Source: Streptomyces sp. H39-S7
GTDB lineage: Bacteria > Actinomycetota > Actinomycetes > Streptomycetales > Streptomycetaceae
Length of the DNA stretch: 64,000 bases
Direction: 5' to 3'
Assembly (NCBI RefSeq): GCF_027158205.1
Contig: NZ_JAPVLU010000005.1
Location: 63,251-127,250 of the forward strand
Each line of letters opens with the position of its first letter. Within the stretch, counting starts at the first letter, position 1. Below are positions 1 to 64,000 of this stretch, piece by piece. The position numbers were made by a program, and so were the translations under genes. Under the pieces are notes generated by a model, which was not told the DNA's origin, searched no databases, and saw only the letters and a list, made by a program, of their open reading frames with translations.

Positions 1-2820
1 ACTGCCATCATGGGAACGCGAAACAAGAAGACTGGTCAGTACGAGGGTGGACTACTCGGACAGCTCGGAGACATCGGTAAGAATTCACTGCCAACCATCC
101 AGAAGCTTCTAAAGGAGTTCATCAGCGGCATCTCCATCTTCGTTGGAGCGCTCGACAAGATCTCCAAGGAACTCAAGGCACACCCCGAGATAGCAAAAAT
201 CTTTCTGAGTATTGCCAAGTGGGCTGCCCTACTTGCTCCGATCATGATCGGGCTCGGTGCCCTGGCGAAGATCAGTGGCGGTCTGCTCAAACTCAGCAGG
301 TCGGCTTCCAGGACCGTCACGGCACCTGTCCGGGCTGCCCGAGGTGCGTCCCGAACGGCCTCCCAGGTAAGGGCCGGCCTCGCCAGCCGCCGAGCTGGTG
401 ACGGGTTCCGCAGTGGCTACCGCGACCGCCGGACCGTAAACCAGACAGGCTCCAGCCCGATAGCGGCAAACGCCGAGGTTGACCGACTCGCCCACCAAGT
501 CCAAGCCGCTGACGACAACTTGAAGGAACTGCGAGACCGCCTCAAGGAAGTCAACCGAACCAGCCTTGCCGATGTCATCGCACAGATGACGGGCTCTGGG
601 CACAACAGCGTGGCCGCTGCCGCTCAAACAGCACAGAGCCAGGTACAGCAGGTCCAGACCCAGGGCATAGAACCCCTCAACCGGTCGTCTCTCAGTGCCG
701 TTCAGCAGGAGATCGACTCCACCCGCACGAAGGTGGACGCCCTCTGCCTCGCGGTCAGGGATGCGGTAGCCGACCTGGGCAAGCTCGACGCAGCCGAACT
801 GACCAAGCTCAAGTTGACTCTGTCCACCACGCACGGCGTCGTTGATGACCTACAGAACAAGATCAACAACACCGCGTTGTCCGTCGGAGACCTGGACAAG
901 AAGACGCTCGACAACGTCCAGGCACAAGTCAGGGATCTCGGCTCCACCGTGGACGCCACCTCGGGCAAGGTCGGACTCGGCGAGGGTAACCACCTGGCGG
1001 GCCGCATCCACGCTCTGAACGGAATCAGCCTGGGGAACATTCGCCAGGAGTTTCAGGTCCTAACCGGGGATGTTAACGACGCCTACAAGGCCGTCGGCGC
1101 CACCAAGCTATCCGGAACGTTGGCCGGCCGGATCTATAACCTGAACCGGCTTTCACTCGGCAGCATCAACACCCAGGTCGACAACCTCACCAAGGCACTT
1201 GCCAGGGCAGGAGACGCAGCCAAGGCCCTGGGTGATGACCTCACCAAGATCGGCGACAACGTCAATCTACCCAACAGTGGCGGCGGCAGTAACGACAAGG
1301 GAAAGAAGAAGAAGCTCTCCACGGGTGGCATCCTGCCCGGCTACTCGCCGGGTATCGACACAATTCCCGCGATCCTGTCGCCAGGCGAGGCCGTTCTTCG
1401 CCCCGAAGTGACAAAGGCGCTAGGGCCAGACCGCATCAATGCCTGGAACCACGCGGCGATGTCCGGAAAGATTCAGCGTTTCTCCGGTGGTGGCATTGCC
1501 CAGCATTCGGGCCTGGACAAGATCCAGACACTTTTGAAGCTGGAGGACATCTGGCCCCTGGTTCCTCCGACTGTCAGCACCATGGCTATGGACGCCTCAT
1601 CCGACGGGATTGGCGGACGGACGCAGGACGGCATCCTTGGTACTGGCAGCCGAACGGCTGTGGGCCTCGGAAATAACATCGCAGGTCGGTTCAGCGGAAT
1701 CTACGACTTCATCACTGACGACATGTGGAAGCTCCTCAAGAAGATTCCCCTTCCGGACGGTCTTTCGCAAGCAGTCGGCATTGTCGGAGGCACATTGGCT
1801 CCGACCCTGGCCGAGTACTTCTCTGACGACGTTTGGCACGGGTCCGGAAACATCATCGAACGTGGTGAACGGTTCCTTGCTGACACATTCTCCGTGAAGA
1901 CCCTGACCTCCTCCGGCAGCAATCTCGTTGGGGGCATATGGGACTCCATCGAGTCCATTTTGGGTGCAGGCAAGGACGTTTTCACGGACCCTCTTGGATC
2001 GGCGAAGGCTGCTATTTCAGTACTCTACGATCTCGGAACGGCCAACGTCGATCAGATTGTCGGCATGGTAAAGGCCACCAAGAGCATCCTGGATGCGCCT
2101 GGAAAATACGCCGGAAACGTCATCAACGATGAGTGGTCCTCGGCCAAGGCCGCCCTTCCCAACACGAAGGGACTGTTCGACTTCGGCAATGGCGACAGTG
2201 TTAAGGGCAAGAAGCCGGACCTGGACTCGATTTTCAGCACCCAGGTACCTGGCGGACCAGCCATCATGCGCTGGCTCCCGGATGTCAAAAGGGTCCTGAA
2301 CGAACTGCACCTCGACGCGGGATACGCCGATCTCGTTCTCAAGCGAATTACGGTTGAGTCGGGCGGTAACGCGTCGGCAGTCAACAACTGGGATTCCAAC
2401 GCCAAGGCCGGCCACCCGTCGATGGGTCTTATGCAGACGATCCAGCCCACCTTCGACGCCTACGCAGGGCCCTACAAGCCCCTGGGCATCCTGAACGGTC
2501 TGGCCAGCATCTATGCCGGACTCAACTACGCCACGCACCGCTACGGCGCTGGATGGCCAGCAGCCCTATCCGGAACTAAGGGCTACTGGATGGGAACCCG
2601 CTCGGCCTCTCCAGGCATGGCCCTGGTAGGAGAACGCGGCCCCGAATTGGTCAACTTCGGAACCGGTGGAGCACAGGTGTACGACAACAAGGACACCATG
2701 CAGATGCTCAATAGACCGTCGAAGAACTATGAGATCCACATTCACGAGGCGAAGTCCGAGGACACCACTCAGGCAACCATTCGCGCGCTGAAGTATATGG
2801 AGAACCTGTACGGCATCTAA
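1..2820 (+). CDS. Phage tail tape measure protein with C-terminal lytic transglycosylase domain (5' end outside window)
   Basis: This protein sets tail length in siphoviruses and here probably also helps the phage cross peptidoglycan. The frame is open to the window edge, so the ATG at position 10 is unlikely to be the true start. The visible 936+ residues hold a hydrophobic stretch near residues 65-85, long Ala/Gln/Asp-rich helical repeats (about 150-430), and a late SLT-like region around residues 775-870 with the catalytic-looking KRITVESGG and a GLMQTIQPTF segment. The tail-end motif PGMALVGERGPELV is common in actinophage tape measures. The distal tail gene follows 9 bases downstream, the normal siphovirus order. 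The family call is strong; the enzymatic activity is inferred from motifs. Confidence 0.93.
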   Translation, partial: TAIMGTRNKKTGQYEGGLLGQLGDIGKNSLPTIQKLLKEFISGISIFVGALDKISKELKAHPEIAKIFLSIAKWAALLAPIMIGLGALAKISGGLLKLSRSASRTVTAPVRAARGASRTASQVRAGLASRRAGDGFRSGYRDRRTVNQTGSSPIAANAEVDRLAHQVQAADDNLKELRDRLKEVNRTSLADVIAQMTGSGHNSVAAAAQTAQSQVQQVQTQGIEPLNRSSLSAVQQEIDSTRTKVDALCLAVRDAVADLGKLDAAELTKLKLTLSTTHGVVDDLQNKINNTALSVGDLDKKTLDNVQAQVRDLGSTVDATSGKVGLGEGNHLAGRIHALNGISLGNIRQEFQVLTGDVNDAYKAVGATKLSGTLAGRIYNLNRLSLGSINTQVDNLTKALARAGDAAKALGDDLTKIGDNVNLPNSGGGSNDKGKKKKLSTGGILPGYSPGIDTIPAILSPGEAVLRPEVTKALGPDRINAWNHAAMSGKIQRFSGGGIAQHSGLDKIQTLLKLEDIWPLVPPTVSTMAMDASSDGIGGRTQDGILGTGSRTAVGLGNNIAGRFSGIYDFITDDMWKLLKKIPLPDGLSQAVGIVGGTLAPTLAEYFSDDVWHGSGNIIERGERFLADTFSVKTLTSSGSNLVGGIWDSIESILGAGKDVFTDPLGSAKAAISVLYDLGTANVDQIVGMVKATKSILDAPGKYAGNVINDEWSSAKAALPNTKGLFDFGNGDSVKGKKPDLDSIFSTQVPGGPAIMRWLPDVKRVLNELHLDAGYADLVLKRITVESGGNASAVNNWDSNAKAGHPSMGLMQTIQPTFDAYAGPYKPLGILNGLASIYAGLNYATHRYGAGWPAALSGTKGYWMGTRSASPGMALVGERGPELVNFGTGGAQVYDNKDTMQMLNRPSKNYEIHIHEAKSEDTTQATIRALKYMENLYGI

Positions 2821-2829
2821 GGAGTTCCC

Positions 2830-3822
2830 ATGCCAATTCCCGCAGTCAAGAGGCTCGGAGATCCGAATGTTCCCGATCCGTCTCCGACCCCGCCTCAGCG
2901 GGTCCATTGGCAGAACACCTACGTGTCCATCACGGGTTCAAACGGTCAGGGGGAGGAAATCCCCCTGACCGGCCTCGTGTCCAAGGATTGGCCAGCCATC
3001 GTCATGCAACCCGGAGCAACCGGTCTTGACACTCCCCCGTGGGAACTGCACTCCGAGGACTCCCCCAATCTCGACGGCGGAATGTTCCGGGGGGCTAGAA
3101 CAACACAGCGGGAAATCATGATCCCCGTGTTCATCTACGGGGTTGACCGTAAGACTGTGCTCGACCTAAAGCGCAAGCTGATTGCGTCGCTCAATCCGAG
3201 GAACGGGTACTGCCTGCTCAAGTTTCAGGAGTCTGATGGGCAGGCCCGATTCCTGACCTGTTATTACAAGTCGGGCATGGAGGGGAACGAGTCGGAGGAC
3301 ACCGCCGGTTTCAAGTGGGTGAGGTACGGCATTCAAATGACCGCGTTCGATCCGTGGTACTACGCGAAGACACTCCAGGTGGCCGAGTGGACCTTCGGCA
3401 CTGGCGTCCCGTTCTTCGGACCCGCGAAGTTCCTTCCGTTCCAAATGAGTGTTGGCCTCCCGCAAACGAACATCCTTCCTGTGGTCAATCCTGGAGATAT
3501 CGAGGCATGGCCCGTGTGGGACATCAAGGGACCGGTTAATTCATTCGCGCTGAGCAACACGGCTGGTAAATCGTTCGGCATCCCAGCACAGGTCGGTGGC
3601 GGCCCTGCTGTACCCGCCGGCCGGACTCTCACGATCGACACCCGGCCTGGATTCAAGACCCTCATGGACGAGCAGGGAACGAATTATTACGGCCTGCTCA
3701 GCCCTGACCCACAGCTCTGGACCGTGCCTGCCGGCCGTTCAACCATCGAAGTTGACCTGGTCTCGGGAGGCGGGACCGCGGCCGTCCGAATGACTTTGAC
3801 TCCCCGCTACGACAGTTACTGA
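2830..3822 (+). CDS. Siphovirus distal tail (Dit-like) protein
   Basis: A 330-aa protein directly after the tape measure, where the distal tail protein sits in siphoviruses. An AAGGAG Shine-Dalgarno sequence 5-6 bases before the ATG supports the start. The N-terminal half has the family layout: a proline-rich opening, then a beta-rich segment with GGMFRGARTTQREIMIPVFI and a following LKRKLIASLNPRNG stretch, which matches the phage tail component family. The C-terminal 130 residues look like a galectin- or carbohydrate-binding-like beta domain, an inference from the Gly/Pro-rich beta pattern only. It should form the hexameric ring joining tail tube and baseplate. Confidence 0.85.
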   Translation: MPIPAVKRLGDPNVPDPSPTPPQRVHWQNTYVSITGSNGQGEEIPLTGLVSKDWPAIVMQPGATGLDTPPWELHSEDSPNLDGGMFRGARTTQREIMIPVFIYGVDRKTVLDLKRKLIASLNPRNGYCLLKFQESDGQARFLTCYYKSGMEGNESEDTAGFKWVRYGIQMTAFDPWYYAKTLQVAEWTFGTGVPFFGPAKFLPFQMSVGLPQTNILPVVNPGDIEAWPVWDIKGPVNSFALSNTAGKSFGIPAQVGGGPAVPAGRTLTIDTRPGFKTLMDEQGTNYYGLLSPDPQLWTVPAGRSTIEVDLVSGGGTAAVRMTLTPRYDSY

Positions 3823-3828
3823 GGCGCC

Positions 3829-5061
3829 ATGGGATACCGCATTGAGGTTCGCGACCGGGACCTAAACCGCGTCGGGGAGGTAGACACCTGGATCAAGCTT
3901 GACTTCTCCGTAGTCTTCTGTGCCCAAGGTTCATGGCAGCTTCTCATCAAGAACAACACACCGCAGGCCAAGTTGTTTCAGAAGGGCGGCGGCATTGCGA
4001 TCTATCAAGATGGGGTGTCCACCCCGATCCTGACGGGTGCCATCGAGACCTTTCAGAAATATTGGACGGTAGAGCAGCACACGAACGACGGCTCGGTTTA
4101 CATCTCCGGCCACTGTGACAACAAGCTTGCCTACAGCCGCCTTGCCTTCCCCGACCCTACGAAATCGGTTGCTGCCCAGTGGTCCAGTGCCGTCAGCACC
4201 AGGACGGTGTCCAGTGGTTCGAGTGCAGCTCTGTGGAACGAGGTCAACAGGGCCATGGGGCCCGGTGCCCTCGCTGACCGCAAGGTTCCCGGCCTGGTTC
4301 TCGACGGCTCGCTCCCGGAAGGGGCCCCTCTCAGTGACAGCCTCCGGTATGACGTCCTGGGCTCCAAGTTCGAGGAGTGGATCGCCAAGAACCCGGGGAC
4401 CGGCTACCGGTTCGTCTACGACCCGAACGCCAAGGCGATCGTCCTGCGGGTCTTCCAGCCGCGTGACCTGACACAGAAGGTCCGGTTCTCTCCGGACCTC
4501 GGCAACCTTCGCGAATTCGTCTACTCCGTTACGGCCCCCTCGGTTACCCGAGTCATCGTGGCCTGCCAGGGCGAGGGCAACGCACGGTACATCTACCAGC
4601 AGGTCAACACGGCGATCGAGCAAGAGTGGGGCATCCAGGTCGAAGCCTTCGTGGACCGGCGAGACCTCGGCATCGTCACCAGCGCGACCGGCCAACCGGC
4701 CAAGGCCGTTTCGACCATGACAGACGCAGATTTCAACGCAGCCGTCCAGGCCGTGAAGGACGCCGCGTCCAGTGCTCTCAGCGATGGCGCCCCCAAGGGG
4801 AACCTCCAGATCTATCCCATTGACACGCCCCAAATGGCCTTCGGTCGCGACTACTTCGTCGGTGACTTGGTCACCGCCTACATAGATGGCGTCCCGTACT
4901 CAGACGTACTCCGCCAGGTAACCGTCAGCGTGGACGACGGTGGGAAGACGCTGTCAGTCGCTCCGGTCATCGGAGACCAGGGCACGGGTAACCCGCTGAA
5001 TCTCTACTCGGTCGTTTCGGATATGCGAGACCGAGTCCGCAAACTTGAAACGAGGGTGTGA
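3829..5061 (+). CDS. Minor tail protein, ReqiPepy6 Gp37-like
   Basis: A 410-aa protein starting 6 bases after the distal tail gene. The N-terminus (YRIEVRDRDLNRVGEVDTW, then FCAQGSWQLLI) matches the Gp37-like tail protein family named from Rhodococcus phage ReqiPepy6, which occupies the tail-hub position of actinophages. A central segment (FRFVYDPNAKAIVLRVFQPRDL) and the C-terminal VVSDMRDRVRKLETRV helix are also family-like. It is expected to act as a baseplate hub linking the distal tail ring to the receptor-binding appendages encoded next. Confidence 0.85.
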   Translation: MGYRIEVRDRDLNRVGEVDTWIKLDFSVVFCAQGSWQLLIKNNTPQAKLFQKGGGIAIYQDGVSTPILTGAIETFQKYWTVEQHTNDGSVYISGHCDNKLAYSRLAFPDPTKSVAAQWSSAVSTRTVSSGSSAALWNEVNRAMGPGALADRKVPGLVLDGSLPEGAPLSDSLRYDVLGSKFEEWIAKNPGTGYRFVYDPNAKAIVLRVFQPRDLTQKVRFSPDLGNLREFVYSVTAPSVTRVIVACQGEGNARYIYQQVNTAIEQEWGIQVEAFVDRRDLGIVTSATGQPAKAVSTMTDADFNAAVQAVKDAASSALSDGAPKGNLQIYPIDTPQMAFGRDYFVGDLVTAYIDGVPYSDVLRQVTVSVDDGGKTLSVAPVIGDQGTGNPLNLYSVVSDMRDRVRKLETRV

Positions 5062-5064
5062 CCC

Positions 5065-6132
5065 ATGGCCGAAGTCTCTTATCCGTTCAATGCGTCGAAT
5101 GCGTCCGGTGGTCAGTCGCAGGTCCAGCAGACCCAATGGCAGAGCATGAGCCACATGTGGGGCGGAGACCGGATCGACTTCCGAGCTACTGCTTCCACCT
5201 ACGTGGCCGGAACTTTGCCTTTCAGCCTCACCTCTCTGGGTGGGCGAAATTTCGCAATCGTAGCGGGCTCCGCCTGGGTTGGTGGCTTCTACTACACGCT
5301 CACCAGCTCCATCACCCTGGCCATCGACCCCAACCTGACGGCCCAGGCCCGCAAAGACACGATCGTCATCCGGGCGGACCTGACACTTGGTTCGGTCAAC
5401 ATCGTGGTGGTGAAGGGGCAGCCCTCTGCCAGCCCGGTTGCTCCACGGCCTCAGCGCAACCCTGGTGGCCAGTGGGAGATGGTCCTCTACGAGATGACCG
5501 TGCCGGCCAACAACGGCGCGGTGAGCGCCAACGGCCGCTTTCAGTACGACATGCCTACCGTCTTCGGCTCCCCGTGGGACCTGCGGGAAACCATGGACTA
5601 CGCGGAAGTTGGCTCGTTCGGCTACGACATGGACTCTGACGGCGGCGACTCCCAGAACGAAGCCTTCAAGAGCCGCGACGGCTACGTGATTACCCGGCAC
5701 CTCGGAAAGTCCCGTACTTACACTCCCAGCCTGGCCCAGTCGGCGACGCAGCCGGCCACCCGTTCGGGCCGGTGGCGCTGGATCGCCCCCAACACGGTCT
5801 GGTTCACCGCCACCCTCCAGAACACTGTCACCTCGGACATCGTCCGTTCCGGTTCCAATTTCCAGTTCGGGGTCAGCCTCCCCGTTCCCGCAAATGGCAA
5901 GGAAGCCCAAATACTCACGGGATACGTGAACAACAACCCGCCCCACGCAAAGCTGCCCAACTTCATTTCCCTGACCGTGGTACTGCCCAAGGGCAACCCG
6001 AACTCCAACGCGTTCCTTTGGTACCCCAACCCGGGAACGACAGCAGAGGGCCTTGACGGATTCAACATCCTGCCTGGTCTGGCGACCATGACCATTTCCG
6101 GAGTGTACGAGGCCAACGCCTTCGCCGAATGA
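5065..6132 (+). CDS. Phage minor tail or baseplate appendage protein
   Basis: A 355-aa protein of the tail cassette, starting 3 bases after the preceding stop. It opens with YPFNASNASGGQSQVQQTQW and a WGGDRID segment. The next part has the beta pattern of actinophage tail appendages that begin with a small assembly domain (about residues 1-160) and end in an exposed beta-rich tip (about 200-355, many Thr/Asn/Pro). No enzymatic motif is visible. Its exact role, structural spike or receptor binder, cannot be read from sequence alone. Confidence 0.75.
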   Translation: MAEVSYPFNASNASGGQSQVQQTQWQSMSHMWGGDRIDFRATASTYVAGTLPFSLTSLGGRNFAIVAGSAWVGGFYYTLTSSITLAIDPNLTAQARKDTIVIRADLTLGSVNIVVVKGQPSASPVAPRPQRNPGGQWEMVLYEMTVPANNGAVSANGRFQYDMPTVFGSPWDLRETMDYAEVGSFGYDMDSDGGDSQNEAFKSRDGYVITRHLGKSRTYTPSLAQSATQPATRSGRWRWIAPNTVWFTATLQNTVTSDIVRSGSNFQFGVSLPVPANGKEAQILTGYVNNNPPHAKLPNFISLTVVLPKGNPNSNAFLWYPNPGTTAEGLDGFNILPGLATMTISGVYEANAFAE

Positions 6133-6147
6133 TTAGGAGGGTGCCCT

Positions 6148-6927
6148 ATGGCACGAAACTTGTTTGGCGGCACCGCCTCTGACGTGGCCGAGGACGTTGA
6201 CGGACGACGTATCCCCGGTGCCGTGGGAACCGTGTGGAACGGTCCGTCGGGCGGCGCGACCCAAGTCCTCGACCTGACCGACCAGGACGGCGCCCCCCTC
6301 GTCCAGCTCGTCGCCGACAACCGAGGGTTCATCCCGTCCTTCTACGGACCTGATGGCATCGAGCGCCTATGGGCTGACTTCGGTAACGGAAGGGTCGGCC
6401 TTCTCAGCGTCACCATCGGAGAGCGCCTGGACGCCCACAAGGCGGCTGGAGACCCCCACGGGGACCGGGCATACGTGGCTGAACAACTGGTCAACTACGT
6501 CCCCACCCGGGGCGGCACAGTGACTTCACCCGCGGCCCTGGACTGGCTGACCGCCATGGTCCCGGACCCCGTCGACGCCACCGGCAACGTGCTCAAGCTC
6601 GCGGGCCCCGACGGCACTGCATACACCGTCCTCAAGAACACGGGCGCTCTCTACATCAACACCAAGGGCCAGCGGGCCGGCCTCGCAATCGGCGCCCCTG
6701 GCTACCCGGCAGGCCAGCCCATCATCAATGTCAGCAACGGGTCGGCTTCTCCCACGTCCACCAACGCCATCTTTCAGGTGATGGGCGACGGGTCGGTAGT
6801 CACCAAGGGAAGCCTCACCGCGACCGGGCCTGTGACCGCTTCGAACGTGGGCGGCGCCCGCGTCTTTTCCGGTCCGAACCCGCCTGCTACTCCACAGGCA
6901 GGAGATGTGTGGATTCAGTATGGCTAA
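6148..6927 (+). CDS. Phage tail fibre or minor tail protein
   Basis: A 259-aa protein with a GGAGGG Shine-Dalgarno sequence just before its ATG. The N-terminal 100 residues have a compact beta/helix pattern (NLFGGTASDVAEDVDGRR, later DPHGDRAYVAEQLVNYVP), and the rest is Ala/Gly/Thr-rich, as in trimeric fibre shafts. It ends in GPNPPATPQAGDVWIQYG, a closing motif often seen in actinophage fibre proteins. The stop overlaps the next start by 8 bases, suggesting coupled translation. Host-surface recognition is inferred from position and composition. Confidence 0.75.
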   Translation: MARNLFGGTASDVAEDVDGRRIPGAVGTVWNGPSGGATQVLDLTDQDGAPLVQLVADNRGFIPSFYGPDGIERLWADFGNGRVGLLSVTIGERLDAHKAAGDPHGDRAYVAEQLVNYVPTRGGTVTSPAALDWLTAMVPDPVDATGNVLKLAGPDGTAYTVLKNTGALYINTKGQRAGLAIGAPGYPAGQPIINVSNGSASPTSTNAIFQVMGDGSVVTKGSLTATGPVTASNVGGARVFSGPNPPATPQAGDVWIQYG

Positions 6928-7759
6928 TTCTGTGAACATCTGGGACGGGACTCGATGGGTGCCCAAAGCCCCGAAGGTCTACAACTTCACCACGAAGCAA
7001 TGGGCGCCCGCGGCTCCCCCGCTGTACTTCGACAACGAGGAATGGATGTCGGAGGCCCCAACGCCCGTAGAGTTTCCCCACTACGTGGACTCCCTTACAT
7101 CGACATTCGTCGGGGTGGACATCGTCACATGCCCGATTCCGTCCGTTCGGACGAACGATTTTGTCGTGTCGGTCTGTGCTCAGCAGGCCGGCGACTCACA
7201 GTCGCCTCGGCTTTTGAACCCTTCCGGAGTCATCCCTACAATCTATCCGCTTGCGTCAGGTGTCCGCCTGCATGTCGCCGTGTGGCCCTGGGAACCCTCC
7301 AAGGCCGGTTTAGTCGTTTGGGATGTCACAGGATCAGCCAACACGTCCTGCATGAACCTGGTCTACCGCAACGGAGACGTGTCCAACGCATCGTTGAACC
7401 CTGTCGTCTCCATCACCGGAACGAACAACACCACCGCGGCCCCCCTGCCAGCGTCCCAGGACTACACCAACCTGTACGTGGCCCTCACGGTGGCAGACAC
7501 CCTTACCGGCAACGCTTGGCCTGACGGCGTGGAAGAACTCGACTCTGTCTTCGGCAAGTTCGGCACCAAGTCACTCAGCCTCATGGCTGCTGACACTCCA
7601 GGCGCGGGCAACTCGCCCGGAAACCTCGTACTCGACACCCGAGTTGATACCGCTGTCGTGGCCCTCATACAGATCCCAGGAAAGAGCGATGGTCTGCCGA
7701 CCTGGATTCTCGGCGACATCAAGGGTTCCGTCCTGGGGACCACGACGCGATTGGGATAA
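6920..7759 (+). CDS. Putative phage tail protein of unknown fold
   Basis: A 279-aa protein. The ATG at 6920 overlaps the previous stop and gives the clean N-terminus MANSVNIWDGTRWVPK; an upstream in-frame ATG at 6905 would add five residues. The opening WDGTRWVPKAPKVYNFTTKQW followed by another tryptophan-rich unit resembles short phage surface-binding modules. The remaining 200 residues are beta-rich and low in charge, like a C-terminal receptor-binding or adhesin-like domain. It lies in the tail operon between the fibre gene and three related appendage genes. Function beyond tail structure is not recognisable. Confidence 0.65.
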   Translation: MANSVNIWDGTRWVPKAPKVYNFTTKQWAPAAPPLYFDNEEWMSEAPTPVEFPHYVDSLTSTFVGVDIVTCPIPSVRTNDFVVSVCAQQAGDSQSPRLLNPSGVIPTIYPLASGVRLHVAVWPWEPSKAGLVVWDVTGSANTSCMNLVYRNGDVSNASLNPVVSITGTNNTTAAPLPASQDYTNLYVALTVADTLTGNAWPDGVEELDSVFGKFGTKSLSLMAADTPGAGNSPGNLVLDTRVDTAVVALIQIPGKSDGLPTWILGDIKGSVLGTTTRLG

Positions 7760-7761
7760 CC

Positions 7762-8337
7762 ATGCAAATCAAAACCTGGACGGATGCCTACGTATCGACC
7801 GACGACCTGAACACTGAGTTGGTGGACAACCTGAACCGGCTGATCGCTCAGCCGGCCTGCCGCCGAACGTTCGCGGCAAACCTTACGGCCAACGCAAGCG
7901 GGGCCTGGCTCCTCGTGCCCCTCGACCCTGTAGGAACCGGCGAAGGGCGGTTCAGTTCCTTCGACACCAGCTCGGGGGCGTTCGGAGCGAACTCCAACCG
8001 GATGACCGCACCAGAAGACGGCCTCTATGAGATCACCTTTTCAGCAGTCATCCGGGCTGCTGTATCTGCCACGTCCCTGACCTATGGGGCCGCTGCTATC
8101 GCCGTCAACCAAGCGACCGCAACCAATGTCGCAGCCAACGCGCTTTGCCGCACAGCCCTTAACCGCTCATGGGGTGAGGAGCGATCCGGAAATGGCTCCG
8201 CCACCGTCCCCCTCCTCAAGGGCGACTATGTATCCCTCGCTACTACTGGCATTGGAACCACATGGGTAACCGGCCATGATTCGTTTACGGAGATGACCTC
8301 CTTCCTTTGTCTGTCCCGAGTAGGTGAGAAGCCATGA
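7762..8337 (+). CDS. Tail appendage protein, paralogue A
   Basis: A 191-aa protein and the first of three consecutive diverged paralogues. The shared plan is an N-terminal helix with a conserved Trp and Asn-Leu pattern (residues 5-30), a central beta sandwich with the APEDGLYEITFSA segment, and a closing SFLCLSRVGE strand. The layout resembles compact jelly-roll or C1q-like receptor-binding tips, but that fold is inferred from pattern only. Its stop overlaps the next gene's ATG (ATGA), so the three are probably translationally coupled. Confidence 0.65.
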   Translation: MQIKTWTDAYVSTDDLNTELVDNLNRLIAQPACRRTFAANLTANASGAWLLVPLDPVGTGEGRFSSFDTSSGAFGANSNRMTAPEDGLYEITFSAVIRAAVSATSLTYGAAAIAVNQATATNVAANALCRTALNRSWGEERSGNGSATVPLLKGDYVSLATTGIGTTWVTGHDSFTEMTSFLCLSRVGEKP

Positions 8338-8978
8338 CATTCAGCAGCAGCACCCCAACCACGAGTGAATATTGGTCAGACCGCAACGCAATCACGGCGG
8401 ACGACATGAACAAAAACGTTCGAGACATCCATCGGTTCCTGGTCAACCCCCCAAGCTGCCGCCTTTCGGTGAAGCAGAACGGCAGCGCGACTTCCTACCA
8501 GACAACGGCTAGTGGCTGGTCCTCGTTCTACTTCGCCATGCCGAAGGCCGGCCAGAACCCCACTCGCGAATGGGACACCTCGGGCGGGCAGATGGCCACA
8601 GCCGACGCCAACGGGTTTGTCCGTGCTATCAAAGCCCCAACTGACGGTATATACGCCATCACTTTTTCCGGCATGTTCTACACCAAGACGGTCTCAGCAA
8701 ACAACAACTCACGCATCGGCAAGAACATCACCACCGATGCCAACTGGAACAACACCTACGGTCCATTTGCTGCGATGAGCCCGGTCAAAACCCCGCTGAC
8801 GACATCAAATCAATACGCCGTTTCGCACACCTCAATTGCCCGTCTCTGGAAGGACGATGGGGTGTCCGTAGGAGTTGCGAGCGACAACAGCCAATACACC
8901 GGTGATGCAACGACAAAGGGGTTCATCTCAATGACATGGATTGGAGGGATGACGAGTGACTATTACGCCAACGCCTGA
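8334..8978 (+). CDS. Tail appendage protein, paralogue B
   Basis: A 214-aa paralogue of the flanking genes. It shares the N-terminal motif MNKNVRDIHRFLVNPPS, the central KAPTDGIYAITFSG, and the C-terminal FISMTWIGG. The central part is Asn/Thr/Ser-rich, typical of exposed beta structures. It starts on an ATGA overlap with the previous gene and overlaps the GTG start of the next by 23 bases. Two neighbouring genes with the same plan suggest either hetero-oligomeric tips or alternative receptor binders. Confidence 0.65.
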   Translation: MTFSSSTPTTSEYWSDRNAITADDMNKNVRDIHRFLVNPPSCRLSVKQNGSATSYQTTASGWSSFYFAMPKAGQNPTREWDTSGGQMATADANGFVRAIKAPTDGIYAITFSGMFYTKTVSANNNSRIGKNITTDANWNNTYGPFAAMSPVKTPLTTSNQYAVSHTSIARLWKDDGVSVGVASDNSQYTGDATTKGFISMTWIGGMTSDYYANA

Positions 8979-9567
8979 GACCTGGGCTCACCGCGAGCTG
9001 GTGACCGCAGCAACGATGAACCGTCGAGTCCGGGACGTACACGCCTTCCTGGCCAAGTCCCCCGCTGCCATTCGTGTCGAGGGGTTCTCCCGTACCAACC
9101 TGCCTGCTGGGACACCCGCGCTCTGCTACTACACGCCCGTCGGCGCCTCCGCTCACTCCTACGCATCGAACCCGAGCATGGCCATAGTGGGCGGCCCTTC
9201 CGGCACGTTCCTAGATGGCGTGAAGGCCCCCGTAGACGGTCGGTACAAGCTCTCCATCGGCGGCGCGGTCACGGCCGTGACCGCCCAGGCCGCTGCCCGC
9301 GTGTGCTATCTCCAGGCGGCCGTCAACGCGGCTGCAACAGATACGGCGGTCGGGGTCGGCGCCTTCCTCACCTTCCCCCTTACCAACTTGAGCACCACCG
9401 TCCACCAGGGCGCCATGTCCACCGAAGTTGTTTTGCGCACGGCGGACACCGTCCGTGTCGCGTGCCGTATGGATGGTTCGGCCTACAACTGGGCCAGTGG
9501 AAGCGACGCCGGTTTCACACAAGGCTCATTCATTGAGCTGCGCTGGATTGGCGAGGTACCCACGTGA
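8956..9567 (+). CDS. Tail appendage protein, paralogue C
   Basis: A 203-aa protein with a GTG start chosen because GGAGGGA lies 6 bases upstream and the N-terminus (TPETWAHRELVTAATMNRRV) aligns with paralogue B. It shares VRDVHAFLAKSP, KAPVDGRYKLSIGG and the closing SFIELRWIGE. The centre differs most among the three copies, as expected if the variable region contacts a receptor. The last codons overlap the next gene (GTGA). Confidence 0.65.
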   Translation: MTITPTPETWAHRELVTAATMNRRVRDVHAFLAKSPAAIRVEGFSRTNLPAGTPALCYYTPVGASAHSYASNPSMAIVGGPSGTFLDGVKAPVDGRYKLSIGGAVTAVTAQAAARVCYLQAAVNAAATDTAVGVGAFLTFPLTNLSTTVHQGAMSTEVVLRTADTVRVACRMDGSAYNWASGSDAGFTQGSFIELRWIGEVPT

Positions 9568-9824
9568 GTCCAATAACCGTTTTCGAATATGCAGGTACGG
9601 CGGCCTCGGTAGTGGCCGCCTTTGTCATGTTGAGGGCCGCATGGTCCATCAACACCGCACAGGTCTGGAAGGAAGAGGCAGCAGCCCAAAAGGCACGCGC
9701 CGACCGCCTCCAAGAGGACATGCGGGAGATCAAGGAACGTCTCACCCGGATTGAAGTCGAGAACATGCGGCTGATTGAACTGCTTACCGCACTCGATCCG
9801 AACCGACTAAGGAGCAACATATGA
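9564..9824 (+). CDS. Small membrane protein with coiled coil (DUF2746-like)
   Basis: An 86-aa protein starting on a GTGA overlap. One transmembrane helix (about residues 8-28) is followed by a charged coiled coil (about 33-75: EEAAAQKARADRLQEDMREI, then KERLTRIEVENMRLIELL). This arrangement is common just before the endolysin in actinophages, where such proteins are annotated as DUF2746 or as accessory lysis proteins. A holin-accessory or spanin-like role is inferred from position only. Confidence 0.65.
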   Translation: MSPITVFEYAGTAASVVAAFVMLRAAWSINTAQVWKEEAAAQKARADRLQEDMREIKERLTRIEVENMRLIELLTALDPNRLRSNI

Positions 9825-10654
9825 CCATCAAGGGCATCGACGTAAGCAACTACCAGGCCGCCACCTGGTCCACGACCGGTCTTGACTTCGTCTTCATCAA
9901 GGCAACCGAGGGCCACACACTTACCGACTCTCGAATGACCGCTCACGCTCAGCGCGCCCGAGCTGCTGGGCTACAGGTGGGCTTCTACCACTTCCTATGG
10001 CCAGGCAACATCCAGGCTCAGGCCGAGTACTTCACGTCCAAGGCCGCAAGCGTTGCCGGTGACATCCTGGCGGTGGACTGGGAGACGAATTCCAGCGGCA
10101 CGCACGCAAGCAACGCGGAGAAGGACCAGTTCCTCAAGGCCGTGAAGAAGCTTCGCCCTACCCACAAGGTGATCCTCTACACCAACACGTCCGACTGGAA
10201 GTCTCGCGACAAGACCAACTTTGTTCAGGACGGCCTATGGATCGCGCAGTACAACGGGCACGCCGGCCACCCCGACATCAAGGCCCCTTGGCTTTTTCAC
10301 CAGTACGACGACAAGCCCCTGGATGAGGACGTGGCCGCATTCTCCAGCCGTGCGGCGCTCAAGTCCTGGGCAACCGCTCTGGTGCACCCTGCAACCCCGC
10401 CGACGTACGAGCCGTTCCCGGGCGCAAATTGGTTTACGACCGGGCGGAAGTCCCCGATTGTGCTTGCGATGCGTAAGCGCCTTATCGCGGTCGGCTGCAA
10501 TCGCTACAAGTCCAATGCCAACCCAGACGTGATCGGCGACGGCGACAAGGCTTCCTACGAAGCTTGGCAGCGGAAGTGCGGCTTTACCGGCAAGTCGGCC
10601 GAGTGGCCTCCCGGCAAGGCGACCTGGGACAAGCTCCAGGTCCCCAATGTCTAA
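9821..10654 (+). CDS. Endolysin: GH25 muramidase with peptidoglycan-binding C-terminus
   Basis: A 277-aa lysin that should hydrolyse the MurNAc-GlcNAc bond at the end of the lytic cycle. The GH25 fold spans about residues 3-190. It has the opening GIDVSNYQ, the strand FVFIKATEG, the GFYHFL segment, and the acidic pair in AVDWE (D86/E88) that fits the GH25 active site. Residues about 200-275 (a segment ending AYEAWQRKCGFTG-like) resemble a short peptidoglycan-binding domain. There is no signal peptide, so export would rely on a holin such as the gene just downstream. The ATG overlaps the previous stop (ATGA). Confidence 0.92.
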   Translation: MTIKGIDVSNYQAATWSTTGLDFVFIKATEGHTLTDSRMTAHAQRARAAGLQVGFYHFLWPGNIQAQAEYFTSKAASVAGDILAVDWETNSSGTHASNAEKDQFLKAVKKLRPTHKVILYTNTSDWKSRDKTNFVQDGLWIAQYNGHAGHPDIKAPWLFHQYDDKPLDEDVAAFSSRAALKSWATALVHPATPPTYEPFPGANWFTTGRKSPIVLAMRKRLIAVGCNRYKSNANPDVIGDGDKASYEAWQRKCGFTGKSAEWPPGKATWDKLQVPNV

Positions 10655-10676
10655 TCTCGACTCTCAAGGAGTTCGT

Positions 10677-10898
10677 ATGAACCCAGTCATGAAGTTCCTC
10701 AAGGCGCACGGCGTGCGCGTGTTTGCTGTCCTCGCGGCGGCGGTACCCCTTCTAGTGATTCAGTTCCCTGACTTCCCGGCGGAAGCGTTCCTAGCTCTGG
10801 CGGCTGCAACCCTCGGTGTAGGTGAGGTGGCTCAGCGGAACGAGCAGGCGAAGCAGGATGAGGCCCTGGCCACTCCCGTACCGTTCGACAACTCCTGA
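10677..10898 (+). CDS. Holin-like small membrane protein
   Basis: A 73-aa protein with the start placed at 10,677 by a CAAGGAG ribosome site 5-6 bases upstream; a longer in-frame start at 10,647 overlaps the lysin gene and lacks a good site. Two hydrophobic segments (about residues 13-30 and 35-52, rich in Ala/Val/Leu) are followed by a polar acidic tail (QRNEQAKQDEALATPV). Size, topology and position after the endolysin fit a phage holin, but holins are too diverse for sequence alone to prove it. Confidence 0.7.
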   Translation: MNPVMKFLKAHGVRVFAVLAAAVPLLVIQFPDFPAEAFLALAAATLGVGEVAQRNEQAKQDEALATPVPFDNS

Positions 10899-10935
10899 GG
10901 CATGAGCGACATCCCAGTGAGTGAATGAAATAATG

Positions 10936-10953
10936 TCCATGACAATTCATGGA
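10936..10953. repeat. Perfect inverted repeat TCCATGA-N4-TCATGGA
   Basis: Seven-base perfect arms around CAAT lie between the last late gene and the terminator. It could be a protein-binding dyad or part of the transcript end structure. No gene starts here on either strand. Confidence 0.5.
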
Positions 10954-10961
10954 TGCAAAGA

Positions 10962-11008
10962 AAGGCCCCCGGCCTCTCCTGTGCGGAGAGAACCGGGGGC
11001 CTTCTTTT
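10962..11008. terminator. Strong bidirectional terminator between late and early operons
   Basis: The stem AAGGCCCCCGG pairs perfectly with CCGGGGGCCTT, with a second inner stem CTCTCC/GGAGAG. CTTTT follows on the plus strand, and the reverse side has CTTTCTTT. It sits exactly between the rightward lysis genes and the leftward gene ending at 11,031, so it can stop both transcripts. Confidence 0.9.
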
Positions 11009-11030
11009 GCGTTGCAGCACACCTTCGTTT

Positions 11031-11675
11031 TCATTCCACCATTGTGAATACTTTGCCTACTTCGGTGCGTAGCCCTGACTTCGTTGTCACATAAATCTTG
11101 AGTGTGTACTGACCTTCATGTATTCCGACCCCGCTCCAACCTTGCTCGACCGTAGCACAATTGTTGGGAGGAGATGCAGCATTCAAGTCCGAGCCATCGG
11201 GACCTACCAGCGTGTATCGAATTGTGCAATCAGCCGCATTTTCAACCCTGGAGCCACGAAGGTAGACCTGATACTGCCACCTCACTTCGGAACGGTAGGT
11301 ATCTCCGTCGACGCGGCCCTTCGGCATCATAATAAGGGTAAGCCGCAAAGGGTCAGAGGTTTGCGAGGGTCTAGCGACCGGTGGTGGCACGGAATTGCTT
11401 GAAGGTTTTGACTCTGATTCGCTCGAAGTCCACAGCTCGGGGAGGGACGTCTTCCCCGTGACCCAAGCAATCAGCGTGATCACTGTCACGACAAACGACA
11501 GAACGCCCGCTGTCGCCTTGGCTGCTCCAAGTGCAAGCCTCACCCGCTGCTCTCTAACCTCACGGGCTTGTGCTAGGCGTCGTGCTGCGATCTGCCTCGC
11601 CATGGCCCGGCCCTGGGGCGTCTCGGATGCAGCACGCCGTGCGTCGCGCCTGAACTCGGACACTTCGCCCCCCAC
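11031..11675 (-). CDS. Single-pass membrane protein of unknown function, last gene of the early operon
   Basis: A 214-aa protein with a basic cytoplasmic N-terminus (residues 1-48, many Arg/Ala), one transmembrane helix (about 52-72: a run of Val/Leu/Ile ending IAWVTGK), a Ser/Pro linker and an exported domain of about 110 residues with two cysteines (ADC and NNC) that could form a disulfide. The domain has a beta-sandwich-like pattern (RLTLIMMPKG, RWQYQVYLRG, YTLKIYV). The GTG at 11,675 is used; GTG at 11,663 also has a purine-rich site. Surface exclusion or superinfection immunity is possible by position in a prophage but is not shown by any motif. Confidence 0.6.
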   Translation of the reverse strand: MGGEVSEFRRDARRAASETPQGRAMARQIAARRLAQAREVREQRVRLALGAAKATAGVLSFVVTVITLIAWVTGKTSLPELWTSSESESKPSSNSVPPPVARPSQTSDPLRLTLIMMPKGRVDGDTYRSEVRWQYQVYLRGSRVENAADCTIRYTLVGPDGSDLNAASPPNNCATVEQGWSGVGIHEGQYTLKIYVTTKSGLRTEVGKVFTMVE

Positions 11676-11891
11676 CCTCGCCCTGACTCAAGAGACTAGA
11701 GGAGTACCTGATGTGGCGATGTGCTTACAGCTGCCTTGTTGTCGGAGAGGAATGCTTCCGCCCTCTTCTCGCGACCGCCGACACCGAAACCGAGGTCTCG
11801 TCCCACGTCCCCGAGTTCCAGCGTGCGACCAGGACTGAGTACCGCCCCTGAACGAACCTCGGCTGACGCGTCAGAGGCATGCTGGCCGGAC

Positions 11892-13361
11892 TCACGCCTT
11901 CACCCCATGGCTGTAGCTCTCGACGCGACGCTGCCACCAGGCCCGCGCTGCTGCCGTGTTGGCGTTCTCCGCCATATACAACGTGTTCTCCGGCACTCGA
12001 CCGACCATCTTCACAGGCTCCGGAGCCAGGATGTCAGCAGTAGGTGTGGTGGAGTGCTTGTCACCGTCTCCGGGGTGCGCCATCTCGAATGCAACCTGCA
12101 CCTTGGCAGGCACCCTTCCTCGGTCTGAGACCTGGTACCCGTTGGACCGCGCCCACTCGCGTACGTCAGGCAGCTCCGGCGCGGCCTGGCGCTCCGGCTT
12201 GGCCTGGTTCTCGTAGTGGTTGGCAGGCATGGCCGCCCACCAGATCCGAGACTGAAGTCGGTGTGTGGCTACCAGTTCACGCGTCTCCAGGTCGCACAGC
12301 GCGTACTCTCCGTCCCTCGTGTATCCGAGCGAGACCTTCCGGGCCTGGCTCGGGCCGGGACTGTTCTTCCCGCCCTTGCCCCCATACACGATCACGGCAC
12401 TGCTGACCGTGTCCCGCAGCTCGGTGTTCTTCCACTCCAGCCCGCTCGGCTCTGTGGTCAGCACTTGGACTGATCCCGTCTCGCCTGCCTGGCCGGGCTC
12501 TTCCTCGACCGGAGCGGGCTTCCACCAAACTCGGCCGGCCAGCGCGCACGTGTGCAGCAGGTCCCTGGATTCGGCCACCCATACTTCGTACTTACCATCC
12601 CCCGCGTACGTGACCCCAGCCAGCGTACTGATGGACGGCTCAGCCGACCGCTTCCCACCCTTGCCGCCGAACATGATGCGGATGTCGTGGTTTCCGGATC
12701 GAACACCCGGAACGTTCCCAAGCGGCTCATTCCTCCACTCGTCGCGGACCTCGACCAGCTCGACCAAGCCGGAGTCAGCAAAGATGGTGACCCACGTACT
12801 CCGCGCCGTGGCTTCCTCGCCAGGCATACCGACCGACACCCGAACCGCGGATGTCGGAGTCCCGTTCCTCTGTGCCTTCACGCTCTTGGGCTCGGCCAAC
12901 AGGACACCTGTCCGCTTCACCGAGTGGCCTCGGGTGTCCACGCCGATTGCGTCGACCGAGGCCCCGACTGCGAACCCGTTCACAAGCTCCAGCAGATTGG
13001 CCATGGCGTCTATCTCCGTCCAGTTAGGTGAGAGGGAATGGGCCTTGCGGTCAAGGTTTTCGATCACTGAGCAGAGGTCTTTAGCGATGAGGCGTTCTCC
13101 GCAAACATCGCAGTCGCAGTCATGACCGACACAGACACCACAGTTGGCTTCGTCGCAAAGCCGGTCGGGCCCGTGCCCGTCTCCCCGGGTGTAGCTGAAC
13201 GGATAGAGAACGTGCTCTCGCTCGTAGCGGTGGCCGTGGCAGCGCTCGTACTCCGGGCATGGCTCGGCGGAGCGCCGGACCGACTCCTTCGTCAGGAAAG
13301 CGGCCCGGCACAACGTGCACTGAAAGCGGCCCGAGACGTGCTCTCTCAGGGTGTGCTTCAC
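11892..13361 (-). CDS. Multi-domain protein: Cys/His-rich N-terminus, two GGKGGK repeats, Lsr2-type DNA-binding C-terminus
   Basis: A 489-aa protein starting with GTG immediately after the stop of the upstream helicase-like gene. Residues 10-95 contain CTLC, CPEYERC and CGVCVGHDCDCDVCGE pairs, likely zinc sites. Two 60-residue copies of a unit beginning with GGKGGK and ending RxWWxxxP lie near residues 230-290 and 320-380. Residues about 400-435 (VREWARSNGYQVSDRGRVP) match the Lsr2 C-terminal AT-hook-like domain that reads AT-rich minor groove. A short tail ends ARAWWQRRVESY. The combination suggests a phage DNA-bridging or silencing factor; the repeats are not a family I recognise. Confidence 0.7.
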   Translation of the reverse strand: MKHTLREHVSGRFQCTLCRAAFLTKESVRRSAEPCPEYERCHGHRYEREHVLYPFSYTRGDGHGPDRLCDEANCGVCVGHDCDCDVCGERLIAKDLCSVIENLDRKAHSLSPNWTEIDAMANLLELVNGFAVGASVDAIGVDTRGHSVKRTGVLLAEPKSVKAQRNGTPTSAVRVSVGMPGEEATARSTWVTIFADSGLVELVEVRDEWRNEPLGNVPGVRSGNHDIRIMFGGKGGKRSAEPSISTLAGVTYAGDGKYEVWVAESRDLLHTCALAGRVWWKPAPVEEEPGQAGETGSVQVLTTEPSGLEWKNTELRDTVSSAVIVYGGKGGKNSPGPSQARKVSLGYTRDGEYALCDLETRELVATHRLQSRIWWAAMPANHYENQAKPERQAAPELPDVREWARSNGYQVSDRGRVPAKVQVAFEMAHPGDGDKHSTTPTADILAPEPVKMVGRVPENTLYMAENANTAAARAWWQRRVESYSHGVKA

Positions 13362-14780
13362 CTACAGCTCCAGTAGGTGAGCGAGCGGGTTAGCGGCAGG
13401 CACGGCCGCCGCCTTCTTTGCCGGCCGGGCTCGCTTGGGGGCCGGCGCCGGCCTGGTCTCCGAGGTGACGACCGACAGACGAGCGGGGGCAGCCTTTCGG
13501 GGCCTGGCTCGCTTGGGCTTGGCCTCTTGCGCCTGGTGCTCGTGGACCTCGGGCGCCGGGGCCTCCGTCTTGGGCTCGACCTCGGGCTTGTTCAGGCGGT
13601 ACATGATGGAAGGGGCGCCCCGACCGCCGGACTGTGCCTTGTACGTCTCTACGTCGGGCATCTCCTCTACCGACGCCTTGAGGGCAGCCGCGTTGACCCT
13701 GGTTCCAAGCGACCGGAGAAGCATGGTCGATGACGCCTCACCTCCGAGGAAACCCAGCTTCTCCCTGATGAGGTCAGGCAGGGACTTGGCCACCCGCGCG
13801 GTACTTGTCTCGGCCTCGTTGACCAACTTCTCGACGCTGACCATGGAGTACGCGACAAACGCCCAAGCTGCCTCAAGGGCCTTCTTGGTGATGACCGTCT
13901 TACGCTCGGCCGCCGTAAGGACGGCGGCGACCCTGACCACCTGTTCGGCTGACCGCTCCAGGAAGCAGGACAGCCGCTCGGGCATGTCCGCCATCCGGTC
14001 TTCTATCTCGGACCGCAACTCGTCGTACCGCCGCCCGGCCTCGGGGGCGAACGACAGGTACCGCGTTTCCTGCTGGCTCCACCTGTAGGCCGCGGTGAGT
14101 GCCTTGGTTTCCTTCACCGTGGCCACGTGGTCATACGGCAAGAGCTTGGATCGCTCGACCACCACGGGGAGTATGCGGTTGTAGCTACCGCCGAGTGCGT
14201 CAGCCGTCGAACCCGCAACGTACTTCGACCACTCCCCCGGCGTGATGTGCGCGTGAAAGCCCAACAGCGGAGACGTGACGTACTGCGTCTCTTTCTTGGT
14301 GGTGTTGCTGATCGGCTTGCCGTCCCAAGCGGTCCGGAGCTGCTGACTGAAATTGGCGTCGCGCTTGGAGCGTCGGAGCTGTGCCGCCCACTCCTCCTCA
14401 ACGATGAGTGTCCGACCGTCCGTGCCGGTCTCGCTCCCGGCCGTCTCCATCTCCTGTTGCCACATCATGTTGACCAGGGACGGACCGGACGAGATACCCG
14501 AGTAGGTGTGGGTGTCGATGAACGCTCCGATACTCGGATTGAGTATGCGACGCGCCGTGTTGAGCGCGTAGCCCTTCCGACCGAGAGCGCTCTTGCCCGC
14601 AAGGACCGTCCAGACGACCACAGGCCGGCCGGAGTCCATCAGGACCCGACCCCCCAGGGAGGCCGAGAACAACGCCAGTGTGGCCGCGTAGATACCGATC
14701 GGGTCGGCTTCCGAACCGGGCGCCGCCTTAGCCACAGCGTCGCCGATCGGCCCGTATTTCATCGCGTTGAAAGTGCTCAT
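13362..14780 (-). CDS. DUF3987-like replication or helicase-type protein
   Basis: A 472-aa protein typical of actinophage and integrative-element replication modules. The N-terminus (GDAVAKAAPGSEADPIGIYA) and an unusual P-loop-like segment LAGKSALGRKG, followed by TLIVEEEW as a Walker-B-like strand, fit the DUF3987 family, often linked to primase-helicase functions. Residues 230-330 are helical, then a winged-helix-like region (IREKLGFLGGEASSTMLLRS). The last 80 residues are a Lys/Ala/Pro-rich tail, probably disordered and DNA-binding. The ATG overlaps the stop of the preceding small gene (ATGA). Helicase activity is inferred, not shown. Confidence 0.78.
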   Translation of the reverse strand: MSTFNAMKYGPIGDAVAKAAPGSEADPIGIYAATLALFSASLGGRVLMDSGRPVVVWTVLAGKSALGRKGYALNTARRILNPSIGAFIDTHTYSGISSGPSLVNMMWQQEMETAGSETGTDGRTLIVEEEWAAQLRRSKRDANFSQQLRTAWDGKPISNTTKKETQYVTSPLLGFHAHITPGEWSKYVAGSTADALGGSYNRILPVVVERSKLLPYDHVATVKETKALTAAYRWSQQETRYLSFAPEAGRRYDELRSEIEDRMADMPERLSCFLERSAEQVVRVAAVLTAAERKTVITKKALEAAWAFVAYSMVSVEKLVNEAETSTARVAKSLPDLIREKLGFLGGEASSTMLLRSLGTRVNAAALKASVEEMPDVETYKAQSGGRGAPSIMYRLNKPEVEPKTEAPAPEVHEHQAQEAKPKRARPRKAAPARLSVVTSETRPAPAPKRARPAKKAAAVPAANPLAHLLEL

Positions 14781-14968
14781 GCTGCGTTCTCCTTTGCGGC
14801 CTTGAACAAGTCGCGGAAGTAGTCACGGAACTTGTCCGCGTGCTTCTCGCACAAGTCGTACTGATCCGGACCGATGGTCATCACGACCGTGGCCGGTTCG
14901 TCGTTGGCTCCGCCTGCCTGATGCGCATCACAGGTGACCGTCTCCACCTGGACCACCGTTCTTGCCAT
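14777..14968 (-). CDS. Small Cys/His protein resembling the Lsr2 dimerisation domain
   Basis: A 63-aa protein. The ATG at 14,968 is preferred over the longer frame because GGAGGAGAA lies 4-5 bases upstream. The pattern ARTVVQVE, then PATVVMTIGPDQYDLCEKHA, then DKFRDYFRDLFKAA follows the beta-beta-helix of the Lsr2 N-terminal dimerisation domain, with an added C-H and C-H pair that could bind zinc. It is translationally coupled to the DUF3987 gene and lies two genes before the protein with an Lsr2 C-terminal domain. A split two-component Lsr2-like system is inferred. Confidence 0.6.
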   Translation of the reverse strand: MARTVVQVETVTCDAHQAGGANDEPATVVMTIGPDQYDLCEKHADKFRDYFRDLFKAAKENAA

Positions 14969-15000
14969 GCGTTCTCCTCCATTGCGAGCGTCCATAGCAA

Positions 15001-15024
15001 AGGCCCGGCCGACAGGCCGGGCCT
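15001..15024 (-). terminator. Intergenic GC hairpin (early operon)
   Basis: AGGCCCGGCC pairs perfectly with GGCCGGGCCT around a 4-base loop. It lies between the 43-aa gene ending at 15,052 and the Lsr2-N-like gene. It is one of several similar hairpins that separate genes of this operon. It lacks a clear U tract, so attenuator or RNA-processing site are both possible. Confidence 0.6.
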
Positions 15025-15051
15025 CACTAAAGCCACTCGTCAGCGCGCTGA

Positions 15052-15183
15052 TTACCTGCCGTAGGCTCCAGCCCGTATTGGCCGCAAGGGGTCGCTCCAG
15101 AGCGTGAGAGGCGGGTAGGTGACCGTTCCTCGGGCACGCGCCGTACGTATGCGTGCAGCCCTGACCGTGTATCGCGTGTTCAT
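15052..15183 (-). CDS. Small basic protein (43 aa) of the early operon
   Basis: A short ORF with a perfect GGAGG seven bases before its ATG. It begins on an ATGA overlap with the stop of the upstream gene, so it is almost certainly translated. The sequence is Arg-rich (YTVRAARIRTARARG) with a net positive charge and no Cys. It has no recognised family. A longer ORF in the same frame that reaches 15,468 has no ribosome site and runs through other genes. Confidence 0.55.
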   Translation of the reverse strand: MNTRYTVRAARIRTARARGTVTYPPLTLWSDPLRPIRAGAYGR

Positions 15184-15371
15184 CCCCGCGCCTCCTTCAA
15201 CGTCATGAACTCGCTGGGGTGTTCGGGCGTCGCCCAAGCGGAAGCGCATCCCGAGCACGTCACATGCCAGAGATGAGGCTCCAGAACGCGCCTGGTGAAA
15301 ACCAGCGTTACCGGCTCGCTCCAACCCATGCACTCCATGCCCTCCCGCGTAATTACCTCGGGTTCCGTCAT
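15180..15371 (-). CDS. Small phage protein with one CxxC pair (63 aa)
   Basis: A small ORF in an unbroken ATGA-linked chain with its neighbours, which is strong evidence for translation. It contains VTCSGCASAW, a possible half zinc knuckle, and several Trp/His residues. Its C-terminus ends TLKEARG. No family is recognised; an early accessory role is likely from context only. Confidence 0.55.
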   Translation of the reverse strand: MTEPEVITREGMECMGWSEPVTLVFTRRVLEPHLWHVTCSGCASAWATPEHPSEFMTLKEARG

Positions 15372-15556
15372 TCTGATACCTCAATCTCCTCAACTCGGGG
15401 GGACATGAAATCCACTTCGGGGCGGCCGAGTCGGTTGTGTTGCATCCATGCCATGTGCGCAACCACACGGGGCCGGTGCGGGATAGCTCCCCCGACCTCG
15501 TAGGACCAGGTCGTTTCGGTGTCTTCCTCGGTGAACGTCACCAGCCAAGTCACCAT
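15368..15556 (-). CDS. Small acidic phage protein (62 aa)
   Basis: The ATG shares its first base with the preceding stop codon and its own stop overlaps the next start, so it belongs to the coupled early operon. The opening WLVTFTEEDTETTWSYEVGG suggests a two-stranded beta start, then a helix containing VVAHMAWMQHNR, and an acidic end. No known family. Confidence 0.55.
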   Translation of the reverse strand: MVTWLVTFTEEDTETTWSYEVGGAIPHRPRVVAHMAWMQHNRLGRPEVDFMSPRVEEIEVSE

Positions 15557-15804
15557 CAGACCCCCGCCTCTACCGGGAACGCACGGGCCACCAGACGGGC
15601 TGCGTAGAAAGCGTCCGTAGCCTTGCCGACTAGCAAACGGGCAACCGCCATTGGATCGGCGTATGCAGTCGCCATGTCGCCGCAGTCCCTGAACAGGTTC
15701 CTAAGGGCGTCGAACCGCTCGGTGTCATCGGCAATCCACCCGAGGACCGAAGCACGGTCCTGGATGTCGTCAGAATCCTGCATGAAACGCATGGTAAGAC
15801 TCAC
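15556..15804 (-). CDS. Small helical phage protein (82 aa)
   Basis: The GTG at 15,804 is selected because it overlaps the upstream stop (GTGA), like other junctions in this operon; the longer version reaching 15,897 runs inside the neighbouring gene. The protein is helical and acidic, with DIQDRASVLGWIADD and DALRNLFRDCGDMATAY. No motif is recognisable, and function is unknown. Confidence 0.55.
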   Translation of the reverse strand: MSLTMRFMQDSDDIQDRASVLGWIADDTERFDALRNLFRDCGDMATAYADPMAVARLLVGKATDAFYAARLVARAFPVEAGV

Positions 15805-16139
15805 AGTGTTATCCCCATCGCTTGCTGGTAACCGCTCCACACAACAGCCGCTATCCGGCCGCGCGTTCCTACCGTGAAACTGTTGGCCCGCCCCCACTCC
15901 CGGGCCTTACGCATGTGCTCCTTGTGCTCCCACGCTGCCGTTTGGGCCGCTTGGGCACGTTCCCAGCACTCCTCTTGTTCCCGCCGTATTTCTGTCTCTC
16001 GTACTTCCCGTGCGTCGTCACGGTGCTTGTAAACGAGGAAGAAGCGGACTTCCGGAGGCGTAACCGCTGAATGGTCGTCCGGCTGCCTCATATCCTTGGC
16101 GACCATGTAGGCCCTGACCGCTTCCGGGTCGGGTTCCAT
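15801..16139 (-). CDS. Small protein with coiled coil and Lsr2-like C-terminal motif
   Basis: A 112-aa protein with AGGAGGG five bases before the ATG at 16,139. The middle (about residues 45-80) is a charged helix (REVRETEIRREQEECWERAQ), and the end (REWGRANSFTVGTRGRIAAV) closely follows the Lsr2 DNA-binding helix pattern REWAR-NGY-V-RGRI. The arginine-glycine-arginine core needed for minor-groove contact is present as TRGRI. It is the third Lsr2-related gene in this operon. DNA binding is inferred. Confidence 0.6.
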   Translation of the reverse strand: MEPDPEAVRAYMVAKDMRQPDDHSAVTPPEVRFFLVYKHRDDAREVRETEIRREQEECWERAQAAQTAAWEHKEHMRKAREWGRANSFTVGTRGRIAAVVWSGYQQAMGITL

Positions 16140-16168
16140 GTGCCCTCCTGACCTAGTGACCAAGGAAA

Positions 16169-16213
16169 GGGCCCGACCGACCGCCAGGGGTCACCCCCAG
16201 GCCGGCCGGGCCC
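16169..16213 (-). terminator. Intergenic GC hairpin (early operon)
   Basis: GGGCCCG pairs with CGGGCCC, enclosing a second GGGG-TCA-CCCC stem. It is preceded on the plus strand by CCAAGGAAAGGGCCCG, close to the conserved edge seen at 17,201 and 17,799. It lies between two early genes. Confidence 0.6.
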
Positions 16214-16224
16214 CACCCAAGCGA

Positions 16225-16545
16225 CTAGCCGAGTGGCTGCTTAGTGGGCTGCGCGTTGAACAACGCTGACCACTGGTGGTGAAGCATCTGCCGTAGCAGA
16301 GCCCTACCGGACTTCGTCATGACCGTTGGGTTTAGCGCCCGCTCATGGAAAATGCGGACTACCCGCCGCGCAAGTGCATCCAGTTCTCCCCTGTCGGCGA
16401 GAGCTGCACAGTCAGCGCAGGCGTTCCAGTGCCCGTCGTCCAACTGCTCTATCTGGCCCCCGCCTCCTTGGAGCGGAGGGAGGAAGCCGAGCGGGATCAC
16501 GTAAACCCATACCGGGTCATCGGCTGAGCAGAAGTCGCAGAGCAT
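16225..16545 (-). CDS. Small Cys-rich protein with two zinc-like pairs
   Basis: A 106-aa protein with AAAGG seven bases before the ATG. It starts MLCDFCSADDP and later has NACADCAALADRGE, giving two CxxC pairs that can form a zinc ribbon. The C-terminal half is helical and basic (LARRVVRIFHERAL). Such proteins are frequent in actinophage early regions with no assigned function. Confidence 0.6.
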   Translation of the reverse strand: MLCDFCSADDPVWVYVIPLGFLPPLQGGGGQIEQLDDGHWNACADCAALADRGELDALARRVVRIFHERALNPTVMTKSGRALLRQMLHHQWSALFNAQPTKQPLG

Positions 16546-16567
16546 ACGGAGCCTTTCTGCCGCTAGA

Positions 16568-17140
16568 TCAGGCGCTGTAGTTCAGGACGTGCCAGACTCC
16601 GGCGCCCTCGTAGAGGGCTCCGTAATCGCCACCGCACATCCAGTCGTTCGCCATACTGCGAGCGATGGCCATTTGATGTGCCTGGTATTGCTGAGGCAGG
16701 TCATCGGATTCTGAGATGTAGTCGTAGGCGACGTTCGCCACTGCTTCTCGTTCGTCCACTTCATCCGTGACCGTCGTAACGAATTGGTCTTCAATTAGCG
16801 CAACGACATCGGCCGCGTCCATCTTTGGGTTGTCCGTGAAGTAATGCGCGACAACAACCGCCGGAAACTTGGACAAGGCTTCTGCGATGTCGTGCAGTCG
16901 CTCGAACGACTCCCACTCGCCGAGTTCCAGCTCTCCCGGGAATCCGTCGTAGTCGTGGATCGCGTACTCTTCCGCTACCTCACCGAACTTTCCGGTAACC
17001 GGAGAGGTTGCAAGCATCGCGGCCACTTCCGCATAGATTTGGTCGGGCTCCTGGTCGGCATCTATCCACGCGCCGTGTAGTACTCCGTTGTTGTAGTCAG
17101 ACAGGCTTGCCACGTAGATACGCGGGGTGTCCTGGGACAT
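16568..17140 (-). CDS. ardA: Antirestriction protein ArdA
   Basis: A 190-aa acidic protein that should protect incoming phage DNA by mimicking B-form DNA and occupying type I restriction-modification enzymes. The ATG at 17,140 follows AGGGAGA by 5-6 bases; the extra upstream residues of the longer frame lack family similarity. Diagnostic elements are RIYVASLSDYNNGVLHG, WIDADQEPDQIYAEV, EEYAIHDYDGFPGELELGEW and a long Asp/Glu-rich remainder. It lies in the early operon, as expected for a gene needed soon after entry. The family call is firm; activity against a given restriction system is inferred. Confidence 0.9.
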   Translation of the reverse strand: MSQDTPRIYVASLSDYNNGVLHGAWIDADQEPDQIYAEVAAMLATSPVTGKFGEVAEEYAIHDYDGFPGELELGEWESFERLHDIAEALSKFPAVVVAHYFTDNPKMDAADVVALIEDQFVTTVTDEVDEREAVANVAYDYISESDDLPQQYQAHQMAIARSMANDWMCGGDYGALYEGAGVWHVLNYSA

Positions 17141-17209
17141 CGCTCTCCCTTGGTTGAACCGGCATTTGATCCGCCCGAGGACGGCATTGGCCTTGACTGG
17201 CCATGGAAA

Positions 17210-17229
17210 AGGGCCCGATCCCGGGCCCT
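17210..17229 (-). terminator. Intergenic GC hairpin before ardA
   Basis: AGGGCCCG pairs perfectly with CGGGCCCT around four bases. It is preceded on the plus strand by CCATGGAAA, a sequence edge repeated at 17,799-17,807. It lies between the stop of the 70-aa gene and the ardA ribosome site. Confidence 0.6.
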
Positions 17230-17242
17230 CGACCAAAGCAAG

Positions 17243-17455
17243 TCAGCGACACAAACGGCAACGGCTCATGTGCGCGTTCAGCTTCCGAGCAATACTTGCC
17301 CTCTCGCCCCGTTCCAACCCTTGCGAAACTTTTGCAACTCGGTCATTCGGGCTATGCGTCGCTCGGTTGCGATGGCCGGATATTTGCACCTGCCCAGCCT
17401 CATAAATCTTCTTGAACAGATCGCACCGGTACCGCTCCAACGTGGCCTGGCTCAT
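17243..17455 (-). CDS. Small basic protein (70 aa) with terminal Cys pair
   Basis: The start at 17,455 makes an ATGA overlap with the upstream gene. The protein is strongly basic with a helical start (ATLERYRCDLFKKIYEAGQ) and ends MSRCRLCR. It may bind nucleic acid, but no family is recognised. Confidence 0.55.
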   Translation of the reverse strand: MSQATLERYRCDLFKKIYEAGQVQISGHRNRATHSPNDRVAKVSQGLERGERASIARKLNAHMSRCRLCR

Positions 17456-17760
17456 ACCGTGATCTCCTCGGTAGCGGTTCGGCAGTAATCGCACGGGCTG
17501 TGGTGGGAGTCCTCGCAGTCGCAGTCATATTCGGAATGCCTGTCGATGATCGCTTCAGCGGTTGTCACGTACCCGAACGCGTCAAACAGGGCTGCCAGCG
17601 TTTCCGCTTCTTCGCAGTTCAACGTGCATTCGTAGTCATCCGGAAGCGACGGGCCGAGATAGGCCCATGACTCAACGAAGGCAGCCGCCGCTTCTACACA
17701 ACGACTCTGCTGCGGGTCCGTCTTGGCATATCCGAATCGAGCGAGGATGGAAGTAATCAC
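17452..17760 (-). CDS. Small acidic Cys/His protein, paralogue of the gene at 18,584-18,892
   Basis: A 102-aa protein. A GTG start at 17,760 with GGAGA upstream aligns its N-terminus (ITSILARFGYAKT) with the paralogue (VRSILGRFGYVKS). A helical acidic middle (CEEAETLAALFDAFGYVTTA) leads to a C-terminal cluster CDCEDSHHSPCDYC that looks like a small zinc knuckle. Its stop overlaps the next gene. The duplication within one operon suggests a phage-specific family of unknown role. Confidence 0.6.
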   Translation of the reverse strand: MITSILARFGYAKTDPQQSRCVEAAAAFVESWAYLGPSLPDDYECTLNCEEAETLAALFDAFGYVTTAEAIIDRHSEYDCDCEDSHHSPCDYCRTATEEITV

Positions 17761-17806
17761 GCGTTGTCTCCGTTTCTGATCGGCTTGGGTCAAGCACCCA
17801 TGGAAA

Positions 17807-17829
17807 AGGCCCGACCACCGGCCGGGCCT
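17807..17829 (-). terminator. Intergenic GC hairpin (early operon)
   Basis: AGGCCCG pairs with CGGGCCT. The 5' flank CCATGGAAA on the plus strand is nearly identical to the one at 17,201. It separates the Cys/His paralogue from the zinc-ribbon gene. Confidence 0.55.
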
Positions 17830-17845
17830 AACCAAATGCGCTCGC

Positions 17846-18217
17846 TCAGATTGCTTCTAGAACTGCCCGCGCGCCTTCTTCCGTGTCGTGTTGCCCCGCC
17901 CACCGATGCGTTTCCGTGGTCACGTCCCATGCATAGGCGAACCACTCGACCGGATTTTCATCAGTCACCCGGACCACGTAACCGCGATATCCTGCCGCCC
18001 CTTCTTTGCCGAAGTAGGCAAGCCCGTTGTACCCGCTCGGACTCCACTCGGGCAGTTCTTCAGCTTCCGCCTCACAATCGAAACACCCGCATTCCCCACG
18101 GCTCATGTCACCGATGGAATGCACGTGGCACGGCACGCAGTAGCCATCCCCCGTGTATTCCTCCGGGGAAGTCATAAAATCCATCTTGCAGCCCTTACAG
18201 AGCACCGTCTCGGTCAT
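17846..18217 (-). CDS. Zinc-ribbon-like small protein
   Basis: A 123-aa protein with an N-terminal metal-site pattern: CKGC, then CVPC, then CGCFDC within the first 55 residues. A C-terminal beta-rich half (YRGYVVRVTDENPVEWFAYA) ends in a helix (TEEGARAVLEAI). Start and stop fit tightly between neighbours. No family is recognised; it belongs to the leftward early operon. Confidence 0.6.
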   Translation of the reverse strand: MTETVLCKGCKMDFMTSPEEYTGDGYCVPCHVHSIGDMSRGECGCFDCEAEAEELPEWSPSGYNGLAYFGKEGAAGYRGYVVRVTDENPVEWFAYAWDVTTETHRWAGQHDTEEGARAVLEAI

Positions 18218-18218
18218 A

Positions 18219-18365
18219 TCAGTTGCTCCGCTTCCGGTAACGCGTCTTGCTCAGGTTCAACTCAACGAACACGGACGGGAGTCCGTAGGAAGCGGCATAG
18301 GCAACCGCTTCTGCGTAGTCGTCAAAGCGCTTGTGCCATTGCGGGCCGATGTGTGCTACGTACAT
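18219..18365 (-). CDS. Very small phage protein (48 aa)
   Basis: A short ORF found by reading the reverse strand between two early genes. It starts MYVAHIGPQWHKRFDDYAEA, continues with VAYAASYG and VFVELNLSKT, and ends in a basic YRKRSN. GAGG lies five bases before the ATG, the stop falls one base before the next ATG, and the preceding gene's stop is six bases upstream, so it fills its slot exactly. The pattern suggests a strand-helix-strand mini-domain. No known family. Confidence 0.6.
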   Translation of the reverse strand: MYVAHIGPQWHKRFDDYAEAVAYAASYGLPSVFVELNLSKTRYRKRSN

Positions 18366-18371
18366 TGCGCC

Positions 18372-18584
18372 TCAATCCAGGTAGAGGGAATCGGGGTGAT
18401 GTGCGCGCTTGTGCTCAAAGCACAAGCGGCGGGCAAGCTCTCCCATGAGTTCGACATAGCGCGGGTAGATCCAGCCCTTTTGGTCGGGCAGTGAGTAGAG
18501 CGTCCCGTGATTGGCATCCGGCCATGAGATGCCCACCGGCCGACCGCAAGCGGCCACGTACCAGCGGAAGTCAGTAAGGCGCAT
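18372..18584 (-). CDS. Small phage protein (70 aa)
   Basis: Its ATG shares a base with the preceding stop (TGATG), so it is co-translated with the Cys/His paralogue upstream. It starts RLTDFRWYVAACGRP and contains a helix ELMGELARRLCFEHKRAHH. Trp/Tyr content is high for its size. The function is not recognisable. Confidence 0.55.
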   Translation of the reverse strand: MRLTDFRWYVAACGRPVGISWPDANHGTLYSLPDQKGWIYPRYVELMGELARRLCFEHKRAHHPDSLYLD

Positions 18585-18892
18585 CAGAAATTCAGCCCCA
18601 TAAGGTCAATGAGTTCGTCGGTGGTCGGCACGTGGCATGCGTCGCATTCTGTGTGGTGTTCGTCGTCGCAATCGTCGTGAGCCGCGTGGTTGGCCATAAG
18701 TTCTTCCGCAGCCGTGGAAGCGTGGAACGTGCGGAGGAGTTCCGCCATTGCCTCCGCCTCAGAGCACGTGAATTCCAACTGAGTGCACCCCGCCAGCAGG
18801 ATTTCAAGGCTGGTCACGGTGTCGATTGCCGGAGTCGCGGTGGACTTGACGTAACCGAAACGGCCGAGGATAGAGCGAACGAGATTGCGCAT
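18584..18892 (-). CDS. Small acidic Cys/His protein, paralogue of the gene at 17,452-17,760
   Basis: A 102-aa protein. The ATG at 18,892 has AAGGA seven bases upstream, and that site lies inside the longer possible start at 18,907. It shares with its paralogue the opening VRSILGRFGYVKS, the central acidic helix (CSEAEAMAELLRTF) and the C-terminal cluster CDDEHHTECDAC. The Cys/His cluster is probably a zinc knuckle. Unknown function. Confidence 0.6.
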   Translation of the reverse strand: MRNLVRSILGRFGYVKSTATPAIDTVTSLEILLAGCTQLEFTCSEAEAMAELLRTFHASTAAEELMANHAAHDDCDDEHHTECDACHVPTTDELIDLMGLNF

Positions 18893-18938
18893 TGTAAATC
18901 CTTTCAAGCGTCGGATTAGGAGTGAGCGGACATAGCCA

Positions 18939-18959
18939 GGGACCGGCCGCGCCGGTCCC
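18939..18959 (-). terminator. Intergenic GC hairpin (early operon)
   Basis: GGGACCGGC pairs perfectly with GCCGGTCCC around CGC. In transcription order it follows the repeated motif at 18,976 and precedes the ribosome site of the 102-aa gene. Confidence 0.6.
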
Positions 18960-18975
18960 GACTAAGAGCGTTCAG

Positions 18976-18991
18976 CCCTAGTAACAAGTTT
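18976..18991 (-). repeat. Copy 1 of the asymmetric CCCTAGTAACAAG motif
   Basis: CCCTAGTAACAAGTTT touches the stop codon of the gene ending at 18,991. Read in the direction of transcription it is AAACTTGTTACTAGGG. All five copies have the same orientation. See the findings for the proposed stoperator- or promoter-like role. Confidence 0.65.
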
Positions 18992-19677
18992 CAGCGCATG
19001 GAGAAGGACAGGACTATTTGCCCCTTTGCCTCCTTGTCCTCGCGGTCAAGCCGCCGAGTAATTGCCGCCATACGCTCCCAGTCGGCAGGAGCTATCTCTA
19101 TCCACTCCGAGCAGAAATCGCAGAACCACTCACCATCCATGATTTGCACCGGCTCGAACTCGAAAGCGCTTGCCAACTCCTCGGCGTGCTCATGATTACT
19201 GGCACGGCATCCGCAGTCCGGATTGTCGGAATAGCACTCAGTCTCGGAAGGGTGGTTCTCCTCGTACTCGATTTCGTCCGCTCGGTCCTCGTTCAGACAC
19301 CCATCAGATAGGGCACCCTCAATGGATTCGACCGCCTCCACCATGAGTACGTTATTCGCGTCATAGATGAAGCTGGAGCCCGGACCGTACGCATAGCCAG
19401 GCTCTCCGACCTTTTCGTCTACCGCGTCCAGTAGCTCAACAATGCGTTCAGCGTTAGCTACGGAACGGGCGTACTCCCACACCGGCCCGTAATAGCTACG
19501 AGAGTGCGTCTCGGACGAGACCGGGGAACCCAACAGGTCGACAATCATCCCGATCGAGGACCACCCGTGCTTACCCGCCTCCTCAAAGAAATGCCAATCC
19601 CCGTAACTGTAGTTCTGGCTGGTGTAGCTCCTGATTGCCTCAGATAGCGTAATTTCATCTTCCACGGCGACACTCAT
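18991..19677 (-). CDS. Acidic early phage protein with Cys-rich C-terminal half
   Basis: A 228-aa protein. The ATG at 19,677 is preferred over GTG 19,695 because the purine-rich site GAGAGGGGAA falls inside that extension. It is strongly acidic (for example ESIEGALSDGCLNEDRADEI and EYEENHPSETECYSD), with CGCRAS and WFCDFCSEW as possible metal ligands. The acidity recalls DNA-mimic antirestriction proteins, but no ArdA-type motif is present, so this is only a suggestion. It sits upstream of ardA in the same operon. Confidence 0.6.
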   Translation of the reverse strand: MSVAVEDEITLSEAIRSYTSQNYSYGDWHFFEEAGKHGWSSIGMIVDLLGSPVSSETHSRSYYGPVWEYARSVANAERIVELLDAVDEKVGEPGYAYGPGSSFIYDANNVLMVEAVESIEGALSDGCLNEDRADEIEYEENHPSETECYSDNPDCGCRASNHEHAEELASAFEFEPVQIMDGEWFCDFCSEWIEIAPADWERMAAITRRLDREDKEAKGQIVLSFSMR

Positions 19678-19726
19678 GGTGCGTTCCCCTCTCACCTGCC
19701 ATTCGAATGAATGGACTTGACGGCGC

Positions 19727-19742
19727 CCGGTCGGCAGACCGG
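19727..19742 (-). terminator. Intergenic hairpin (early operon)
   Basis: CCGGTC pairs with GACCGG around GGCA, in a GC-rich context. It is located between the motif copy at 19,768 and the next ribosome site, the same order as the 18,939/18,976 pair. Confidence 0.5.
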
Positions 19743-19767
19743 CCGGACACCATCAGGCTGACTCATT

Positions 19768-19783
19768 CCCTAGTAACAAGTTT
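19768..19783 (-). repeat. Copy 2 of the asymmetric CCCTAGTAACAAG motif
   Basis: CCCTAGTAACAAGTTT is identical over 16 bases to the copy at 18,976 and again lies just after a stop codon (gene ending 19,788). Same orientation as all other copies. Confidence 0.65.
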
Positions 19784-19787
19784 TAGA

Positions 19788-20090
19788 TCATGCGTCGGGA
19801 CGGCTGACACACATACGGCATGGATGGGAAGCCTTACAGCACCACTTACGTACGCTTGCATATCCGATTGACTCGAACTGCCAACGGATCACGCGGGTTC
19901 CCAGCCGGTTGGACATGATTGCTATTGCCGAGCGCTCCGCGCCCCGATCAGAAAGTGCACTTACGTCCATCAGGTGGACGTGTTCACCGTGTGCGTTATG
20001 CACCTCGACGGTATACAAGCGGGTCTCGTAGGTGTGGATGCCACCGCGAATGACGCACCCGCATGCAGCGGTAACAAGCGTGTCAGCCAT
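19788..20090 (-). CDS. Small Cys/His protein of the early operon (100 aa)
   Basis: The ATG at 20,090 has GGAGG eight bases upstream and overlaps the preceding gene by 8 bases. The N-terminal half is beta-like (YTVEVHNAHGEHVHLMDV); the C-terminus holds WCCKASHPCRMC, a compact cluster able to bind zinc. No family is recognised. Confidence 0.55.
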   Translation of the reverse strand: MADTLVTAACGCVIRGGIHTYETRLYTVEVHNAHGEHVHLMDVSALSDRGAERSAIAIMSNRLGTRVIRWQFESIGYASVRKWCCKASHPCRMCVSRPDA

Positions 20091-20277
20091 TGTCGCTACC
20101 TCCGAGCCAGTCGCATGCAGGCATAAAGCCCTGCTGGCAGTCGTCTGCCTTACCGTCGGAAAATCCGTCATTGAACGTGCTCACAGTGGCATCGTGAGCC
20201 GTGTTGATTGCGTGCCCGATCACGGCTCCCGCACCCATGGCGAGAATGAGCACGAGTACAGCCAATGTCTTTCGCAT
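20083..20277 (-). CDS. Small exported or membrane-anchored protein, first gene of the early operon
   Basis: A 64-aa protein starting at the ATG 20,277 (AGAGAGG about 11 bases upstream). MRKTLAVLVLILAMGAGAVI is a classic signal sequence or membrane anchor; the remaining 40 residues are polar with two cysteines (DDCQQGF and PACDW) that could pair outside the cell. It is the first gene after the long leader. Superinfection exclusion proteins are often small exported proteins in this place, but there is no direct evidence here. Confidence 0.55.
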   Translation of the reverse strand: MRKTLAVLVLILAMGAGAVIGHAINTAHDATVSTFNDGFSDGKADDCQQGFMPACDWLGGSDNG

Positions 20278-20313
20278 GTGCTGTGTGCCTCTCTGGTGGC
20301 CTATCACTGGGCA

Positions 20314-20333
20314 GGCAGGGGAACACCCCTGCC
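20314..20333 (-). terminator. Leader hairpin before the first early gene
   Basis: GGCAGGGG pairs perfectly with CCCCTGCC around AACA, with a further ACGGCCG/CGGCCGT stem beginning at 20,346. It lies between the boxA-like element and the first ORF, where a factor-dependent attenuator would be placed. Confidence 0.5.
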
Positions 20334-20614
20334 CACTCAGCAACGGACGGCCGTCCGGCCGTCTGTGCCTGCCTCACACGCTTAGGTGCGGGAGTTGGGC
20401 GGATGAGTATCAGTCACCCGCTCCAGCGCCCACACGGACACGTGATGTTGGCTCATGCACCGGATGCCCCCGATGCTGGCGGTTGGGTCATGTGTTGCTG
20501 TGACGCGCGGCTGTAGGTGCGCGTCCCCTTTCCAATCAAGGCCCCGGCATTTCCGCTCGCCGCCGTATTAGGTACGGATCATCGCAGCGCCTTTAGGTCA
20601 CCCTGGCGAAAGTC

Positions 20615-20633
20615 CACTATTGAGTTCTCAAGG
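20615..20633 (-). promoter_or_regulatory. boxA-like antitermination element in the early leader
   Basis: On the reverse strand the sequence reads CCTTGAGAACTCAATAGTG. From memory, TTGAGAACTCAATAGTG matches the boxA region of mycobacterial rRNA operon leaders, and similar words occur in other actinobacterial rRNA leaders and spacers. It lies upstream of a long leftward operon with many intergenic hairpins, where NusB/NusE-dependent antitermination would be useful. There is no rRNA gene nearby. Confidence 0.65.
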
Positions 20634-20791
20634 TTCCTGCCATCCGGGCCGGTTGCTTTCGCTTCCGTCCCGCTCTCCCTGTCACCGGCGAGCCGCTACC
20701 CGTTGCCGTTTCCCTGGACTCCCTTTCGGGCGGTACTTCCGGCGGGCCTTGCTGCGTTGCTCGTTCCGACATGGAGAACATTACCCGCCCT

Positions 20792-20900
20792 CCCCAGTAA
20801 CAAGTCTGAGCAAAAGGAAAACGCGCCTGATATACAGACTCCCCAGTAGCAAGCAAGAGGGCATATATGGACATAGGCCACGGATTCCCTAGTAACAAGT
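20792..20900 (-). repeat. Cluster of three CCC(T/C)AGTA(A/G)CAAG motifs
   Basis: Copies at 20,792-20,805 (CCCCAGTAACAAGT), 20,841-20,853 (CCCCAGTAGCAAG) and 20,887-20,900 (CCCTAGTAACAAGT), spaced 49 and 46 bases, all in the same orientation. With the two single copies at 18,976 and 19,768 they form a five-member family restricted to non-coding gaps of the early operon. Confidence 0.7.
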
Positions 20901-21119
20901 GCCTTTAATGTGGGCCACGTCACACAGTCTCGGCTTGACAGCATTGGAGCGAGACCCCGCTCGTTACCTTGGCGTTATCATTACGTGCTTGATATGACAC
21001 TCATTCGCGATCATCGCGTTACTAAGTGACGTGGTGTCAGGCATGTGCTGACAATGTCTCAGGTTGGACGCTTGCACGCTGACCCCAACCAACTGACGGG
21101 CCGTCACTCGGCCGAGAGT

Positions 21120-21137
21120 GCACGAATTAATTCATGC
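21120..21137. promoter_or_regulatory. 18-base near-palindrome, operator candidate
   Basis: GCACGAATTAATTCATGC is its own reverse complement except for one base pair. It is AT-rich inside a GC-rich genome and lies in the control region upstream of the leftward early operon. A repressor-binding role is inferred. Confidence 0.4.
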
Positions 21138-21522
21138 GGCCATGGAATAGGGGTACCCGCGCCTATTCATTCATTCACGTGATTTCTGTGTACACCCGGG
21201 GGTAATACATACATACATGCAAGAGCGACCCACAGGGTGTGCCGTTCTTCGGTTGTGTACGGGTATTAAACTTTCACAAGGGGACAAGCCTCCATGCCGA
21301 GCCGTGCCGGCCTGGCGGCCCCTTGGCCCTCCAGGAACACCTAGAAGCCCTCTAGGGGCGCCCAACGAGCCATTCTGTGCCAATTTTGGGGCTTCGTCAG
21401 CCTCTCGGGCACGCCGTCTAACCTGCTGCAACGCTACGGAAGCTCCCATGGAGTGACTTGAGTCACATTCGCTTGTCCCCTGGACGAGTTCTGCGTCGAT
21501 GGACACATAGGATATTTATGTA

Positions 21523-21540
21523 GGGGGGTTATACCCCCCC
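21523..21540. terminator. G6/C7 hairpin
   Basis: GGGGGG, TTATA, then CCCCCCC forms a simple strong stem. It is placed 3' of the leftward regulator gene and could insulate it from the early control region. Confidence 0.5.
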
Positions 21541-21554
21541 CTAGCGCGGAGCTA

Positions 21555-21576
21555 GCACCCTTCTCGAAGAGGGTGC
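21555..21576 (-). terminator. Terminator of the TPR-XRE regulator gene
   Basis: GCACCC/GGGTGC stem about 20 bases after the stop codon at 21,595, followed by a second small dyad CTAGC/GCTAG at 21,541-21,555. Confidence 0.6.
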
Positions 21577-21594
21577 ATGAGTGAATGAATGAAA

Positions 21595-22932
21595 TCAGGC
21601 TGCCACGTTGACACCTGTAGCTCTGGCCCGCTCGAACAGTGCCTTCACATGAGCGTTTTTCGCATGAGGAGAGAGGCGGGCAACCATGATCCTCATCTTC
21701 TCGTCGCATCGTCCCGACTGGACCAACGGGTAGTCGTCCAGGGCTCGGTCCCAAGACGCGCAGGCTGCTTCAAGGTGTCCGATGTCGAGCTGACGTTCAG
21801 CGGCCAGGCTGTTGTGCCGCACTCGGGTGCGCCGGTAGTGCGGGTAGGCAAGTTGGGTGGACTCCTGCATGGCTTTAACGGCTCCGGCACTGTCCTTCAG
21901 CTCATGCCGCACCTGTGAGAGGTGGTACATCAGTGCAGCAGGGTCATAGGACCCGAAGGCTTTGGACTGCGACTCGGCTACCTCCATCGCCTTCTCGGCC
22001 TCGCTCATGTAACGCAGGGCCTCAGCAGCGTTTCCGAGCTGCGCCGCGGAATGTGCTTGCTGTCCTGCCAGGAAGGCCCGCATCCGAGGGCCCGCCTGAG
22101 GCGAGGCGGCTGCCGCCGCGTCTGCAAGTCTCATGGCGTGACGCCCGTGCCCAAGGTCAACGGCTTGGACGGACATGCCTCGGAGCGTTGTGCAGTAAGT
22201 CAGGTGGTCTTCAGCGGCTCCGGCCAGTTCTAGGGCCTTGAGGTAGTAACGCTGAGCCAGGCCGTGAACTCCTTCGTCCACTGCCATGTATCCCGTGAGG
22301 TAGCAAAGATCCGCAGCGGCGGACATCATCGCCATGCGAACGTGCTCGGGAGCCTCGGCGTTCAGGTAGCCGGCCACGGTGTTCACCAAGAACGCGGCAG
22401 CCATGGGGCGGGCGTGCCGACCGCCGAACTGGTCGTCCAGGTCGCTGACGCGCTCCGTCATCTGCTGAACCATGTCGACCTCGCCCATACCGATACGGAT
22501 GGTCTTGCCGGCCGCGAAGGCTTCCGCTCGGCCCACTACGTCTGGCCAGTCCGGGATGGTCAAGGCAACAGAGAACAGAGCAGCGCCCAGGACACTTCTA
22601 CGGGACGGGTCCATGTCTTGCCTCCCCAGGTCGATCAGACCTTCAACCGTACCTGGGAAGGTAAGGGCAGGTCCGAGGGCGGGGAAGCCAGCCTCTTCGT
22701 GGGTCACGGGCCGGAAGAGCTTGCGTGACAGGGCCTCAATGATCGCCGCGCGGGCTTCCTTGCGCGGAGTGGTGCCGCTCAACCAGTGGGACACGGTGGA
22801 GTGGTCGTACTTGGTCGGTGTGCCCAGTTCCGACCCGACGCGGTTCACTTCCATGGCGAACCGCGCGTGCTTCATGTCTGCCTCGTAGAGCAGCCCCGTA
22901 AGACGCTCGTTCGGTCGCTTCTCCTGAGTCAC
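21595..22932 (-). CDS. XRE-family regulator with TPR domain
   Basis: A 445-aa protein of a type abundant in Streptomyces. The GTG at 22,932 has GGGAG six bases upstream and gives a start just before the HTH region; longer frames lack homology. Residues 1-80 carry the HTH (ERLTGLLYEADM through STVSHWLSGTTPRKE), then a DPSRRSVLGAALFSVAL segment, then TPR-like helices to the end (for example GLAQRYYLKALELAGAAEDH and AAERQLDIGHLEAACASWDR). Divergent to a HATPase gene 141 bases away, a recurrent pairing. The likely role is a ligand- or peptide-responsive regulator; the target is unknown. It may be host or element DNA. Confidence 0.82.
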   Translation of the reverse strand: MTQEKRPNERLTGLLYEADMKHARFAMEVNRVGSELGTPTKYDHSTVSHWLSGTTPRKEARAAIIEALSRKLFRPVTHEEAGFPALGPALTFPGTVEGLIDLGRQDMDPSRRSVLGAALFSVALTIPDWPDVVGRAEAFAAGKTIRIGMGEVDMVQQMTERVSDLDDQFGGRHARPMAAAFLVNTVAGYLNAEAPEHVRMAMMSAAADLCYLTGYMAVDEGVHGLAQRYYLKALELAGAAEDHLTYCTTLRGMSVQAVDLGHGRHAMRLADAAAAASPQAGPRMRAFLAGQQAHSAAQLGNAAEALRYMSEAEKAMEVAESQSKAFGSYDPAALMYHLSQVRHELKDSAGAVKAMQESTQLAYPHYRRTRVRHNSLAAERQLDIGHLEAACASWDRALDDYPLVQSGRCDEKMRIMVARLSPHAKNAHVKALFERARATGVNVAA

Positions 22933-23072
22933 AGCCAACTCCCGCGAACTTTCACGTGATTCACGCTCTCGCACTGCACACACCGTACCGCTCTGCGTGT
23001 TCATGCGGTTGCTTAGTGCGTAGCAGCAGACGCGGGGCCTTGGGCTCCACAACCACGTTGGGAGGTGCAGCG

Positions 23073-23579
23073 ATGGCCGCGGGGGGACAGTTCTTTCAGA
23101 GCAGGCTCGACCTAGCGTGCGAACCCACCGCTGTCCACTTCGCCCGGAGTCACACCGAGGACGTTCTACAGAAGTGGCAGATGCCTGCGGAGGTGTCCTT
23201 TGACGCGGCGGTCGTCGTCGTTGAGCTGACGAGCAACGCGGTACGCCATGCCGGCCAGGACGCCATACCGTTCAAGCAGGACCAGGGTCAGCCGCCCGTC
23301 CCTCAGTGCACCCTGTCTTTGTGGGTGACGAACACCCGGTTACACATTGGGGTGTGGGATCAGAGTTTGCGGCGTCCGGCTCTTCAGCCGATCTCCTATG
23401 ACGCTGAGGGGGGCCGTGGTCTGCAAGTGGTGGCCGGCTTGTCTGAAGGACAGTGGGGCGCTGCTCCGACCCAGCCCAGGGGGAAGATCGTCTGGGCTGC
23501 TCTGCCCTTGCCTGCCGAGTACCGCCGTCGGCTGTCCTACATCAGCTCGTTATCCCGCCCTCAGGCGGTGAGCGCATGA
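23073..23579 (+). CDS. ATP-binding protein, HATPase (anti-sigma/RsbW-like) family
   Basis: A 168-aa single-domain GHKL ATPase; GGAGG seven bases before the ATG fixes the start. The N-box lies in VVVELTSNAVRHAGQ, and the ATP-lid region includes LHIGVWDQS and YDAEGGRGLQVVAGLSEGQW (G1/G2-like). Proteins of this size act as anti-sigma factors or as accessory ATPases of XRE-type regulators in Streptomyces. It is divergent from the TPR-XRE gene and overlaps the next ORF (ATGA), so the three form a regulatory unit. Confidence 0.8.
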   Translation: MAAGGQFFQSRLDLACEPTAVHFARSHTEDVLQKWQMPAEVSFDAAVVVVELTSNAVRHAGQDAIPFKQDQGQPPVPQCTLSLWVTNTRLHIGVWDQSLRRPALQPISYDAEGGRGLQVVAGLSEGQWGAAPTQPRGKIVWAALPLPAEYRRRLSYISSLSRPQAVSA

Positions 23580-23950
23580 CGACGTACGCCCCTTCCATAG
23601 GTGTTGCATGCATTGAATCCAGGACCTTGTTCCGGCTGGGGGAAGCTCTACGTTCGAGCCTGAGCGAGGACATCCTTGATGACCTCGAAGAGGTGTTAGG
23701 TGAGGACGCTGTGCTGACGGCACAAGGCGCCAAGGCGCTTGCTAGCCAGTTGCATGCATCACTTCGCAGGATGTTGTGTTTCGTATCCCCAAGTCCTTCG
23801 CAAGTTCACTTCACCCGTGCCCTGCTGTTCGAGCGATGTCCCGCTGACGAGTTTGACGCTGTGAGCTACGTGCGTCGGCTGGCTGTGGCTGTGCTTGACC
23901 TAGCAGATGAAGCAGCTAAAACCGCTGTTCCCTCCCAGCCACCGCCGTAG
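23576..23950 (+). CDS. Small Streptomyces-type protein of unknown function
   Basis: A 124-aa protein starting on an ATGA overlap with the HATPase gene, so it is probably co-translated with it. It is helical and acidic (SLSEDILDDLEEVLGED, then AKALASQLHASLRRMLCFV), with a Pro-rich end. No domain is recognised. Tight coupling suggests that it works with the ATPase or the divergent regulator. Confidence 0.6.
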   Translation: MTTYAPSIGVACIESRTLFRLGEALRSSLSEDILDDLEEVLGEDAVLTAQGAKALASQLHASLRRMLCFVSPSPSQVHFTRALLFERCPADEFDAVSYVRRLAVAVLDLADEAAKTAVPSQPPP

Positions 23951-23990
23951 CGGCTTCTAGTGACTCTGGACATCGCGGCCCCTAATAGAC

Positions 23991-24078
23991 CCCGCTCCGG
24001 TCACGAGAGCCCAAGAGGAAGGTTCCCGCCGACCTGACGGGGATGGGCTCCCCGGCTCCCCCGCGTGACCGGAGCGGG
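23991..24078 (+). ncRNA. Structured RNA or large composite terminator
   Basis: CCCGCTCCGGTCACG (23,991-24,005) is perfectly complementary to CGTGACCGGAGCGGG (24,064-24,078), 15 base pairs across a 58-base interior. The interior folds again through GAGCCC/GGGCTC and CCCG/CGGG. The element begins 40 bases after the stop of the upstream gene. It could be a terminator, but the nested multi-stem form is more elaborate than usual. Confidence 0.45.
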
Positions 24079-24131
24079 CACCACTTGAATTAGTCAAAGA
24101 ACTGCAAGTGAGCCGTGAGAGAGCATCAATC

Positions 24132-24488
24132 ATGACAGCACTGCCCGACCCCATGCGACACGTGTGCAATCAGGAAGCGAAGGTTCCTGACAAATTCGCA
24201 GACCTGGTCCTCAGCAAAGTACCCGGGGGCAAATACTCTGCGAGTGACGTGGAGCGGACCGTTCGGTGCACCCTGGAAGAGCACACCATCCCTGTTCACT
24301 ACGGCCTCATCCTCGAACTCAGCGAGCCGAAATCCGGGGCTGTGTGGGCGGTGTGGGACAGCACTGACGGACTCTTCTCTCTACAAACCAGGGCCGATTG
24401 CCTCGCCCAGCCGACCAACGGGTCATCAATATGCACCGAGTTCTCTCAGCACCCCGGTGGCCATACCTGGGAACTGACAGATGACTAG
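24132..24488 (+). CDS. Small protein of unknown function
   Basis: A 118-aa protein; ATG 24,132 is preceded by GAGAGAG about eight bases upstream. It has a helix-rich start (DKFADLVLSKVPGGKYSAS), then beta segments (VHYGLILELSEPKSGAVWAV) and four cysteines spread along the chain. No family is recognised. It lies downstream of the structured element and just before the tRNA-like sequence. Confidence 0.5.
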   Translation: MTALPDPMRHVCNQEAKVPDKFADLVLSKVPGGKYSASDVERTVRCTLEEHTIPVHYGLILELSEPKSGAVWAVWDSTDGLFSLQTRADCLAQPTNGSSICTEFSQHPGGHTWELTDD

Positions 24489-24489
24489 C

Positions 24490-24507
24490 CCGTAGCTCCC
24501 CGCTACG
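24490..24507 (+). terminator. Hairpin after the 118-aa gene
   Basis: CCGTAGC pairs with GCTACGG around TCCCC, immediately after the stop and abutting the tRNA-like element; the final G is shared with it. Confidence 0.5.
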
Positions 24508-24603
24508 GTCCCTTGTAACTCAATACGGAAGAGTCCGGAATGCCCACCCCATAGACGGTCGTACGGCATTTCGGTGACCCCGGTTCGAGTCCGGGCAAGG
24601 GAC
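24508..24603 (+). tRNA. tRNA-like sequence, probably degenerate; possible attachment-site remnant
   Basis: GTCCCTTG pairs with CAAGGGAC as an 8-bp acceptor stem, ACTC/GAGT forms a D-arm with GG in its loop, and CCCGG-TTCGAGT-CCGGG is a perfect T-arm. The region where the anticodon arm should be instead forms a 10-bp stem (CCGGAATGCC/GGCATTTCGG) with a 20-base loop, so no normal 7-base anticodon loop or anticodon is visible. This fits a rearranged tRNA or a tRNA-like piece left by site-specific integration. The specificity cannot be assigned. Confidence 0.45.
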
Positions 24604-24685
24604 TACGGCTGCCGTCAGGCGGTCGGATGCAAGCAATCGGAAACCGAGGAGAAGCATTACGCGGCAAGGAGCCGATTCCTCGCAT

Positions 24686-24706
24686 GCCAGCCCGTTCAGG
24701 GCTGGC
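24686..24706 (+). promoter_or_regulatory. Hairpin in the 5' region of the RiPP-like locus
   Basis: GCCAGCCC pairs perfectly with GGGCTGGC around GTTCA, about 100 bases before the precursor-like ORF. A terminator of upstream transcription or a leader element are both possible. Confidence 0.45.
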
Positions 24707-24714
24707 CTGATACT

Positions 24715-24757
24715 CCCACCCCGGCCGCCACTGTGGAGACGGTCCGGCTGGGGTGGG
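24715..24757 (+). promoter_or_regulatory. Second leader hairpin of the RiPP-like locus
   Basis: CCCACCCCGGCCG pairs with CGGCTGGGGTGGG over 13 positions with one wobble. It ends 46 bases before the precursor ATG, leaving little room for a promoter downstream, so transcription probably starts earlier and carries this structure in the mRNA. Confidence 0.5.
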
Positions 24758-24802
24758 TTGCAAGGTCCGTGCACAACCATCCGAGTTGGAAGAGGTACGC
24801 AC

Positions 24803-24979
24803 ATGCCCGTGAAGACCGTGGTGCCGACCACCGAACCGGCCATCTCCGATGACACCCTCAGCGACCTGGTTGCCGCCATCAAGGGCGACCCGACCGCTGT
24901 CGTGTCCGGCGTGAAGGCGCGCGTGGCCGCGTCCCAGAGTGACGCGAACAACTGCATGATGGGCGGCTGGACCGCCTGA
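24803..24979 (+). CDS. RiPP precursor-like peptide (58 aa)
   Basis: A small ORF with GGAAGAGG seven bases before the ATG. Residues 1-45 look like a leader: polar and acidic around SDDTLSDLVAAIKGDPTAVV, helix-forming, with the SGVKARVAASQ stretch before the end. The C-terminal tail SDANNCMMGGWTA looks like a core with one Cys, two Met, two Gly and one Trp. It is followed by a perfect hairpin and then by an alphaKG-HExxH-type hydroxylase-like gene, the usual precursor-hairpin-enzyme layout. The core matches no RiPP class I know. That it is modified is inferred from layout only. Confidence 0.6.
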   Translation: MPVKTVVPTTEPAISDDTLSDLVAAIKGDPTAVVSGVKARVAASQSDANNCMMGGWTA

Positions 24980-25010
24980 TCCGCAGCCTGACGCGCTGAC
25001 TCTCAAGTGC

Positions 25011-25036
25011 GCCCGGGGCGGGTACCCGCCCCGGGC
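25011..25036 (+). terminator. Perfect hairpin between precursor-like gene and hydroxylase gene
   Basis: GCCCGGGGCGGG pairs with CCCGCCCCGGGC over 12 bp with only TA between the arms. No U tract follows. Such attenuating hairpins commonly raise precursor over enzyme expression in RiPP operons. The next ORF has its own AAGGAGG site. Confidence 0.75.
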
Positions 25037-25070
25037 GTGCGCCAGGCTACATACAAGGAGGACACTCCTC

Positions 25071-25952
25071 GTGCACTTCATGAACCTCGGCCACAGCTAC
25101 GAGAACACCGCGCGGATGGTCACCGCGCTGAGCAACGAATTCCCCACGGCAGAGGATCTGCCCGTCGCGTACAGGAAGGCGATCAGCACCCTTCGCCCTC
25201 TGCCGGCCCACTACGACGAAGACAAGAACAACAACTACGCCGCCATCACGTTCGAGGACGGTGATTGGTCGGACTACTGCCTGAACCACGGCATCTTCGC
25301 CCACATTTTCGACGGTGCCACGCCGAGCGACGCGGTCACGCGTGACCGCTGGAAGGCGAACATCGCGTCGGCGCTCCGTTACCTCCAGGAGATGAGTCCG
25401 GGCCTCTACCGCATGGTCCGGTTGCTGGTGACGGACATCGTGGTCCTGAACTCGGGAGCGGATGGAGGCGGCTCGGCTTCCCAGATGCCCGGCGTCGTGG
25501 TCATGAGCCCCGGGCCCAAGTGGGAGGTGCCGCAGTACACCGAGTGCCTGACGCATGAGGCGATGCACCTCAACCTGTTCGTCGCGGACACGGTGTACGG
25601 CACGTTCACCCTGCCGTCCGTCGAGTTGGAGGCCGACGAGCACCGCGCTCTGTCGGCTGTCAAGATCGGCCAGCGGAGGCCGCTGGACAAGGCGTTTCAC
25701 GCGGCGGCCGTGACGGTCCCACTGATGTACCTGCAACACCAGCGCGGCACCACAACCCTGATCGACCTTTACACGGAGTCGCTGCGCGACGCGTGCGCGG
25801 ACCTCGCCACCCACCGGGAGGTCTTCACCGAGTACGGCGCGATGCTTCTGGACGAGCTGTGCGGCTTCGCGGCCAGCATCGACTTCGCGCACGTGGCCCA
25901 GACAATTACTGACCCCACGTACGCGGGGTACCGGCCGGCGGTGGCCGCCTAG
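25071..25952 (+). CDS. alphaKG-HExxH-type peptide beta-hydroxylase-like protein
   Basis: A 293-aa protein with GTG start nine bases after AAGGAGG (a second in-frame ATG lies at 25,080). HEAMH at residues 162-166 begins a motif series that follows the alphaKG-HExxH family (formerly HEXXH-motif peptide-modification domain): HExxH, then about 36 residues later RRPL, then a helix with a third His (KAFHAAAVTVPLMYL, H210). Metal-dependent secreted proteases also have HExxH, but there is no signal peptide and the downstream pattern fits the iron/2-oxoglutarate enzymes better. Known members hydroxylate side chains of RiPP precursors. The neighbouring 58-aa peptide is the obvious candidate substrate. 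The reaction itself is inferred. Confidence 0.7.
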   Translation: MHFMNLGHSYENTARMVTALSNEFPTAEDLPVAYRKAISTLRPLPAHYDEDKNNNYAAITFEDGDWSDYCLNHGIFAHIFDGATPSDAVTRDRWKANIASALRYLQEMSPGLYRMVRLLVTDIVVLNSGADGGGSASQMPGVVVMSPGPKWEVPQYTECLTHEAMHLNLFVADTVYGTFTLPSVELEADEHRALSAVKIGQRRPLDKAFHAAAVTVPLMYLQHQRGTTTLIDLYTESLRDACADLATHREVFTEYGAMLLDELCGFAASIDFAHVAQTITDPTYAGYRPAVAA

Positions 25953-25964
25953 GCGGTCATCCCG

Positions 25965-26648
25965 CTACTCGAAGTTGATACCCACCTCACGTGCCAGGCT
26001 CAGGGCCAGTTCCATCGACCCTGGGCCTTGCACCGTTGCGCCTTTGAAATGTGCCACCCCGCCCACGTCGAGCAGCGTTGAGTTTTCGAATCGCACTGTG
26101 CCCATCTTCACGTTGCCGAACTGAGCGCCAGTAAGGTCGCAGTTCACGAAGCGCACGTTGTGCAGCTCGGAGAACTGGAAGTCCACCCCGATCATTCGGC
26201 AATCCATGAAGGCCACGGCGTAGATTTTTGAGTTTCGGAACATGGCTGGAGCGCTGACGCAGTTTTCAAAGGTCACGTCCCGAAACGTGCTGGCCTTCCA
26301 CGATGAACCAGTCATGCGACTGCCGGTCACACGGCAACGCAAGAGGGACACGTCCTGGGCGCTGACCTCGGCGAAGTCGCATGTGTCGAAGTGCGCGTCA
26401 CTGATCTGAGTCTGTCGCAACCGGGTACCGGTGAACCGCAGGTTGCCGAAGTAGCATCCTTCTGCCTCCAGGGCCTCGACATCCCGCCCAATCAGATGTT
26501 CGCCGTCGTAACGAACGTTGCGAATGACCGCGTCATCCGCAAAGTCGTCCCGGGACATCTCCGCGTCCCGCAAGTTTGCAGGAAGACGCGGAGCCTCTGG
26601 GTTTTTGACTCGGCTGATTTTACTGCCTTGTTGAGCAAGTCGGGGCAT
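25965..26648 (-). CDS. Pentapeptide-repeat protein
   Basis: A 227-aa protein whose residues about 45-205 follow the five-residue period with Phe/Leu at the centre (for example CYFGNLRFTGTRLRQTQISD and FRNSKIYAVAFMDCRMIGVD). This gives a right-handed quadrilateral beta helix, here about 30 coils-worth of pentapeptides. Some members (Qnr, MfpA) mimic DNA and protect gyrase; others have no known role. It is convergent with the hydroxylase gene, 12 bases between stops, so a link to the RiPP-like locus is uncertain. The ribosome site is weak; an internal start is possible. Confidence 0.8.
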   Translation of the reverse strand: MPRLAQQGSKISRVKNPEAPRLPANLRDAEMSRDDFADDAVIRNVRYDGEHLIGRDVEALEAEGCYFGNLRFTGTRLRQTQISDAHFDTCDFAEVSAQDVSLLRCRVTGSRMTGSSWKASTFRDVTFENCVSAPAMFRNSKIYAVAFMDCRMIGVDFQFSELHNVRFVNCDLTGAQFGNVKMGTVRFENSTLLDVGGVAHFKGATVQGPGSMELALSLAREVGINFE

Positions 26649-26796
26649 GTCTGCGTCATCCGTTCACCGAGGGGTGCGACTGGAGACCCCAAAGTCTACG
26701 AGAAGTTGACCCCCGAGACGGACACTTGCGGGGCACCAAAAGGTGCCTCCGTGTCGCAGTGCTTGAGTGAATTAATTGATCGGTAGACTGGTGCAG

Positions 26797-26835
26797 GCCC
26801 GGTCGTCGCCCACCCCCCCCCGGCGACGGCCGGGT
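26797..26835 (-). terminator. Terminator of the MBL operon
   Basis: GCCCGGTCGTCGCC pairs with GGCGACGGCCGGGT with two wobble pairs, about 11 bases beyond the stop of the 66-aa gene. Confidence 0.75.
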
Positions 26836-26846
26836 CTCTGGACGCG

Positions 26847-27047
26847 CTACGCGCCGTTCTGGGTATGGACGACTCGGACCTTGAGCCGAGACGTATCGCG
26901 CCCTGTAGGTAGCGGTGCGAAGCCCCTGTTCTCCTCCTGACGCTCACGCCGGGGAGGGCCGTCTATGGCGGCCATGAGCCGCTGTCGTTCATCGGCCGGC
27001 ATGCTGGAGAACGCATCCGTGATCTGACGCAAGTCGGCATCCATCAT
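26847..27047 (-). CDS. Small protein linked to the MBL-fold gene (66 aa)
   Basis: The ATG overlaps the stop of the MBL gene (ATGA). The N-terminal helix DADLRQITDAFSSMPADERQ is followed by a basic, probably unstructured half (PPRRERQEENRG). It has no recognised domain. It lies in the lower-GC part of the locus together with the 3' end of the MBL gene. Confidence 0.5.
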   Translation of the reverse strand: MMDADLRQITDAFSSMPADERQRLMAAIDGPPRRERQEENRGFAPLPTGRDTSRLKVRVVHTQNGA

Positions 27048-28276
27048 GCCTCCACAGCTACGTCGGGAAGCTGTCCGGAGTCAGCCGTGATACGGGGCCA
27101 GACGGCCCAGCCGCTGTCTGGCACCACGGCTACGTTCCGCCACCACGGGTCAGGAGCGGGACAGGTAGCGGGCTCGAACGGCTGCCCAACCAAGGGCGTT
27201 GCAGCCTGCTGTCCAGCCCGGTCCGAAGCGAGCATCGTGCGTTCACCCGGCTCCGCCCACGGGTGCATTGCCAAGTTGAACGTTCCCCAGTGGATCGGCA
27301 GAAGGATTCCGCCCGGCTTGCCTCCTTGCAAGTCAAGGTGTGCGCGCAAGCCTTCGTCAGGTGTCATGTGGATGTCTGGCCAAAGGCCCGGATCGGGCTT
27401 GCAATCGCAGGGCTCACCTGGCGTACAGTTGGTGTGGATCTCCGGCCAGAACTCGCTGTAGGCGCCGATCTGGATCATCGTCGCGTCGAACGGGCCGTGC
27501 CGCTCGCCGATCTCGGCGAAGCCGGGGAAGTACCCCGTGTCGCCACTGTGGTAGATCCGGTGGTCACCGCCGGTCACCACCCAGGACGCCCACAGGGTCT
27601 GCTGGCGGCCGCGCAGGCCGCGGCCGCAGAAGTGCCGGGCCGGGGTTGCGGTCAGCGTCAGCCCGCCCACCTCGGTCGACTCGTTCCAGTCCAGCTCGTG
27701 CAGCCGCGCGGGGTCGATGCCCCAGTGCTCCAGGTGGGCACCGACGCCGAGCGGAACGGCGAAAACGGTGTCGGTGCCGACCAGCGCCTGGATGGTGGGC
27801 ATGTCGAGATGGTCGTAGTGGTCGTGCGAGATGACCACCACGTCCACCGTGCCGAGCGTCTTCAACGGGACCGGCACCGGGTGCACCCGCTTGGGCCCGG
27901 CGAAGGCGAACGGCGAGCAGCGGTCGCCCCACACCGGGTCGAAGAGCACCCGGCGGCCGCCGATCTCGGCGAGCACGGTCGAGTGGCCCATCCACGTCAG
28001 CCGCAGCCCGGACGCCGGCGCCGCCGCCAGGTCGGCGAGCGTCGTCGGATGGACGGGCACCGGGGCGACGGGCCGGCGCCGTGCCCGCGCGTCCTTGCGC
28101 AGGTTGCCGGGCAGCGCCTTGAGCAGGCCCCCGCTGGGCACGGAGCGCGCACCCACCGGGTTCTGGAAGACGCCGTCGGCGTAGTTGGGTGACGCGAGGA
28201 TCCGCTCCAGTCGCGCGCCGACGGGGTCGGCGCCGAAAGCGGCAGGTCGCAGTGCGGTGAGACGGGAACCGGTCAC
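27044..28276 (-). CDS. MBL-fold metallo-hydrolase (NAPE-PLD/UlaG-like)
   Basis: A 410-aa hydrolase. GTG 28,276 is chosen because GGAGG lies four bases upstream; a GTG at 28,312 has no site. Metal motifs are WMGHSTVL, ISHDHYDHLD, the PARHFCGRG His and the YHSGDTGY Asp, as in the NAPE-PLD-like branch, and LLPIHWGTFN near the C-terminus completes the set. Between EIHT and DIHM there is a 20-residue insertion rich in Cys/Pro bounded by two near-identical WPxIH units. The 3' third is visibly lower in GC than the 5' part. The substrate is unknown. Confidence 0.82.
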   Translation of the reverse strand: MTGSRLTALRPAAFGADPVGARLERILASPNYADGVFQNPVGARSVPSGGLLKALPGNLRKDARARRRPVAPVPVHPTTLADLAAAPASGLRLTWMGHSTVLAEIGGRRVLFDPVWGDRCSPFAFAGPKRVHPVPVPLKTLGTVDVVVISHDHYDHLDMPTIQALVGTDTVFAVPLGVGAHLEHWGIDPARLHELDWNESTEVGGLTLTATPARHFCGRGLRGRQQTLWASWVVTGGDHRIYHSGDTGYFPGFAEIGERHGPFDATMIQIGAYSEFWPEIHTNCTPGEPCDCKPDPGLWPDIHMTPDEGLRAHLDLQGGKPGGILLPIHWGTFNLAMHPWAEPGERTMLASDRAGQQAATPLVGQPFEPATCPAPDPWWRNVAVVPDSGWAVWPRITADSGQLPDVAVEA

Positions 28277-28330
28277 GGCACCTCCAGCAGGGGGGCGGTC
28301 AGTCGATGTCACACTCGCAATTCTGCCTTG

Positions 28331-28825
28331 TCAGTCGTCGGTACCGAAGCGGCGGCTCCCGGTCAGCGACCAGACATCGGTGATCAGGCCGTTCGCCACG
28401 GCCAGAACGTCGATTCCGCTCGCCGTGAGCTCACCGGCGCCGTCCGGGTCGGGGCGGGTGGCGCTCCAGCGGCAGCAGGCCTGACCCGCGGGACCGGCCT
28501 GGCCCGCCGGAGCGGCACCGGCCGCGACGGCGAGGTCCACGAGCGGAACGCCGTGCATGCGGTAGACCAGGCCCGGCTTGGCGCGGCGGTGGGCGGCGAT
28601 GAACGAGGCCAGGCCACCGGGGCCGCGCAGGGCGTCGGTGTCCACGGTGGGGATGGTGTTGCCGAAGTGGATCCGGAATCCGGGGGTGAGGATGCGGTCG
28701 GCGAGAGCGAGGTCTCCGTTCCACAGCGCCGTCCAGTCCTGGAACAGCCCGGTGCCGAGCTGACGGAGTTCGGAGTCGGTGCCAGTGCCGGTGCCGGTGG
28801 TGCTCGTGTGCAGGTCGACAGTCAT
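28331..28825 (-). CDS. NTF2/SnoaL-like protein
   Basis: A 164-aa protein with AAAGG before the ATG at 28,825. The cone-shaped fold is indicated by a helical start (LGTGLFQDWTALWNGDLALA), DRILTPGFRIHFG, and late strands SGIDVLAVANGLITDVW. An Ala/Gly/Gln-rich insertion lies near residue 105. SnoaL-like proteins act as cyclases, isomerases or carriers; no catalytic residue is clear here. It is adjacent to a WYL regulator gene reading in the same direction. Confidence 0.75.
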   Translation of the reverse strand: MTVDLHTSTTGTGTGTDSELRQLGTGLFQDWTALWNGDLALADRILTPGFRIHFGNTIPTVDTDALRGPGGLASFIAAHRRAKPGLVYRMHGVPLVDLAVAAGAAPAGQAGPAGQACCRWSATRPDPDGAGELTASGIDVLAVANGLITDVWSLTGSRRFGTDD

Positions 28826-28892
28826 GTCCGTGCCTTTCTTCGCGGTGTGGACACCATCTTCGGAAGGGCCGGCGACACCGTCCTGTCGGTGT

Positions 28893-29624
28893 TTACGAAA
28901 CCGTCCGCCCACTGGTGTCGATCAGATCCGCGACGCACTCGAGACCGATCAGCTCCCGGCCCAGCGCGTCCAGCTCGCCGCGGGCGACGCGGCGCGGCGG
29001 CACCGTCTCGTCCAGGGCCGTGACCCCCTGGATCCGGTCCAGCCGGAACCCGCGCACCGCTCCGCGCAGCCGGCACCAGGCGATGAGGTACCACCGCTCG
29101 CCACCGAGGAACCCGAGCGGTTCCACCAGCCGCTCGCTGGCCACGCCCTCCCGGTCCTCGTACGCGAGCCGCAGCACGCGGCGGCCGGCGAGCGCGTCCT
29201 GCAGGACGCGCGGGACGGTGGGGCGCTCCTCGTCCGGGGCGAGCAGGTGCACCCGGTCGGCGAACTCGGCGGTCGCGCCGCGCTCGCGGGCGGGCATGAC
29301 GGCCAGCACCTTCCGCAGCGCGCCGCGCGCGGCTTCGGCGAACGGCGTGCCGTCCAGCGCGTGCAGCCCGACCGCGAGAGCGGTCGCCTCCGCCGGGGTG
29401 ATGGTCAGCGGCGGGAGCGTCTGCTGCTTGTCCAGGGTGTATCCGCCCGTGCGGCCCGGCTCCGCGTAGACCGGCACACCGGACTGCTGCAACGCGTTCA
29501 GGTCGCGTTCGACGGTGCGCGTGCTGACCTCGAAGCGCTGCGCGAGCCATCGGGCGCTGCGCGGGCGCGGCGCGACCGCGCGCAACTCCTCGACGAGGGC
29601 GTACAGCCGGTCGGTCCGGTTCAC
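28893..29624 (-). CDS. WYL-domain HTH regulator (DeoR/YafY type)
   Basis: A 243-aa regulator that starts on a GTGA overlap with the GNAT gene stop. The winged HTH covers residues 1-60 (ARWLAQRFEVSTRTVERDLNA); the WYL domain follows (RVLRLAYEDREG, RWYLIAWCRLRGAVRGFRLD). WYL domains sense nucleic acid or small ligands and often control DNA-damage or defence genes, but no such gene is adjacent. It probably regulates the small operon with the acetyltransferase and SnoaL-like gene. Confidence 0.88.
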   Translation of the reverse strand: MNRTDRLYALVEELRAVAPRPRSARWLAQRFEVSTRTVERDLNALQQSGVPVYAEPGRTGGYTLDKQQTLPPLTITPAEATALAVGLHALDGTPFAEAARGALRKVLAVMPARERGATAEFADRVHLLAPDEERPTVPRVLQDALAGRRVLRLAYEDREGVASERLVEPLGFLGGERWYLIAWCRLRGAVRGFRLDRIQGVTALDETVPPRRVARGELDALGRELIGLECVADLIDTSGRTVS

Positions 29625-30481
29625 CGTCCGCCGGCCGGGCTGTAGGTCACCGCGGCGTGGTCCTGGACCGGCCGGTATCCCAGGCGCCGGTAGAGGGCGT
29701 TGCTGGTGGGGTTGGCGAGGTCGGTGAAGAGCACCACCTCGGCCGTTCCGGCGTCGCGTGCGGCGCGGCTGACCACGGCGGTCGCCGCGCCCGCGTAGCC
29801 GCGGCCGCGGTGGGCGGGCGGGGTGTAGACGGCGACGACGCGGACCATGCCCGCGAGCGCGCGGGTGTTCCCCGCCATCGACACGGGCACGCCGTCGACC
29901 TCCCACAGCGTGAGGCCGCCGTGGCCGAGCCGGTCGTCGACGAACGCGCCGGCGTTCGGGCTCGGCTCCCCGATCTCCCCGGCGAACGCCTCGTGCCACT
30001 CCACCAGCAGCTCCCGGTCGTCCGCCCGGGCGGTTCTGGCGCGGCCGGCCGGAGCGGGCTCCGGCGGCGTCAGTTCTCCGAGCCGGAACAGCCGGATGCC
30101 CTTGCCGGGCTCGGCCGCCACCCCGGTGCGGGAGCGCCAGGCGTCGGCGAAGGCCTCGACCGTGGCCCGCTCCCCCCGGACGCCGAGCAGCGGGTCCTCC
30201 CTCGAGCCCCATACGTCCGCCAGCTCGGCGACGGCCTCGACCGGCGCCTGGGTCAGGAGTGGCGGCCAGGGTGGCGTCTCCAGGAAGGCGGCGCCGACGG
30301 TCCCTTCGGCGTCATGCCACCAGCCGAACCGCGGCGGGGTGTCCCCGTACACGTCGAGGGCGCGCAGGCGCAGCCCATCCGCGACGGTGATCAGTACGGT
30401 GTTCTCCACCGCGCGTGCCCGCAGGAAGCCGCTCGCGGCCGTCAGGAACGCGTCGAGGTCCTTCGTCGTGTGCCAGCCCAT
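29621..30481 (-). CDS. GNAT-family acetyltransferase
   Basis: A 286-aa protein starting at ATG 30,481 with AGGA eight bases upstream. The N-terminal half (1-135) is a variable domain; the C-terminal GNAT fold has the acetyl-CoA loop in VYTPPAHRGRGYAGAAT and the final strand region DLANPTSNALYRRLGYRPV. It likely acetylates a small amine; the substrate is unknown. Co-transcribed with the WYL regulator (4-base overlap). Confidence 0.88.
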   Translation of the reverse strand: MGWHTTKDLDAFLTAASGFLRARAVENTVLITVADGLRLRALDVYGDTPPRFGWWHDAEGTVGAAFLETPPWPPLLTQAPVEAVAELADVWGSREDPLLGVRGERATVEAFADAWRSRTGVAAEPGKGIRLFRLGELTPPEPAPAGRARTARADDRELLVEWHEAFAGEIGEPSPNAGAFVDDRLGHGGLTLWEVDGVPVSMAGNTRALAGMVRVVAVYTPPAHRGRGYAGAATAVVSRAARDAGTAEVVLFTDLANPTSNALYRRLGYRPVQDHAAVTYSPAGGR

Positions 30482-30770
30482 GCCGCATCCTGTCGCGCGC
30501 GCCACCGCTCGCGCACCACCTTTTCCGCCGCGCCGGGACCGGAGTGCGTCGATTGGTGGCGGCTAGTGGCAGATCTTGCGATGTGGACAGCAAACGTGCA
30601 GGTCAGGGCTGTTCACACAGTCCCTTTGGTGGCGCAACACTTCGGCAACACCACTTCGCTCCGACCCTCGGTAGGGTCCCCCGGGGAACGCGGCGCACGA
30701 CGTCGCGACCGTTGAACCGCAGAGCGCGGACCCCCGCCCACCGACGCGACATCCCAGACCGGAGAACCCG

Positions 30771-31544
30771 ATGCCCGCCGAGCGCACCCGTGAGCACACC
30801 GCACCGGTGGCCGCCGCGCGCCGCCGCCGGCTACGGGCGGACCAGGCGCGGCAACTCGCCGACCTGCTGCGGCGGCAGGTGCTCCTGCGGGGGTTCCCGG
30901 CCGGGCTGCTGCCGCACGAGGACGCGCTCGGCGCCGACTACGGCGTCTCCCGCAACACCGTCCGCCAGGCGCTCGACCTGCTGCGCGCCGAGCAGTTGGT
31001 GGAACGGGTGCCGGGAGTCGGCACCGTCGTGGTCGGCGCCAAGTACCCGCACGGCCTGGACCGGCTGATGGGCCTGGCGGAGACGCTGCACGAGCACGGG
31101 CGGGTCACCAACGAGGTGCGCACCATGGCGCCGGTCCCGGCGCCCACGCCCGTCGCGGAACGGCTGCGCCTGGAGGGCCCGGACACCGATGTGCTGTACA
31201 TCGAACGGCTGCGGCGGCTCGACGGGCTGCCGCTCTCCCTGGACCTGACCTACATCCCGATGGACGTCGGCATCGAACTGCTCAGTGCCGACCTGGAGAA
31301 CACCGACATCTTCCGGCTGCTCGAAGAGATCACCGGCCAGCCGCTGGGCACCGCCGAGATCACCCTGGAGGCCGTCAGCGCCGACGCGCACTCCGCCGCC
31401 GTGCTCCAGGCCCCGCGCGGCGCCGCCGTGCTGATGCTGGAACGGCTCACCCACCTGTCCGACGGCCGCCCGGTGGACCTGGAGTTCATCCGGTTCCGCG
31501 GCGACCGCATCACCATGCGCGGAGAGCTGCACCGGTCCGTCTGA
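30771..31544 (+). CDS. GntR/HutC-family regulator
   Basis: A 257-aa regulator: winged HTH at residues 20-90 (LGADYGVSRNTVRQALDLLR, then GVGTVVVG), UTRA ligand domain at 110-250 (YIERLRRLDGLPLSLDLTYI). It is the first gene of the operon that continues with ferredoxin, ABC transporter and flavoprotein genes, so it is the likely local regulator, binding an intermediate or substrate of that pathway. The 290-base region before it contains the repeated GCAACAC words near 30,633-30,655 but no operator I can assign. Confidence 0.9.
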   Translation: MPAERTREHTAPVAAARRRRLRADQARQLADLLRRQVLLRGFPAGLLPHEDALGADYGVSRNTVRQALDLLRAEQLVERVPGVGTVVVGAKYPHGLDRLMGLAETLHEHGRVTNEVRTMAPVPAPTPVAERLRLEGPDTDVLYIERLRRLDGLPLSLDLTYIPMDVGIELLSADLENTDIFRLLEEITGQPLGTAEITLEAVSADAHSAAVLQAPRGAAVLMLERLTHLSDGRPVDLEFIRFRGDRITMRGELHRSV

Positions 31545-31592
31545 CCGTTCGCGTACCGCACCCTTCACCCGCAGTCCTACGAGGAGACAGCC

Positions 31593-31820
31593 ATGCCTGT
31601 CGTACCCCAGCGCGCCGACGTACCGGTGACGATCGACGAGTCCCGGTGCATCGACGGCTGCACGCTCTGTGTCGACATGTGCCCGCTCGACTCACTCGCC
31701 ATCAACCCGGACACCAACAAGGCGTTCATGCACGTCGACGAGTGCTGGTACTGCGGCCCCTGCGCCGCCCGCTGCCCCACGGACGCGGTCACCGTCAACA
31801 TGCCCTACCTGCTGCGATGA
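31593..31820 (+). CDS. 2[4Fe-4S] ferredoxin, AprB-like
   Basis: A 75-aa iron-sulfur protein. The first cluster motif is CIDGCTLCVDMCP (with one extra residue in the first loop) and the second CWYCGPCAARCP. The spacing resembles the electron-transfer subunit of adenylylsulfate-reductase-type enzymes. Four genes downstream is a flavoprotein of the AprA/fumarate-reductase family, so the two probably form one oxidoreductase. GAGGAGA stands before the ATG. Confidence 0.87.
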   Translation: MPVVPQRADVPVTIDESRCIDGCTLCVDMCPLDSLAINPDTNKAFMHVDECWYCGPCAARCPTDAVTVNMPYLLR

Positions 31821-31831
31821 AAGGTCTCGCC

Positions 31832-33298
31832 ATGACGATGAGAGGTGTCACGTCGGCGGGGTCCGCCCGGTGCGGACGCGTCCGCACCTGCGTGGTCGCG
31901 GTGGCCGGCGCCGGCCTGCTGCTGCCGCTGGCCGGCTGCGGCGGGGACGCGGGCGCGGAGGGCGGCAAGACCGTCACGGTCTCCGTCGGCTACCAGTCGA
32001 AGACGATCAACACGGTGACGGCGGGGACGCTGCTGCGTTCGCTGGGGTACTTCGAGCGCACGTTGGGCGAGCTGGGCAAGCGCGACGGCGTGACGTACAA
32101 GGTCGACTGGCAGGACTACGCGACCGGCGCGCCGATCACCGCGCAGATGATGGCGCGGAAGGTCGACATCGGGTCGATGGGCGACTATCCGCTGCTGATC
32201 AACGCGGCACGCGGCCAGCAGATGAAGGCGCCGACCAAGCTGGTCTCCGTCACCGGGTACAACCTGCGCGGCGGCCTCAACATGGTCGTCACCAAGCCGG
32301 ATTCGACGCTTTCCTCGCTGGCGGACCTGCGCGGGAAGAAGGTCTCGACGAGTGTCGGCTCCGCCGCCGACGGCACCCTCGTACGGGCACTGCAGAAGGT
32401 CGGCATCGACGCGAACAAGGATCTGCACAAGCTCAACCAGCAGCCCGCCGTCGGTGCGTCCGCCCTGCAGTCCGGCAGCGCGGACGCGCTGTCGCAGTTC
32501 GTCGCCTGGCCGGGCCTGCTGGTCTTCCAGGGCAAGGCGAAGCCGCTGTACGACGGTGCGGCGCTGGACGTGCCGACGCTGCACGGTGTGACGGTGCGCG
32601 CGGCCTTCGCCGGCCAACGGCCGGCCGTCGTCGACGCGTTCCTCACCGCGCAGATCCAGGCCACCCGGTACCTGCACCAGCACCCGCTGGACGCCGCGCA
32701 GCAGGTGGCGAAGGCGACTGGGCTGCCGCCCGAGGTCGTGTACCTCTACAACGGCGCCGGCGGCATCGCCGCCTTCGATACGACGCTGAAGCCGCGCCTT
32801 CTGAACGCCCTGAAGCAGGACGTGCCGGTGCTCTCCTCCGCCAAGCTCGTCGACTCGGTCGACGTGGACGCCTTCACCGACGACCGCTACCTGAAGCGGG
32901 TCTACGGCGCCGGGTACGCCAAGGACCTGGCGTCCACCGTCAATCCGGCACCCGTCACCGGCACCGACCCGGTGTGCGGGGGCCGGGCGACCGATCCGGC
33001 GACGGCGAGCGAGAGCTGGCTGTCGGGCGAGGACCGGACGACGGCGTTCACCACGCCGAGCTGCCTGCTGCGGTACGTCAAGCAGCACCCGGGCAAGGTG
33101 CGGGTCGGCTACGTTCCCGACGCACTGACCGGCACCCGCTGGTTCGCCGGCTCGTCGGTGTGGGTCGAGGACCCGGCCGCCGCTCCCACGGCCCGCTTCC
33201 AGCCCTTCACCACCCCCGCCAACGCCCGCGACTGGATCGCGCGCCACCCGGGCGCCCGGCTCATCGGCTACGACGCCGCGCTGCGGGAGTCGCCGTGA
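31832..33298 (+). CDS. ABC transporter solute-binding lipoprotein fused to a NosL-like domain
   Basis: A 488-aa exported protein with lipobox LLPLAGCGG, so it is anchored outside the membrane. ATG 31,832 follows AAAGG by eight bases; ATG 31,817 overlaps the ferredoxin stop and is an alternative. Residues about 40-375 are a SsuA/TauA/NMT1-type binding domain (VSVGYQSKTINTV, IGSMGDYPLLINAA). Residues about 378-488 resemble the copper chaperone NosL: DPVCGG, then FTTPSCLLRYV, YVPDALTGTRWF and FTTPANARDWIARHPGARLI. This fusion is unusual. The substrate could be an organosulfur or metal compound; this is open. Confidence 0.82.
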   Translation: MTMRGVTSAGSARCGRVRTCVVAVAGAGLLLPLAGCGGDAGAEGGKTVTVSVGYQSKTINTVTAGTLLRSLGYFERTLGELGKRDGVTYKVDWQDYATGAPITAQMMARKVDIGSMGDYPLLINAARGQQMKAPTKLVSVTGYNLRGGLNMVVTKPDSTLSSLADLRGKKVSTSVGSAADGTLVRALQKVGIDANKDLHKLNQQPAVGASALQSGSADALSQFVAWPGLLVFQGKAKPLYDGAALDVPTLHGVTVRAAFAGQRPAVVDAFLTAQIQATRYLHQHPLDAAQQVAKATGLPPEVVYLYNGAGGIAAFDTTLKPRLLNALKQDVPVLSSAKLVDSVDVDAFTDDRYLKRVYGAGYAKDLASTVNPAPVTGTDPVCGGRATDPATASESWLSGEDRTTAFTTPSCLLRYVKQHPGKVRVGYVPDALTGTRWFAGSSVWVEDPAAAPTARFQPFTTPANARDWIARHPGARLIGYDAALRESP

Positions 33299-34248
33299 CC
33301 ACGACGACCACGACCGGTACAACCGGCACGACGGCCGCCGCGACGCGACCGCGCTTCGCCCGTCTGCCGTGGGGCCGTTACTGCGTGCGCGCGGCGTCCC
33401 TGGCCGCGTTCCTCGGCCTGTGGCAGTTCCTCACCGCCCGGCGCGTGAACCTCTGGGTTCGCTTCGAGCAGTTGCCGACCGTCGTCCAGGTCGGCCGGGA
33501 GTTCGGCACCCGCCTGACGGGCGGCCCGTACTGGCAGGACCTCGGCGACAGCCTCGTGCGGATCGTCACCGGCTTCGCCCTCGCCGCCGTGCTCGGCGTG
33601 ACGGTCGGCACCGCGATCGCCCGCTCGCGGGTCGCCCGCGACATCCTCGGCCCGGTGCTGGAGGTGCTGCGGCCGATCCCGGCGATCGCGCTGGTGCCCG
33701 TCGCGATCCTGCTGTTCCCGACCAACGAGCAGGGCATCGTCTTCATCACCTTCGCCGCCGCTTTCTTCCCGATCATGGTCAGCACCCGGCACGCGGTGCG
33801 GGCGCTGACCCCGGTGTGGGAGGAGGCCGTGCTCACCATGGGCGGCAGCCGGTGGCGGGTGCTCGCACAGGTGGTGCTCCCCGGGGCGCTGCCGGGCATT
33901 CTCGGGGGCCTGTCGGTGGGCATCGGGGTGTCGTGGATCTGCGTGATCTCCGCCGAGATGATCTCCGGCGAGTACGGGGTCGGCTACCGCACATGGCAGG
34001 ACTACACGGTCGTGGACTACCCGGGCGTGCTGGTCGGCATGGCCACCATCGGCGTCCTGGGGTGGATCACCTCCGCCGCCGTGGAACTGCTCGGAAGGCG
34101 CGTCACGCGCTGGCTTCCGCGGACCGCGTCGGGTGACCGGGACCGGGCGGGCTACCGAACCCCCGGCGCGCCGAGGCGGGCGGTCCGAGCCGACCCCGCA
34201 CCGCCGCAGCCCGAGCCCGAGCCCGCGAGCAGGAAGGTGCACCCGTGA
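33295..34248 (+). CDS. ABC transporter permease (SsuC/TauC type)
   Basis: A 317-aa inner-membrane protein starting on a GTGA overlap with the binding-protein gene. The permease has about six transmembrane helices (for example SLAAFLGLWQFL and AVLGVTVGTAIA) and the EAA loop region in WEEAVLTMGGSRWRVLAQVV, where the ATPase docks. The C-terminal 40 residues are Pro/Glu-rich. It forms a complete importer with its neighbours. Confidence 0.9.
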   Translation: MTTTTTTGTTGTTAAATRPRFARLPWGRYCVRAASLAAFLGLWQFLTARRVNLWVRFEQLPTVVQVGREFGTRLTGGPYWQDLGDSLVRIVTGFALAAVLGVTVGTAIARSRVARDILGPVLEVLRPIPAIALVPVAILLFPTNEQGIVFITFAAAFFPIMVSTRHAVRALTPVWEEAVLTMGGSRWRVLAQVVLPGALPGILGGLSVGIGVSWICVISAEMISGEYGVGYRTWQDYTVVDYPGVLVGMATIGVLGWITSAAVELLGRRVTRWLPRTASGDRDRAGYRTPGAPRRAVRADPAPPQPEPEPASRKVHP

Positions 34249-35048
34249 CCAGCACCCGCGTCACCCCCGTCGGCGCGCCCTCGCCGGCCGCACCGACCGT
34301 TCCGGCGCCGCCCGGGGTCCGGCTGACCCTCGACGACGCCACCATCGGCCGCTCCGGCCGGCCCGTCCTGGCCGGGCTCGACCTGGACATCGCCCCGGGC
34401 GAACTGCTCACGGTGGTCGGCCCGTCCGGCTGCGGCAAGTCCACGCTGCTGCGCACGCTCGCGGGCCTGCTGCCCGCCCTGGGCGGTCAGGTGGCGCAGG
34501 ACGGCGTGCCGATCGGCCGGCCCGGCGCCGACCGGGCGCTGGTCTTCCAGGAGGACGGCCTGCTGCCCTGGCGGACGGTCCGCCGCAATGTCGAACTGCC
34601 GCTCGCGATCCGGCGGGTGGGGCGGGCGGAACGCCGTACCCGGGCGGCCGGCTGGCTCGAGCGCGTCGGGCTCACCGGCCGGGAGCAGGAGCTGCCCCAC
34701 CGGCTCTCCGGCGGGCAGCGGCAGCGCGTCCAGCTGGCCCGCGCGCTGGCGGGCGAGCCGCGGGCGCTGCTGATGGACGAGCCGTTCGGCGCGCTGGACG
34801 CGCAGACCCGTTCCGGGATGCAGCAGTTGCTCGTCGAGGTGCTGCGCTCGTCGCGCGCCACCGTCGTCTTCGTCACGCACGACGTGGACGAGGCGGTGTT
34901 CCTCGGCGACCGGATCGCCCTGCTCGGGACGGACGCCGACCGTGCGGTCCGGCTCCTGGACGTCCCGCACCCGCGCGAACGTGCCGCCCACGGCGAGCCG
35001 GAAACCGTCGCGCTGCGCCGCGAGGTCCTGCAGTCCCTGGGCACCTGA
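34245..35048 (+). CDS. ABC transporter ATP-binding protein (SsuB/TauB type)
   Basis: A 267-aa ATPase with Walker A GPSGCGKST (about residues 63-71), Q-loop LVFQEDGLLPWRTV, signature LSGGQRQR (about 154) and Walker B ALLMDEPFGALD. A GTG start overlaps the permease stop. This branch usually energises import of sulfonates, taurine, nitrate or thiamine precursors. The operon context with an AprA-like oxidoreductase favours a sulfur-linked substrate, an inference. Confidence 0.92.
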   Translation: MTSTRVTPVGAPSPAAPTVPAPPGVRLTLDDATIGRSGRPVLAGLDLDIAPGELLTVVGPSGCGKSTLLRTLAGLLPALGGQVAQDGVPIGRPGADRALVFQEDGLLPWRTVRRNVELPLAIRRVGRAERRTRAAGWLERVGLTGREQELPHRLSGGQRQRVQLARALAGEPRALLMDEPFGALDAQTRSGMQQLLVEVLRSSRATVVFVTHDVDEAVFLGDRIALLGTDADRAVRLLDVPHPRERAAHGEPETVALRREVLQSLGT

Positions 35049-35103
35049 ACCGACGACCCCGCCGTACCCGAACCGCACCCGAACCGGCATGTGAAAGGCC
35101 CCC

Positions 35104-37839
35104 ATGGACATCCCCGCACTCCACGACGCCGAGGAACTCCGCTGCGACGTCCTCGTCATCGGCGGTGGCACGGCCGGCACCATGGCGGCCCTGACCGCCG
35201 CAGAGAACGGCGCGTCCGTGCTGCTGCTGGAGAAGGCGCACGTCCGGCACTCGGGCGCGCTGGCGATGGGCATGGACGGCGTCAACAACGCCGTCATCCC
35301 GGGCAGCGCGGAACCCGACGACTACGTCGCGGAGATCACCCGCGCCAACGACGGCATCGTCAACCAGATCACCGTCCGCCAGACCGCCACCCTCGGCTTC
35401 GCCATGGTGCAGCGCCTCGAGCGCTACGGCGTGAAGTTCGAGAAGGACGAGCACGGCGAGTACGCGGTCCGGCAGGTGCACCGGTCGGGGAAGTACGTGC
35501 TGCCGATGCCCGAGGGCAAGGACGTCAAGAAGGTCCTGTACCGGGTGCTGCGGAGGCGCGAGATGCGCGAGCGGATCCGGATCGAGAACCGCGTCATGCC
35601 GGTGCGGGTGCTGACGTCCGGCGGGCGGGCGGTCGGGGCCGCCGGGTTCAACACCCGTACCGGGCAGTTCGTGACGGTCAGGGCGGGCGCGGTCATCCTG
35701 GCGACGGGCGCGTGCGGCCGGCTCGGCCTGCCCGCCAGCGGCTACTTGTACGGCACCTACGAGAACCCGACGAACGCGGGTGACGGCCACTCCATGGCGT
35801 ACCACGCGGGCGCCGAGCTCAGCGGGATCGAGTGCTTCCAGATCAACCCGCTGATCAAGGACTACAACGGGCCGGCCTGCGCCTATGTCGCCAATCCGTT
35901 CGGCGGCTACCAGGTCAACCGGCACGGTGAGCGCTTCGTCGACTCCGACTACTGGTCGGGCCAGATGATGTCCGAGTTCGCCCGCGAGGTCGCCTCGGAG
36001 CGCGGGCCCGTCTACCTCAAGCTCAGTCATCTGCCCGAGGAGTCCGTGGCCGCGCTGGAGACGATCCTGCACACCACGGAACGGCCGACCCGCGGCACCT
36101 TCCACGCCGGGCGCGGACACGACTACCGCACCCATGACGTGGAGATGCACATCTCCGAGATCGGGCTGTGCGGCGGGCACTCCGCCTCCGGGGTGTGGGT
36201 CGACGAGCACGCCCGCACCACCGTCCCCGGGCTGTACGCGGCCGGTGACCTGGCCTGCGTGCCGCACAACTACATGATCGGGGCGTTCGTCTACGGCGAT
36301 CTGGCCGGCGCCGACGCCGCCACCGCGCACGAGGTCTTCGAGGGCGAGCTGCCGGCCGGCCAGCTGCGGGACGCGCACGAGCTGGTCTACCGTCCGCTGC
36401 GCCACCCCGAGGGCCCGCCGCAGCCGCAGGTCGAGTACAAGCTGCGCCGGTTCGTCAACGATTACGTCGCCCCGCCCAAGAGCGGCGCGCGGCTGTCGCT
36501 CGCGGTGGAGACGTTCCAGCGGATGCGCGGTGACATCGCGTCGATGGGGGCCCGCACCCCGCACGAGCTGATGCGCTGCGTGGAGGTGTCGTTCATCCGC
36601 GACTGCGCGGAGATGGCGGCCCGCTCCTCGCTGGCGCGCACCGAGAGCCGCTGGGGGCTCTACCACGAGCGCACCGACCATCCCGTGCGCGACGACGCCG
36701 ACTGGCTGCACCACCTCAACCTGCGCAAGGGCACACGCGGCGAGATGGAGTTCCTGACCCGGCCGGTCGCCCCCTACCTCGTGCCGGTGGACGGCTTCGA
36801 GCCGGACGGCGACCGGGCGGTGAGGGTGATCGGCGAGGTGCACCCGGAGCAGGTGGCCACGGCGGGACCGCGCGACGTGGCACCGGTCGGCTCGGGGGCC
36901 GAGCTCTTCCGCCCCACCGGGACGGCAGCCGTCACCCCGGCGGCCGGCGCAGGGTCGCCGCGGATCCTGGACCTGCTCGCGCTGGCCGAGGCGCAGCCCG
37001 GCCTGTCCGACATCGAGCCGTATCTGGTGGACCCCGATCCCGCCGTGCGGCGGACGGCCGTCACCACGCTGACCGAGACGTCGCCCGACGGCACCGGACC
37101 CGCTCTGGCGCGTGCGCTGGCCGACCCCGACGCGGGGGTGCGGGAGGCGGCCGCCGCGTCGCTGCTGGAACTGGTCGAGGTGCTGCCGGGCGACGAAGCC
37201 CTGCGGACACCGCTGGTGGACGCCCTGGGCGTGGATGATCCGCGGGCGAGGGCGGCCGCCCTGTACGTCCTGCGGGCGCTGCGGCTGGGCGACGCGGCGC
37301 TGTTCGGCGGCACGCTGGACGATCCGGACATCGAGGTGCGGATCGAGACCGTCCGTGCCCTGCTGTCGGTCGACGCCGTCGACCTCCTGGCGCGGGCCGC
37401 CGCCGACCCCTCCCGCGAGGTGCGGGTCGCGGTGGCCAAGGGGCTGGGGACGGTCGACGGCGGGCTGCCCGCGCTGAAGGGGCTGATCCAGGACGGGGAC
37501 GTGCTGGTGCGGGCCGCCGCGCTGGAGGCGCTGGCGGGCGCCGGCTGCCCGCCGCCGCTGGACTCCGCGGCGGCCGCCGCCCTCGACGACCCGGCCTGGC
37601 AGGTCCGCCGGGGCGCCGCCGCCGCGCTGGGCGCCGCGGATCCCGGGTTCGCGCTGCCCGCCCTGCTGGCCGCCGTGCGCGACCCGCACGCCGACGTCCG
37701 CAAGGCCGTCGTCCTCGCGCTGCTCCCGCACGGCGGCGCGTCGGGGCCGGTCCGTGAGGCGCTGGCCGCCGCCGCGGACGACACCGACGCCGACGTCCGC
37801 GCCTACGCCCGGCGGGCGCTGGAACCGGCGGCCGGCTGA
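35104..37839 (+). CDS. FAD-dependent fumarate-reductase/AprA-like flavoprotein with C-terminal HEAT repeats
   Basis: A 911-aa protein. The FAD-binding dinucleotide fold is at residues 15-45 (VLVIGGGTAGTMAALTAAE), with the substrate-domain pattern HSGALAMGMDGVNNA and the family Arg/His region CGGHSASGVWVDEHARTTV before a second FAD segment PGLYAAGDLACVPHNYM. The flavoprotein ends near residue 590; about 630-911 consists of HEAT/PBS-lyase repeats (units such as DPDPAVRRTAVTTLTE and DPDIEVR-like). The nearby ferredoxin fits an AprB role. It probably reduces or oxidises the imported compound in the cytoplasm; the substrate is unknown. Confidence 0.85.
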   Translation: MDIPALHDAEELRCDVLVIGGGTAGTMAALTAAENGASVLLLEKAHVRHSGALAMGMDGVNNAVIPGSAEPDDYVAEITRANDGIVNQITVRQTATLGFAMVQRLERYGVKFEKDEHGEYAVRQVHRSGKYVLPMPEGKDVKKVLYRVLRRREMRERIRIENRVMPVRVLTSGGRAVGAAGFNTRTGQFVTVRAGAVILATGACGRLGLPASGYLYGTYENPTNAGDGHSMAYHAGAELSGIECFQINPLIKDYNGPACAYVANPFGGYQVNRHGERFVDSDYWSGQMMSEFAREVASERGPVYLKLSHLPEESVAALETILHTTERPTRGTFHAGRGHDYRTHDVEMHISEIGLCGGHSASGVWVDEHARTTVPGLYAAGDLACVPHNYMIGAFVYGDLAGADAATAHEVFEGELPAGQLRDAHELVYRPLRHPEGPPQPQVEYKLRRFVNDYVAPPKSGARLSLAVETFQRMRGDIASMGARTPHELMRCVEVSFIRDCAEMAARSSLARTESRWGLYHERTDHPVRDDADWLHHLNLRKGTRGEMEFLTRPVAPYLVPVDGFEPDGDRAVRVIGEVHPEQVATAGPRDVAPVGSGAELFRPTGTAAVTPAAGAGSPRILDLLALAEAQPGLSDIEPYLVDPDPAVRRTAVTTLTETSPDGTGPALARALADPDAGVREAAAASLLELVEVLPGDEALRTPLVDALGVDDPRARAAALYVLRALRLGDAALFGGTLDDPDIEVRIETVRALLSVDAVDLLARAAADPSREVRVAVAKGLGTVDGGLPALKGLIQDGDVLVRAAALEALAGAGCPPPLDSAAAAALDDPAWQVRRGAAAALGAADPGFALPALLAAVRDPHADVRKAVVLALLPHGGASGPVREALAAAADDTDADVRAYARRALEPAAG

Positions 37840-37845
37840 GCGCGT

Positions 37846-37885
37846 GGCCCTTCCCCGGGGTGGCCGGCTGTCCCGGGGAAGGGCC
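37846..37885. terminator. Bidirectional terminator between convergent genes
   Basis: GGCCCTTCCCCGGG is perfectly complementary to CCCGGGGAAGGGCC, 14 bp. It lies between the flavoprotein and the M3 peptidase gene, which face each other. Confidence 0.85.
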
Positions 37886-37902
37886 GCGGCCGCCTGCCGG
37901 GG

Positions 37903-39924
37903 TCAGCCCTGCGTCAGTCCCCGGCGCTCCAGCAGCGGCTCGATCCGCGGTTCGCGGCCGCGGAAGTTGCGGTAGGTGGTGAGCGCGTCCACGCTGCCGC
38001 CCTTCGAGAGCAGTTCCCGCCGGAACGTGTCGCCGTTGGCCCGGCGCATGCCGCCGTTCTCCTCGAACCAGTCCACGGTGTCGGCGTCCAGGACCTCGCT
38101 CCAGATGTAGGAGTAGTAGCCCGCGCTGTAGCCGTTCGCGAAGTCGTGGGAGAAGTAGGCGGTGCGGTAGCGCGGCGGGATCGCGGGGACGTCGATCCCC
38201 GCCGCCTTGAGCGCGTCGGCCTCGAACGCCTGGGCGTCGCCCGGCTCGGTGCCGGCCCCGATGGTGTGCCAGGCCCAGTCGAGCAGGGTCGCACCGAGGT
38301 ACTCGACGGTCCGGAAGCCCTGGCCGAACGTGTCGGCCTCCGCCATCCGCTCGACGAGCTCGGCGGGCATCGGCTCGCCCGTCTCGTGGTGCTTGGCGTA
38401 GTTGGCGAGCACCTCGGGCCGCAGCGCCCACATCTCGTTGACCTGCGACGGGTACTCGACGAAGTCCCTGGGCACCGCGGTCCCGGCGAAGAACGGGTAG
38501 CGGACGTCGGAGAACAGCCCGTGCAGGGCGTGCCCGAACTCGTGGAAGAGCGTGTTGACCTCGGCGAAGGTCAGCAGCGCCGGCTCGCCGGGGGCGGGCT
38601 TGGCGATGTTGAGGTTGTTCACCACGACCGGGCGGGTGCCGAGCAGTCCCGACTGGCCGACCAGCGCGTTCATCCAGGCCCCGCCGCGCTTGGAACCGCG
38701 GGCGAAGAGGTCGGCGAGGTACAGGCCCAGCGGCGTCCCGTCCTCCTCGAACACCTCGAAGACCCGCACGTCGGGGTGGTAGCCGACGAGGTCGGTGCGC
38801 TCCGTGAACCGCAGACCGTAGACCTGCTCCGCGGCGAAGAACACACCGTCGTGCAGGACCCGGTCCGCCTCGAAGTACGGGCGCATGACAGCGGCGTCGA
38901 AGTCGTACCGCTCCTTGCGCACCTGCTGCGAGCGGTACGCCCAGTCCCAGGCCTCGATGGCCCCGGTGTCGCTGACCTCGGCCAGCGTGGCGGCCTCCCG
39001 CTCCGCCATGGCGACGGCGGGCGGGACGAGCCGTCGCAGCATGCCGGTGACGGCCTCGGTGGTCCGCGCCGTCTGGTCGGCGACGACATAGGCGGCGTGG
39101 CTGTCGTACCCGAGCAGCGCGGCCCGCTCGGCGCGGAGCTTCGCCATGCGGACGGCGAGCTCGCCGTTGCTGTCGGCGGCGCGGCCCAGCGAGCGCTCCA
39201 GGAGCCGCTCGCGCACTTCGCGGTTGTCGAGGGAGGCGAGTTCGGACTGGTTGGAGAAGTTCTTCAGGCTGATGACGTACTTGCCGTCGTATCCGCGGGC
39301 CCGGCCGTTCTCGGCGGCGGCCGAGATGGCGTCCGGCGAGAGTCCGGCGAGGTCCTCCGGACCGTTCAGCACCAGGGCGGCGGCGCGGGTCTCGTCGAAG
39401 ACGTTCTGCTGGAACGAGGTGGCGGCGCCGGCGAGCTCGGCGTTCAGCTCGCGCAGCCGCTGCTGATCCTGCGCGGAGAGCTGGGCGCCGGCGCGCAGGA
39501 AGGTGGTGTGGTACCGCTCCAGCAGCCGCAACGACTCGGCGTCCAGACCGAGTTCCGCACGGGCGTCGTACAGCGCCGCGACCCGCGCGAACAGCCCGGC
39601 GTCAAGGTGGATCGCGTCGCTGTGCGCGGCGAGCCGCGGAGTGAGCTGTGCTTCCAGTTCCTGCACGGCCGGGTTGGTGTCGGCCGAGGACTGGTTGAAG
39701 AACACGTTCCTGACGCGCCGCAGCAGGGCCCCGGAACGTTCCAGCGCCACGATGGTGTTCTCGAAGGTGGGCGGCTCCTGGCCGCTCGCCACCGCCGCGA
39801 CCTCTTCGAGCTGCTCCGCGAGACCTCGCTCGAACGCCGGCAGGTAGTGCTCGTCGCGTATCTCGGCGAACGGCGGCAGCTCGTACGGAAGCGGGCTCGG
39901 GCTGAAGAATGGATTCGTCGTCAC
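37903..39924 (-). CDS. M3-family peptidyl-dipeptidase (Dcp/oligopeptidase A type)
   Basis: A 673-aa zinc peptidase that removes dipeptides from short peptides in the cytoplasm. The HEXXH site is in LFHEFGHALHGLFSD (around residue 460), and the downstream Glu ligand region is FVEYPSQVNEMWALRPEVL. The length is normal for the family. A GTG at 39,924 is used, giving the usual TTNPFFSPSPLPYELPPF opening; upstream codons show no homology. There is no signal peptide. Single-gene unit between two terminators. Confidence 0.93.
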   Translation of the reverse strand: MTTNPFFSPSPLPYELPPFAEIRDEHYLPAFERGLAEQLEEVAAVASGQEPPTFENTIVALERSGALLRRVRNVFFNQSSADTNPAVQELEAQLTPRLAAHSDAIHLDAGLFARVAALYDARAELGLDAESLRLLERYHTTFLRAGAQLSAQDQQRLRELNAELAGAATSFQQNVFDETRAAALVLNGPEDLAGLSPDAISAAAENGRARGYDGKYVISLKNFSNQSELASLDNREVRERLLERSLGRAADSNGELAVRMAKLRAERAALLGYDSHAAYVVADQTARTTEAVTGMLRRLVPPAVAMAEREAATLAEVSDTGAIEAWDWAYRSQQVRKERYDFDAAVMRPYFEADRVLHDGVFFAAEQVYGLRFTERTDLVGYHPDVRVFEVFEEDGTPLGLYLADLFARGSKRGGAWMNALVGQSGLLGTRPVVVNNLNIAKPAPGEPALLTFAEVNTLFHEFGHALHGLFSDVRYPFFAGTAVPRDFVEYPSQVNEMWALRPEVLANYAKHHETGEPMPAELVERMAEADTFGQGFRTVEYLGATLLDWAWHTIGAGTEPGDAQAFEADALKAAGIDVPAIPPRYRTAYFSHDFANGYSAGYYSYIWSEVLDADTVDWFEENGGMRRANGDTFRRELLSKGGSVDALTTYRNFRGREPRIEPLLERRGLTQG

Positions 39925-40010
39925 CCGCTCGACCCTACGCCGCGCCCCCTGGTCATCGCGGGGAACGAGGGGGATCGTCCGGACAGCCCTGTCAGGCACA
40001 TCCCCGACAG

Positions 40011-40048
40011 CCGCCGGGCGGGCTCGGGACCACGAGCCCGCCCGGCGG
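40011..40048 (-). terminator. Strong terminator after the DUF5302 gene
   Basis: CCGCCGGGCGGGCTCG pairs perfectly with CGAGCCCGCCCGGCGG, 16 bp, six-base loop, without a U tract, as often in Streptomyces. Confidence 0.85.
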
Positions 40049-40078
40049 CCGGGGACAAGGGGATACGGGTCGTACGGA

Positions 40079-40327
40079 TCAGCCGCCGCTCTTGCGGCGG
40101 AACTCGCGCTGTCCGCCGGCTCGCCCGTGGGCACCGTGGATCTTCGAGCTGTCCGGTCCGCCGCCGGCGGCGGCAGCGCTCTTGTTGCCGCCGCGCTTGC
40201 GCTCCAGGGCTTCACGGAACTTGCGCTTGACCTCGTCCTCGGCCGGCTCGGCCGTGGCGGACGCGTCCGCAGTGTCGGGCACCTCGGTCGCCTCGGTCGC
40301 CTCGTGGTCTGATGCCTCGGCAGTCAT
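40079..40327 (-). CDS. DUF5302-family small protein
   Basis: An 82-aa protein with AGGAGG before the ATG at 40,327. An acidic Glu/Asp/Ala N-terminus ([18 protein letters not shown]) is followed by a conserved helix [17 protein letters not shown] and a basic Gly-rich C-terminus. It is typical of DUF5302, widespread in actinomycetes with no known role. It shares a 114-base divergent promoter region with the saccharopine-dehydrogenase-like gene. Confidence 0.8.
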
Positions 40328-40441
40328 GGGGGCCTCCTGGTCTCGTTCGGTTACGGGCCAAGCCTCGCATGCCCGGCCGGGTACGACACACTGCAATACC
40401 GGCGGCGCGACGCCGGACCGCTCTCCGGAAGGACGTGTTCG

Positions 40442-41479
40442 ATGACCTGGATGCTGTACGGCGCCACCGGATATACCGGACGCCTGATCGCCCGGCGGGC
40501 GGCGGCTCGCGGTGAACGGGTCGTTCTGGCAGGTCGCAGCATCGCCAAGGTAGCGCCGCTGGCGGCGGAACTCGGCCTCGAACACCGGATTTTCGGCCTC
40601 TCCGACCCGGTCGCGCTGCGTCGCGGCCTGGAGGGCGTCGAGGCGGTCGCCCACTGCGCGGGACCGTTCTCGGCCACCGCCCTTCCCATGGCGCTCGCCT
40701 GCATCGAGACCGGCACGCACTACCTGGACATCACGGGCGAGATCGACGTCTTCGAGCAGCTCCACGGCCTCGACGAGCAGGCCCGCGCCGCCAAGGTCGT
40801 CCTGCTGCCGGGCGCCGGCTTCGATGTCGTGCCGACGGACTGCCTGGCTGCCACCGTCGCCGCAGCCCTGCCCGGCGCGAACCGTCTCGACCTGGCGATC
40901 CTGGTCGGCGGGAGCGCCAGTCCCGGCACCGCCAGGACCGCGCTCGAGGGGCTGCTCGACGGCGGGCGGGCCAGGATCAATGGCGCGATCAGCCCGGTGC
41001 CGATGGGCTGGCGACGGATCCGGGCGGCGTTCCCGTCGGGGCCGCGGATGGTCACCTCCATCCCGTGGGGTGACGTGAGCACCGCCTTCCATTCGACGGA
41101 CATCCCCAACGTCACCACCTATATGCCGCTGCCGCCCGGCGCTGCCGCCTTCAGCAAGGTGATGCGGCTGCGACCGGTGCAGGCCCTGGCGCACGCCGCC
41201 GTCGGTGCCCTGGTGCGCGGGCCGGGCGAGAAGGCTTTGGCCGGAACGCGTTCCGAGGCATGGGCTCGGGCCAGTGATCCGGAGGGGCGCAGCGCACAGG
41301 CGACACTGACCCTGCCGAACAGCTACGAGCTGACCGTCGAGTCGGTGCTGCGGATCATGCCGCGGCTCTCCGGCCTGCCGCACGGGGCGCAGACGCCCTC
41401 CCGGGCCCTCGGCGCCGGCTTCATCACCGAGTTCAGCGGGGTCACGCTCACGGAGTCGGGGGCCAAGCGCGGCTGGTGA
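40442..41479 (+). CDS. Saccharopine-dehydrogenase-like (trans-acting enoyl reductase type) protein
   Basis: A 345-aa oxidoreductase with an N-terminal Rossmann fold ([16 protein letters not shown], residues 5-20) and the family segment [14 protein letters not shown], followed by [13 protein letters not shown] and [15 protein letters not shown]. Members of this group include enoyl reductases that act in trans on polyketide or lipid intermediates and uncharacterised saccharopine-dehydrogenase-like enzymes. No PKS is present here, so the substrate cannot be named. Confidence 0.87.
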
Positions 41480-41498
41480 CGCGGGAGGGACCGTCCCC

Positions 41499-41714
41499 TC
41501 AGTTGCCCTGCGCGCCCAGCACGAACAACAGCCAGATGAACGCGGCCAGCAGGTGGGCGACGACGACGTAGACCATGACCCGTAGGACCACGGCCCGCTC
41601 CTTGCGTCGCTCGGTGCCCTCGCTGGTGCGCAGCTCCGGGGCGAGCGGTTCGTGGCGCGGGCGGCCGGTGGCGCTGTTGATACCGGTGGCCTCAGGGCCG
41701 GCGGTGTCGGTCAT
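41499..41714 (-). CDS. Small membrane protein (DUF6126-like)
   Basis: A 71-aa protein with one C-terminal transmembrane helix ([20 protein letters not shown]) and a polar N-terminus. Its ATG overlaps the stop of the XRE-cupin regulator gene. Small proteins of this type regularly follow XRE-cupin genes in Streptomyces, suggesting the regulator senses or controls it. Confidence 0.72.
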
Positions 41715-42337
41715 GTCAGGCTCTCCGCTCTTTTCGTGGCCTTCGCGTCCTGCGGGGTGATGCAGAGGTTGGCTGCCTCGCTCTGCATGAGGGTGTGCAG
41801 AAAGAGCAGATCGACCCCTCCGGGGGAGGCGGCCGCGAGCCGGTGCGGCACCAGCGAGTCGAAGTGCGCCGCGTCCCCGGGATCCAGCACGTGCACGTTC
41901 TCCCCGAGGGAGAGCCGCAGCCGGCCCCCGGTGACGTACAGCCACTCCTCGCCGGGATGCACCCGGACCAGCCGGTCCTGCGCCTCGGGCGGTACGTGGA
42001 CGCGCAGTGCCTGCATGGCCCGGCCGGTGCCGCCCGCCCGCCAGTACGTCCAGCCCCCGGCGGGCACCGGCTCCATACTGTCCGCGCGTACAATCGGTAC
42101 GGGTTCGGCGGTCGTCTCCCCCAGCAGGTCCGAGACGGTCGTGCCGTACAGCCGGGCCAGCCCGAGCAGTACCGGAAGTGACGGTTGCCGGAGCCCGGTT
42201 TCCATCCGCGACAGGTGCGCGGGGGAGAGTTCGAGCCGCCGGGCGGCGGCTTCCAGCGTGAGGCCGGAACGGCGACGCTGTTCCTTGAGCCGAGGGGCCA
42301 GGACCAGCGCCTCTGCGGACGCGGTGTCGGTGTCCAT
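41711..42337 (-). CDS. XRE-family regulator with cupin sensor domain
   Basis: A 208-aa regulator: HTH at residues 15-75 (GLTLEAAARRLELSPAHLSR), cupin at 110-190 (RVHPGEEWLYVTGGRLRLSL and LDPGDAAHFDSLVPHRL). Cupin sensors usually bind a small metabolite or metal. A perfect palindrome lies only 21 bases before its start, consistent with autoregulation. The downstream membrane gene is translationally coupled. Confidence 0.9.
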   Translation of the reverse strand: MDTDTASAEALVLAPRLKEQRRRSGLTLEAAARRLELSPAHLSRMETGLRQPSLPVLLGLARLYGTTVSDLLGETTAEPVPIVRADSMEPVPAGGWTYWRAGGTGRAMQALRVHVPPEAQDRLVRVHPGEEWLYVTGGRLRLSLGENVHVLDPGDAAHFDSLVPHRLAAASPGGVDLLFLHTLMQSEAANLCITPQDAKATKRAESLT

Positions 42338-42357
42338 GCCTCAAGAGAACCGCATCC

Positions 42358-42392
42358 TTGCCTCTCGGGCAATTAATTTGCCCGAGAGGCAA
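42358..42392. promoter_or_regulatory. Operator-like palindrome upstream of the XRE-cupin gene
   Basis: TTGCCTCTCGGGCAA and TTGCCCGAGAGGCAA form perfect 15-base arms around TTAAT. Each arm is itself a dyad of the form TTGCC-N5-GGCAA, and the two dyads start exactly 20 bp apart, about two helical turns, so two regulator dimers could sit side by side. Confidence 0.75.
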
Positions 42393-42413
42393 ATCATCCG
42401 CGATTCTGCGGGC

Positions 42414-43436
42414 TCAGGTCTGCCGCTCGGGCGCGTAGCCCTCGGCGTCCAGACCGAAGGTCCAGGCCACGCCCTCCCGAGCCGTCCTGGTCCGCGGCGG
42501 GACCCGCAGCCAGTACGTCCGGTGGGTGCCGTCCGGCTCCGGGGTGGAATTGACCACCTCGACCATCACCACCGCCTCGTCGTCGGCCAGCTCGATCCGC
42601 CACAGGATCCCGGTCTCGTCGCGGGCCACCGGTCGGGCGCCGGACTCCGCCAGGTAGCGGTCGTACCCGTAGTACTCCAGCATCACCCGGCGCAGCTCGG
42701 CGTTCTCCTCGCTTCGTATCCGGGCCGGGGTGAGGCCCGCGAGGCCGGCGAGGAACGCGGCGGGCACCGGCATCCCACGCCAGGCATACAGGGCGAAGCC
42801 GTCGGGGAAGGCGAGGGCCGGCCCGTCACCCCGGTCCAGCCGGCCCGCCTCGTCCCGGTGCAGCTCCACCGGCCGCTCCGCTATCACCACCACCCGCTCG
42901 TAAGGCCACCACCAGCCGGCGGAGCGGGCCACCGCCGAGACGCCCTCCAGCGTCCCGGCCTCCTCGTCGAAAGCCGCCAGCCAGGCCGCGTCCTGCTGCC
43001 CGAGCACCGCGTCCAGCAGCACCAGGCGGACGGCCGCCGCGTCCTCGGGCTCCTCGGCGAGCGCCTCCACCACACCCGCGCGGATCCGGTCGGCGAGCGA
43101 AGCCGTCGAGTCCCACAGCTGTCCCCCGGTCAGCGCCCACCGCTCGGCCCAGCCCGCGGGGCCGAGCGCGGCGTGGCGGCGCTGCCGCTCCGCGGCCCAC
43201 GGCCGCGTCCGCACCGCGTCCCGGACGCAGCGCCCCGTGCCGTCCGCCGCCGCCAGCCGCATCGCGGTCGCGGCGGCCTCCAGCGGCGAACCGGTCCACA
43301 CGATGCGCTCCGGCGCCGGCAGCCCGGCCTGCCAGTACGCGAGCTGTATCCCCGCCTCCGCCGCGGCGCGGTCCGCCGCCCCGGTCTCCGCCGCGACCGC
43401 CCGCCACCGCGCCGCCGTCTCCAATGCCGTCGTCAT
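42414..43436 (-). CDS. DUF6745-like protein
   Basis: A 340-aa protein; ATG 43,436 starts just before the first conserved region. Recognisable segments are AGLPAPERIVWTGSPLEAA, WWWPYERVVVIAERP, the beta-rich centre FPDGFALYAWRGMPVP, and a C-terminal domain ending WTFGLDAEGYAPE. It matches the Streptomyces DUF6745 type from memory. Its neighbour of 108 aa is often found with it. The role is unknown. Confidence 0.7.
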   Translation of the reverse strand: MTTALETAARWRAVAAETGAADRAAAEAGIQLAYWQAGLPAPERIVWTGSPLEAAATAMRLAAADGTGRCVRDAVRTRPWAAERQRRHAALGPAGWAERWALTGGQLWDSTASLADRIRAGVVEALAEEPEDAAAVRLVLLDAVLGQQDAAWLAAFDEEAGTLEGVSAVARSAGWWWPYERVVVIAERPVELHRDEAGRLDRGDGPALAFPDGFALYAWRGMPVPAAFLAGLAGLTPARIRSEENAELRRVMLEYYGYDRYLAESGARPVARDETGILWRIELADDEAVVMVEVVNSTPEPDGTHRTYWLRVPPRTRTAREGVAWTFGLDAEGYAPERQT

Positions 43437-43512
43437 CTCGTCCGTCCCCGCCCCTCGTCCCCGGTCACTTGTCCGTCCCCCCGCCGCTCGCACGGCGCCG
43501 TTCCGCCCACCG

Positions 43513-43839
43513 TCAGTCCGCCACGACACGCACGGCGCCCGGCGCGTACTCGCGCTGACGCACCACCCGGAACCAGCCCTTGGGCAGCGGTATCGCGGCG
43601 TGCTCCTCGTGCACCACCCGCCCGCCGTCCGGGAGGTGCAGGAACGCGTCGCCGAACGGGCCCGGCTCACGGACCAGCGTGCCGGGCCCGACCACCGCGT
43701 GCGCGTGACCGGTCACCTCACCGAGCGCGAGCACCAGCCGCCCCCGTCCGTCCCGCGGCTGGCGCGCCAACGCCTCGACTCCGCGCGGCGGTTCCCCCGC
43801 CCCCAACGGCATGATCAACACGTCCCCCTGCCGGTACAC
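43513..43839 (-). CDS. Small protein with beta-barrel-like pattern (partner of DUF6745)
   Basis: A 108-aa protein starting with GTG at 43,839. It has YRQGDVLIMPL, a segment RLVLALGEVTGHAHAVVG, and LPKGWFRVVRQREYAPG; the His-rich GEVTGHAH motif recurs in this small family. It lies upstream of the DUF6745 gene in the same direction, 76 bases apart. The function is not known. Confidence 0.65.
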   Translation of the reverse strand: MYRQGDVLIMPLGAGEPPRGVEALARQPRDGRGRLVLALGEVTGHAHAVVGPGTLVREPGPFGDAFLHLPDGGRVVHEEHAAIPLPKGWFRVVRQREYAPGAVRVVAD

Positions 43840-43998
43840 AGCACGCTCCCCTCCGCCGTCCGCACCCTGCGGTCGCCGATGTCCAGAAGCTACGCCGCCG
43901 GTCTGACAACGCCCGCCGACCGCGATGTCAGAGCGGCTTGGTAGAACTCTTCTCAGATCAGCCGCCCGACCAGCCCGCCCGTGTCAGGAGACCGCGTC

Positions 43999-44955
43999 AT
44001 GTCAGCCGTAGAGCATCTGCAGGAGTTGCACGGCCTGCCCGCCTTCGACTTCCCCGGGCCGGACAGCAAGGACGAGCTGCCCGCACCGGACGCCGTCGCC
44101 TGGCGGCTCACCGCGGACCCCTACGACGACGACTCCGACGAGGAGTTCGGGGATGTCTGGGACCGGTTCCTGGACACGGTCGACCCCTCCCGGGTGCGGG
44201 CGATCATCATCGGCCAGTGGGGCGAGGCCTACGAGGACGACTCGACGGGCATCGTCGAGGACCTCGTCGACGCCAAGGACCGGCTGACCGCGCTGGAGGC
44301 CGTGTTCATCGGCGACCTGGAACAGGAGCAGGCCGAGATCTCCTGGATCGAGCAGTCCGACGTCACCCCCGTCCTGGCCGCCTATCCGGAGCTGCGGGAA
44401 TTCGGCGCCCGCGGCGGCACCGGCCTGCAGTTCCCCGCGGTGCGGCACGAGCACCTGCGCACCCTGACGTTCGAGGCCGGCGGGCTGCCCGCCGAGGTCG
44501 TCCGCGGCGTCGCGGCGAGTGAGCTGCCCGCGCTGGAATACCTGGAACTGTGGCTCGGCGTCGAGGAGTACAGCGGCACCGCCACCGTCGCCGACCTCGC
44601 CCCGATACTCGCCGGCGGCCGCTTCCCCGCCCTGCGCCACCTGGGCCTGCGCAACAGCGAGATCCAGGACGAGATCGCCGCCGCGATCGCCGCCGCCCCC
44701 GTCGTGGCCCGGCTCACCTCCCTGGACCTGTCCCTGGGCGTCCTCACCGACGAGGGTGCCACCGCGCTGCTGGAGGGCCAGCCGCTCACCCATCTGCAGT
44801 GGCTGGACCTGCACCACCACTTCGTCAGCGACCCGATCGCCCAGCGCCTGCAGGACACCCTGGTGCCCGCCGGCGTCGAGGTCGACCTGTCGGAACCGGG
44901 CCGCAGTTGGAACAACGACGGTGTCGTGCACCGCTTCACGGCGGTGGCGGAATGA
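43999..44955 (+). CDS. STM4015-family leucine-rich-repeat protein, copy 1
   Basis: A 318-aa protein with AGGAG eight bases before ATG 43,999. The C-terminal half contains leucine-rich repeats (LPALEYLELWLGVEEY, FPALRHLGLRNSEIQDE, RLTSLDLSLGVLTDEG). It begins a six-gene block whose members match STM4015, STM4014, STM4013, STM4012 and STM4011, a cluster seen in distant bacteria and named from Salmonella. LRR proteins may act as a binding platform for the peptide or metabolite that the radical SAM enzymes act on; this is inference. Confidence 0.82.
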   Translation: MSAVEHLQELHGLPAFDFPGPDSKDELPAPDAVAWRLTADPYDDDSDEEFGDVWDRFLDTVDPSRVRAIIIGQWGEAYEDDSTGIVEDLVDAKDRLTALEAVFIGDLEQEQAEISWIEQSDVTPVLAAYPELREFGARGGTGLQFPAVRHEHLRTLTFEAGGLPAEVVRGVAASELPALEYLELWLGVEEYSGTATVADLAPILAGGRFPALRHLGLRNSEIQDEIAAAIAAAPVVARLTSLDLSLGVLTDEGATALLEGQPLTHLQWLDLHHHFVSDPIAQRLQDTLVPAGVEVDLSEPGRSWNNDGVVHRFTAVAE

Positions 44956-45908
44956 GGGACACCTTCGCCGGTCTGCCGGTCCACACCCTGAGCCGGCAGA
45001 ACGCCAAGGCCGGTGCGCCTTCTGCCCTGCCGGCCGCGGACAGCGTCGCCTGGGGGCTGGACCTCGGCTACGGCAGTGAGGTCACGTTCCCCGAGCTGTG
45101 GCGCACGTTCCTGGACACGGTCGACACCGAGCACGTCACCGCCCTGGTGATCGGCGCCTGGTGGGAGAGCGACTACTCGAGCCTGGGCCCGGTGGTGGAG
45201 CTGATCACCGCCGACGCGGCCCGGCTGCCCGGCCTGCGCGCGCTGTTCCTCGCCGACGTCGAAGGCGAGTCCTGCGAGATCTCCTGGCTGATGATGGCCG
45301 ACGTCACCCCCGTGCTGAAGGCCTTCCCGCTCCTGGAGGAACTGGGGGTGCGCGGCGGCAACACCCGGGAGGACGCCCTGGTCCTGGCGCCGGTGCGGCA
45401 CACGGCGCTGCGCGTGCTGCGGTTCGAGTCCGGTGGCCTGCCGGGCGGCGTCGTGCGCGCCGTGGCCACGAGTGAACTCCCCGCCCTGGAACACCTGGAG
45501 CTGTGGCTGGGGGTGGAAGGGTACGGCGGGGACTCCACGGTCGCCGACCTCGCCCCGATCCTGGCCGGCGGCCGCTTCCCCGCCCTGCGCCACCTCGGTC
45601 TGCAGAACAGCGAACTGCAGGACGAGATCGCCGCGGCCGTGGCCACCGCCCCGGTCGTCGCCCAGCTCACGTCCCTCGACCTCTCCATGGGCATACTCAG
45701 CGACGTGGGCGCCGCCGCCCTGCTCGGCGGCCAGCCGCTCACCCACCTGACCCGTCTCGACCTGAGCCACCACTACCTCAGTGACGCGTTCATGGCGCGG
45801 ATCAGCGAGGAACTGGGCGCCGCCGGGGTGCTCGTGGACGTCTCCGATCAGGAGAGTCCCGATGTGGACGAGGACGAGGAGTGGCGCTATGTCGCCGTCT
45901 CCGAGTAG
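44952..45908 (+). CDS. STM4015-family leucine-rich-repeat protein, copy 2
   Basis: A 318-aa protein identical in length to copy 1 and starting on an ATGA overlap with it. It shares the LRR units (LPALEHLELWLGVEGYGG, FPALRHLGLQNSELQDE, TSLDLSMGILSDVG), so it is a tandem duplicate. Its N-terminal 130 residues differ more (AKAGAPSALPAADSVAWGLD), consistent with divergence of binding specificity. Confidence 0.82.
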   Translation: MRDTFAGLPVHTLSRQNAKAGAPSALPAADSVAWGLDLGYGSEVTFPELWRTFLDTVDTEHVTALVIGAWWESDYSSLGPVVELITADAARLPGLRALFLADVEGESCEISWLMMADVTPVLKAFPLLEELGVRGGNTREDALVLAPVRHTALRVLRFESGGLPGGVVRAVATSELPALEHLELWLGVEGYGGDSTVADLAPILAGGRFPALRHLGLQNSELQDEIAAAVATAPVVAQLTSLDLSMGILSDVGAAALLGGQPLTHLTRLDLSHHYLSDAFMARISEELGAAGVLVDVSDQESPDVDEDEEWRYVAVSE

Positions 45909-47016
45909 CGCCGCCGTCCGCTTCGCCGTCGTCGGCAATCCCGGCAACCGCCGGGTGACGATGTTCACCGACGCCGTCCTCGCCGCCGGACTGCCCGCGC
46001 CCCGCATCGTGGCCTGGCGCGACGCGCTCCGCGGGACGTACGGGTTCGCCCCCGGCGAGCTCGTGCGCGTGGACTCCCCCGGTGAGGACCCGGAGGTCGA
46101 CCGGGCGCTGCGCGGCGGCGGCGATCCGACCCGCGTCGAGGGCAGCGCCCTATGGTACCGGCGGTTCACCGACGCGGTCCTGGAGGTGGCACGGGCCGCG
46201 GCGGACGCCGGCGCGACGCTGCTCGGCGATCCGCGGGACATCGCCGTGCTGTTCGACAAACGGCGCTGCCACGCCCGGCTGCTGGCAGCCGGCGTTCCCG
46301 TACCGCCCGCGCTCACCGCGCCCGTGCGCGGCTGGGACGACCTCAAGGAGCGGTTGCGCGCGGCGCGCATGCCGCGCGCCTTCATCAAGCCCGCACACGG
46401 CTCCTCCGCGTCGGGCGTGATCGCCCTGGAGTTCGGCAGGCCCGGCCGGCTGCGGGCGACGACGTCGGTGGAGACGACCGCCGACGGCCGGCTGTTCAAT
46501 TCGCTGCGCGTCCGGCGCTACGAGGTCGAGCGCGAGGTCGCCGCCCTGGTGGACGCGCTGGCCGGCGACGGGCTGCACGTGGAGCGCTGGCTGCCCAAGG
46601 CCGCACAGGCCGGCCGGGCCGCCGACCTGCGGGTCGTCGTCGTGGACGGCAGGGCGACCCACGCGGTGGTGCGCACCAGCCGCTCCCCGATGACCAACCT
46701 CCACCTCGGCGGCGCCCGTGGGGACCTCGCCGCGGCGCGCGCCGCCACCGAAGCGGCCGGACTGGGCTGGGACGCGGTGACGGGGATCGCCGAGCAGGCC
46801 GCGGCCTGCTTCCCCCGGACGCTCTGCGTCGGGGTCGACGTGCTGCCCGGCACCGGCTGGCGGCGCGTCGCGGTCGGCGAGGTCAACGCCTTCGGCGACC
46901 TGCTGCCGCGCCTGACCGGACTGCCGGGCAGCGGGGCCGAGGAGCAGGACACCTACGCCGCCCAGGTCGCCGCCGTACTACGCAGGGAGCGCCACCGTGC
47001 CGCCGCAGCCGCTTGA
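45889..47016 (+). CDS. STM4014-family protein (ATP-grasp-like)
   Basis: A 375-aa protein; ATG 45,889 overlaps the previous gene by 20 bases and has GAGGAG eight bases upstream. The N-terminus is a Rossmann-like start (FAVVGNPGNRRVTMFTDAVL). The centre recalls ATP-grasp ligases (DKRRCHARLLAAGVPVPPAL, then RAFIKPAHGSSASGVIAL) and the end has GVDVLPGTGWRRVAVGEVNAFGD-like metal/nucleotide residues. A ligase role, for example amide-bond formation, is likely from fold; the substrate is unknown. Confidence 0.82.
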   Translation: MSPSPSSAAVRFAVVGNPGNRRVTMFTDAVLAAGLPAPRIVAWRDALRGTYGFAPGELVRVDSPGEDPEVDRALRGGGDPTRVEGSALWYRRFTDAVLEVARAAADAGATLLGDPRDIAVLFDKRRCHARLLAAGVPVPPALTAPVRGWDDLKERLRAARMPRAFIKPAHGSSASGVIALEFGRPGRLRATTSVETTADGRLFNSLRVRRYEVEREVAALVDALAGDGLHVERWLPKAAQAGRAADLRVVVVDGRATHAVVRTSRSPMTNLHLGGARGDLAAARAATEAAGLGWDAVTGIAEQAAACFPRTLCVGVDVLPGTGWRRVAVGEVNAFGDLLPRLTGLPGSGAEEQDTYAAQVAAVLRRERHRAAAAA

Positions 47017-47848
47017 GACGCTCGAGACGCTCGGGATGAACGAGATCGTGGGCAGCCACGACCTGCTGCTCGTCACCCTGGACACGCTGCGCTACGACGT
47101 GGCCCAGGAACTGGCGGCCGTGGGCCGGATACCGCACCTCGCCGCCCACCTGCCCGGCGGGGCCTGGGAGCGGCGGCATGCGCCGGGCAGCTTCACCTAC
47201 GCCTCCCACCAGGCGATCTTCGCCGGTTTCCTGCCGACTCCGGCCACCCCGGGACCACACCCGCGGCTCTTCGCGGCCCGCTTCGCCGGCAGCGAGACGA
47301 CGGCGGACGGCACCTACGTGTTCGACACCCCGGACCTGGTGTCCGGGCTCGCGGCGGACGGGTACCGGACGGTCTGCATCGGCGGCGTCGGCTTCTTCAA
47401 CCAGCAGGCGCCGCTGGGTTCCGTGCTGCCCGGGATGTTCCAGGAGAGCCACTGGGAGCCGGAGTTCGGCGTGCCCTCCCCCACCTCCTTCGAGGCGCAG
47501 ATCGACCGGGCCGAACAGGTCGTCGCCGGGCTCCCCGACGAGCAGCGGCTCTTCCTGTTCGTGAATGTCTCGGCCCTGCACCAGCCCAACTGGTTCCATC
47601 TGCCCGGCGCCACCCGCGAGGCGGGCGACTCCCGTGAGACGCACGCCGCCGCGCTGGAGTACGTGGACCGGCACATCGGCCGGCTGTTCGCGGCGGCGAG
47701 CAGCCGCCGGCCCTGCTTCGCGATCGTCTGCTCCGACCACGGCACCACGTACGGCGACGACGGCTTCACCGGCCACCGGCTCGGCCATGAGGCCGTCTGG
47801 ACGGTCCCCTACGCCCACTTCTTCCTTGAGGCCGAGGCACAGCGATGA
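46997..47848 (+). CDS. STM4013/SEN3800-family hydrolase (alkaline-phosphatase/sulfatase superfamily)
   Basis: A 283-aa protein that overlaps the preceding gene by 20 bases, with GGGAG before the GTG. It is sulfatase-like: LLLVTLDTLRYDVA at the start (metal-binding Asp), GSFTYASHQAIFAGFLPT containing the nucleophile region, and IVCSDHGTTYGDDGFTGHRL with the metal His/Asp. It matches STM4013-type hydrolases. It may remove a phosphate or sulfate or transfer a group from the cluster product. Confidence 0.85.
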   Translation: MPPQPLETLETLGMNEIVGSHDLLLVTLDTLRYDVAQELAAVGRIPHLAAHLPGGAWERRHAPGSFTYASHQAIFAGFLPTPATPGPHPRLFAARFAGSETTADGTYVFDTPDLVSGLAADGYRTVCIGGVGFFNQQAPLGSVLPGMFQESHWEPEFGVPSPTSFEAQIDRAEQVVAGLPDEQRLFLFVNVSALHQPNWFHLPGATREAGDSRETHAAALEYVDRHIGRLFAAASSRRPCFAIVCSDHGTTYGDDGFTGHRLGHEAVWTVPYAHFFLEAEAQR

Positions 47849-49254
47849 GCACGCCCACCCTGAGCACAATGACCATCGGGTCCGCGGCCGCAGCCGGCTC
47901 GCGCCCCTACGAGAGCTACGTCTACGCCTATCCGCACAAGACCGCGTACCGGGCGCTGGAGCCCCGCCCGCCGCTGCGTGACCTGTGGGCGGGGGAACCG
48001 GTGGGCGCGCTCTCCCTCTACGCCCACATACCGTTCTGCGAGGTGCGGTGCGGCTTCTGCAACCTCTTCACCCGCATCGGCGCCCCAGAAGGGCTGACCA
48101 CCGCCTATCTCGACGCTCTGGAGCGCCAGGCGGGCGCGGTCCGCGAAGCGCTCGACGCGTCCGGCGGCGAACCGCGCTTCGCGGCAGCGGCCTTCGGCGG
48201 CGGGACGCCGACATTCCTGACCGCCGCCGAGCTGGAGCGGCTCTGCGACATCGCCGAGCTGCGCATGGGCGCGGACCTGCGGGCGATCCCGCTGTCGGTC
48301 GAGGCGTCGCCCGCCACGGCGACCGCCGACCGGCTGAAGGTCCTCGCCGACCGCGGCACCACCCGCCTCAGCCTGGGCGTGCAGAGCTTCGACGACACCG
48401 AGGCGCGCGCGGCGGTCCGCCCGCAGCGGCGCGCGGACGTCGAGGCGGCGCTGTCCCGGATCCGCGACGCCCGCATCCCCGTCCTCAACATCGACCTGAT
48501 CTACGGCATCGACGGCCAGAGCGAGCGCAGTTGGCAGCGGTCGCTGGACGCGGCCCTGGCCTGGCAGCCGGAGGAGCTGTACCTCTACCCGCTCTACGTC
48601 CGCCCCCTGACCGGCCTCGGCCGCCTCGGCGCACACGCGGACCCGGCCGACGCCGACCGAACGGACACCGACGCGGCGTGGGACGAGCAGCGGCTGCGCC
48701 TCTACCGCTTCGGCCGGGACCACCTCCTGGCCCAGGGCTACGAGCAGGTGTCGATGCGGATGTTCCGGCGCCCGGGCGCCCCCGCCACCGGCGGGGAGGA
48801 CTACGTGTGCCAGACCGACGGCATGATCGGCCTCGGCTGCGGCGCCCGCTCGTATACCTCCGCGCTGCACTACTCGTTCGACTACGCGGTGGGCATGAGC
48901 GAGATCCGGTCGATCATCGACGACTACACCGCCCGCTCCGCCCGGGAGTTCGCGTTCGCCGACTTCGGCCGGTGGATGGACGGGGACGAGCCCCGCCGCC
49001 GCCATCTGCTGCAGTCGCTGCTCCAGGCCGAGGGCATGCCGGTGGCGGAGTACCGGGCCCGCTTCGGCGCCGGACCCGAGCAGGACTTCCCCGTCGTCCT
49101 GCGCCGGTTCGCCGACGCGGGGTGGCTCGACGGGGCGGCCGGCCCCGAGCGGCTGCGGCTGTCCGCGGAAGGCCTGGCGCACTCCGACGCGGTCGGCCCC
49201 GCCCTGTTCTCGGACCCCGTCCGCGCCCTCATGGCCGAATACGACGCGAAATGA
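47845..49254 (+). CDS. STM4012-family radical SAM enzyme (HemN-like)
   Basis: A 469-aa protein starting on ATGA. The radical SAM cluster motif is CEVRCGFC (about residue 70), followed by GGGTPTFLTAAELERLC and LSVEASPATATADRL as in HemN-type enzymes, and LSLGVQSFDDTEARA. The C-terminal part contains the HemN-like end domain (EFAFADFGRWMDGDE and later YRARFGAG). It is one of two different radical SAM enzymes in this block. The chemistry (C-H or decarboxylation) cannot be read. Confidence 0.9.
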   Translation: MSTPTLSTMTIGSAAAAGSRPYESYVYAYPHKTAYRALEPRPPLRDLWAGEPVGALSLYAHIPFCEVRCGFCNLFTRIGAPEGLTTAYLDALERQAGAVREALDASGGEPRFAAAAFGGGTPTFLTAAELERLCDIAELRMGADLRAIPLSVEASPATATADRLKVLADRGTTRLSLGVQSFDDTEARAAVRPQRRADVEAALSRIRDARIPVLNIDLIYGIDGQSERSWQRSLDAALAWQPEELYLYPLYVRPLTGLGRLGAHADPADADRTDTDAAWDEQRLRLYRFGRDHLLAQGYEQVSMRMFRRPGAPATGGEDYVCQTDGMIGLGCGARSYTSALHYSFDYAVGMSEIRSIIDDYTARSAREFAFADFGRWMDGDEPRRRHLLQSLLQAEGMPVAEYRARFGAGPEQDFPVVLRRFADAGWLDGAAGPERLRLSAEGLAHSDAVGPALFSDPVRALMAEYDAK

Positions 49255-50189
49255 GCACGCCCCCGGACCACCGGAACACCGCGCAGTCCCCGATGGACCT
49301 GTCGATCCTCTACCGCGGCCCGCTCGCGAGCTGCGACTACGACTGCCCCTACTGCCCGTTCGCCAAGCGGCGTGACAGCCGCGAGCAGTTGCGGGCCGAC
49401 CGCGCCGCCCTGGAGCGGTTCGCCGGCTGGGCCGCGGAGCAGACCGGCGACCGGCTGTCGCTGCTCTTCACGCCCTGGGGTGAGGGCCTGGTGCGCTCCT
49501 GGTACCGGCGCACCCTCGCGGAGCTGAGTCAGCTGCCGCACATCCGGCGGGTGGCGATCCAGACCAACCTCAGCTGCCGCACCGACTGGCTCGAAGGGGC
49601 CGACCCCGGCACGCTCGCCCTCTGGTGCACCTACCACCCCGGTCAGACCCCGTACGAACGCTTCCTCGCCAAGTGCCGTGACCTGGCGGACCGTTCGATC
49701 CGGTTCAGCGTGGGTGTCGTCGGCCTCCCCGGCCACCTCGCGGAGGCCCGGCGGCTGCGCGCCGACCTCCCCGCCCACGTCTACCTGTGGATCAACGCGG
49801 CCGAGGGCCACACGTACACCGACGCCGAAGCGGACGTCTGGACGGCCGTCGACCCGCTCTTCCCCTACAGCCGCCACCCGCACCGCAGCGCGGGACTGCC
49901 CTGCCGCACCGGAGAGTCGGTGATCTCGGTCGACGGCGAAGGCATCGTCCGCCGCTGCCACTTCGTCCCCGCCGAGCTGGGCAATCTCTACGACGGCTCG
50001 TACCGGGGGGCGCTGCGGCCGCGGGCGTGCCCGCTCGCCGCCTGCGAGTGCCACATCGGCTACGTCCACCTGGAGTCGCTGCCGCTGTACGACACCTTCG
50101 CGGGCGGCGTGCTGGAACGGATTCCGGCAGCCGCCCCGAGCGCCCTGACCCTCGTCCCCGTTCAGCCCTTGCGGCCGACCCCGCCGTAG
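49251..50189 (+). CDS. STM4011-family radical SAM enzyme
   Basis: A 312-aa enzyme on an ATGA overlap with STM4012. The cluster motif CDYDCPYCPFAKR lies about residues 28-40; IQTNLSC and LWCTYHPGQTPYERF are family-like. Near the C-terminus CRTGESVISVDGEGIVRRCHF, then CPLAACECHIGY, suggest an auxiliary iron-sulfur site (SPASM/twitch-like). The stop lies inside the convergent methyltransferase gene (28-base overlap). Confidence 0.9.
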   Translation: MSTPPDHRNTAQSPMDLSILYRGPLASCDYDCPYCPFAKRRDSREQLRADRAALERFAGWAAEQTGDRLSLLFTPWGEGLVRSWYRRTLAELSQLPHIRRVAIQTNLSCRTDWLEGADPGTLALWCTYHPGQTPYERFLAKCRDLADRSIRFSVGVVGLPGHLAEARRLRADLPAHVYLWINAAEGHTYTDAEADVWTAVDPLFPYSRHPHRSAGLPCRTGESVISVDGEGIVRRCHFVPAELGNLYDGSYRGALRPRACPLAACECHIGYVHLESLPLYDTFAGGVLERIPAAAPSALTLVPVQPLRPTPP

Positions 50190-50968
50190 AAGCCGATCCG
50201 GCTGAGCTCCGCCGGCTCCGGGAGCGCGGTGTCCGGGCGCCACAGGGGCACCTGCACCAGGCCCGGTTCCAGGAGCGTGAAGCCGTCGAAGAACGGCTCG
50301 ATCTCCTTGTGCGGACGTACGTTCATCGTCGCGGTGGCCTTGTTGTAGATCTTGCTGACCTCGGGGAAGCTGCCGCCGTGGAAGTCGGCCGTGGCGTGCG
50401 ACAGCACCAGGTAGCTGCCGTCCGGCAGCGCGTCGCGCAGGGTGGCGACGATGGCGGCCGGGTCCTCCGCGTCGGTGATGAAGTGCAGTACGGCCACCAG
50501 GAGCACCGCGACCGGCTGGTCGAAGTCGATCAGCTCGCTGATGGTCGGGTGGTCCAGGATGTTGCGCGGCTCGCGCACGTCGGCCAGGAAGAAGCCGGTG
50601 TTGCCGGAGCCGGTCAGCCGGGCTCCGGCGTGGGTCGCGACGATGGGGTCGTTGTCGACGTAGGCGACGCGCACATCGGCGGAGGCGGCCTGCGCGACCT
50701 CGTGGGTGTTGGGCGAGGTGGGGATGCCGGTGCCGATGTCGATGATCTGGCGGATGCCGTTGTCCACCAGGAAGCCGACGGCCCGCCGGAGGAAGTCCCG
50801 GTTGGCGCGCGCGCTGGGAATGATGTCGGGGACGACGTCGATGACGCGCTGCGCGGCCTCCCGGTCGACCTCGTAGTTGTCCCAGCCTCCGAGGTAGAAG
50901 TCGTACATCCGGGCGGGGTGGGGCCGGCCCGTGTCTATCTGCTCCGCGGGGAATCCCTGGTCGGTCAC
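50162..50968 (-). CDS. SAM-dependent methyltransferase (DUF574/PF04672)
   Basis: A 268-aa protein with GTG 50,968 after GGAGGAC. It has the family start PHPARMYDFYLGGWDNYEVD and the SAM loop QIIDIGTGIPTSPNTHEVAQ, then RVAYVDNDPIV and the motif LLVAVLHFITDAEDPA. DUF574 genes are very common in Streptomyces, usually close to XRE/DUF397 pairs, as here. The 3' end overlaps the STM4011 gene on the opposite strand. Confidence 0.92.
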   Translation of the reverse strand: MTDQGFPAEQIDTGRPHPARMYDFYLGGWDNYEVDREAAQRVIDVVPDIIPSARANRDFLRRAVGFLVDNGIRQIIDIGTGIPTSPNTHEVAQAASADVRVAYVDNDPIVATHAGARLTGSGNTGFFLADVREPRNILDHPTISELIDFDQPVAVLLVAVLHFITDAEDPAAIVATLRDALPDGSYLVLSHATADFHGGSFPEVSKIYNKATATMNVRPHKEIEPFFDGFTLLEPGLVQVPLWRPDTALPEPAELSRIGFYGGVGRKG

Positions 50969-51053
50969 GCCGTCCTCCGGTTCGGTTCTCTTCGCTCGGC
51001 CGCGGCAGCGGCGGTGCGCACAGCGGTCACGTCTGTCGGGCAGCGCACGACCG

Positions 51054-51287
51054 TCACAGCAGGAAGTCCGCTTGGCCGGCCTTCGCGCCCTGGATGAACG
51101 TGGTGATCTCAAGATTGGTGTAGATCAGCGCCGGGCCGTCGGGGTCGGTGGACTGGCGCAGTGCCACCCGGCCGTCGTTCAGCTTCTTGGCCTCGACGCA
51201 ACTGCCGCCGTTGCCGCCGCTCCACGGCTTGCTCCAGCCCTCGCGACCGAGGTCCTTCGCGGGCATGCCGTTGTATATGCGACCCAT
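51054..51287 (-). CDS. DUF397 protein
   Basis: A 77-aa protein with the DUF397 core: WSKPWSGGNGGSCVEAKKLN, then VALRQSTDPDGPALIYTNLE and FIQGAKAGQADFLL. It follows an XRE/DUF5753 gene with 3 bases between stop and start, the standard streptomycete pair. Such pairs control development or antibiotic production (for example the BldB-WhiJ-like systems). Confidence 0.92.
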   Translation of the reverse strand: MGRIYNGMPAKDLGREGWSKPWSGGNGGSCVEAKKLNDGRVALRQSTDPDGPALIYTNLEITTFIQGAKAGQADFLL

Positions 51288-51290
51288 GGG

Positions 51291-52157
51291 TCAGATCTCC
51301 TTGCGAATGCCACCGAGGATGGCCTTGGTGCTCTGTGCCGGCGCGGCCTGCGCGCACATCCGGTCCAGCGCCTCCAGGAAGGCCGACACGTCGTCGCGTT
51401 CGTCGAAGTACGCGCCGCCGATCAGGCTCTCCGTGTAGGCGATGTCCGGTAGTTCCTGGATCTCGAAGCGGAAGATGTGGAAGGGCCCGTACATCGCGGG
51501 GTGCGGGCCTGCCGTGAACGGCATGATCTGGAGCCGGACGTTGGGCATCGCCGTGACCTCGGCCAGGTGCGCGATCTGGGCGCGCATGACGTCCACCCCG
51601 CCGATGGGGCGGCGCAGCACCGTTTCGTCCATCACGACCCACAGCAGGGGCGCCTTGTCCCGCGTGAGCAGCGCCTGACGCTCCAGCCGCAGGGCCACCA
51701 GGCGGTCGATCTCCTCGACGGAGGCGTGCGGCAGTCCGGCCCACAGCACCGCGCGCGCGTACTCCTCGGTCTGCAGGAGGCCGGGCACGTAGTGCGGCTC
51801 GTAGGCGCGGATGATGCTGGCCTCGCCCTCCAGGCTCACGAACGCGCTGAACCACTCCGGCAGGACGTCACGGAAGCGGTGCCACCAGCCGGGCCGGTTC
51901 GCCTCGCGCGCGAGCGCGAGGAAGCCGTTGACCTCGCTGGGAGAGGTGACCCCGTAGGTCAGGAGAAGCTTCTCGACGTAGGGCGGTTTCAGGCCGACCT
52001 CGGCCTTCTCCATCCTGCGGATCGTGGCGTGAGTGACATCGAGAGCCAGGCCGGCCTGCTCGTAGGAGAGGCCCGCCTTCTCCCGCAGGTCCTGGAGCCG
52101 TTTGCCGAGCACTACCCGCAGTACGGTCGGGGCACCTCCCGGCCGTGCTTCCGCCAC
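51291..52157 (-). CDS. XRE-family regulator with DUF5753
   Basis: A 288-aa WhiJ/Scr1-type regulator: HTH at residues 18-75 (LREKAGLSYEQAGLALDVTH, IRRMEKAEVG) and DUF5753 ligand domain with YEPHYVPGLLQTEEYARAVL and the C-terminal segments LPDIAYTESLIGGAYFD. GTG 52,157 has GAGGAGGAG upstream. It is transcribed with DUF397 and the methyltransferase gene and is divergent from a HATPase gene 136 bases away. Confidence 0.92.
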   Translation of the reverse strand: MAEARPGGAPTVLRVVLGKRLQDLREKAGLSYEQAGLALDVTHATIRRMEKAEVGLKPPYVEKLLLTYGVTSPSEVNGFLALAREANRPGWWHRFRDVLPEWFSAFVSLEGEASIIRAYEPHYVPGLLQTEEYARAVLWAGLPHASVEEIDRLVALRLERQALLTRDKAPLLWVVMDETVLRRPIGGVDVMRAQIAHLAEVTAMPNVRLQIMPFTAGPHPAMYGPFHIFRFEIQELPDIAYTESLIGGAYFDERDDVSAFLEALDRMCAQAAPAQSTKAILGGIRKEI

Positions 52158-52293
52158 GAGTCTCCTCCTCCAACTGCCTACGGTGGTACGCAGTGTGCCA
52201 TGCCGTCAGTGGGCCGAACAGACCGTACAGGCGATTGTGTAATTTACAGATCGGACCTTGCCATGTGTTCGGGATGACCCCCATAGTTGCGGA

Positions 52294-52758
52294 GTGGCTG
52301 CTTCCCAAGACGCTCTCCGGGTAGCGCGGCATGACGGCCTGACCCATCCCGGCCGCCATGACGTCTTCCGGCTTCCCGCGCAGAACGCCTCCGTGGCGGA
52401 TGCGCGCGGACGCGTCCGCGCACGGCTGCGCGACTGGGGTGTGGATCTCGAAGCCACCGACGACGCCGGGCTGGTGGTGACGGAGCTGTTCACCAACGCC
52501 GTCCGCCACACCGACAGCGAGAAGATCACCTGCTCGCTGCTGGCCCTGGGCCGGGTATTGCGCGTGGAGGTCACCGACCAGGGGCACGGGCCGGGCGAGC
52601 CCCGCACCCGCACCGCCGACGTGGACGAGGAGTGCGGGCGCGGACTGCTGCTCGTCAGCGTCCTGTCGCAGTCCTGGGGCGTGGGCCCGGCCGAGGACGG
52701 CGAGGGGCGCGTGGTCTGGGCCGAGCTGCTCTGCGCCCCCACCGGCCGCCGCCTCTGA
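52294..52758 (+). CDS. Small HATPase, anti-sigma-like ATP-binding protein
   Basis: A 154-aa GHKL ATPase with LVVTELFTNAVRHTDSEKIT (N-box) and VEVTDQGHGPGE, then EECGRGLLLVSVLSQSWG. GTG 52,294 is a guess; a TTG at 52,258 is also in frame, and neither has a clear ribosome site. It is divergent from the XRE/DUF5753 gene as in the 21,595-23,579 pair. Probable role in the local regulatory module. Confidence 0.75.
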   Translation: MAASQDALRVARHDGLTHPGRHDVFRLPAQNASVADARGRVRARLRDWGVDLEATDDAGLVVTELFTNAVRHTDSEKITCSLLALGRVLRVEVTDQGHGPGEPRTRTADVDEECGRGLLLVSVLSQSWGVGPAEDGEGRVVWAELLCAPTGRRL

Positions 52759-52813
52759 CCGTCCGCCGCCCCCCCGCGCCACGGGCGGACGACCACCGCC
52801 CGCCGACCGCCGC

Positions 52814-53605
52814 CTACAGCGGCAGCAGATCCGGGCGCTTGGGCTCGACGTGGTCGCCCGAGGACTCGCCGCGCAGCCGGCGGCCGATCCACGGCACCAG
52901 GTGCTCGCGCGCCCAGTGGATGTTGTCGCGCCGCACCTCGCCCGGGGCCCGCACCGGCGCCGGCTCCCAGACCTGCTCGGGGTCGGCGCACACGGGCAGT
53001 CCGAGCACCTGCGCGGCGCGCAGCGCGACCAGGGTGTGCCCCTCCGGGGACAGGTGCAGCCGGTCGCCGCTCCACGCCCGCCGGTCCTGCACCGAGCGCA
53101 GCGACCACAGGTCGAGCACCGGGCAGTCGTTCCGGTCCGCGATCGACCGGACGTGTGCCGTGTACGTCGCGATCTTGCCGCGCAGGTGGCGCAGCACCGG
53201 GACGTCACGGGTGTCGAAGCCGGTGCAGATCAGCACCGTGCCGACCGCGGAGGTGAGGTCGGCGACCGCCGCCTCCAGCCGCTCGGCCACGTCGTCCGGG
53301 TCGCTGCCCGGCCGGAGGATGTCGTTGCCGCCCGCGCAGAAGGTCACCAGGTCCGGTGCGAGCTCCCTGGCGCGCGGTACCTGCTCGGCCACGATCTGGT
53401 CGAGCAGCCGGCCGCGCACGGCGAGGTTGGCATAGCGGAAGTCGTTCTCGGGGCGCCGGTCGGCGAGTTGTACGGCCAGGCGGTCGGCCCAGCCGAGGAA
53501 AGCACCGTCCGGACCCGGGTCGCCGACGCCCTCGGTGAAGCTGTCCCCCACCGCGGTGTACGACCCGATCGCGCCACTGTTGTTTGATTTCGAATCGTCA
53601 GCCAC
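52814..53605 (-). CDS. SGNH/GDSL hydrolase
   Basis: A 263-aa hydrolase without signal peptide: block I YTAVGDSFTEGVGDPGP (Ser in GDS), block III FCAGGNDILRP (GxND), and the C-terminal RLHLSPEGH with the catalytic His. GTG 53,605 is used. It may deacylate small esters. Single gene; 79 bases to the alpha-galactosidase gene ending at 53,685. Confidence 0.9.
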   Translation of the reverse strand: MADDSKSNNSGAIGSYTAVGDSFTEGVGDPGPDGAFLGWADRLAVQLADRRPENDFRYANLAVRGRLLDQIVAEQVPRARELAPDLVTFCAGGNDILRPGSDPDDVAERLEAAVADLTSAVGTVLICTGFDTRDVPVLRHLRGKIATYTAHVRSIADRNDCPVLDLWSLRSVQDRRAWSGDRLHLSPEGHTLVALRAAQVLGLPVCADPEQVWEPAPVRAPGEVRRDNIHWAREHLVPWIGRRLRGESSGDHVEPKRPDLLPL

Positions 53606-53684
53606 GTCAGCCCATACTTCACCTCGCGAAGTGGCCTACGCCACCGTAACCGGGGGTTGACATGGCGTGATATAGAACACGAGA

Positions 53685-55784
53685 TCATATCCGGCGGAGC
53701 CGGAATACGGCCGCGTCCAGGTCTCCCACCAGCCCGGTTCGCAGGCCGCGGGTGGCCAGTACGGCGCCCCGGTGCACGGTGCCGGTGGCGGGATCCCGGT
53801 ACTCGGCCGCCGGGTCCAGGCCGCGCAGCCGCAGCGGCGGCTGCGACTCGCCGAAGGACTGGGCGTGCAGCCACGCCAGGACGACCGTCTCGTCGCCGCG
53901 CACGTACTGCACGGCGCTGAGCCCGCCGTCGCCCGGCGGGCGCAGCCGGTACAGGTCGCCGTACTGCACGACGGGCCGGATCGCCTTGTACAGCTCGATC
54001 CACCCGCCGGCCTCGGCCAGCTCCCGCGCGCTCCACGCCGTCAGGTCGCCGCCGACGCCGAGCACCCCGGCCATGGCGCTCACGAAGCGGAAGCGCAGGC
54101 TGCTGACACGGTGGTTGAGCATGGCGTTGGGGCTGTCGGTGACCCAGGCGGCCATCACCCGGGCGGGGTGCAGCTGGCTGAAGCCGTGCTGGATCGGCAG
54201 CCGGTCCAGCGGGTCGGTGTTGTCCGAGGTCCACACCTGGTCGGTGCGGGAGAGGATCCCGAGGTCCACCCGTCCGCCGCCGCCCGAGCAGGACTCGAAG
54301 GCGACGGCCGGGTGCGCGGCCCGCAGCCGGTCGAGCAGTTCGTACAGCCCGCGCACATGGTCGACCCACAGCCGCTGCGGGTACGGCTCAGCGGGCCAAC
54401 CGGCGTCGGTGAAGCATCGGTTGAAGTCCCACTTCACGTAGTCGACGGGGGCGCTGTGCAGCAGCGCGTCCAACTGTTCCCACAGGTACTCGCGGACGTC
54501 GGTGCGGGCGAGGTTGAGGACGAGCTGGTTGCGGAACTCGGTGCGCCGGCGTCCGGTGTGGTGCTGCACCCAGTCCGGGTGCGCGCGGTACAGGTCGCTG
54601 TCGGGGTTGACCATCTCCGGTTCCACCCAGATGCCGAACTGCATGCCCAGGGCGTGCACGTCGTCGGCGAGGGGCTTGAGTCCGTTGGGGAAGCGGTCGG
54701 GGTTGGCGGTCCAGTCGCCCAGCCCCGCCCGGTCGCCGGTCCGCGCGCCGAACCAGCCGTCGTCGACGACGAACAGCTCGACGCCCATCGCCGCGGCGCG
54801 GCGGGCGAGTTCGCGCTGCTGCTCCTCGTTCACGTGGAAGCCGGTCGCCTCCCAGGAGTTGTAGAGCACCGGACGCGGCTGCCGGGCGTTCGGGATCACA
54901 TGGGCGAGCTGGTGGGCGTGCCAGGCGCGGCTCGCGGCGCCGAAGCCGCCGTCCGTCCAGAGGCCGGCGAAGACCGGGGTGGTGAAGGACTCCCCCGGCT
55001 CCAGCAGCAGCAGTCCCGCGTCGTCGTGCCCGGCGCCGCCGACGGCCTGCACCCGACCGTGGGGCAGCTGCTGCACGGCGATGCGCCAGGAGCCGGACCA
55101 GGCCAGCGCGGCGGTCCACACCTCGCCGTGCTCCTCGCCCGCGTCGCCCGCGTCCAGGCCGATCCAGGGCAGGTGGTGGTGGCCGGTGTGGCCGCGCCGG
55201 CTGCCGATCACCTTCTCGCCCGCGGTGAGTCCGGTCCTGGCCAGCCGGGTCTCGGCCGCCCAGCGGCCGTGCAGGTGCGACAGCCGCCACGCGTCGCGTT
55301 CCGGCAGCGTCCAGGCCGCGGAGTCGGCGCGCAGCAGCTCGACGGGGGCGGTGTGCCCGTTGGCGACGTGGGTGGCGGTGGTCCAGCGCTCGACGACGTC
55401 GGAGCCTTCGCGGACCCGGTAGTGCAGCGTCAGGTCGAGATGGTGGACGGAGTCGTGGAAGTGCAGCCGCAGCTCGTCGGCGTCGGTCTCGGCCTCCTCG
55501 AAGCACCATTCGGTGCCGCGCGCCGTGGCGTCACGGACCGACAGCGCGGGCCGGACGAAGCGCGGGCCGCCCTCGACGGGGTACTCCTCATGGCCGTCGA
55601 GCGCGGACTCGAAAGAGCTCCCGCCGGGCAGTGGCTCGGCGGCCAGCGCCTCGGCGTCGGCGAGCCGGATCCGGGCGCCCCAGTGCAGATGGAGCAGCTC
55701 GTCGCGCTCGGTCAGGTGCACGGCGTAGCTGCTGCCGGGGCCCGAGATCAGCCACAGCCGCCCGTCCCCACCCGTCTCGATCAT
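53685..55784 (-). CDS. GH36 alpha-galactosidase
   Basis: A 699-aa enzyme, the usual size of bacterial GH36. ATG 55,784 has GGGGAG six bases before it. N-terminal beta-sandwich, then the TIM barrel with FVVDDGWFGART, the WVEPEMVN segment, YVKWDFNRCF carrying the nucleophile Asp (KWDxNR), and ESCSGGGGRVDLGIL with DNTDPLDRL near the acid/base Asp. It removes terminal alpha-galactose from raffinose-type sugars. No signal peptide, so it is likely cytoplasmic. No sugar transporter is next to it. Confidence 0.95.
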   Translation of the reverse strand: MIETGGDGRLWLISGPGSSYAVHLTERDELLHLHWGARIRLADAEALAAEPLPGGSSFESALDGHEEYPVEGGPRFVRPALSVRDATARGTEWCFEEAETDADELRLHFHDSVHHLDLTLHYRVREGSDVVERWTTATHVANGHTAPVELLRADSAAWTLPERDAWRLSHLHGRWAAETRLARTGLTAGEKVIGSRRGHTGHHHLPWIGLDAGDAGEEHGEVWTAALAWSGSWRIAVQQLPHGRVQAVGGAGHDDAGLLLLEPGESFTTPVFAGLWTDGGFGAASRAWHAHQLAHVIPNARQPRPVLYNSWEATGFHVNEEQQRELARRAAAMGVELFVVDDGWFGARTGDRAGLGDWTANPDRFPNGLKPLADDVHALGMQFGIWVEPEMVNPDSDLYRAHPDWVQHHTGRRRTEFRNQLVLNLARTDVREYLWEQLDALLHSAPVDYVKWDFNRCFTDAGWPAEPYPQRLWVDHVRGLYELLDRLRAAHPAVAFESCSGGGGRVDLGILSRTDQVWTSDNTDPLDRLPIQHGFSQLHPARVMAAWVTDSPNAMLNHRVSSLRFRFVSAMAGVLGVGGDLTAWSARELAEAGGWIELYKAIRPVVQYGDLYRLRPPGDGGLSAVQYVRGDETVVLAWLHAQSFGESQPPLRLRGLDPAAEYRDPATGTVHRGAVLATRGLRTGLVGDLDAAVFRLRRI

Positions 55785-55947
55785 CAGAACTCCCCTTTTC
55801 CGATCACGTCCGCACATCGTTCCGTGGGCGTGACCCGAAGGCAATGGCGGCGCAGACACATACCGCCCGGTACGTCGATCGGCGCGGTGTCGTATCGTCG
55901 GCTGAGGTTCAGCCCCGAGCTCTGAGCCGTGACCCGAAGGAGCGCCG

Positions 55948-56838
55948 GTGACCCAGCAGCTGCCGCAGACCCCCTCCCCCGACACCGAGGCGGGAGACGG
56001 CACCACGACGGGCGCCACGACCGGCGCCACGGCAGGCACCACAGCCGGCACCGAGCCGGCTCTGACCGGTGTCCGCAACTTCCGTGACGTCGGCGGTCTC
56101 CCGGCCGCGGACGGTCGCCGGGTCCGGCCGGGGAAGCTGTTCCGCAGCGGCCACCTCGCCCACACCACCGACCAGGACGCCGCTTTCCTGGCCACCCTCG
56201 ACCTGCACACGATCTTCGACTTCCGCAACTCCGACGACATCAAGATGGAGGGCCCCGACGTCGATCTCCCGGGCGTCCGCAACGTGAACATGCCGCTCAG
56301 CGACCCCGCCCACGGCGCCGACTTCTGGCACACCGTGCGCGACGGCGACCTGGCAGCACTGCGCGAAACCCTCGGCGACGGCAAGGGCGCCGCACGCATG
56401 GCCACCGCCTACCGGCAGCTGATCCTGGACCGCACCGCCCAGCACAGCCGCATGCTCGAACTGCTCGCGGAGGAGCCCGCCGTCCCGGCCCTGCTGCACT
56501 GCGCGGCGGGCAAGGACCGGGCCGGCACGTCGATGGCGATCATCCTGCTGGCCCTCGGCGTGGACCGCGCCGCCATCGAGGCCGATTACCTGGAGAGCAA
56601 CGCGGCCCACCGCCGCTACAAGATCCGGCGCGGCGACGGCGCGACCGGCTCCGCCATCGACCCGGAGGTCATGCAGCTCCTCAGCCCGCTCTTCGAGGCC
56701 CGCCTCGAATACCTCACCGCCGCCTTCGACACCATCGACGAGCGCTGGGGCTCCGTCGACCGCTACCTGTCGGAGGGCCTGGGCTGTACGGAGGAGCGGC
56801 GCGCCCGCCTGCGCGAGCTGCTCCTCACGGACGGCTGA
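55948..56838 (+). CDS. Tyrosine-protein phosphatase (PF13350 type)
   Basis: A 296-aa phosphatase with the P-loop HCAAGKDRAGTS (Cys nucleophile and Arg) near residue 190, and the N-terminal RNFRDVGGLPAADGRRVRPG and LFRSGHLAHTTDQD segments of the family. The first 35 residues are Thr/Ala/Gly-rich and likely disordered. GAAGGAG precedes the GTG start. Substrates in this family include phosphotyrosine or phosphoinositides; here unknown. Confidence 0.9.
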   Translation: MTQQLPQTPSPDTEAGDGTTTGATTGATAGTTAGTEPALTGVRNFRDVGGLPAADGRRVRPGKLFRSGHLAHTTDQDAAFLATLDLHTIFDFRNSDDIKMEGPDVDLPGVRNVNMPLSDPAHGADFWHTVRDGDLAALRETLGDGKGAARMATAYRQLILDRTAQHSRMLELLAEEPAVPALLHCAAGKDRAGTSMAIILLALGVDRAAIEADYLESNAAHRRYKIRRGDGATGSAIDPEVMQLLSPLFEARLEYLTAAFDTIDERWGSVDRYLSEGLGCTEERRARLRELLLTDG

Positions 56839-56853
56839 CCCGCGTCCGCCGGG

Positions 56854-58059
56854 TCACCAGCCGCCCCCGCCCCACCGCTCGTCGATGACCGCGTCGTGCG
56901 GATCGGTGACCCAGCCCGCGGTCAGCACCACCCCGGAGGCGCGGTGCACGGCGAGGAAGCCGAAGGGGCGGTCGAACGTCACGGCCACGAACTTCGCCTT
57001 TTTCTGCGGCACCCCGCCGGCGACGGCGGCGAAGGCGGTCACGGCGGCAGCCACGAAGCCCTCCGCGCTGAAGGACGCCGTGATCGACTGCCGGGCGCCG
57101 CCCACCGCCAGCGGCACGTCGCTCACCCCCGGGAAGTGACCCCGGCTCGTGTCGGTCGCGGTGTCGAGGCCGAACACCTCCTGGTGCCGCAGCAGATCGT
57201 GGTCGTCGGTGACGGTGAAGGCCGCGGTCACCGTGTACAGCTGCGGCGCGGAGCTGAAACTGGTGATCTTCTGGATCGCGACGCCCGGCCCCGGAAGTCC
57301 CTCGGCAAGCCGCCCGCCGCGCACCACCTCGTACGCCCCGGCCAGCACCTCGGTGCCCGCCCGGAGCACGTCGCCCGCCCCAGCCGTCTCCTCGCCGAGC
57401 AGCAGCCGGACGTCGATGCCGTTCGAGCCCCGGACGTCCAGGACGGTGAGCGCTCCCGCGGACGTCCGCGCGACGCCCAACAGGTTCAGATCGGAGCCGG
57501 AACGCGACAGGCCCGCGACCTTCCGCCCCGTCCAGGGGCCGCGCCGCGGCTCCAGGGTTCGGGGGATGAACGGCTCCTGCCACGTGGTCCGCACGCACAG
57601 CGCGCTCGCGAGCACCATCAGCGTCGACGGGTCCAGGACGACGGGCATCTCCTTGACGAGCCCCCCGGTGTTGCGTGTGGCCCAGGCGTCGAGTTCCTTG
57701 CGGTCCACGGCGTCGTCGCCGGTCAACCGCCCGGCGACGGCGGGCGGCAGGCGGTCCAGCCAGTCGCCGCGCAGCGGCACCTCCCGCTTCGTCCAGACGC
57801 CCAGTGCCGCGTCGATGCCGTCGGCCGCGCCCAGCACCTCCAGCAGCGCGCGGCCGTGCTCGATCGCGTCGTCGGCGGGCACGCCCAGCGCCTGCTCCAG
57901 CTCGTCGCGGGCGGGTCCGTCCGCCGCGCCGGCGAGGAAGGCCAGCAGCGGCCAGACGCCGACCGCGCTGAGCGCGGTGCCCTTCCCCGGCGTGACCGCC
58001 GCAGCCGCCCATCGGGCCGTCAGCGCGTTGACCGCCCGCACCGTCGCCGTGTCCACCAC
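56854..58059 (-). CDS. Serpin-family serine protease inhibitor
   Basis: A 401-aa serpin (bacterial serpins are about 400 aa). Serpin landmarks are NALTARWAAA and a late region with QSITASFSAEGFVAAAVTAFAA (reactive-loop hinge) and FDRPFGFLAVHRASGVVLTAGWV at the C-terminus. The loop after the hinge (AVAGGVPQKKAKFV) is short, so the target protease cannot be predicted. No signal peptide. The GTG at 58,059 or 58,056 is the start. Confidence 0.85.
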   Translation of the reverse strand: MVDTATVRAVNALTARWAAAAVTPGKGTALSAVGVWPLLAFLAGAADGPARDELEQALGVPADDAIEHGRALLEVLGAADGIDAALGVWTKREVPLRGDWLDRLPPAVAGRLTGDDAVDRKELDAWATRNTGGLVKEMPVVLDPSTLMVLASALCVRTTWQEPFIPRTLEPRRGPWTGRKVAGLSRSGSDLNLLGVARTSAGALTVLDVRGSNGIDVRLLLGEETAGAGDVLRAGTEVLAGAYEVVRGGRLAEGLPGPGVAIQKITSFSSAPQLYTVTAAFTVTDDHDLLRHQEVFGLDTATDTSRGHFPGVSDVPLAVGGARQSITASFSAEGFVAAAVTAFAAVAGGVPQKKAKFVAVTFDRPFGFLAVHRASGVVLTAGWVTDPHDAVIDERWGGGGW

Positions 58060-58073
58060 TGGCCGTCCCCGTC

Positions 58074-59510
58074 CTACCGGTTGGCGACCGCCTGCTTGAC
58101 CAGCGTCCGCCCGAAGTCCCACATCAGCCCGCCGCCGCCGTGCGCGTCGTCCATCACGGCGGTGAACGCCTCCACGAACCGGTCCACGTCCGACTCGTCG
58201 ATGATCAGCGGAGGGATCAGCTTAATGACTTCGAGGTGATCGCCCGAGACCTGCGTCAGGATCCGGTGCCGCTGCAGCAGCGGCACCACCACCATCTGCG
58301 CGAACAGGCCCTTGCGGGCGGCCTGGAGCATCGCCCAGCGGCTGCGCAGCCCCAGGGAGGTCGGCTTGCCGAACTCGATGCCGATCATCAATCCGCGGCC
58401 GCGCACCTCGCGCAGCAGCTCGTAGCGGTCGACGAGGGCGGCCAGCCGGGTGCGCAACAGGTCGCCGGTGTGGCGGGCGTTGGCGACGACGCCCTCGTCG
58501 TCCATGACGGACAGCGTCGCCAGCCCCGCCGCCATCGCCTGGGCGTTGGAGCCGAAGCTGGCGGAGTGCACGAGGACCCGGTCCATCGACGAGTAGACCT
58601 TCTTGAAGATCCACTCCTTGCCGAGGGTGGCGCTGACCGGCACGTACCCGCCCGACAGCGCCTTGGAGACGCACAGCAGGTCGGGTTCGACCCCGGCCTC
58701 GTGCTGGTAGGCGTAGAAGTCGCCGGTACGGCCGAGGCCGGTCTGCACCTCGTCGGCGATCAGCAGCGCCTTGTGCTTGTGCAGCAGTTCCTGCGCGGCG
58801 CGCAGGTAGCCGGGCGGGGCCTCGTGGACGCCCTTGCCCTGGATGGGCTCCACGATCAGCCCCGCCACGTCGCCGCGCTTCAACTCCCTCTCCAGCGCGT
58901 CGAGATCGCCGAGCGCGATGGCGGTGTCGGGCAGCAGCGGGGCGAAGCCGTCGCGGAAGCCGTCCTCGCCGTTGACGGAGAGCGCCCCCGTCGTCAGCCC
59001 GTGGAAGGCGTGCGAGCAGTACAGGATCCTCGGCTTGCCGGTGGCGTAGCGGGCGAACTTCAGGGCGGTCTCGACGGCCTCGGTGCCGCTGTTGCCGAAG
59101 AACACCCGGTCCAGGTGCGGGCTGTAGGTGAGCAGCTTCTCGGCGAGCAGGCCCGGCAGCGGCTGGCAGTCGAAGCGGGTCAGGTCGGCGAGCCCCGCGT
59201 CCAGGACGTCGTGCAGCGCCTTGCGGACGACGGGGTGGTGCCGGCCCAGGCCCATCACCCCGAAGCCGGCGAGCATGTCGAGGTAGTCCTGGCCGTCGGC
59301 GTCCCAGAAGTGCGCGCCCTCGGCCCGCTCGTAGACCTTGTCGAAGCCGATGGTGTGCAGCATGCGCGGCAGTTGGTGGTTGAGGTGCTTGGTGTGCAGG
59401 TCGTAGCGCTCGCCGCCGCGTTCGGCGAGGAGCGTCGCGAGGTCGAAGCCCTTGGCCACGGGTGGGGCCACCGGTGGCGCTTCGACGGGCTGCGACTCAG
59501 ACGGTGTCAT
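58074..59510 (-). CDS. hpnO: Hopanoid-cluster aminotransferase (HpnO-type, class III PLP)
   Basis: A 478-aa PLP enzyme. The PLP Lys lies in [31 protein letters not shown] holds the cofactor Asp, and [20 protein letters not shown] is the phosphate-binding part. In Streptomyces the last gene of the hopanoid operon encodes this enzyme, which converts the ribosyl/aldehyde side chain of hopanoids to aminobacteriohopanetriol. ATG 59,510 overlaps the dxs stop by 14 bases. The function is inferred from family plus operon position. Confidence 0.88.
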
Positions 59511-61422
59511 CGGGTGCCAGCTCCTTGCTTGCGTCGCCCACGTCGCCGGCCCCGTTGCGGCGGGCGAGCGTGGCGCTGATCCGGCCGGCGATCTCGGCCG
59601 GGGTGAGTCCGATGTCGGCGAGCACTTCGGCGCGCTTGCCATGGGCCAGGAAGTCCGGCGGGATACCGAAGTCACGCACCGGCACATCGACATCCGCGTC
59701 CCGCAGCGCCTGCGCGACGGCCGAACCCACGCCGCCGGTGCGGCTGTTGTCCTCGACGACCGCCACCATGCCGAAGCGGGCGGCGAGCGGCGGCAGCGCG
59801 GCGTCGACCGGTTTGACCCAGCGCGGGTCGACGACGGTGACGCCGAGGCCGCGTTCGTCCAGCAGGTCCGCGACGGCCAGGCAGGTGCCGGCGAGCGCGC
59901 CGACCGACACCAGCAGCACGTCGGGGCGCGGATCGCGGCGCAGGACGTCCAGCCCGCCGATCCGCTCCAGGGACGGCACCGCCTCGCCGACCGTCTCCTT
60001 CGGGAACCGGACGACGGTGGGCGCGTCGTCGACGTCCACCGCCTCGCGCAACTGGGCGCGCAGCTGGTCGGCGTCGCGCGGCGCGGCGATCCGCAGGCCG
60101 GGCACGACCTGGAGGATCGACATGTCCCACATGCCGTTGTGCGAGGCGCCGTCCACGCCGGTGACGCCCGCCCGGTCCAGCACGAAGGTGACCCCGCACT
60201 TGTGCAGCGCCACGTCCATCAGCACCTGGTCGAACGCCCGGTTCAGGAACGTCGCGTACACCGCGACCACCGGGTGCAGCCCGGCGGTCGCCAGCCCGGC
60301 CGCCGAGGTGGCGGCGTGCTGCTCGGCGATGCCGACGTCGTAGATCCGGTCCGGGAAGGCGGCGGCGAACGCGCCGAGCCCGACCGGTTGCAGCATGGCC
60401 GCGGTGATGGCGACGACTCCCGGGCGCTCCGCGCCGATCTTCACCATCTCGTTGCCGAAGACCGAGGTCCACGAGGGGCCGTTGGACGGCGCGAGCGGTT
60501 CGCAGGTGAGCGGGTCCATGGCGCCGACCGTGTGGAAGCGGTCGGCCTCGTCCCGTTCCGCCGCCGGGAAGCCGCGGCCCTTCTGGGTCAGGCAGTGCAC
60601 GAGCACCGGCCCGTGGAAGCGCGCGGCGCGGCGCAGCGCGGACTCGACGGCGGCGATGTCGTGCCCGTCGATGGGCCCGACGTACTTCAGGCCCAGGTCC
60701 TCGAACATGCCCTGCGGGGCGAAGGCGTCCTTGAACCCCTTCTTCGCGCCGTGCAGGGACTCGTACAGCGGCTTGCCCACGACCGGGGTCCGCTGCAGCC
60801 GGTTCTTGCCCCAGGCCAGGAAGCGCTCGTAACCGTCGGTGGTGCGCAGCGTCGCCAGATGGTTGGCCAGGCCCCCGATCGTCGGCCCGTAGGAGCGCTC
60901 GTTGTCGTTGACGACGATGATCAGCGGGCGGTCCTTGGCGGCGGCGATGTTGTTCAGCGCCTCCCAGGCCATTCCGCCGGTCAGCGCGCCGTCCCCGATG
61001 ACCGCGACCACATGGTCGGGTCGTCCCAGCACCTGGTTGGCCTTGGCGAGGCCGTCGGCCCAGCCGAGCACCGTCGAGGCGTGGCTGTTCTCGATGACGT
61101 CGTGCTCGGACTCGGCGCGCGACGGGTAGCCGGACAGGCCGCCCTTGCCGCGCAGCTTCGAGAAGTCCTGCCGCCCGGTGAGCAGCTTGTGGACGTAGGA
61201 CTGGTGGCCGGTGTCCCACAGGACGCGGTCGGCGGGCGAGTCGAAGACTCGGTGCAGGGCGATGGTCAGCTCGACCACGCCCAGGTTGGGTCCGAGGTGC
61301 CCGCCGGTTCTCGCCACCGCCTGCACGAGGAAGTGGCGGATATCGGCGGCGAGTTCGTCGAGACGGGTTTCGGGCAGTGCCTTCAGGTCGCGCGGGCCTC
61401 GGATGTTCTCCAGTATCGACAC
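59497..61422 (-). CDS. dxs: 1-deoxy-D-xylulose-5-phosphate synthase
   Basis: A 641-aa thiamine diphosphate enzyme that joins pyruvate and glyceraldehyde-3-phosphate in the first step of the MEP isoprenoid pathway. Landmarks are [37 protein letters not shown], the ThDP/Mg motif [20 protein letters not shown], and [14 protein letters not shown], the catalytic Glu. Full length. In the hopanoid operon it boosts isoprenoid flow; Streptomyces usually has another dxs elsewhere. Confidence 0.96.
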
Positions 61423-61458
61423 GATGGACCTCGTTCCCCCCTACCGGGATTGCTGCGG

Positions 61459-62637
61459 TCAGCCGACGGTGACTTCGGGTGCCCCTGCGAGCGCGCCGTC
61501 TGATTCCATCTGCTCGGCGATCTTCATCGCCTCTTCGATCAGGGTCTCCACGATCTTCGACTCCGGCACGGTCTTGATGACCTCGCCCTTGACGAAGATC
61601 TGGCCCTTGCCGTTGCCGGACGCGACACCCAGGTCCGCTTCCCGGGCCTCCCCCGGACCATTGACCACGCACCCCATGACGGCGACGCGCAGCGGTACCT
61701 CCATGCCCTGCAGACCGGCCGAGACCTGGTCGGCGAGCTTGTACACGTCGACCTGGGCGCGGCCGCAGGACGGGCAGGAGACGATCTCCAGGCGGCGCTG
61801 CCGCAGGTTCAGCGACTCCAGGATCTGGATGCCGACCTTGACCTCTTCGACCGGCGGCGCGGAGAGCGAGACCCGGATCGTGTCACCGATGCCCTCCGAC
61901 AGCAGCGCCCCGAACGCCACCGCGGACTTGATGGTGCCCTGGAACGCGGGGCCGGCCTCGGTGACACCGAGGTGCAGCGGGTAGTCGCACTTGCTCGCCA
62001 GCAGCCGGTAGGCGTTGACCATCACGACCGGGTCGTTGTGCTTGACCGAGATCTTGATGTCCCGGAAGCCGTGCTCCTCGAACAGCGAGCACTCCCACAG
62101 CGCGGACTCGACCAGCGCCTCGGGGGTGGCCCTGCCGTACTTCTCCATGAGCCGGCGGTCCAGCGAGCCCGCGTTGACGCCGATCCGGATCGGGGTGCCG
62201 ACCGAGGCCGCCGCCTTCGCGATCTCCTTGACCTTGTCGTCGAACTGCCGGATGTTCCCCGGATTGACCCGCACCGCCGCACACCCCGCGTCGAGCGCCG
62301 CGAAGACGTACTTCGGCTGGAAGTGGATGTCCGCGATCACCGGGATCTGGGACTGCCTCGCGATCGCCGGCAACGCGTCCGCGTCGTCCTGCGAGGGGCA
62401 GGCCACCCGCACGATCTGGCAGCCGGCGGCCGTCAGCTCCGCGATCTGCTGGAGCGTCCCGTTGATGTCGGACGTCACCGTCGTCGTCATCGACTGGACG
62501 GACACGGGCGCGTCACCGCCCACCGCGACCGACCCGACCTCGATGCGCCGCGAGTGGCGGCGCACCGAGAGCGGGCGGGGCGGCAGAGCGGGCACACCGA
62601 GCGCTATCGGCTCGCTTCCCGACATCGCTCCCGTCAC
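61459..62637 (-). CDS. ispG: 4-hydroxy-3-methylbut-2-enyl diphosphate synthase (flavodoxin/ferredoxin)
   Basis: A 392-aa [4Fe-4S] enzyme of the MEP pathway. [19 protein letters not shown] starts the TIM barrel; [14 protein letters not shown] and [12 protein letters not shown] carry the three cluster cysteines and the final Glu. It shares a 4-base overlap (GTGA) with hpnH; an ATG at 62,625 is an alternative start. Together with dxs it supplies precursors for squalene and hopene. Confidence 0.96.
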
Positions 62638-63659
62638 TTCCCGCGGTTCCCGGCCACCGTCTCACGGGCGGCACGGAGCGATTCCTTGAGGGAGCCCATG
62701 GTGGCGAGTACGGCGGTCGGCTCGTAGCCGCAGTGCGCCATGCAGTTGGCGCAGCGCGGGTCCTTGCCGCGGCCGTACTTCGCCCAGTCGGTCTCCTCGA
62801 TCAGCTCGCGGTAGGTGGGCACGTACCCGTCGGCCATCAGGTAGCAGGGTCGCTGCCAGCCGAAGAGCGAGTAGTTGGGGATGCCCCAGGCGGTGCACTG
62901 GAAGTCCGCCTTGCCCTCCAGGAAGTCCAGGAACAGCGGGCTGTGGTTGAGCCGCCACTTCCTGCGGTTGCCGCCCGCGAAGGACTTCTTGAACAGCTCC
63001 CGGGTCTGCTCGACGCCGAGGAAGTGCTCCTGGTCGGGCGCCTTCTCGTACGCGTAGGCGGGCGAGATCATCATCTCGTCGACCTGGAGGTCGTCATTGA
63101 GGTAGTCGAGGACCTCGATGATGCTCTGCGGGGTGTCGGTGTTGAAGAAGGTCGAGTTGGTGGTGACCCGGAAACCGCGTCTCTTGGCCTCCTTGATCGC
63201 CTCGACGGCCTCCTCGAAGACGCCCTCCTTGGCGACCGACTCGTCGTGCCGCTCCTTCAGCCCGTCGATGTGCACGGTGAAGGCGAAGTACGGGGACGGC
63301 GTGAACTTGTCCATCTTCTTGCGCATCAGCAGCGCGTTGGTGCAGAGGAAGACGTACTTCCGCTTGGCCACCAACTGGCGGACGATCTCGTCGATGTGGG
63401 GGTGCATCAAGGGCTCGCCACCGGCGATGGAGACCATCGGGGCGCCCGATTCGAGCACCGCGCCGACCGCCTGCGCGACCGGCATGCGCTGCTTGAGGAC
63501 ACCCGCCGGGTGCTGGATCTTTCCACAGCCCTCGCAGGCCAGGTTGCAGGCGAACAGCGGCTCCAGTTCCACGATCAGCGGGAACTTCTCACGGCGTCGG
63601 AGCTTCTGTTCGATGAGGTACGTTCCGACCCGGATGGACTGGCGGAGCGGCATAGCCAT
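62634..63659 (-). CDS. hpnH: Adenosyl-hopene transferase HpnH (radical SAM)
   Basis: A 341-aa B12-independent radical SAM enzyme that adds an adenosyl group to diploptene, making adenosylhopane. The cluster motif [13 protein letters not shown] lies near residues 38-50. [20 protein letters not shown] and [15 protein letters not shown] are family segments; [18 protein letters not shown] near the end is an auxiliary Cys region. GGAGGTGA six bases before the ATG. Highly conserved in hopanoid operons between hpnG and ispG. Confidence 0.96.
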
Positions 63660-63664
63660 CTAGC

Positions 63665-64000
63665 TCACCTCCAGGAGAGCACAGCGGTAGTACGGTGCCA
63701 TTCGAAAAAGGCAGGAAGAATAGCCCTTAGCACGCGAAATGCGGTAATTCCGGTGCGCAGCGTGCCGACACGGACCAATTCATACTCGGGAGTGTCGACA
63801 ACAACGCGGACGGCGGCGACCGGCCGCGGTCCGCGTGCCAGGGCGGCGCGCAGTATTGCGGTGGATTCCATATCGACCGCGATCGCTCCTGTCGACCGCA
63901 GAACGGAGCGTTCCGCGCCCCGTACGACATGGTCGGACCCGGCCAGGCGTCCGGTATGAACGGTGTGCCCCGCCGCTTCGAGCGCGGCGGCCAGTCGTCC
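63665..64000 (-). CDS. hpnG: Hopanoid-associated phosphorylase HpnG (5' end outside window)
   Basis: The last 111 residues of a nucleosidase/phosphorylase. AIAVDMESTAILRAALARG carries the DMES-type ribose-binding Glu of the purine phosphorylase fold, and the end VVDTPEYELVRVGTLRTGI fits HpnG, which removes adenine from adenosylhopane to give ribosylhopane. Its stop is 5 bases before hpnH, as in other hopanoid operons. The frame remains open at the window end. Confidence 0.88.
   Translation of the reverse strand, partial: GRLAAALEAAGHTVHTGRLAGSDHVVRGAERSVLRSTGAIAVDMESTAILRAALARGPRPVAAVRVVVDTPEYELVRVGTLRTGITAFRVLRAILPAFFEWHRTTAVLSWR

Follow-up and report, generated by a model that had tools for sequence, protein, structure and literature searches.

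A candidate minimal RiPP cassette in Streptomyces joins an MMGGWT peptide, an αKG-HExxH oxygenase and a convergent pentapeptide-repeat protein

In a stretch of 64,000 nucleotides from Streptomyces sp. H39-S7 (hereafter the window), three adjacent genes encode a 58-residue peptide, an αKG-HExxH-type peptide oxygenase and, on the opposite strand and convergent with the oxygenase gene, a pentapeptide-repeat protein (PRP). On balance, we favour the view that they form a minimal three-gene RiPP cassette, the product of which is probably antibacterial, with the PRP providing self-protection and DNA gyrase as a possible target. The order of the three genes is conserved in mostly different flanks.

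The peptide gene (positions 24803–24979, forward strand) has an ATG at 24803, a stop codon ending at 24979 and the C-terminal tail SDANNCMMGGWTA. The purine-rich GGAAGAGG lies 7 nt 5′ of the ATG; the 58-codon ORF with a good ribosome site, as described in the original prediction, is thus in place. A one-sequence search with the peptide returned 14 proteins (the window’s own counted) and a profile search returned 216 at E ≤ 1, which argues against a chance ORF, the counts of the profile search being biased because its candidates must share short words of the motif with the query. Among the best 120 of these 216 matches, 117 have MMGGWT (residues 52–57 of the window peptide; codons at 24956–24973, forward strand) and three have MMGGWV or MMGGWA. 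Together with Met1, this motif accounts for the sole invariant residues in 20 aligned peptides. The preceding cysteine is not conserved (Val, Ser, Gln, Ala or Thr in other peptides), and the stretch that follows the motif is variable, comprising 0–8 residues in the actinomycete peptides among the matches listed. The N-terminal part drifts: codon differences that change the amino acid outnumber silent ones in 11 of 12 peptide pairs (raw counts, not rates), as between the peptides of the window and of locus L064, in which 15 codons differ by amino acid and five silently; the exception is the pair L105/L106, with one amino-acid difference and four silent ones. The Cys/Met/Met/Gly/Gly/Trp tail had been put forward as the core. 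The alignment does not support a variable core and rules out a hypervariable one, since MMGGWT is the fixed part and the cysteine is replaced elsewhere. Instead of the conserved leader and variable core looked for in a RiPP, we find a drifting leader and a fixed motif. RiPPs with fixed cores do exist; nevertheless, the reversal of the usual pattern means that MMGGWT could be a recognition or cleavage signal rather than the product.

The enzyme gene (25071–25952, forward strand) starts with a GTG at 25071, with AAGGAGG upstream, and its stop codon ends at 25952. The protein of 293 residues carries HEAMH and, further on, RRPLDKAFH; the HEAMH, RRPL and KAFHAA strings reported earlier are all present, the His of KAFHAA being a putative third ligand, and the family relationship that had been proposed from them is supported. 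The enzyme scores 75 bits (cut-off 40) against NCBIfam TIGR04267, the αKG-HExxH-type peptide β-hydroxylase family, and this model is matched at E ≤ 0.001 by all 25 aligned enzymes, the window’s counted. Six residues (H159, E160, H163, R200, P201 and H207; the numbering follows P0001 and starts at residue 4 of the 293) are invariant across these 25 sequences. The enzyme has no match in Pfam at E ≤ 1, and the sole PDB chain that its sequence profile finds at E ≤ 1 is unrelated (E = 0.94); its AlphaFold2 model has a mean pLDDT of 92. A search with the enzyme returned 131 proteins at E ≤ 0.001 (own counted), and the named ones among the best 120 are mostly from Streptomyces. The residues hydroxylated by characterized αKG-HExxH relatives are Asp, His, Phe, Gln and Pro, according to the accessible parts of two reports (PMC12636437, PMC13060819), which also describe how PflC and PosC make an oxidative backbone cut at a conserved motif, the C-terminal ARMD, with an amide left behind.

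Matches to the enzyme occur in 20 of 394 Streptomycetaceae genomes, with 15 strong matches (E < 1e-90) and five weak or fragmentary ones. Co-occurrence with the peptide, which the original prediction had proposed as a check, is seen at 14 of the 15 strong loci, where a short ORF, its product ending in MMGGWT and a brief tail, lies upstream of the enzyme; the exception, G038, has a full-length enzyme with neither the motif nor a PRP. When the same genomes were scanned with a DNA pattern for MMGGWT, 24 were matched: 14 of these matches are the peptide, all of them upstream of the enzyme, and the other ten fall in frames that, by reading, are not leader-like. The motif peptide also stands beside the enzyme at five of six viral_contigs loci (in L108 a small deletion has removed the motif and left the leader) and in Nocardia farcinica, where it ends in DDNAAMMGGWT. 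Overall, the peptide is present at 20 of 22 enzyme-anchored loci (15 strong genome loci, six from viral_contigs and Nocardia), or at 20 of 23 when the enzyme homologue (38% identical) of the Streptomyces sp. NBC_00690 plasmid is added, so a small precursor is constantly next to the modifying enzyme, as looked for in a RiPP system. The enzymes of the 22 loci are 39–100% identical to that of the window, and only the pairs L070/L072 and L070/L073 are at least 88% alike (90–92%). These enzyme-anchored counts are free of the motif-word bias of the peptide profile search. They leave out the weak or fragmentary matches G105, G106, G173, G194 and G277, one phage, five of six plasmid records (NBC_00690, three from Staphylococcus and one from Cytobacillus) and the weak matches G088 and G532 of a class-wide survey, in which the enzyme profile matched 4 of 394 genomes, the other two being already known; L001, L002 and L003 duplicate L064, L065 and L067, and each of these loci entered the counts a single time. 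The pairing of peptide and enzyme is thus strongly supported.

Between the two genes lies the perfect inverted repeat noted in the original prediction (25010–25037, forward strand), and no stem like it arose in 300 base-shuffles of the gap. When this gap was folded as RNA for 14 genome loci, 13 showed a long hairpin, the arms differing in sequence, which upholds the peptide–hairpin–enzyme layout; G051 is the locus without one, and for L068, in which the end of the gap was not recognized, 130 bases were folded instead. An uninterrupted stem of at least 12 pairs is present at 11 of 21 loci, and none of 300 base-shuffles reached this length in each of the 11; it is missing at the other ten, including Nocardia and L147. 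The hairpin is likely to be an attenuator that would curb read-through, so that the peptide is made in excess over the enzyme.

The third gene had been overlooked in the original two-gene proposal. It encodes a PRP of 227 residues (25965–26648, reverse strand; Pfam PF13599, 96 bits) and lies 12 bp beyond the stop codon of the enzyme. The same place and orientation are kept at 13 of the 15 strong genome loci (window counted; the others 50–86% identical), at all six viral_contigs loci (51–64% identical), in Nocardia (36% identical) and at L147, a metagenomic contig found via the motif (51% identical). The two strong genome loci that lack it are G038 and G051; the latter has the MMGGWT motif but is not an intact pair, because beyond roughly residue 232 its enzyme no longer follows the family. 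The PRP accompanies every one of the 20 loci with both a full-length enzyme and an MMGGWT peptide (13 genomes, five viral_contigs loci, Nocardia and L147). Pairwise distances over 13 loci are correlated between enzyme and PRP (r = 0.85), enzyme and peptide (0.91) and PRP and peptide (0.81), with a Mantel permutation p of 0.0002 each, values that shared descent inflates and could alone suffice to produce. The PRP matches Pfam PF13599/PF00805, and its AlphaFold2 model (pLDDT 87) is a β-helix with strands in regular coils and a C-terminal helix at residues 210–221; the combination of β-helix and C-terminal helix looked for in topoisomerase-protecting PRPs is thus found in the Pfam matches and the model. 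The best solved relatives in a one-sequence search are 2xt4 and 2xt2 (McbG-like; we take both to be AlbG), 2w7z (presumably an enterococcal Qnr), QnrB1 and MfpA. PRPs serve many functions and their repeats match generically, and a profile search against the PDB also returns unrelated repeat proteins (IcmE, SV2C and designed repeat proteins). With 47.8 bits against NF033086 (cut-off 240) and 24.5 bits against NF000349 (MfpA; cut-off 360), the protein lies far below the curated cut-offs and is therefore no Qnr or MfpA proper.

We then considered where the PRP occurs without the other genes. Searching the 394 genomes at E ≤ 1e-30 yielded 22 PRP matches: 13 in cassettes with a full-length enzyme, two beside enzyme remnants, four full-length and alone, and three partial (G031, with an internal stop, G162 and G316). 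Next to the full-length PRP of G105 the enzyme has a large internal loss, and in G173 only the last 35 residues of the enzyme are matched; no peptide was seen at either. In G106, G119, G235 and G239 the PRP is full length, no enzyme or motif was found in the stretch examined, and the genomes have no strong enzyme match and no motif; G106 is weaker evidence because its PRP lies at a contig end and an enzyme would be off the contig. Six full-length PRPs in the 394 genomes, the two beside remnants included, are therefore without the motif or an intact enzyme, and intact biosynthesis without a PRP was seen in none of these genomes. Since in these genomes the PRP was seen without biosynthesis and the reverse was not, the pattern is the one expected of an immunity gene, although the four PRPs that stand alone could be older than the cassette.

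Nothing else was found to be comparably constant around the three genes. Wider neighbours were rejected as parts of the cassette: at most loci the NsdA regulator, HATPase, DUF6415 and metallo-hydrolase-like genes and the nearby ORFs of 66 and 118 residues do not recur in the same place. Besides enzyme and PRP, ORF clustering around the 15 loci yielded only groups at three to five loci, and no transporter or peptidase common to the loci, with a filter that overlooked real genes, the window’s PRP among them. Only L070, L072 and L073 share a POT-family transporter, an S9 peptidase and a two-component pair; in L070, which was scanned, the peptidase and the transporter lie a few kilobases downstream, in a block shared by related genomes. 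Phage genes upstream of the cassette, overlooked in the original prediction, occupy the left part of the window: tail proteins (tape measure and tail) and an endolysin at 1–11 kb, then Lsr2-like, primase-like and anti-restriction proteins up to 17 kb. From seven scanned proteins, positions 1–20 kb look like a prophage. The GC content is 0.58–0.65 up to 28 kb and 0.67–0.76 beyond (0.74 at 28 kb), and the same contig carries a serine-recombinase gene (C102:34213, 29 kb ahead of the window) and a tyrosine-integrase match (C102:22736). Taken together, these features place the cassette at the right edge of an apparent prophage. Among the viral_contigs loci, of which five of six were scanned, L104, L105, L107 and L108 lie near genes for a portal protein, a phage DNA polymerase, a terminase or an integrase, and the single scanned neighbour protein of L103 is a regulator. 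Chromosomal sites are indicated for L074 by a neighbouring succinate dehydrogenase and for L077 by a neighbouring exonuclease VII, and L068 looks chromosomal by ORF reading only; the cassette is thus found in both phage and non-phage surroundings. ARAGORN on the window and Rfam on 20–30 kb found nothing, so neither tRNA-associated integration nor a known RNA is indicated there. A known anti-phage defence system was ruled out, none of five proteins, including the enzyme, the peptide and the PRP, having matched a PADLOC family at E ≤ 0.01.

In the three-gene reading, the peptide would be the substrate of the enzyme, on which its N-terminal part would dock, and the Fe(II)/α-ketoglutarate HExxH enzyme would, judging by its family, oxidize a residue in or next to MMGGWT. 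Trimming could be left to housekeeping peptidases or be carried out by the enzyme through oxidative backbone cleavage, as by PflC and PosC. We keep open that the enzyme may trim as well as hydroxylate, because the peptide resembles the ARMD case in its fixed motif near the C-terminus and in that no protease gene common to the loci was found. The product would probably be antibacterial, and the convergent PRP would shield the target in the producer, most plausibly DNA gyrase or topoisomerase in view of its homology and the loss pattern. The three genes would move between genomes and prophages as a unit. A bolder version, which we regard as rather doubtful, sees here a new RiPP family of actinomycetes, prophages and gammaproteobacteria in which one oxygenase both modifies and trims at MMGGWT, the product is a gyrase poison and the PRP is dedicated immunity; attack on the Gly α-carbon, for instance, would leave a C-terminal amide, and no protease gene would be needed. 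The variable stretch of 0–8 residues after MMGGWT in the actinomycete peptides would suit an end that is thrown away. In the peptide profile search, proteins named Vibrio (P0238) and Endozoicomonas (P0207) each contain MMGGWT twice, both units being set in a similar stretch (ENRSMMGGWTIDR in P0238). The Vibrio peptide has no match in plasmids or phages, and this type of peptide is absent from the 40 viral_contigs stretches examined, six of which have the actinomycete type. The remaining 34 were judged to be chance motif matches; two of them have an HExxH string nearby and no enzyme match.

Other readings of the cassette have to be weighed. The peptide could be a signal or regulator and the PRP could bind its receptor, deafening the producer, as HetL does for PatS/HetR in Nostoc. 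A fixed short motif suits the ligand of one receptor, the PRP HetL confers immunity against a peptide morphogen (PMC7476756, in its accessible part), the NCBIfam HetL profile matches our PRP weakly (23.2 bits, cut-off 260) and some loci have regulators upstream (NsdA family, HATPase). These regulators are, however, not kept at most loci, orphan PRPs without a peptide would hardly be sensible for a self-signal and the best solved relatives from the one-sequence search are gyrase-protecting or Qnr-like, which leaves this reading unlikely in our view. We would say the same of a prophage-linked toxin–antidote or exclusion unit, in which the modified peptide would target rival phages or act within the cell, with the PRP as its antidote: the prophage-like first 20 kb of the window, the GC shift just to the right of the cassette, the serine recombinase on the contig, the phage genes near the cassette in L104, L105, L107 and L108 and the failure to find an exporter common to the loci agree with it, whereas the chromosomal appearance of some loci (L074 and L077, and L068 by ORFs only) and the absence of a PADLOC match for any of the three proteins do not.

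Two further alternatives concern single members of the cassette. The peptide and the enzyme could form a RiPP pair with the PRP as an unrelated passenger that travels along, for PRPs are widespread and four full-length relatives are solitary in the 394 genomes; yet a PRP that is convergent at 20 loci, whose flanks mostly differ, in two actinomycete orders and beside phage genes, and whose distances track those of the enzyme, makes this quite improbable. Also quite improbable is a zinc peptidase that would cleave the small protein with no oxidation. HExxH is the classic zincin motif, and PflC is proteolytic when the leader is missing, according to the part of PMC12636437 available; but TIGR04267 is matched above its curated cut-off, its characterized members are, in the accessible texts, iron/αKG oxygenases (PMC12636437, PMC13060819), and the RRPLD..FH block is common to several other members of the family.

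In the literature consulted, mostly non-subscription and in part accessible, no description of the cassette was found. The kind of enzyme and self-resistance by PRPs are already known; what appears to be new is that the two meet around a fixed MMGGWT peptide. The cassette has the look of a tiny unit of antibiotic and immunity, present in many actinomycetes. If the explanation is right, a substrate of about 45–60 residues, one enzyme and one protector would make an unusually small unit of this kind, and the linked PRP would hint at the molecular target ahead of any isolated compound. With a fixed motif of six residues, the target of the enzyme can be tested directly. Moreover, the combination of MMGGWT, HExxH and a convergent PRP offers a search handle for more members, and the same handle helps to ask what other pentapeptide-repeat proteins protect against.

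Among known systems, some have a homologous enzyme and not the cassette. The Streptomyces sp. NBC_00690 plasmid has the homologous enzyme and a leader-like upstream peptide, but this ends in ISTMGCGTE, RQxxH stands for HExxH, there is no PRP and a radical SAM gene lies downstream. Bacillus phage SPbetaL1 and a Staphylococcus warneri plasmid encode homologous enzymes (25 and 23% identical, respectively), and in the 10.8-kb stretch neither has a match to MMGGW or to the PRP. PflC/PosC of Pseudomonas, ChlBH, BpmH and PesO belong to the same enzyme domain family (PMC12636437). In the accessible part of that report, the pfl/pos systems are like ours in that the HExxH enzyme stands alone, the precursor is small and has a conserved motif (ARMD) at the C-terminus, and the vicinity holds no protease gene. 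Unlike the cassette, the clusters described there add further enzymes (MNIO, rSAM, GNAT or AS-like), in several cases together with transporters; the precursor motifs also differ (poly-Gln-ARMD with an NHLP-type leader in pfl/pos, R(V/T)DN in pes), and neither MMGGWT nor a linked PRP is mentioned for these clusters in the text available.

On the side of the PRP, HetL protects the heterocyst of Nostoc against the peptide signal that it makes itself and resembles our proposal as PRP immunity to an inhibitory peptide (PMC7476756), an HExxH enzyme being unmentioned in the accessible part of that work. According to the available portions of other reports, PRPs are the self-resistance genes for microcin B17, speirobactin, albicidin and cystobactamid (PMC7136475, PMC12406682, PMC8837603), and the linkage of biosynthetic genes to a PRP (McbG for microcin B17, AlbG for albicidin) is the likeness to the cassette. 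Microcin B17 is an azole-containing RiPP and the other three are NRPS products, whereas the cassette has a single HExxH enzyme, and no exporter common to its loci was found. These compounds are gyrase poisons, and by this analogy gyrase would be a possible target for the product of the cassette as well.

Upstream of the cassette, profile matches in window 21595-23950 identify ORFs resembling an NsdA-family regulator, an HATPase and a DUF6415 protein, the DUF6415 match lying slightly below the cut-off. Relatives of the HATPase and DUF6415 ORFs are again present at three further loci (L064, L066 and L067), 1.4-3.1 kb upstream. Further towards the start of the window, a scan of proteins encoded at positions 10-17236 revealed tape measure, minor tail/Dit, endolysin, primase-like, Lsr2-like and anti-restriction proteins, and by its gene content this region looks like a prophage. 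A serine recombinase is encoded upstream of it on the same contig (G000:C102:34213-34647, G000 being the window's own genome). The GC content rises in a single step at 28 kb of the window.

The MMGGWT motif is missing from the leader-like peptides at two loci. At the viral contig locus L108 (1054-1384), both the enzyme and the pentapeptide-repeat protein (PRP) are retained, whereas at L075, where the peptide lies upstream of the enzyme, genome G038 retains the enzyme alone. Distant HExxH proteins occur in tandem in genomes G106 (L078, 8400-10790) and G277 (L079, 8738-10264), and none of the small upstream ORFs listed for them contains MMGGWT. The window's genome itself holds two additional TIGR04267 profile matches, in open frames of 925 aa (G000:C73:101395-101925) and 529 aa (G000:C11:49291-49851), both outside the MMGGWT cassette.

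On a plasmid of Streptomyces sp. NBC_00690 (L110, 4772-7133), a related enzyme carries RQxxH instead of HExxH; the peptide upstream of it ends in ISTMGCGTE, a radical SAM gene lies downstream and no PRP is found at the locus, which is possibly a diverged sister system. An HExxH enzyme homologue is also encoded by the SPbeta-like Bacillus phage SPbetaL1 (L111, 4720-5804), where its gene immediately follows a 66-aa ORF, a possible phage-borne RiPP pair.
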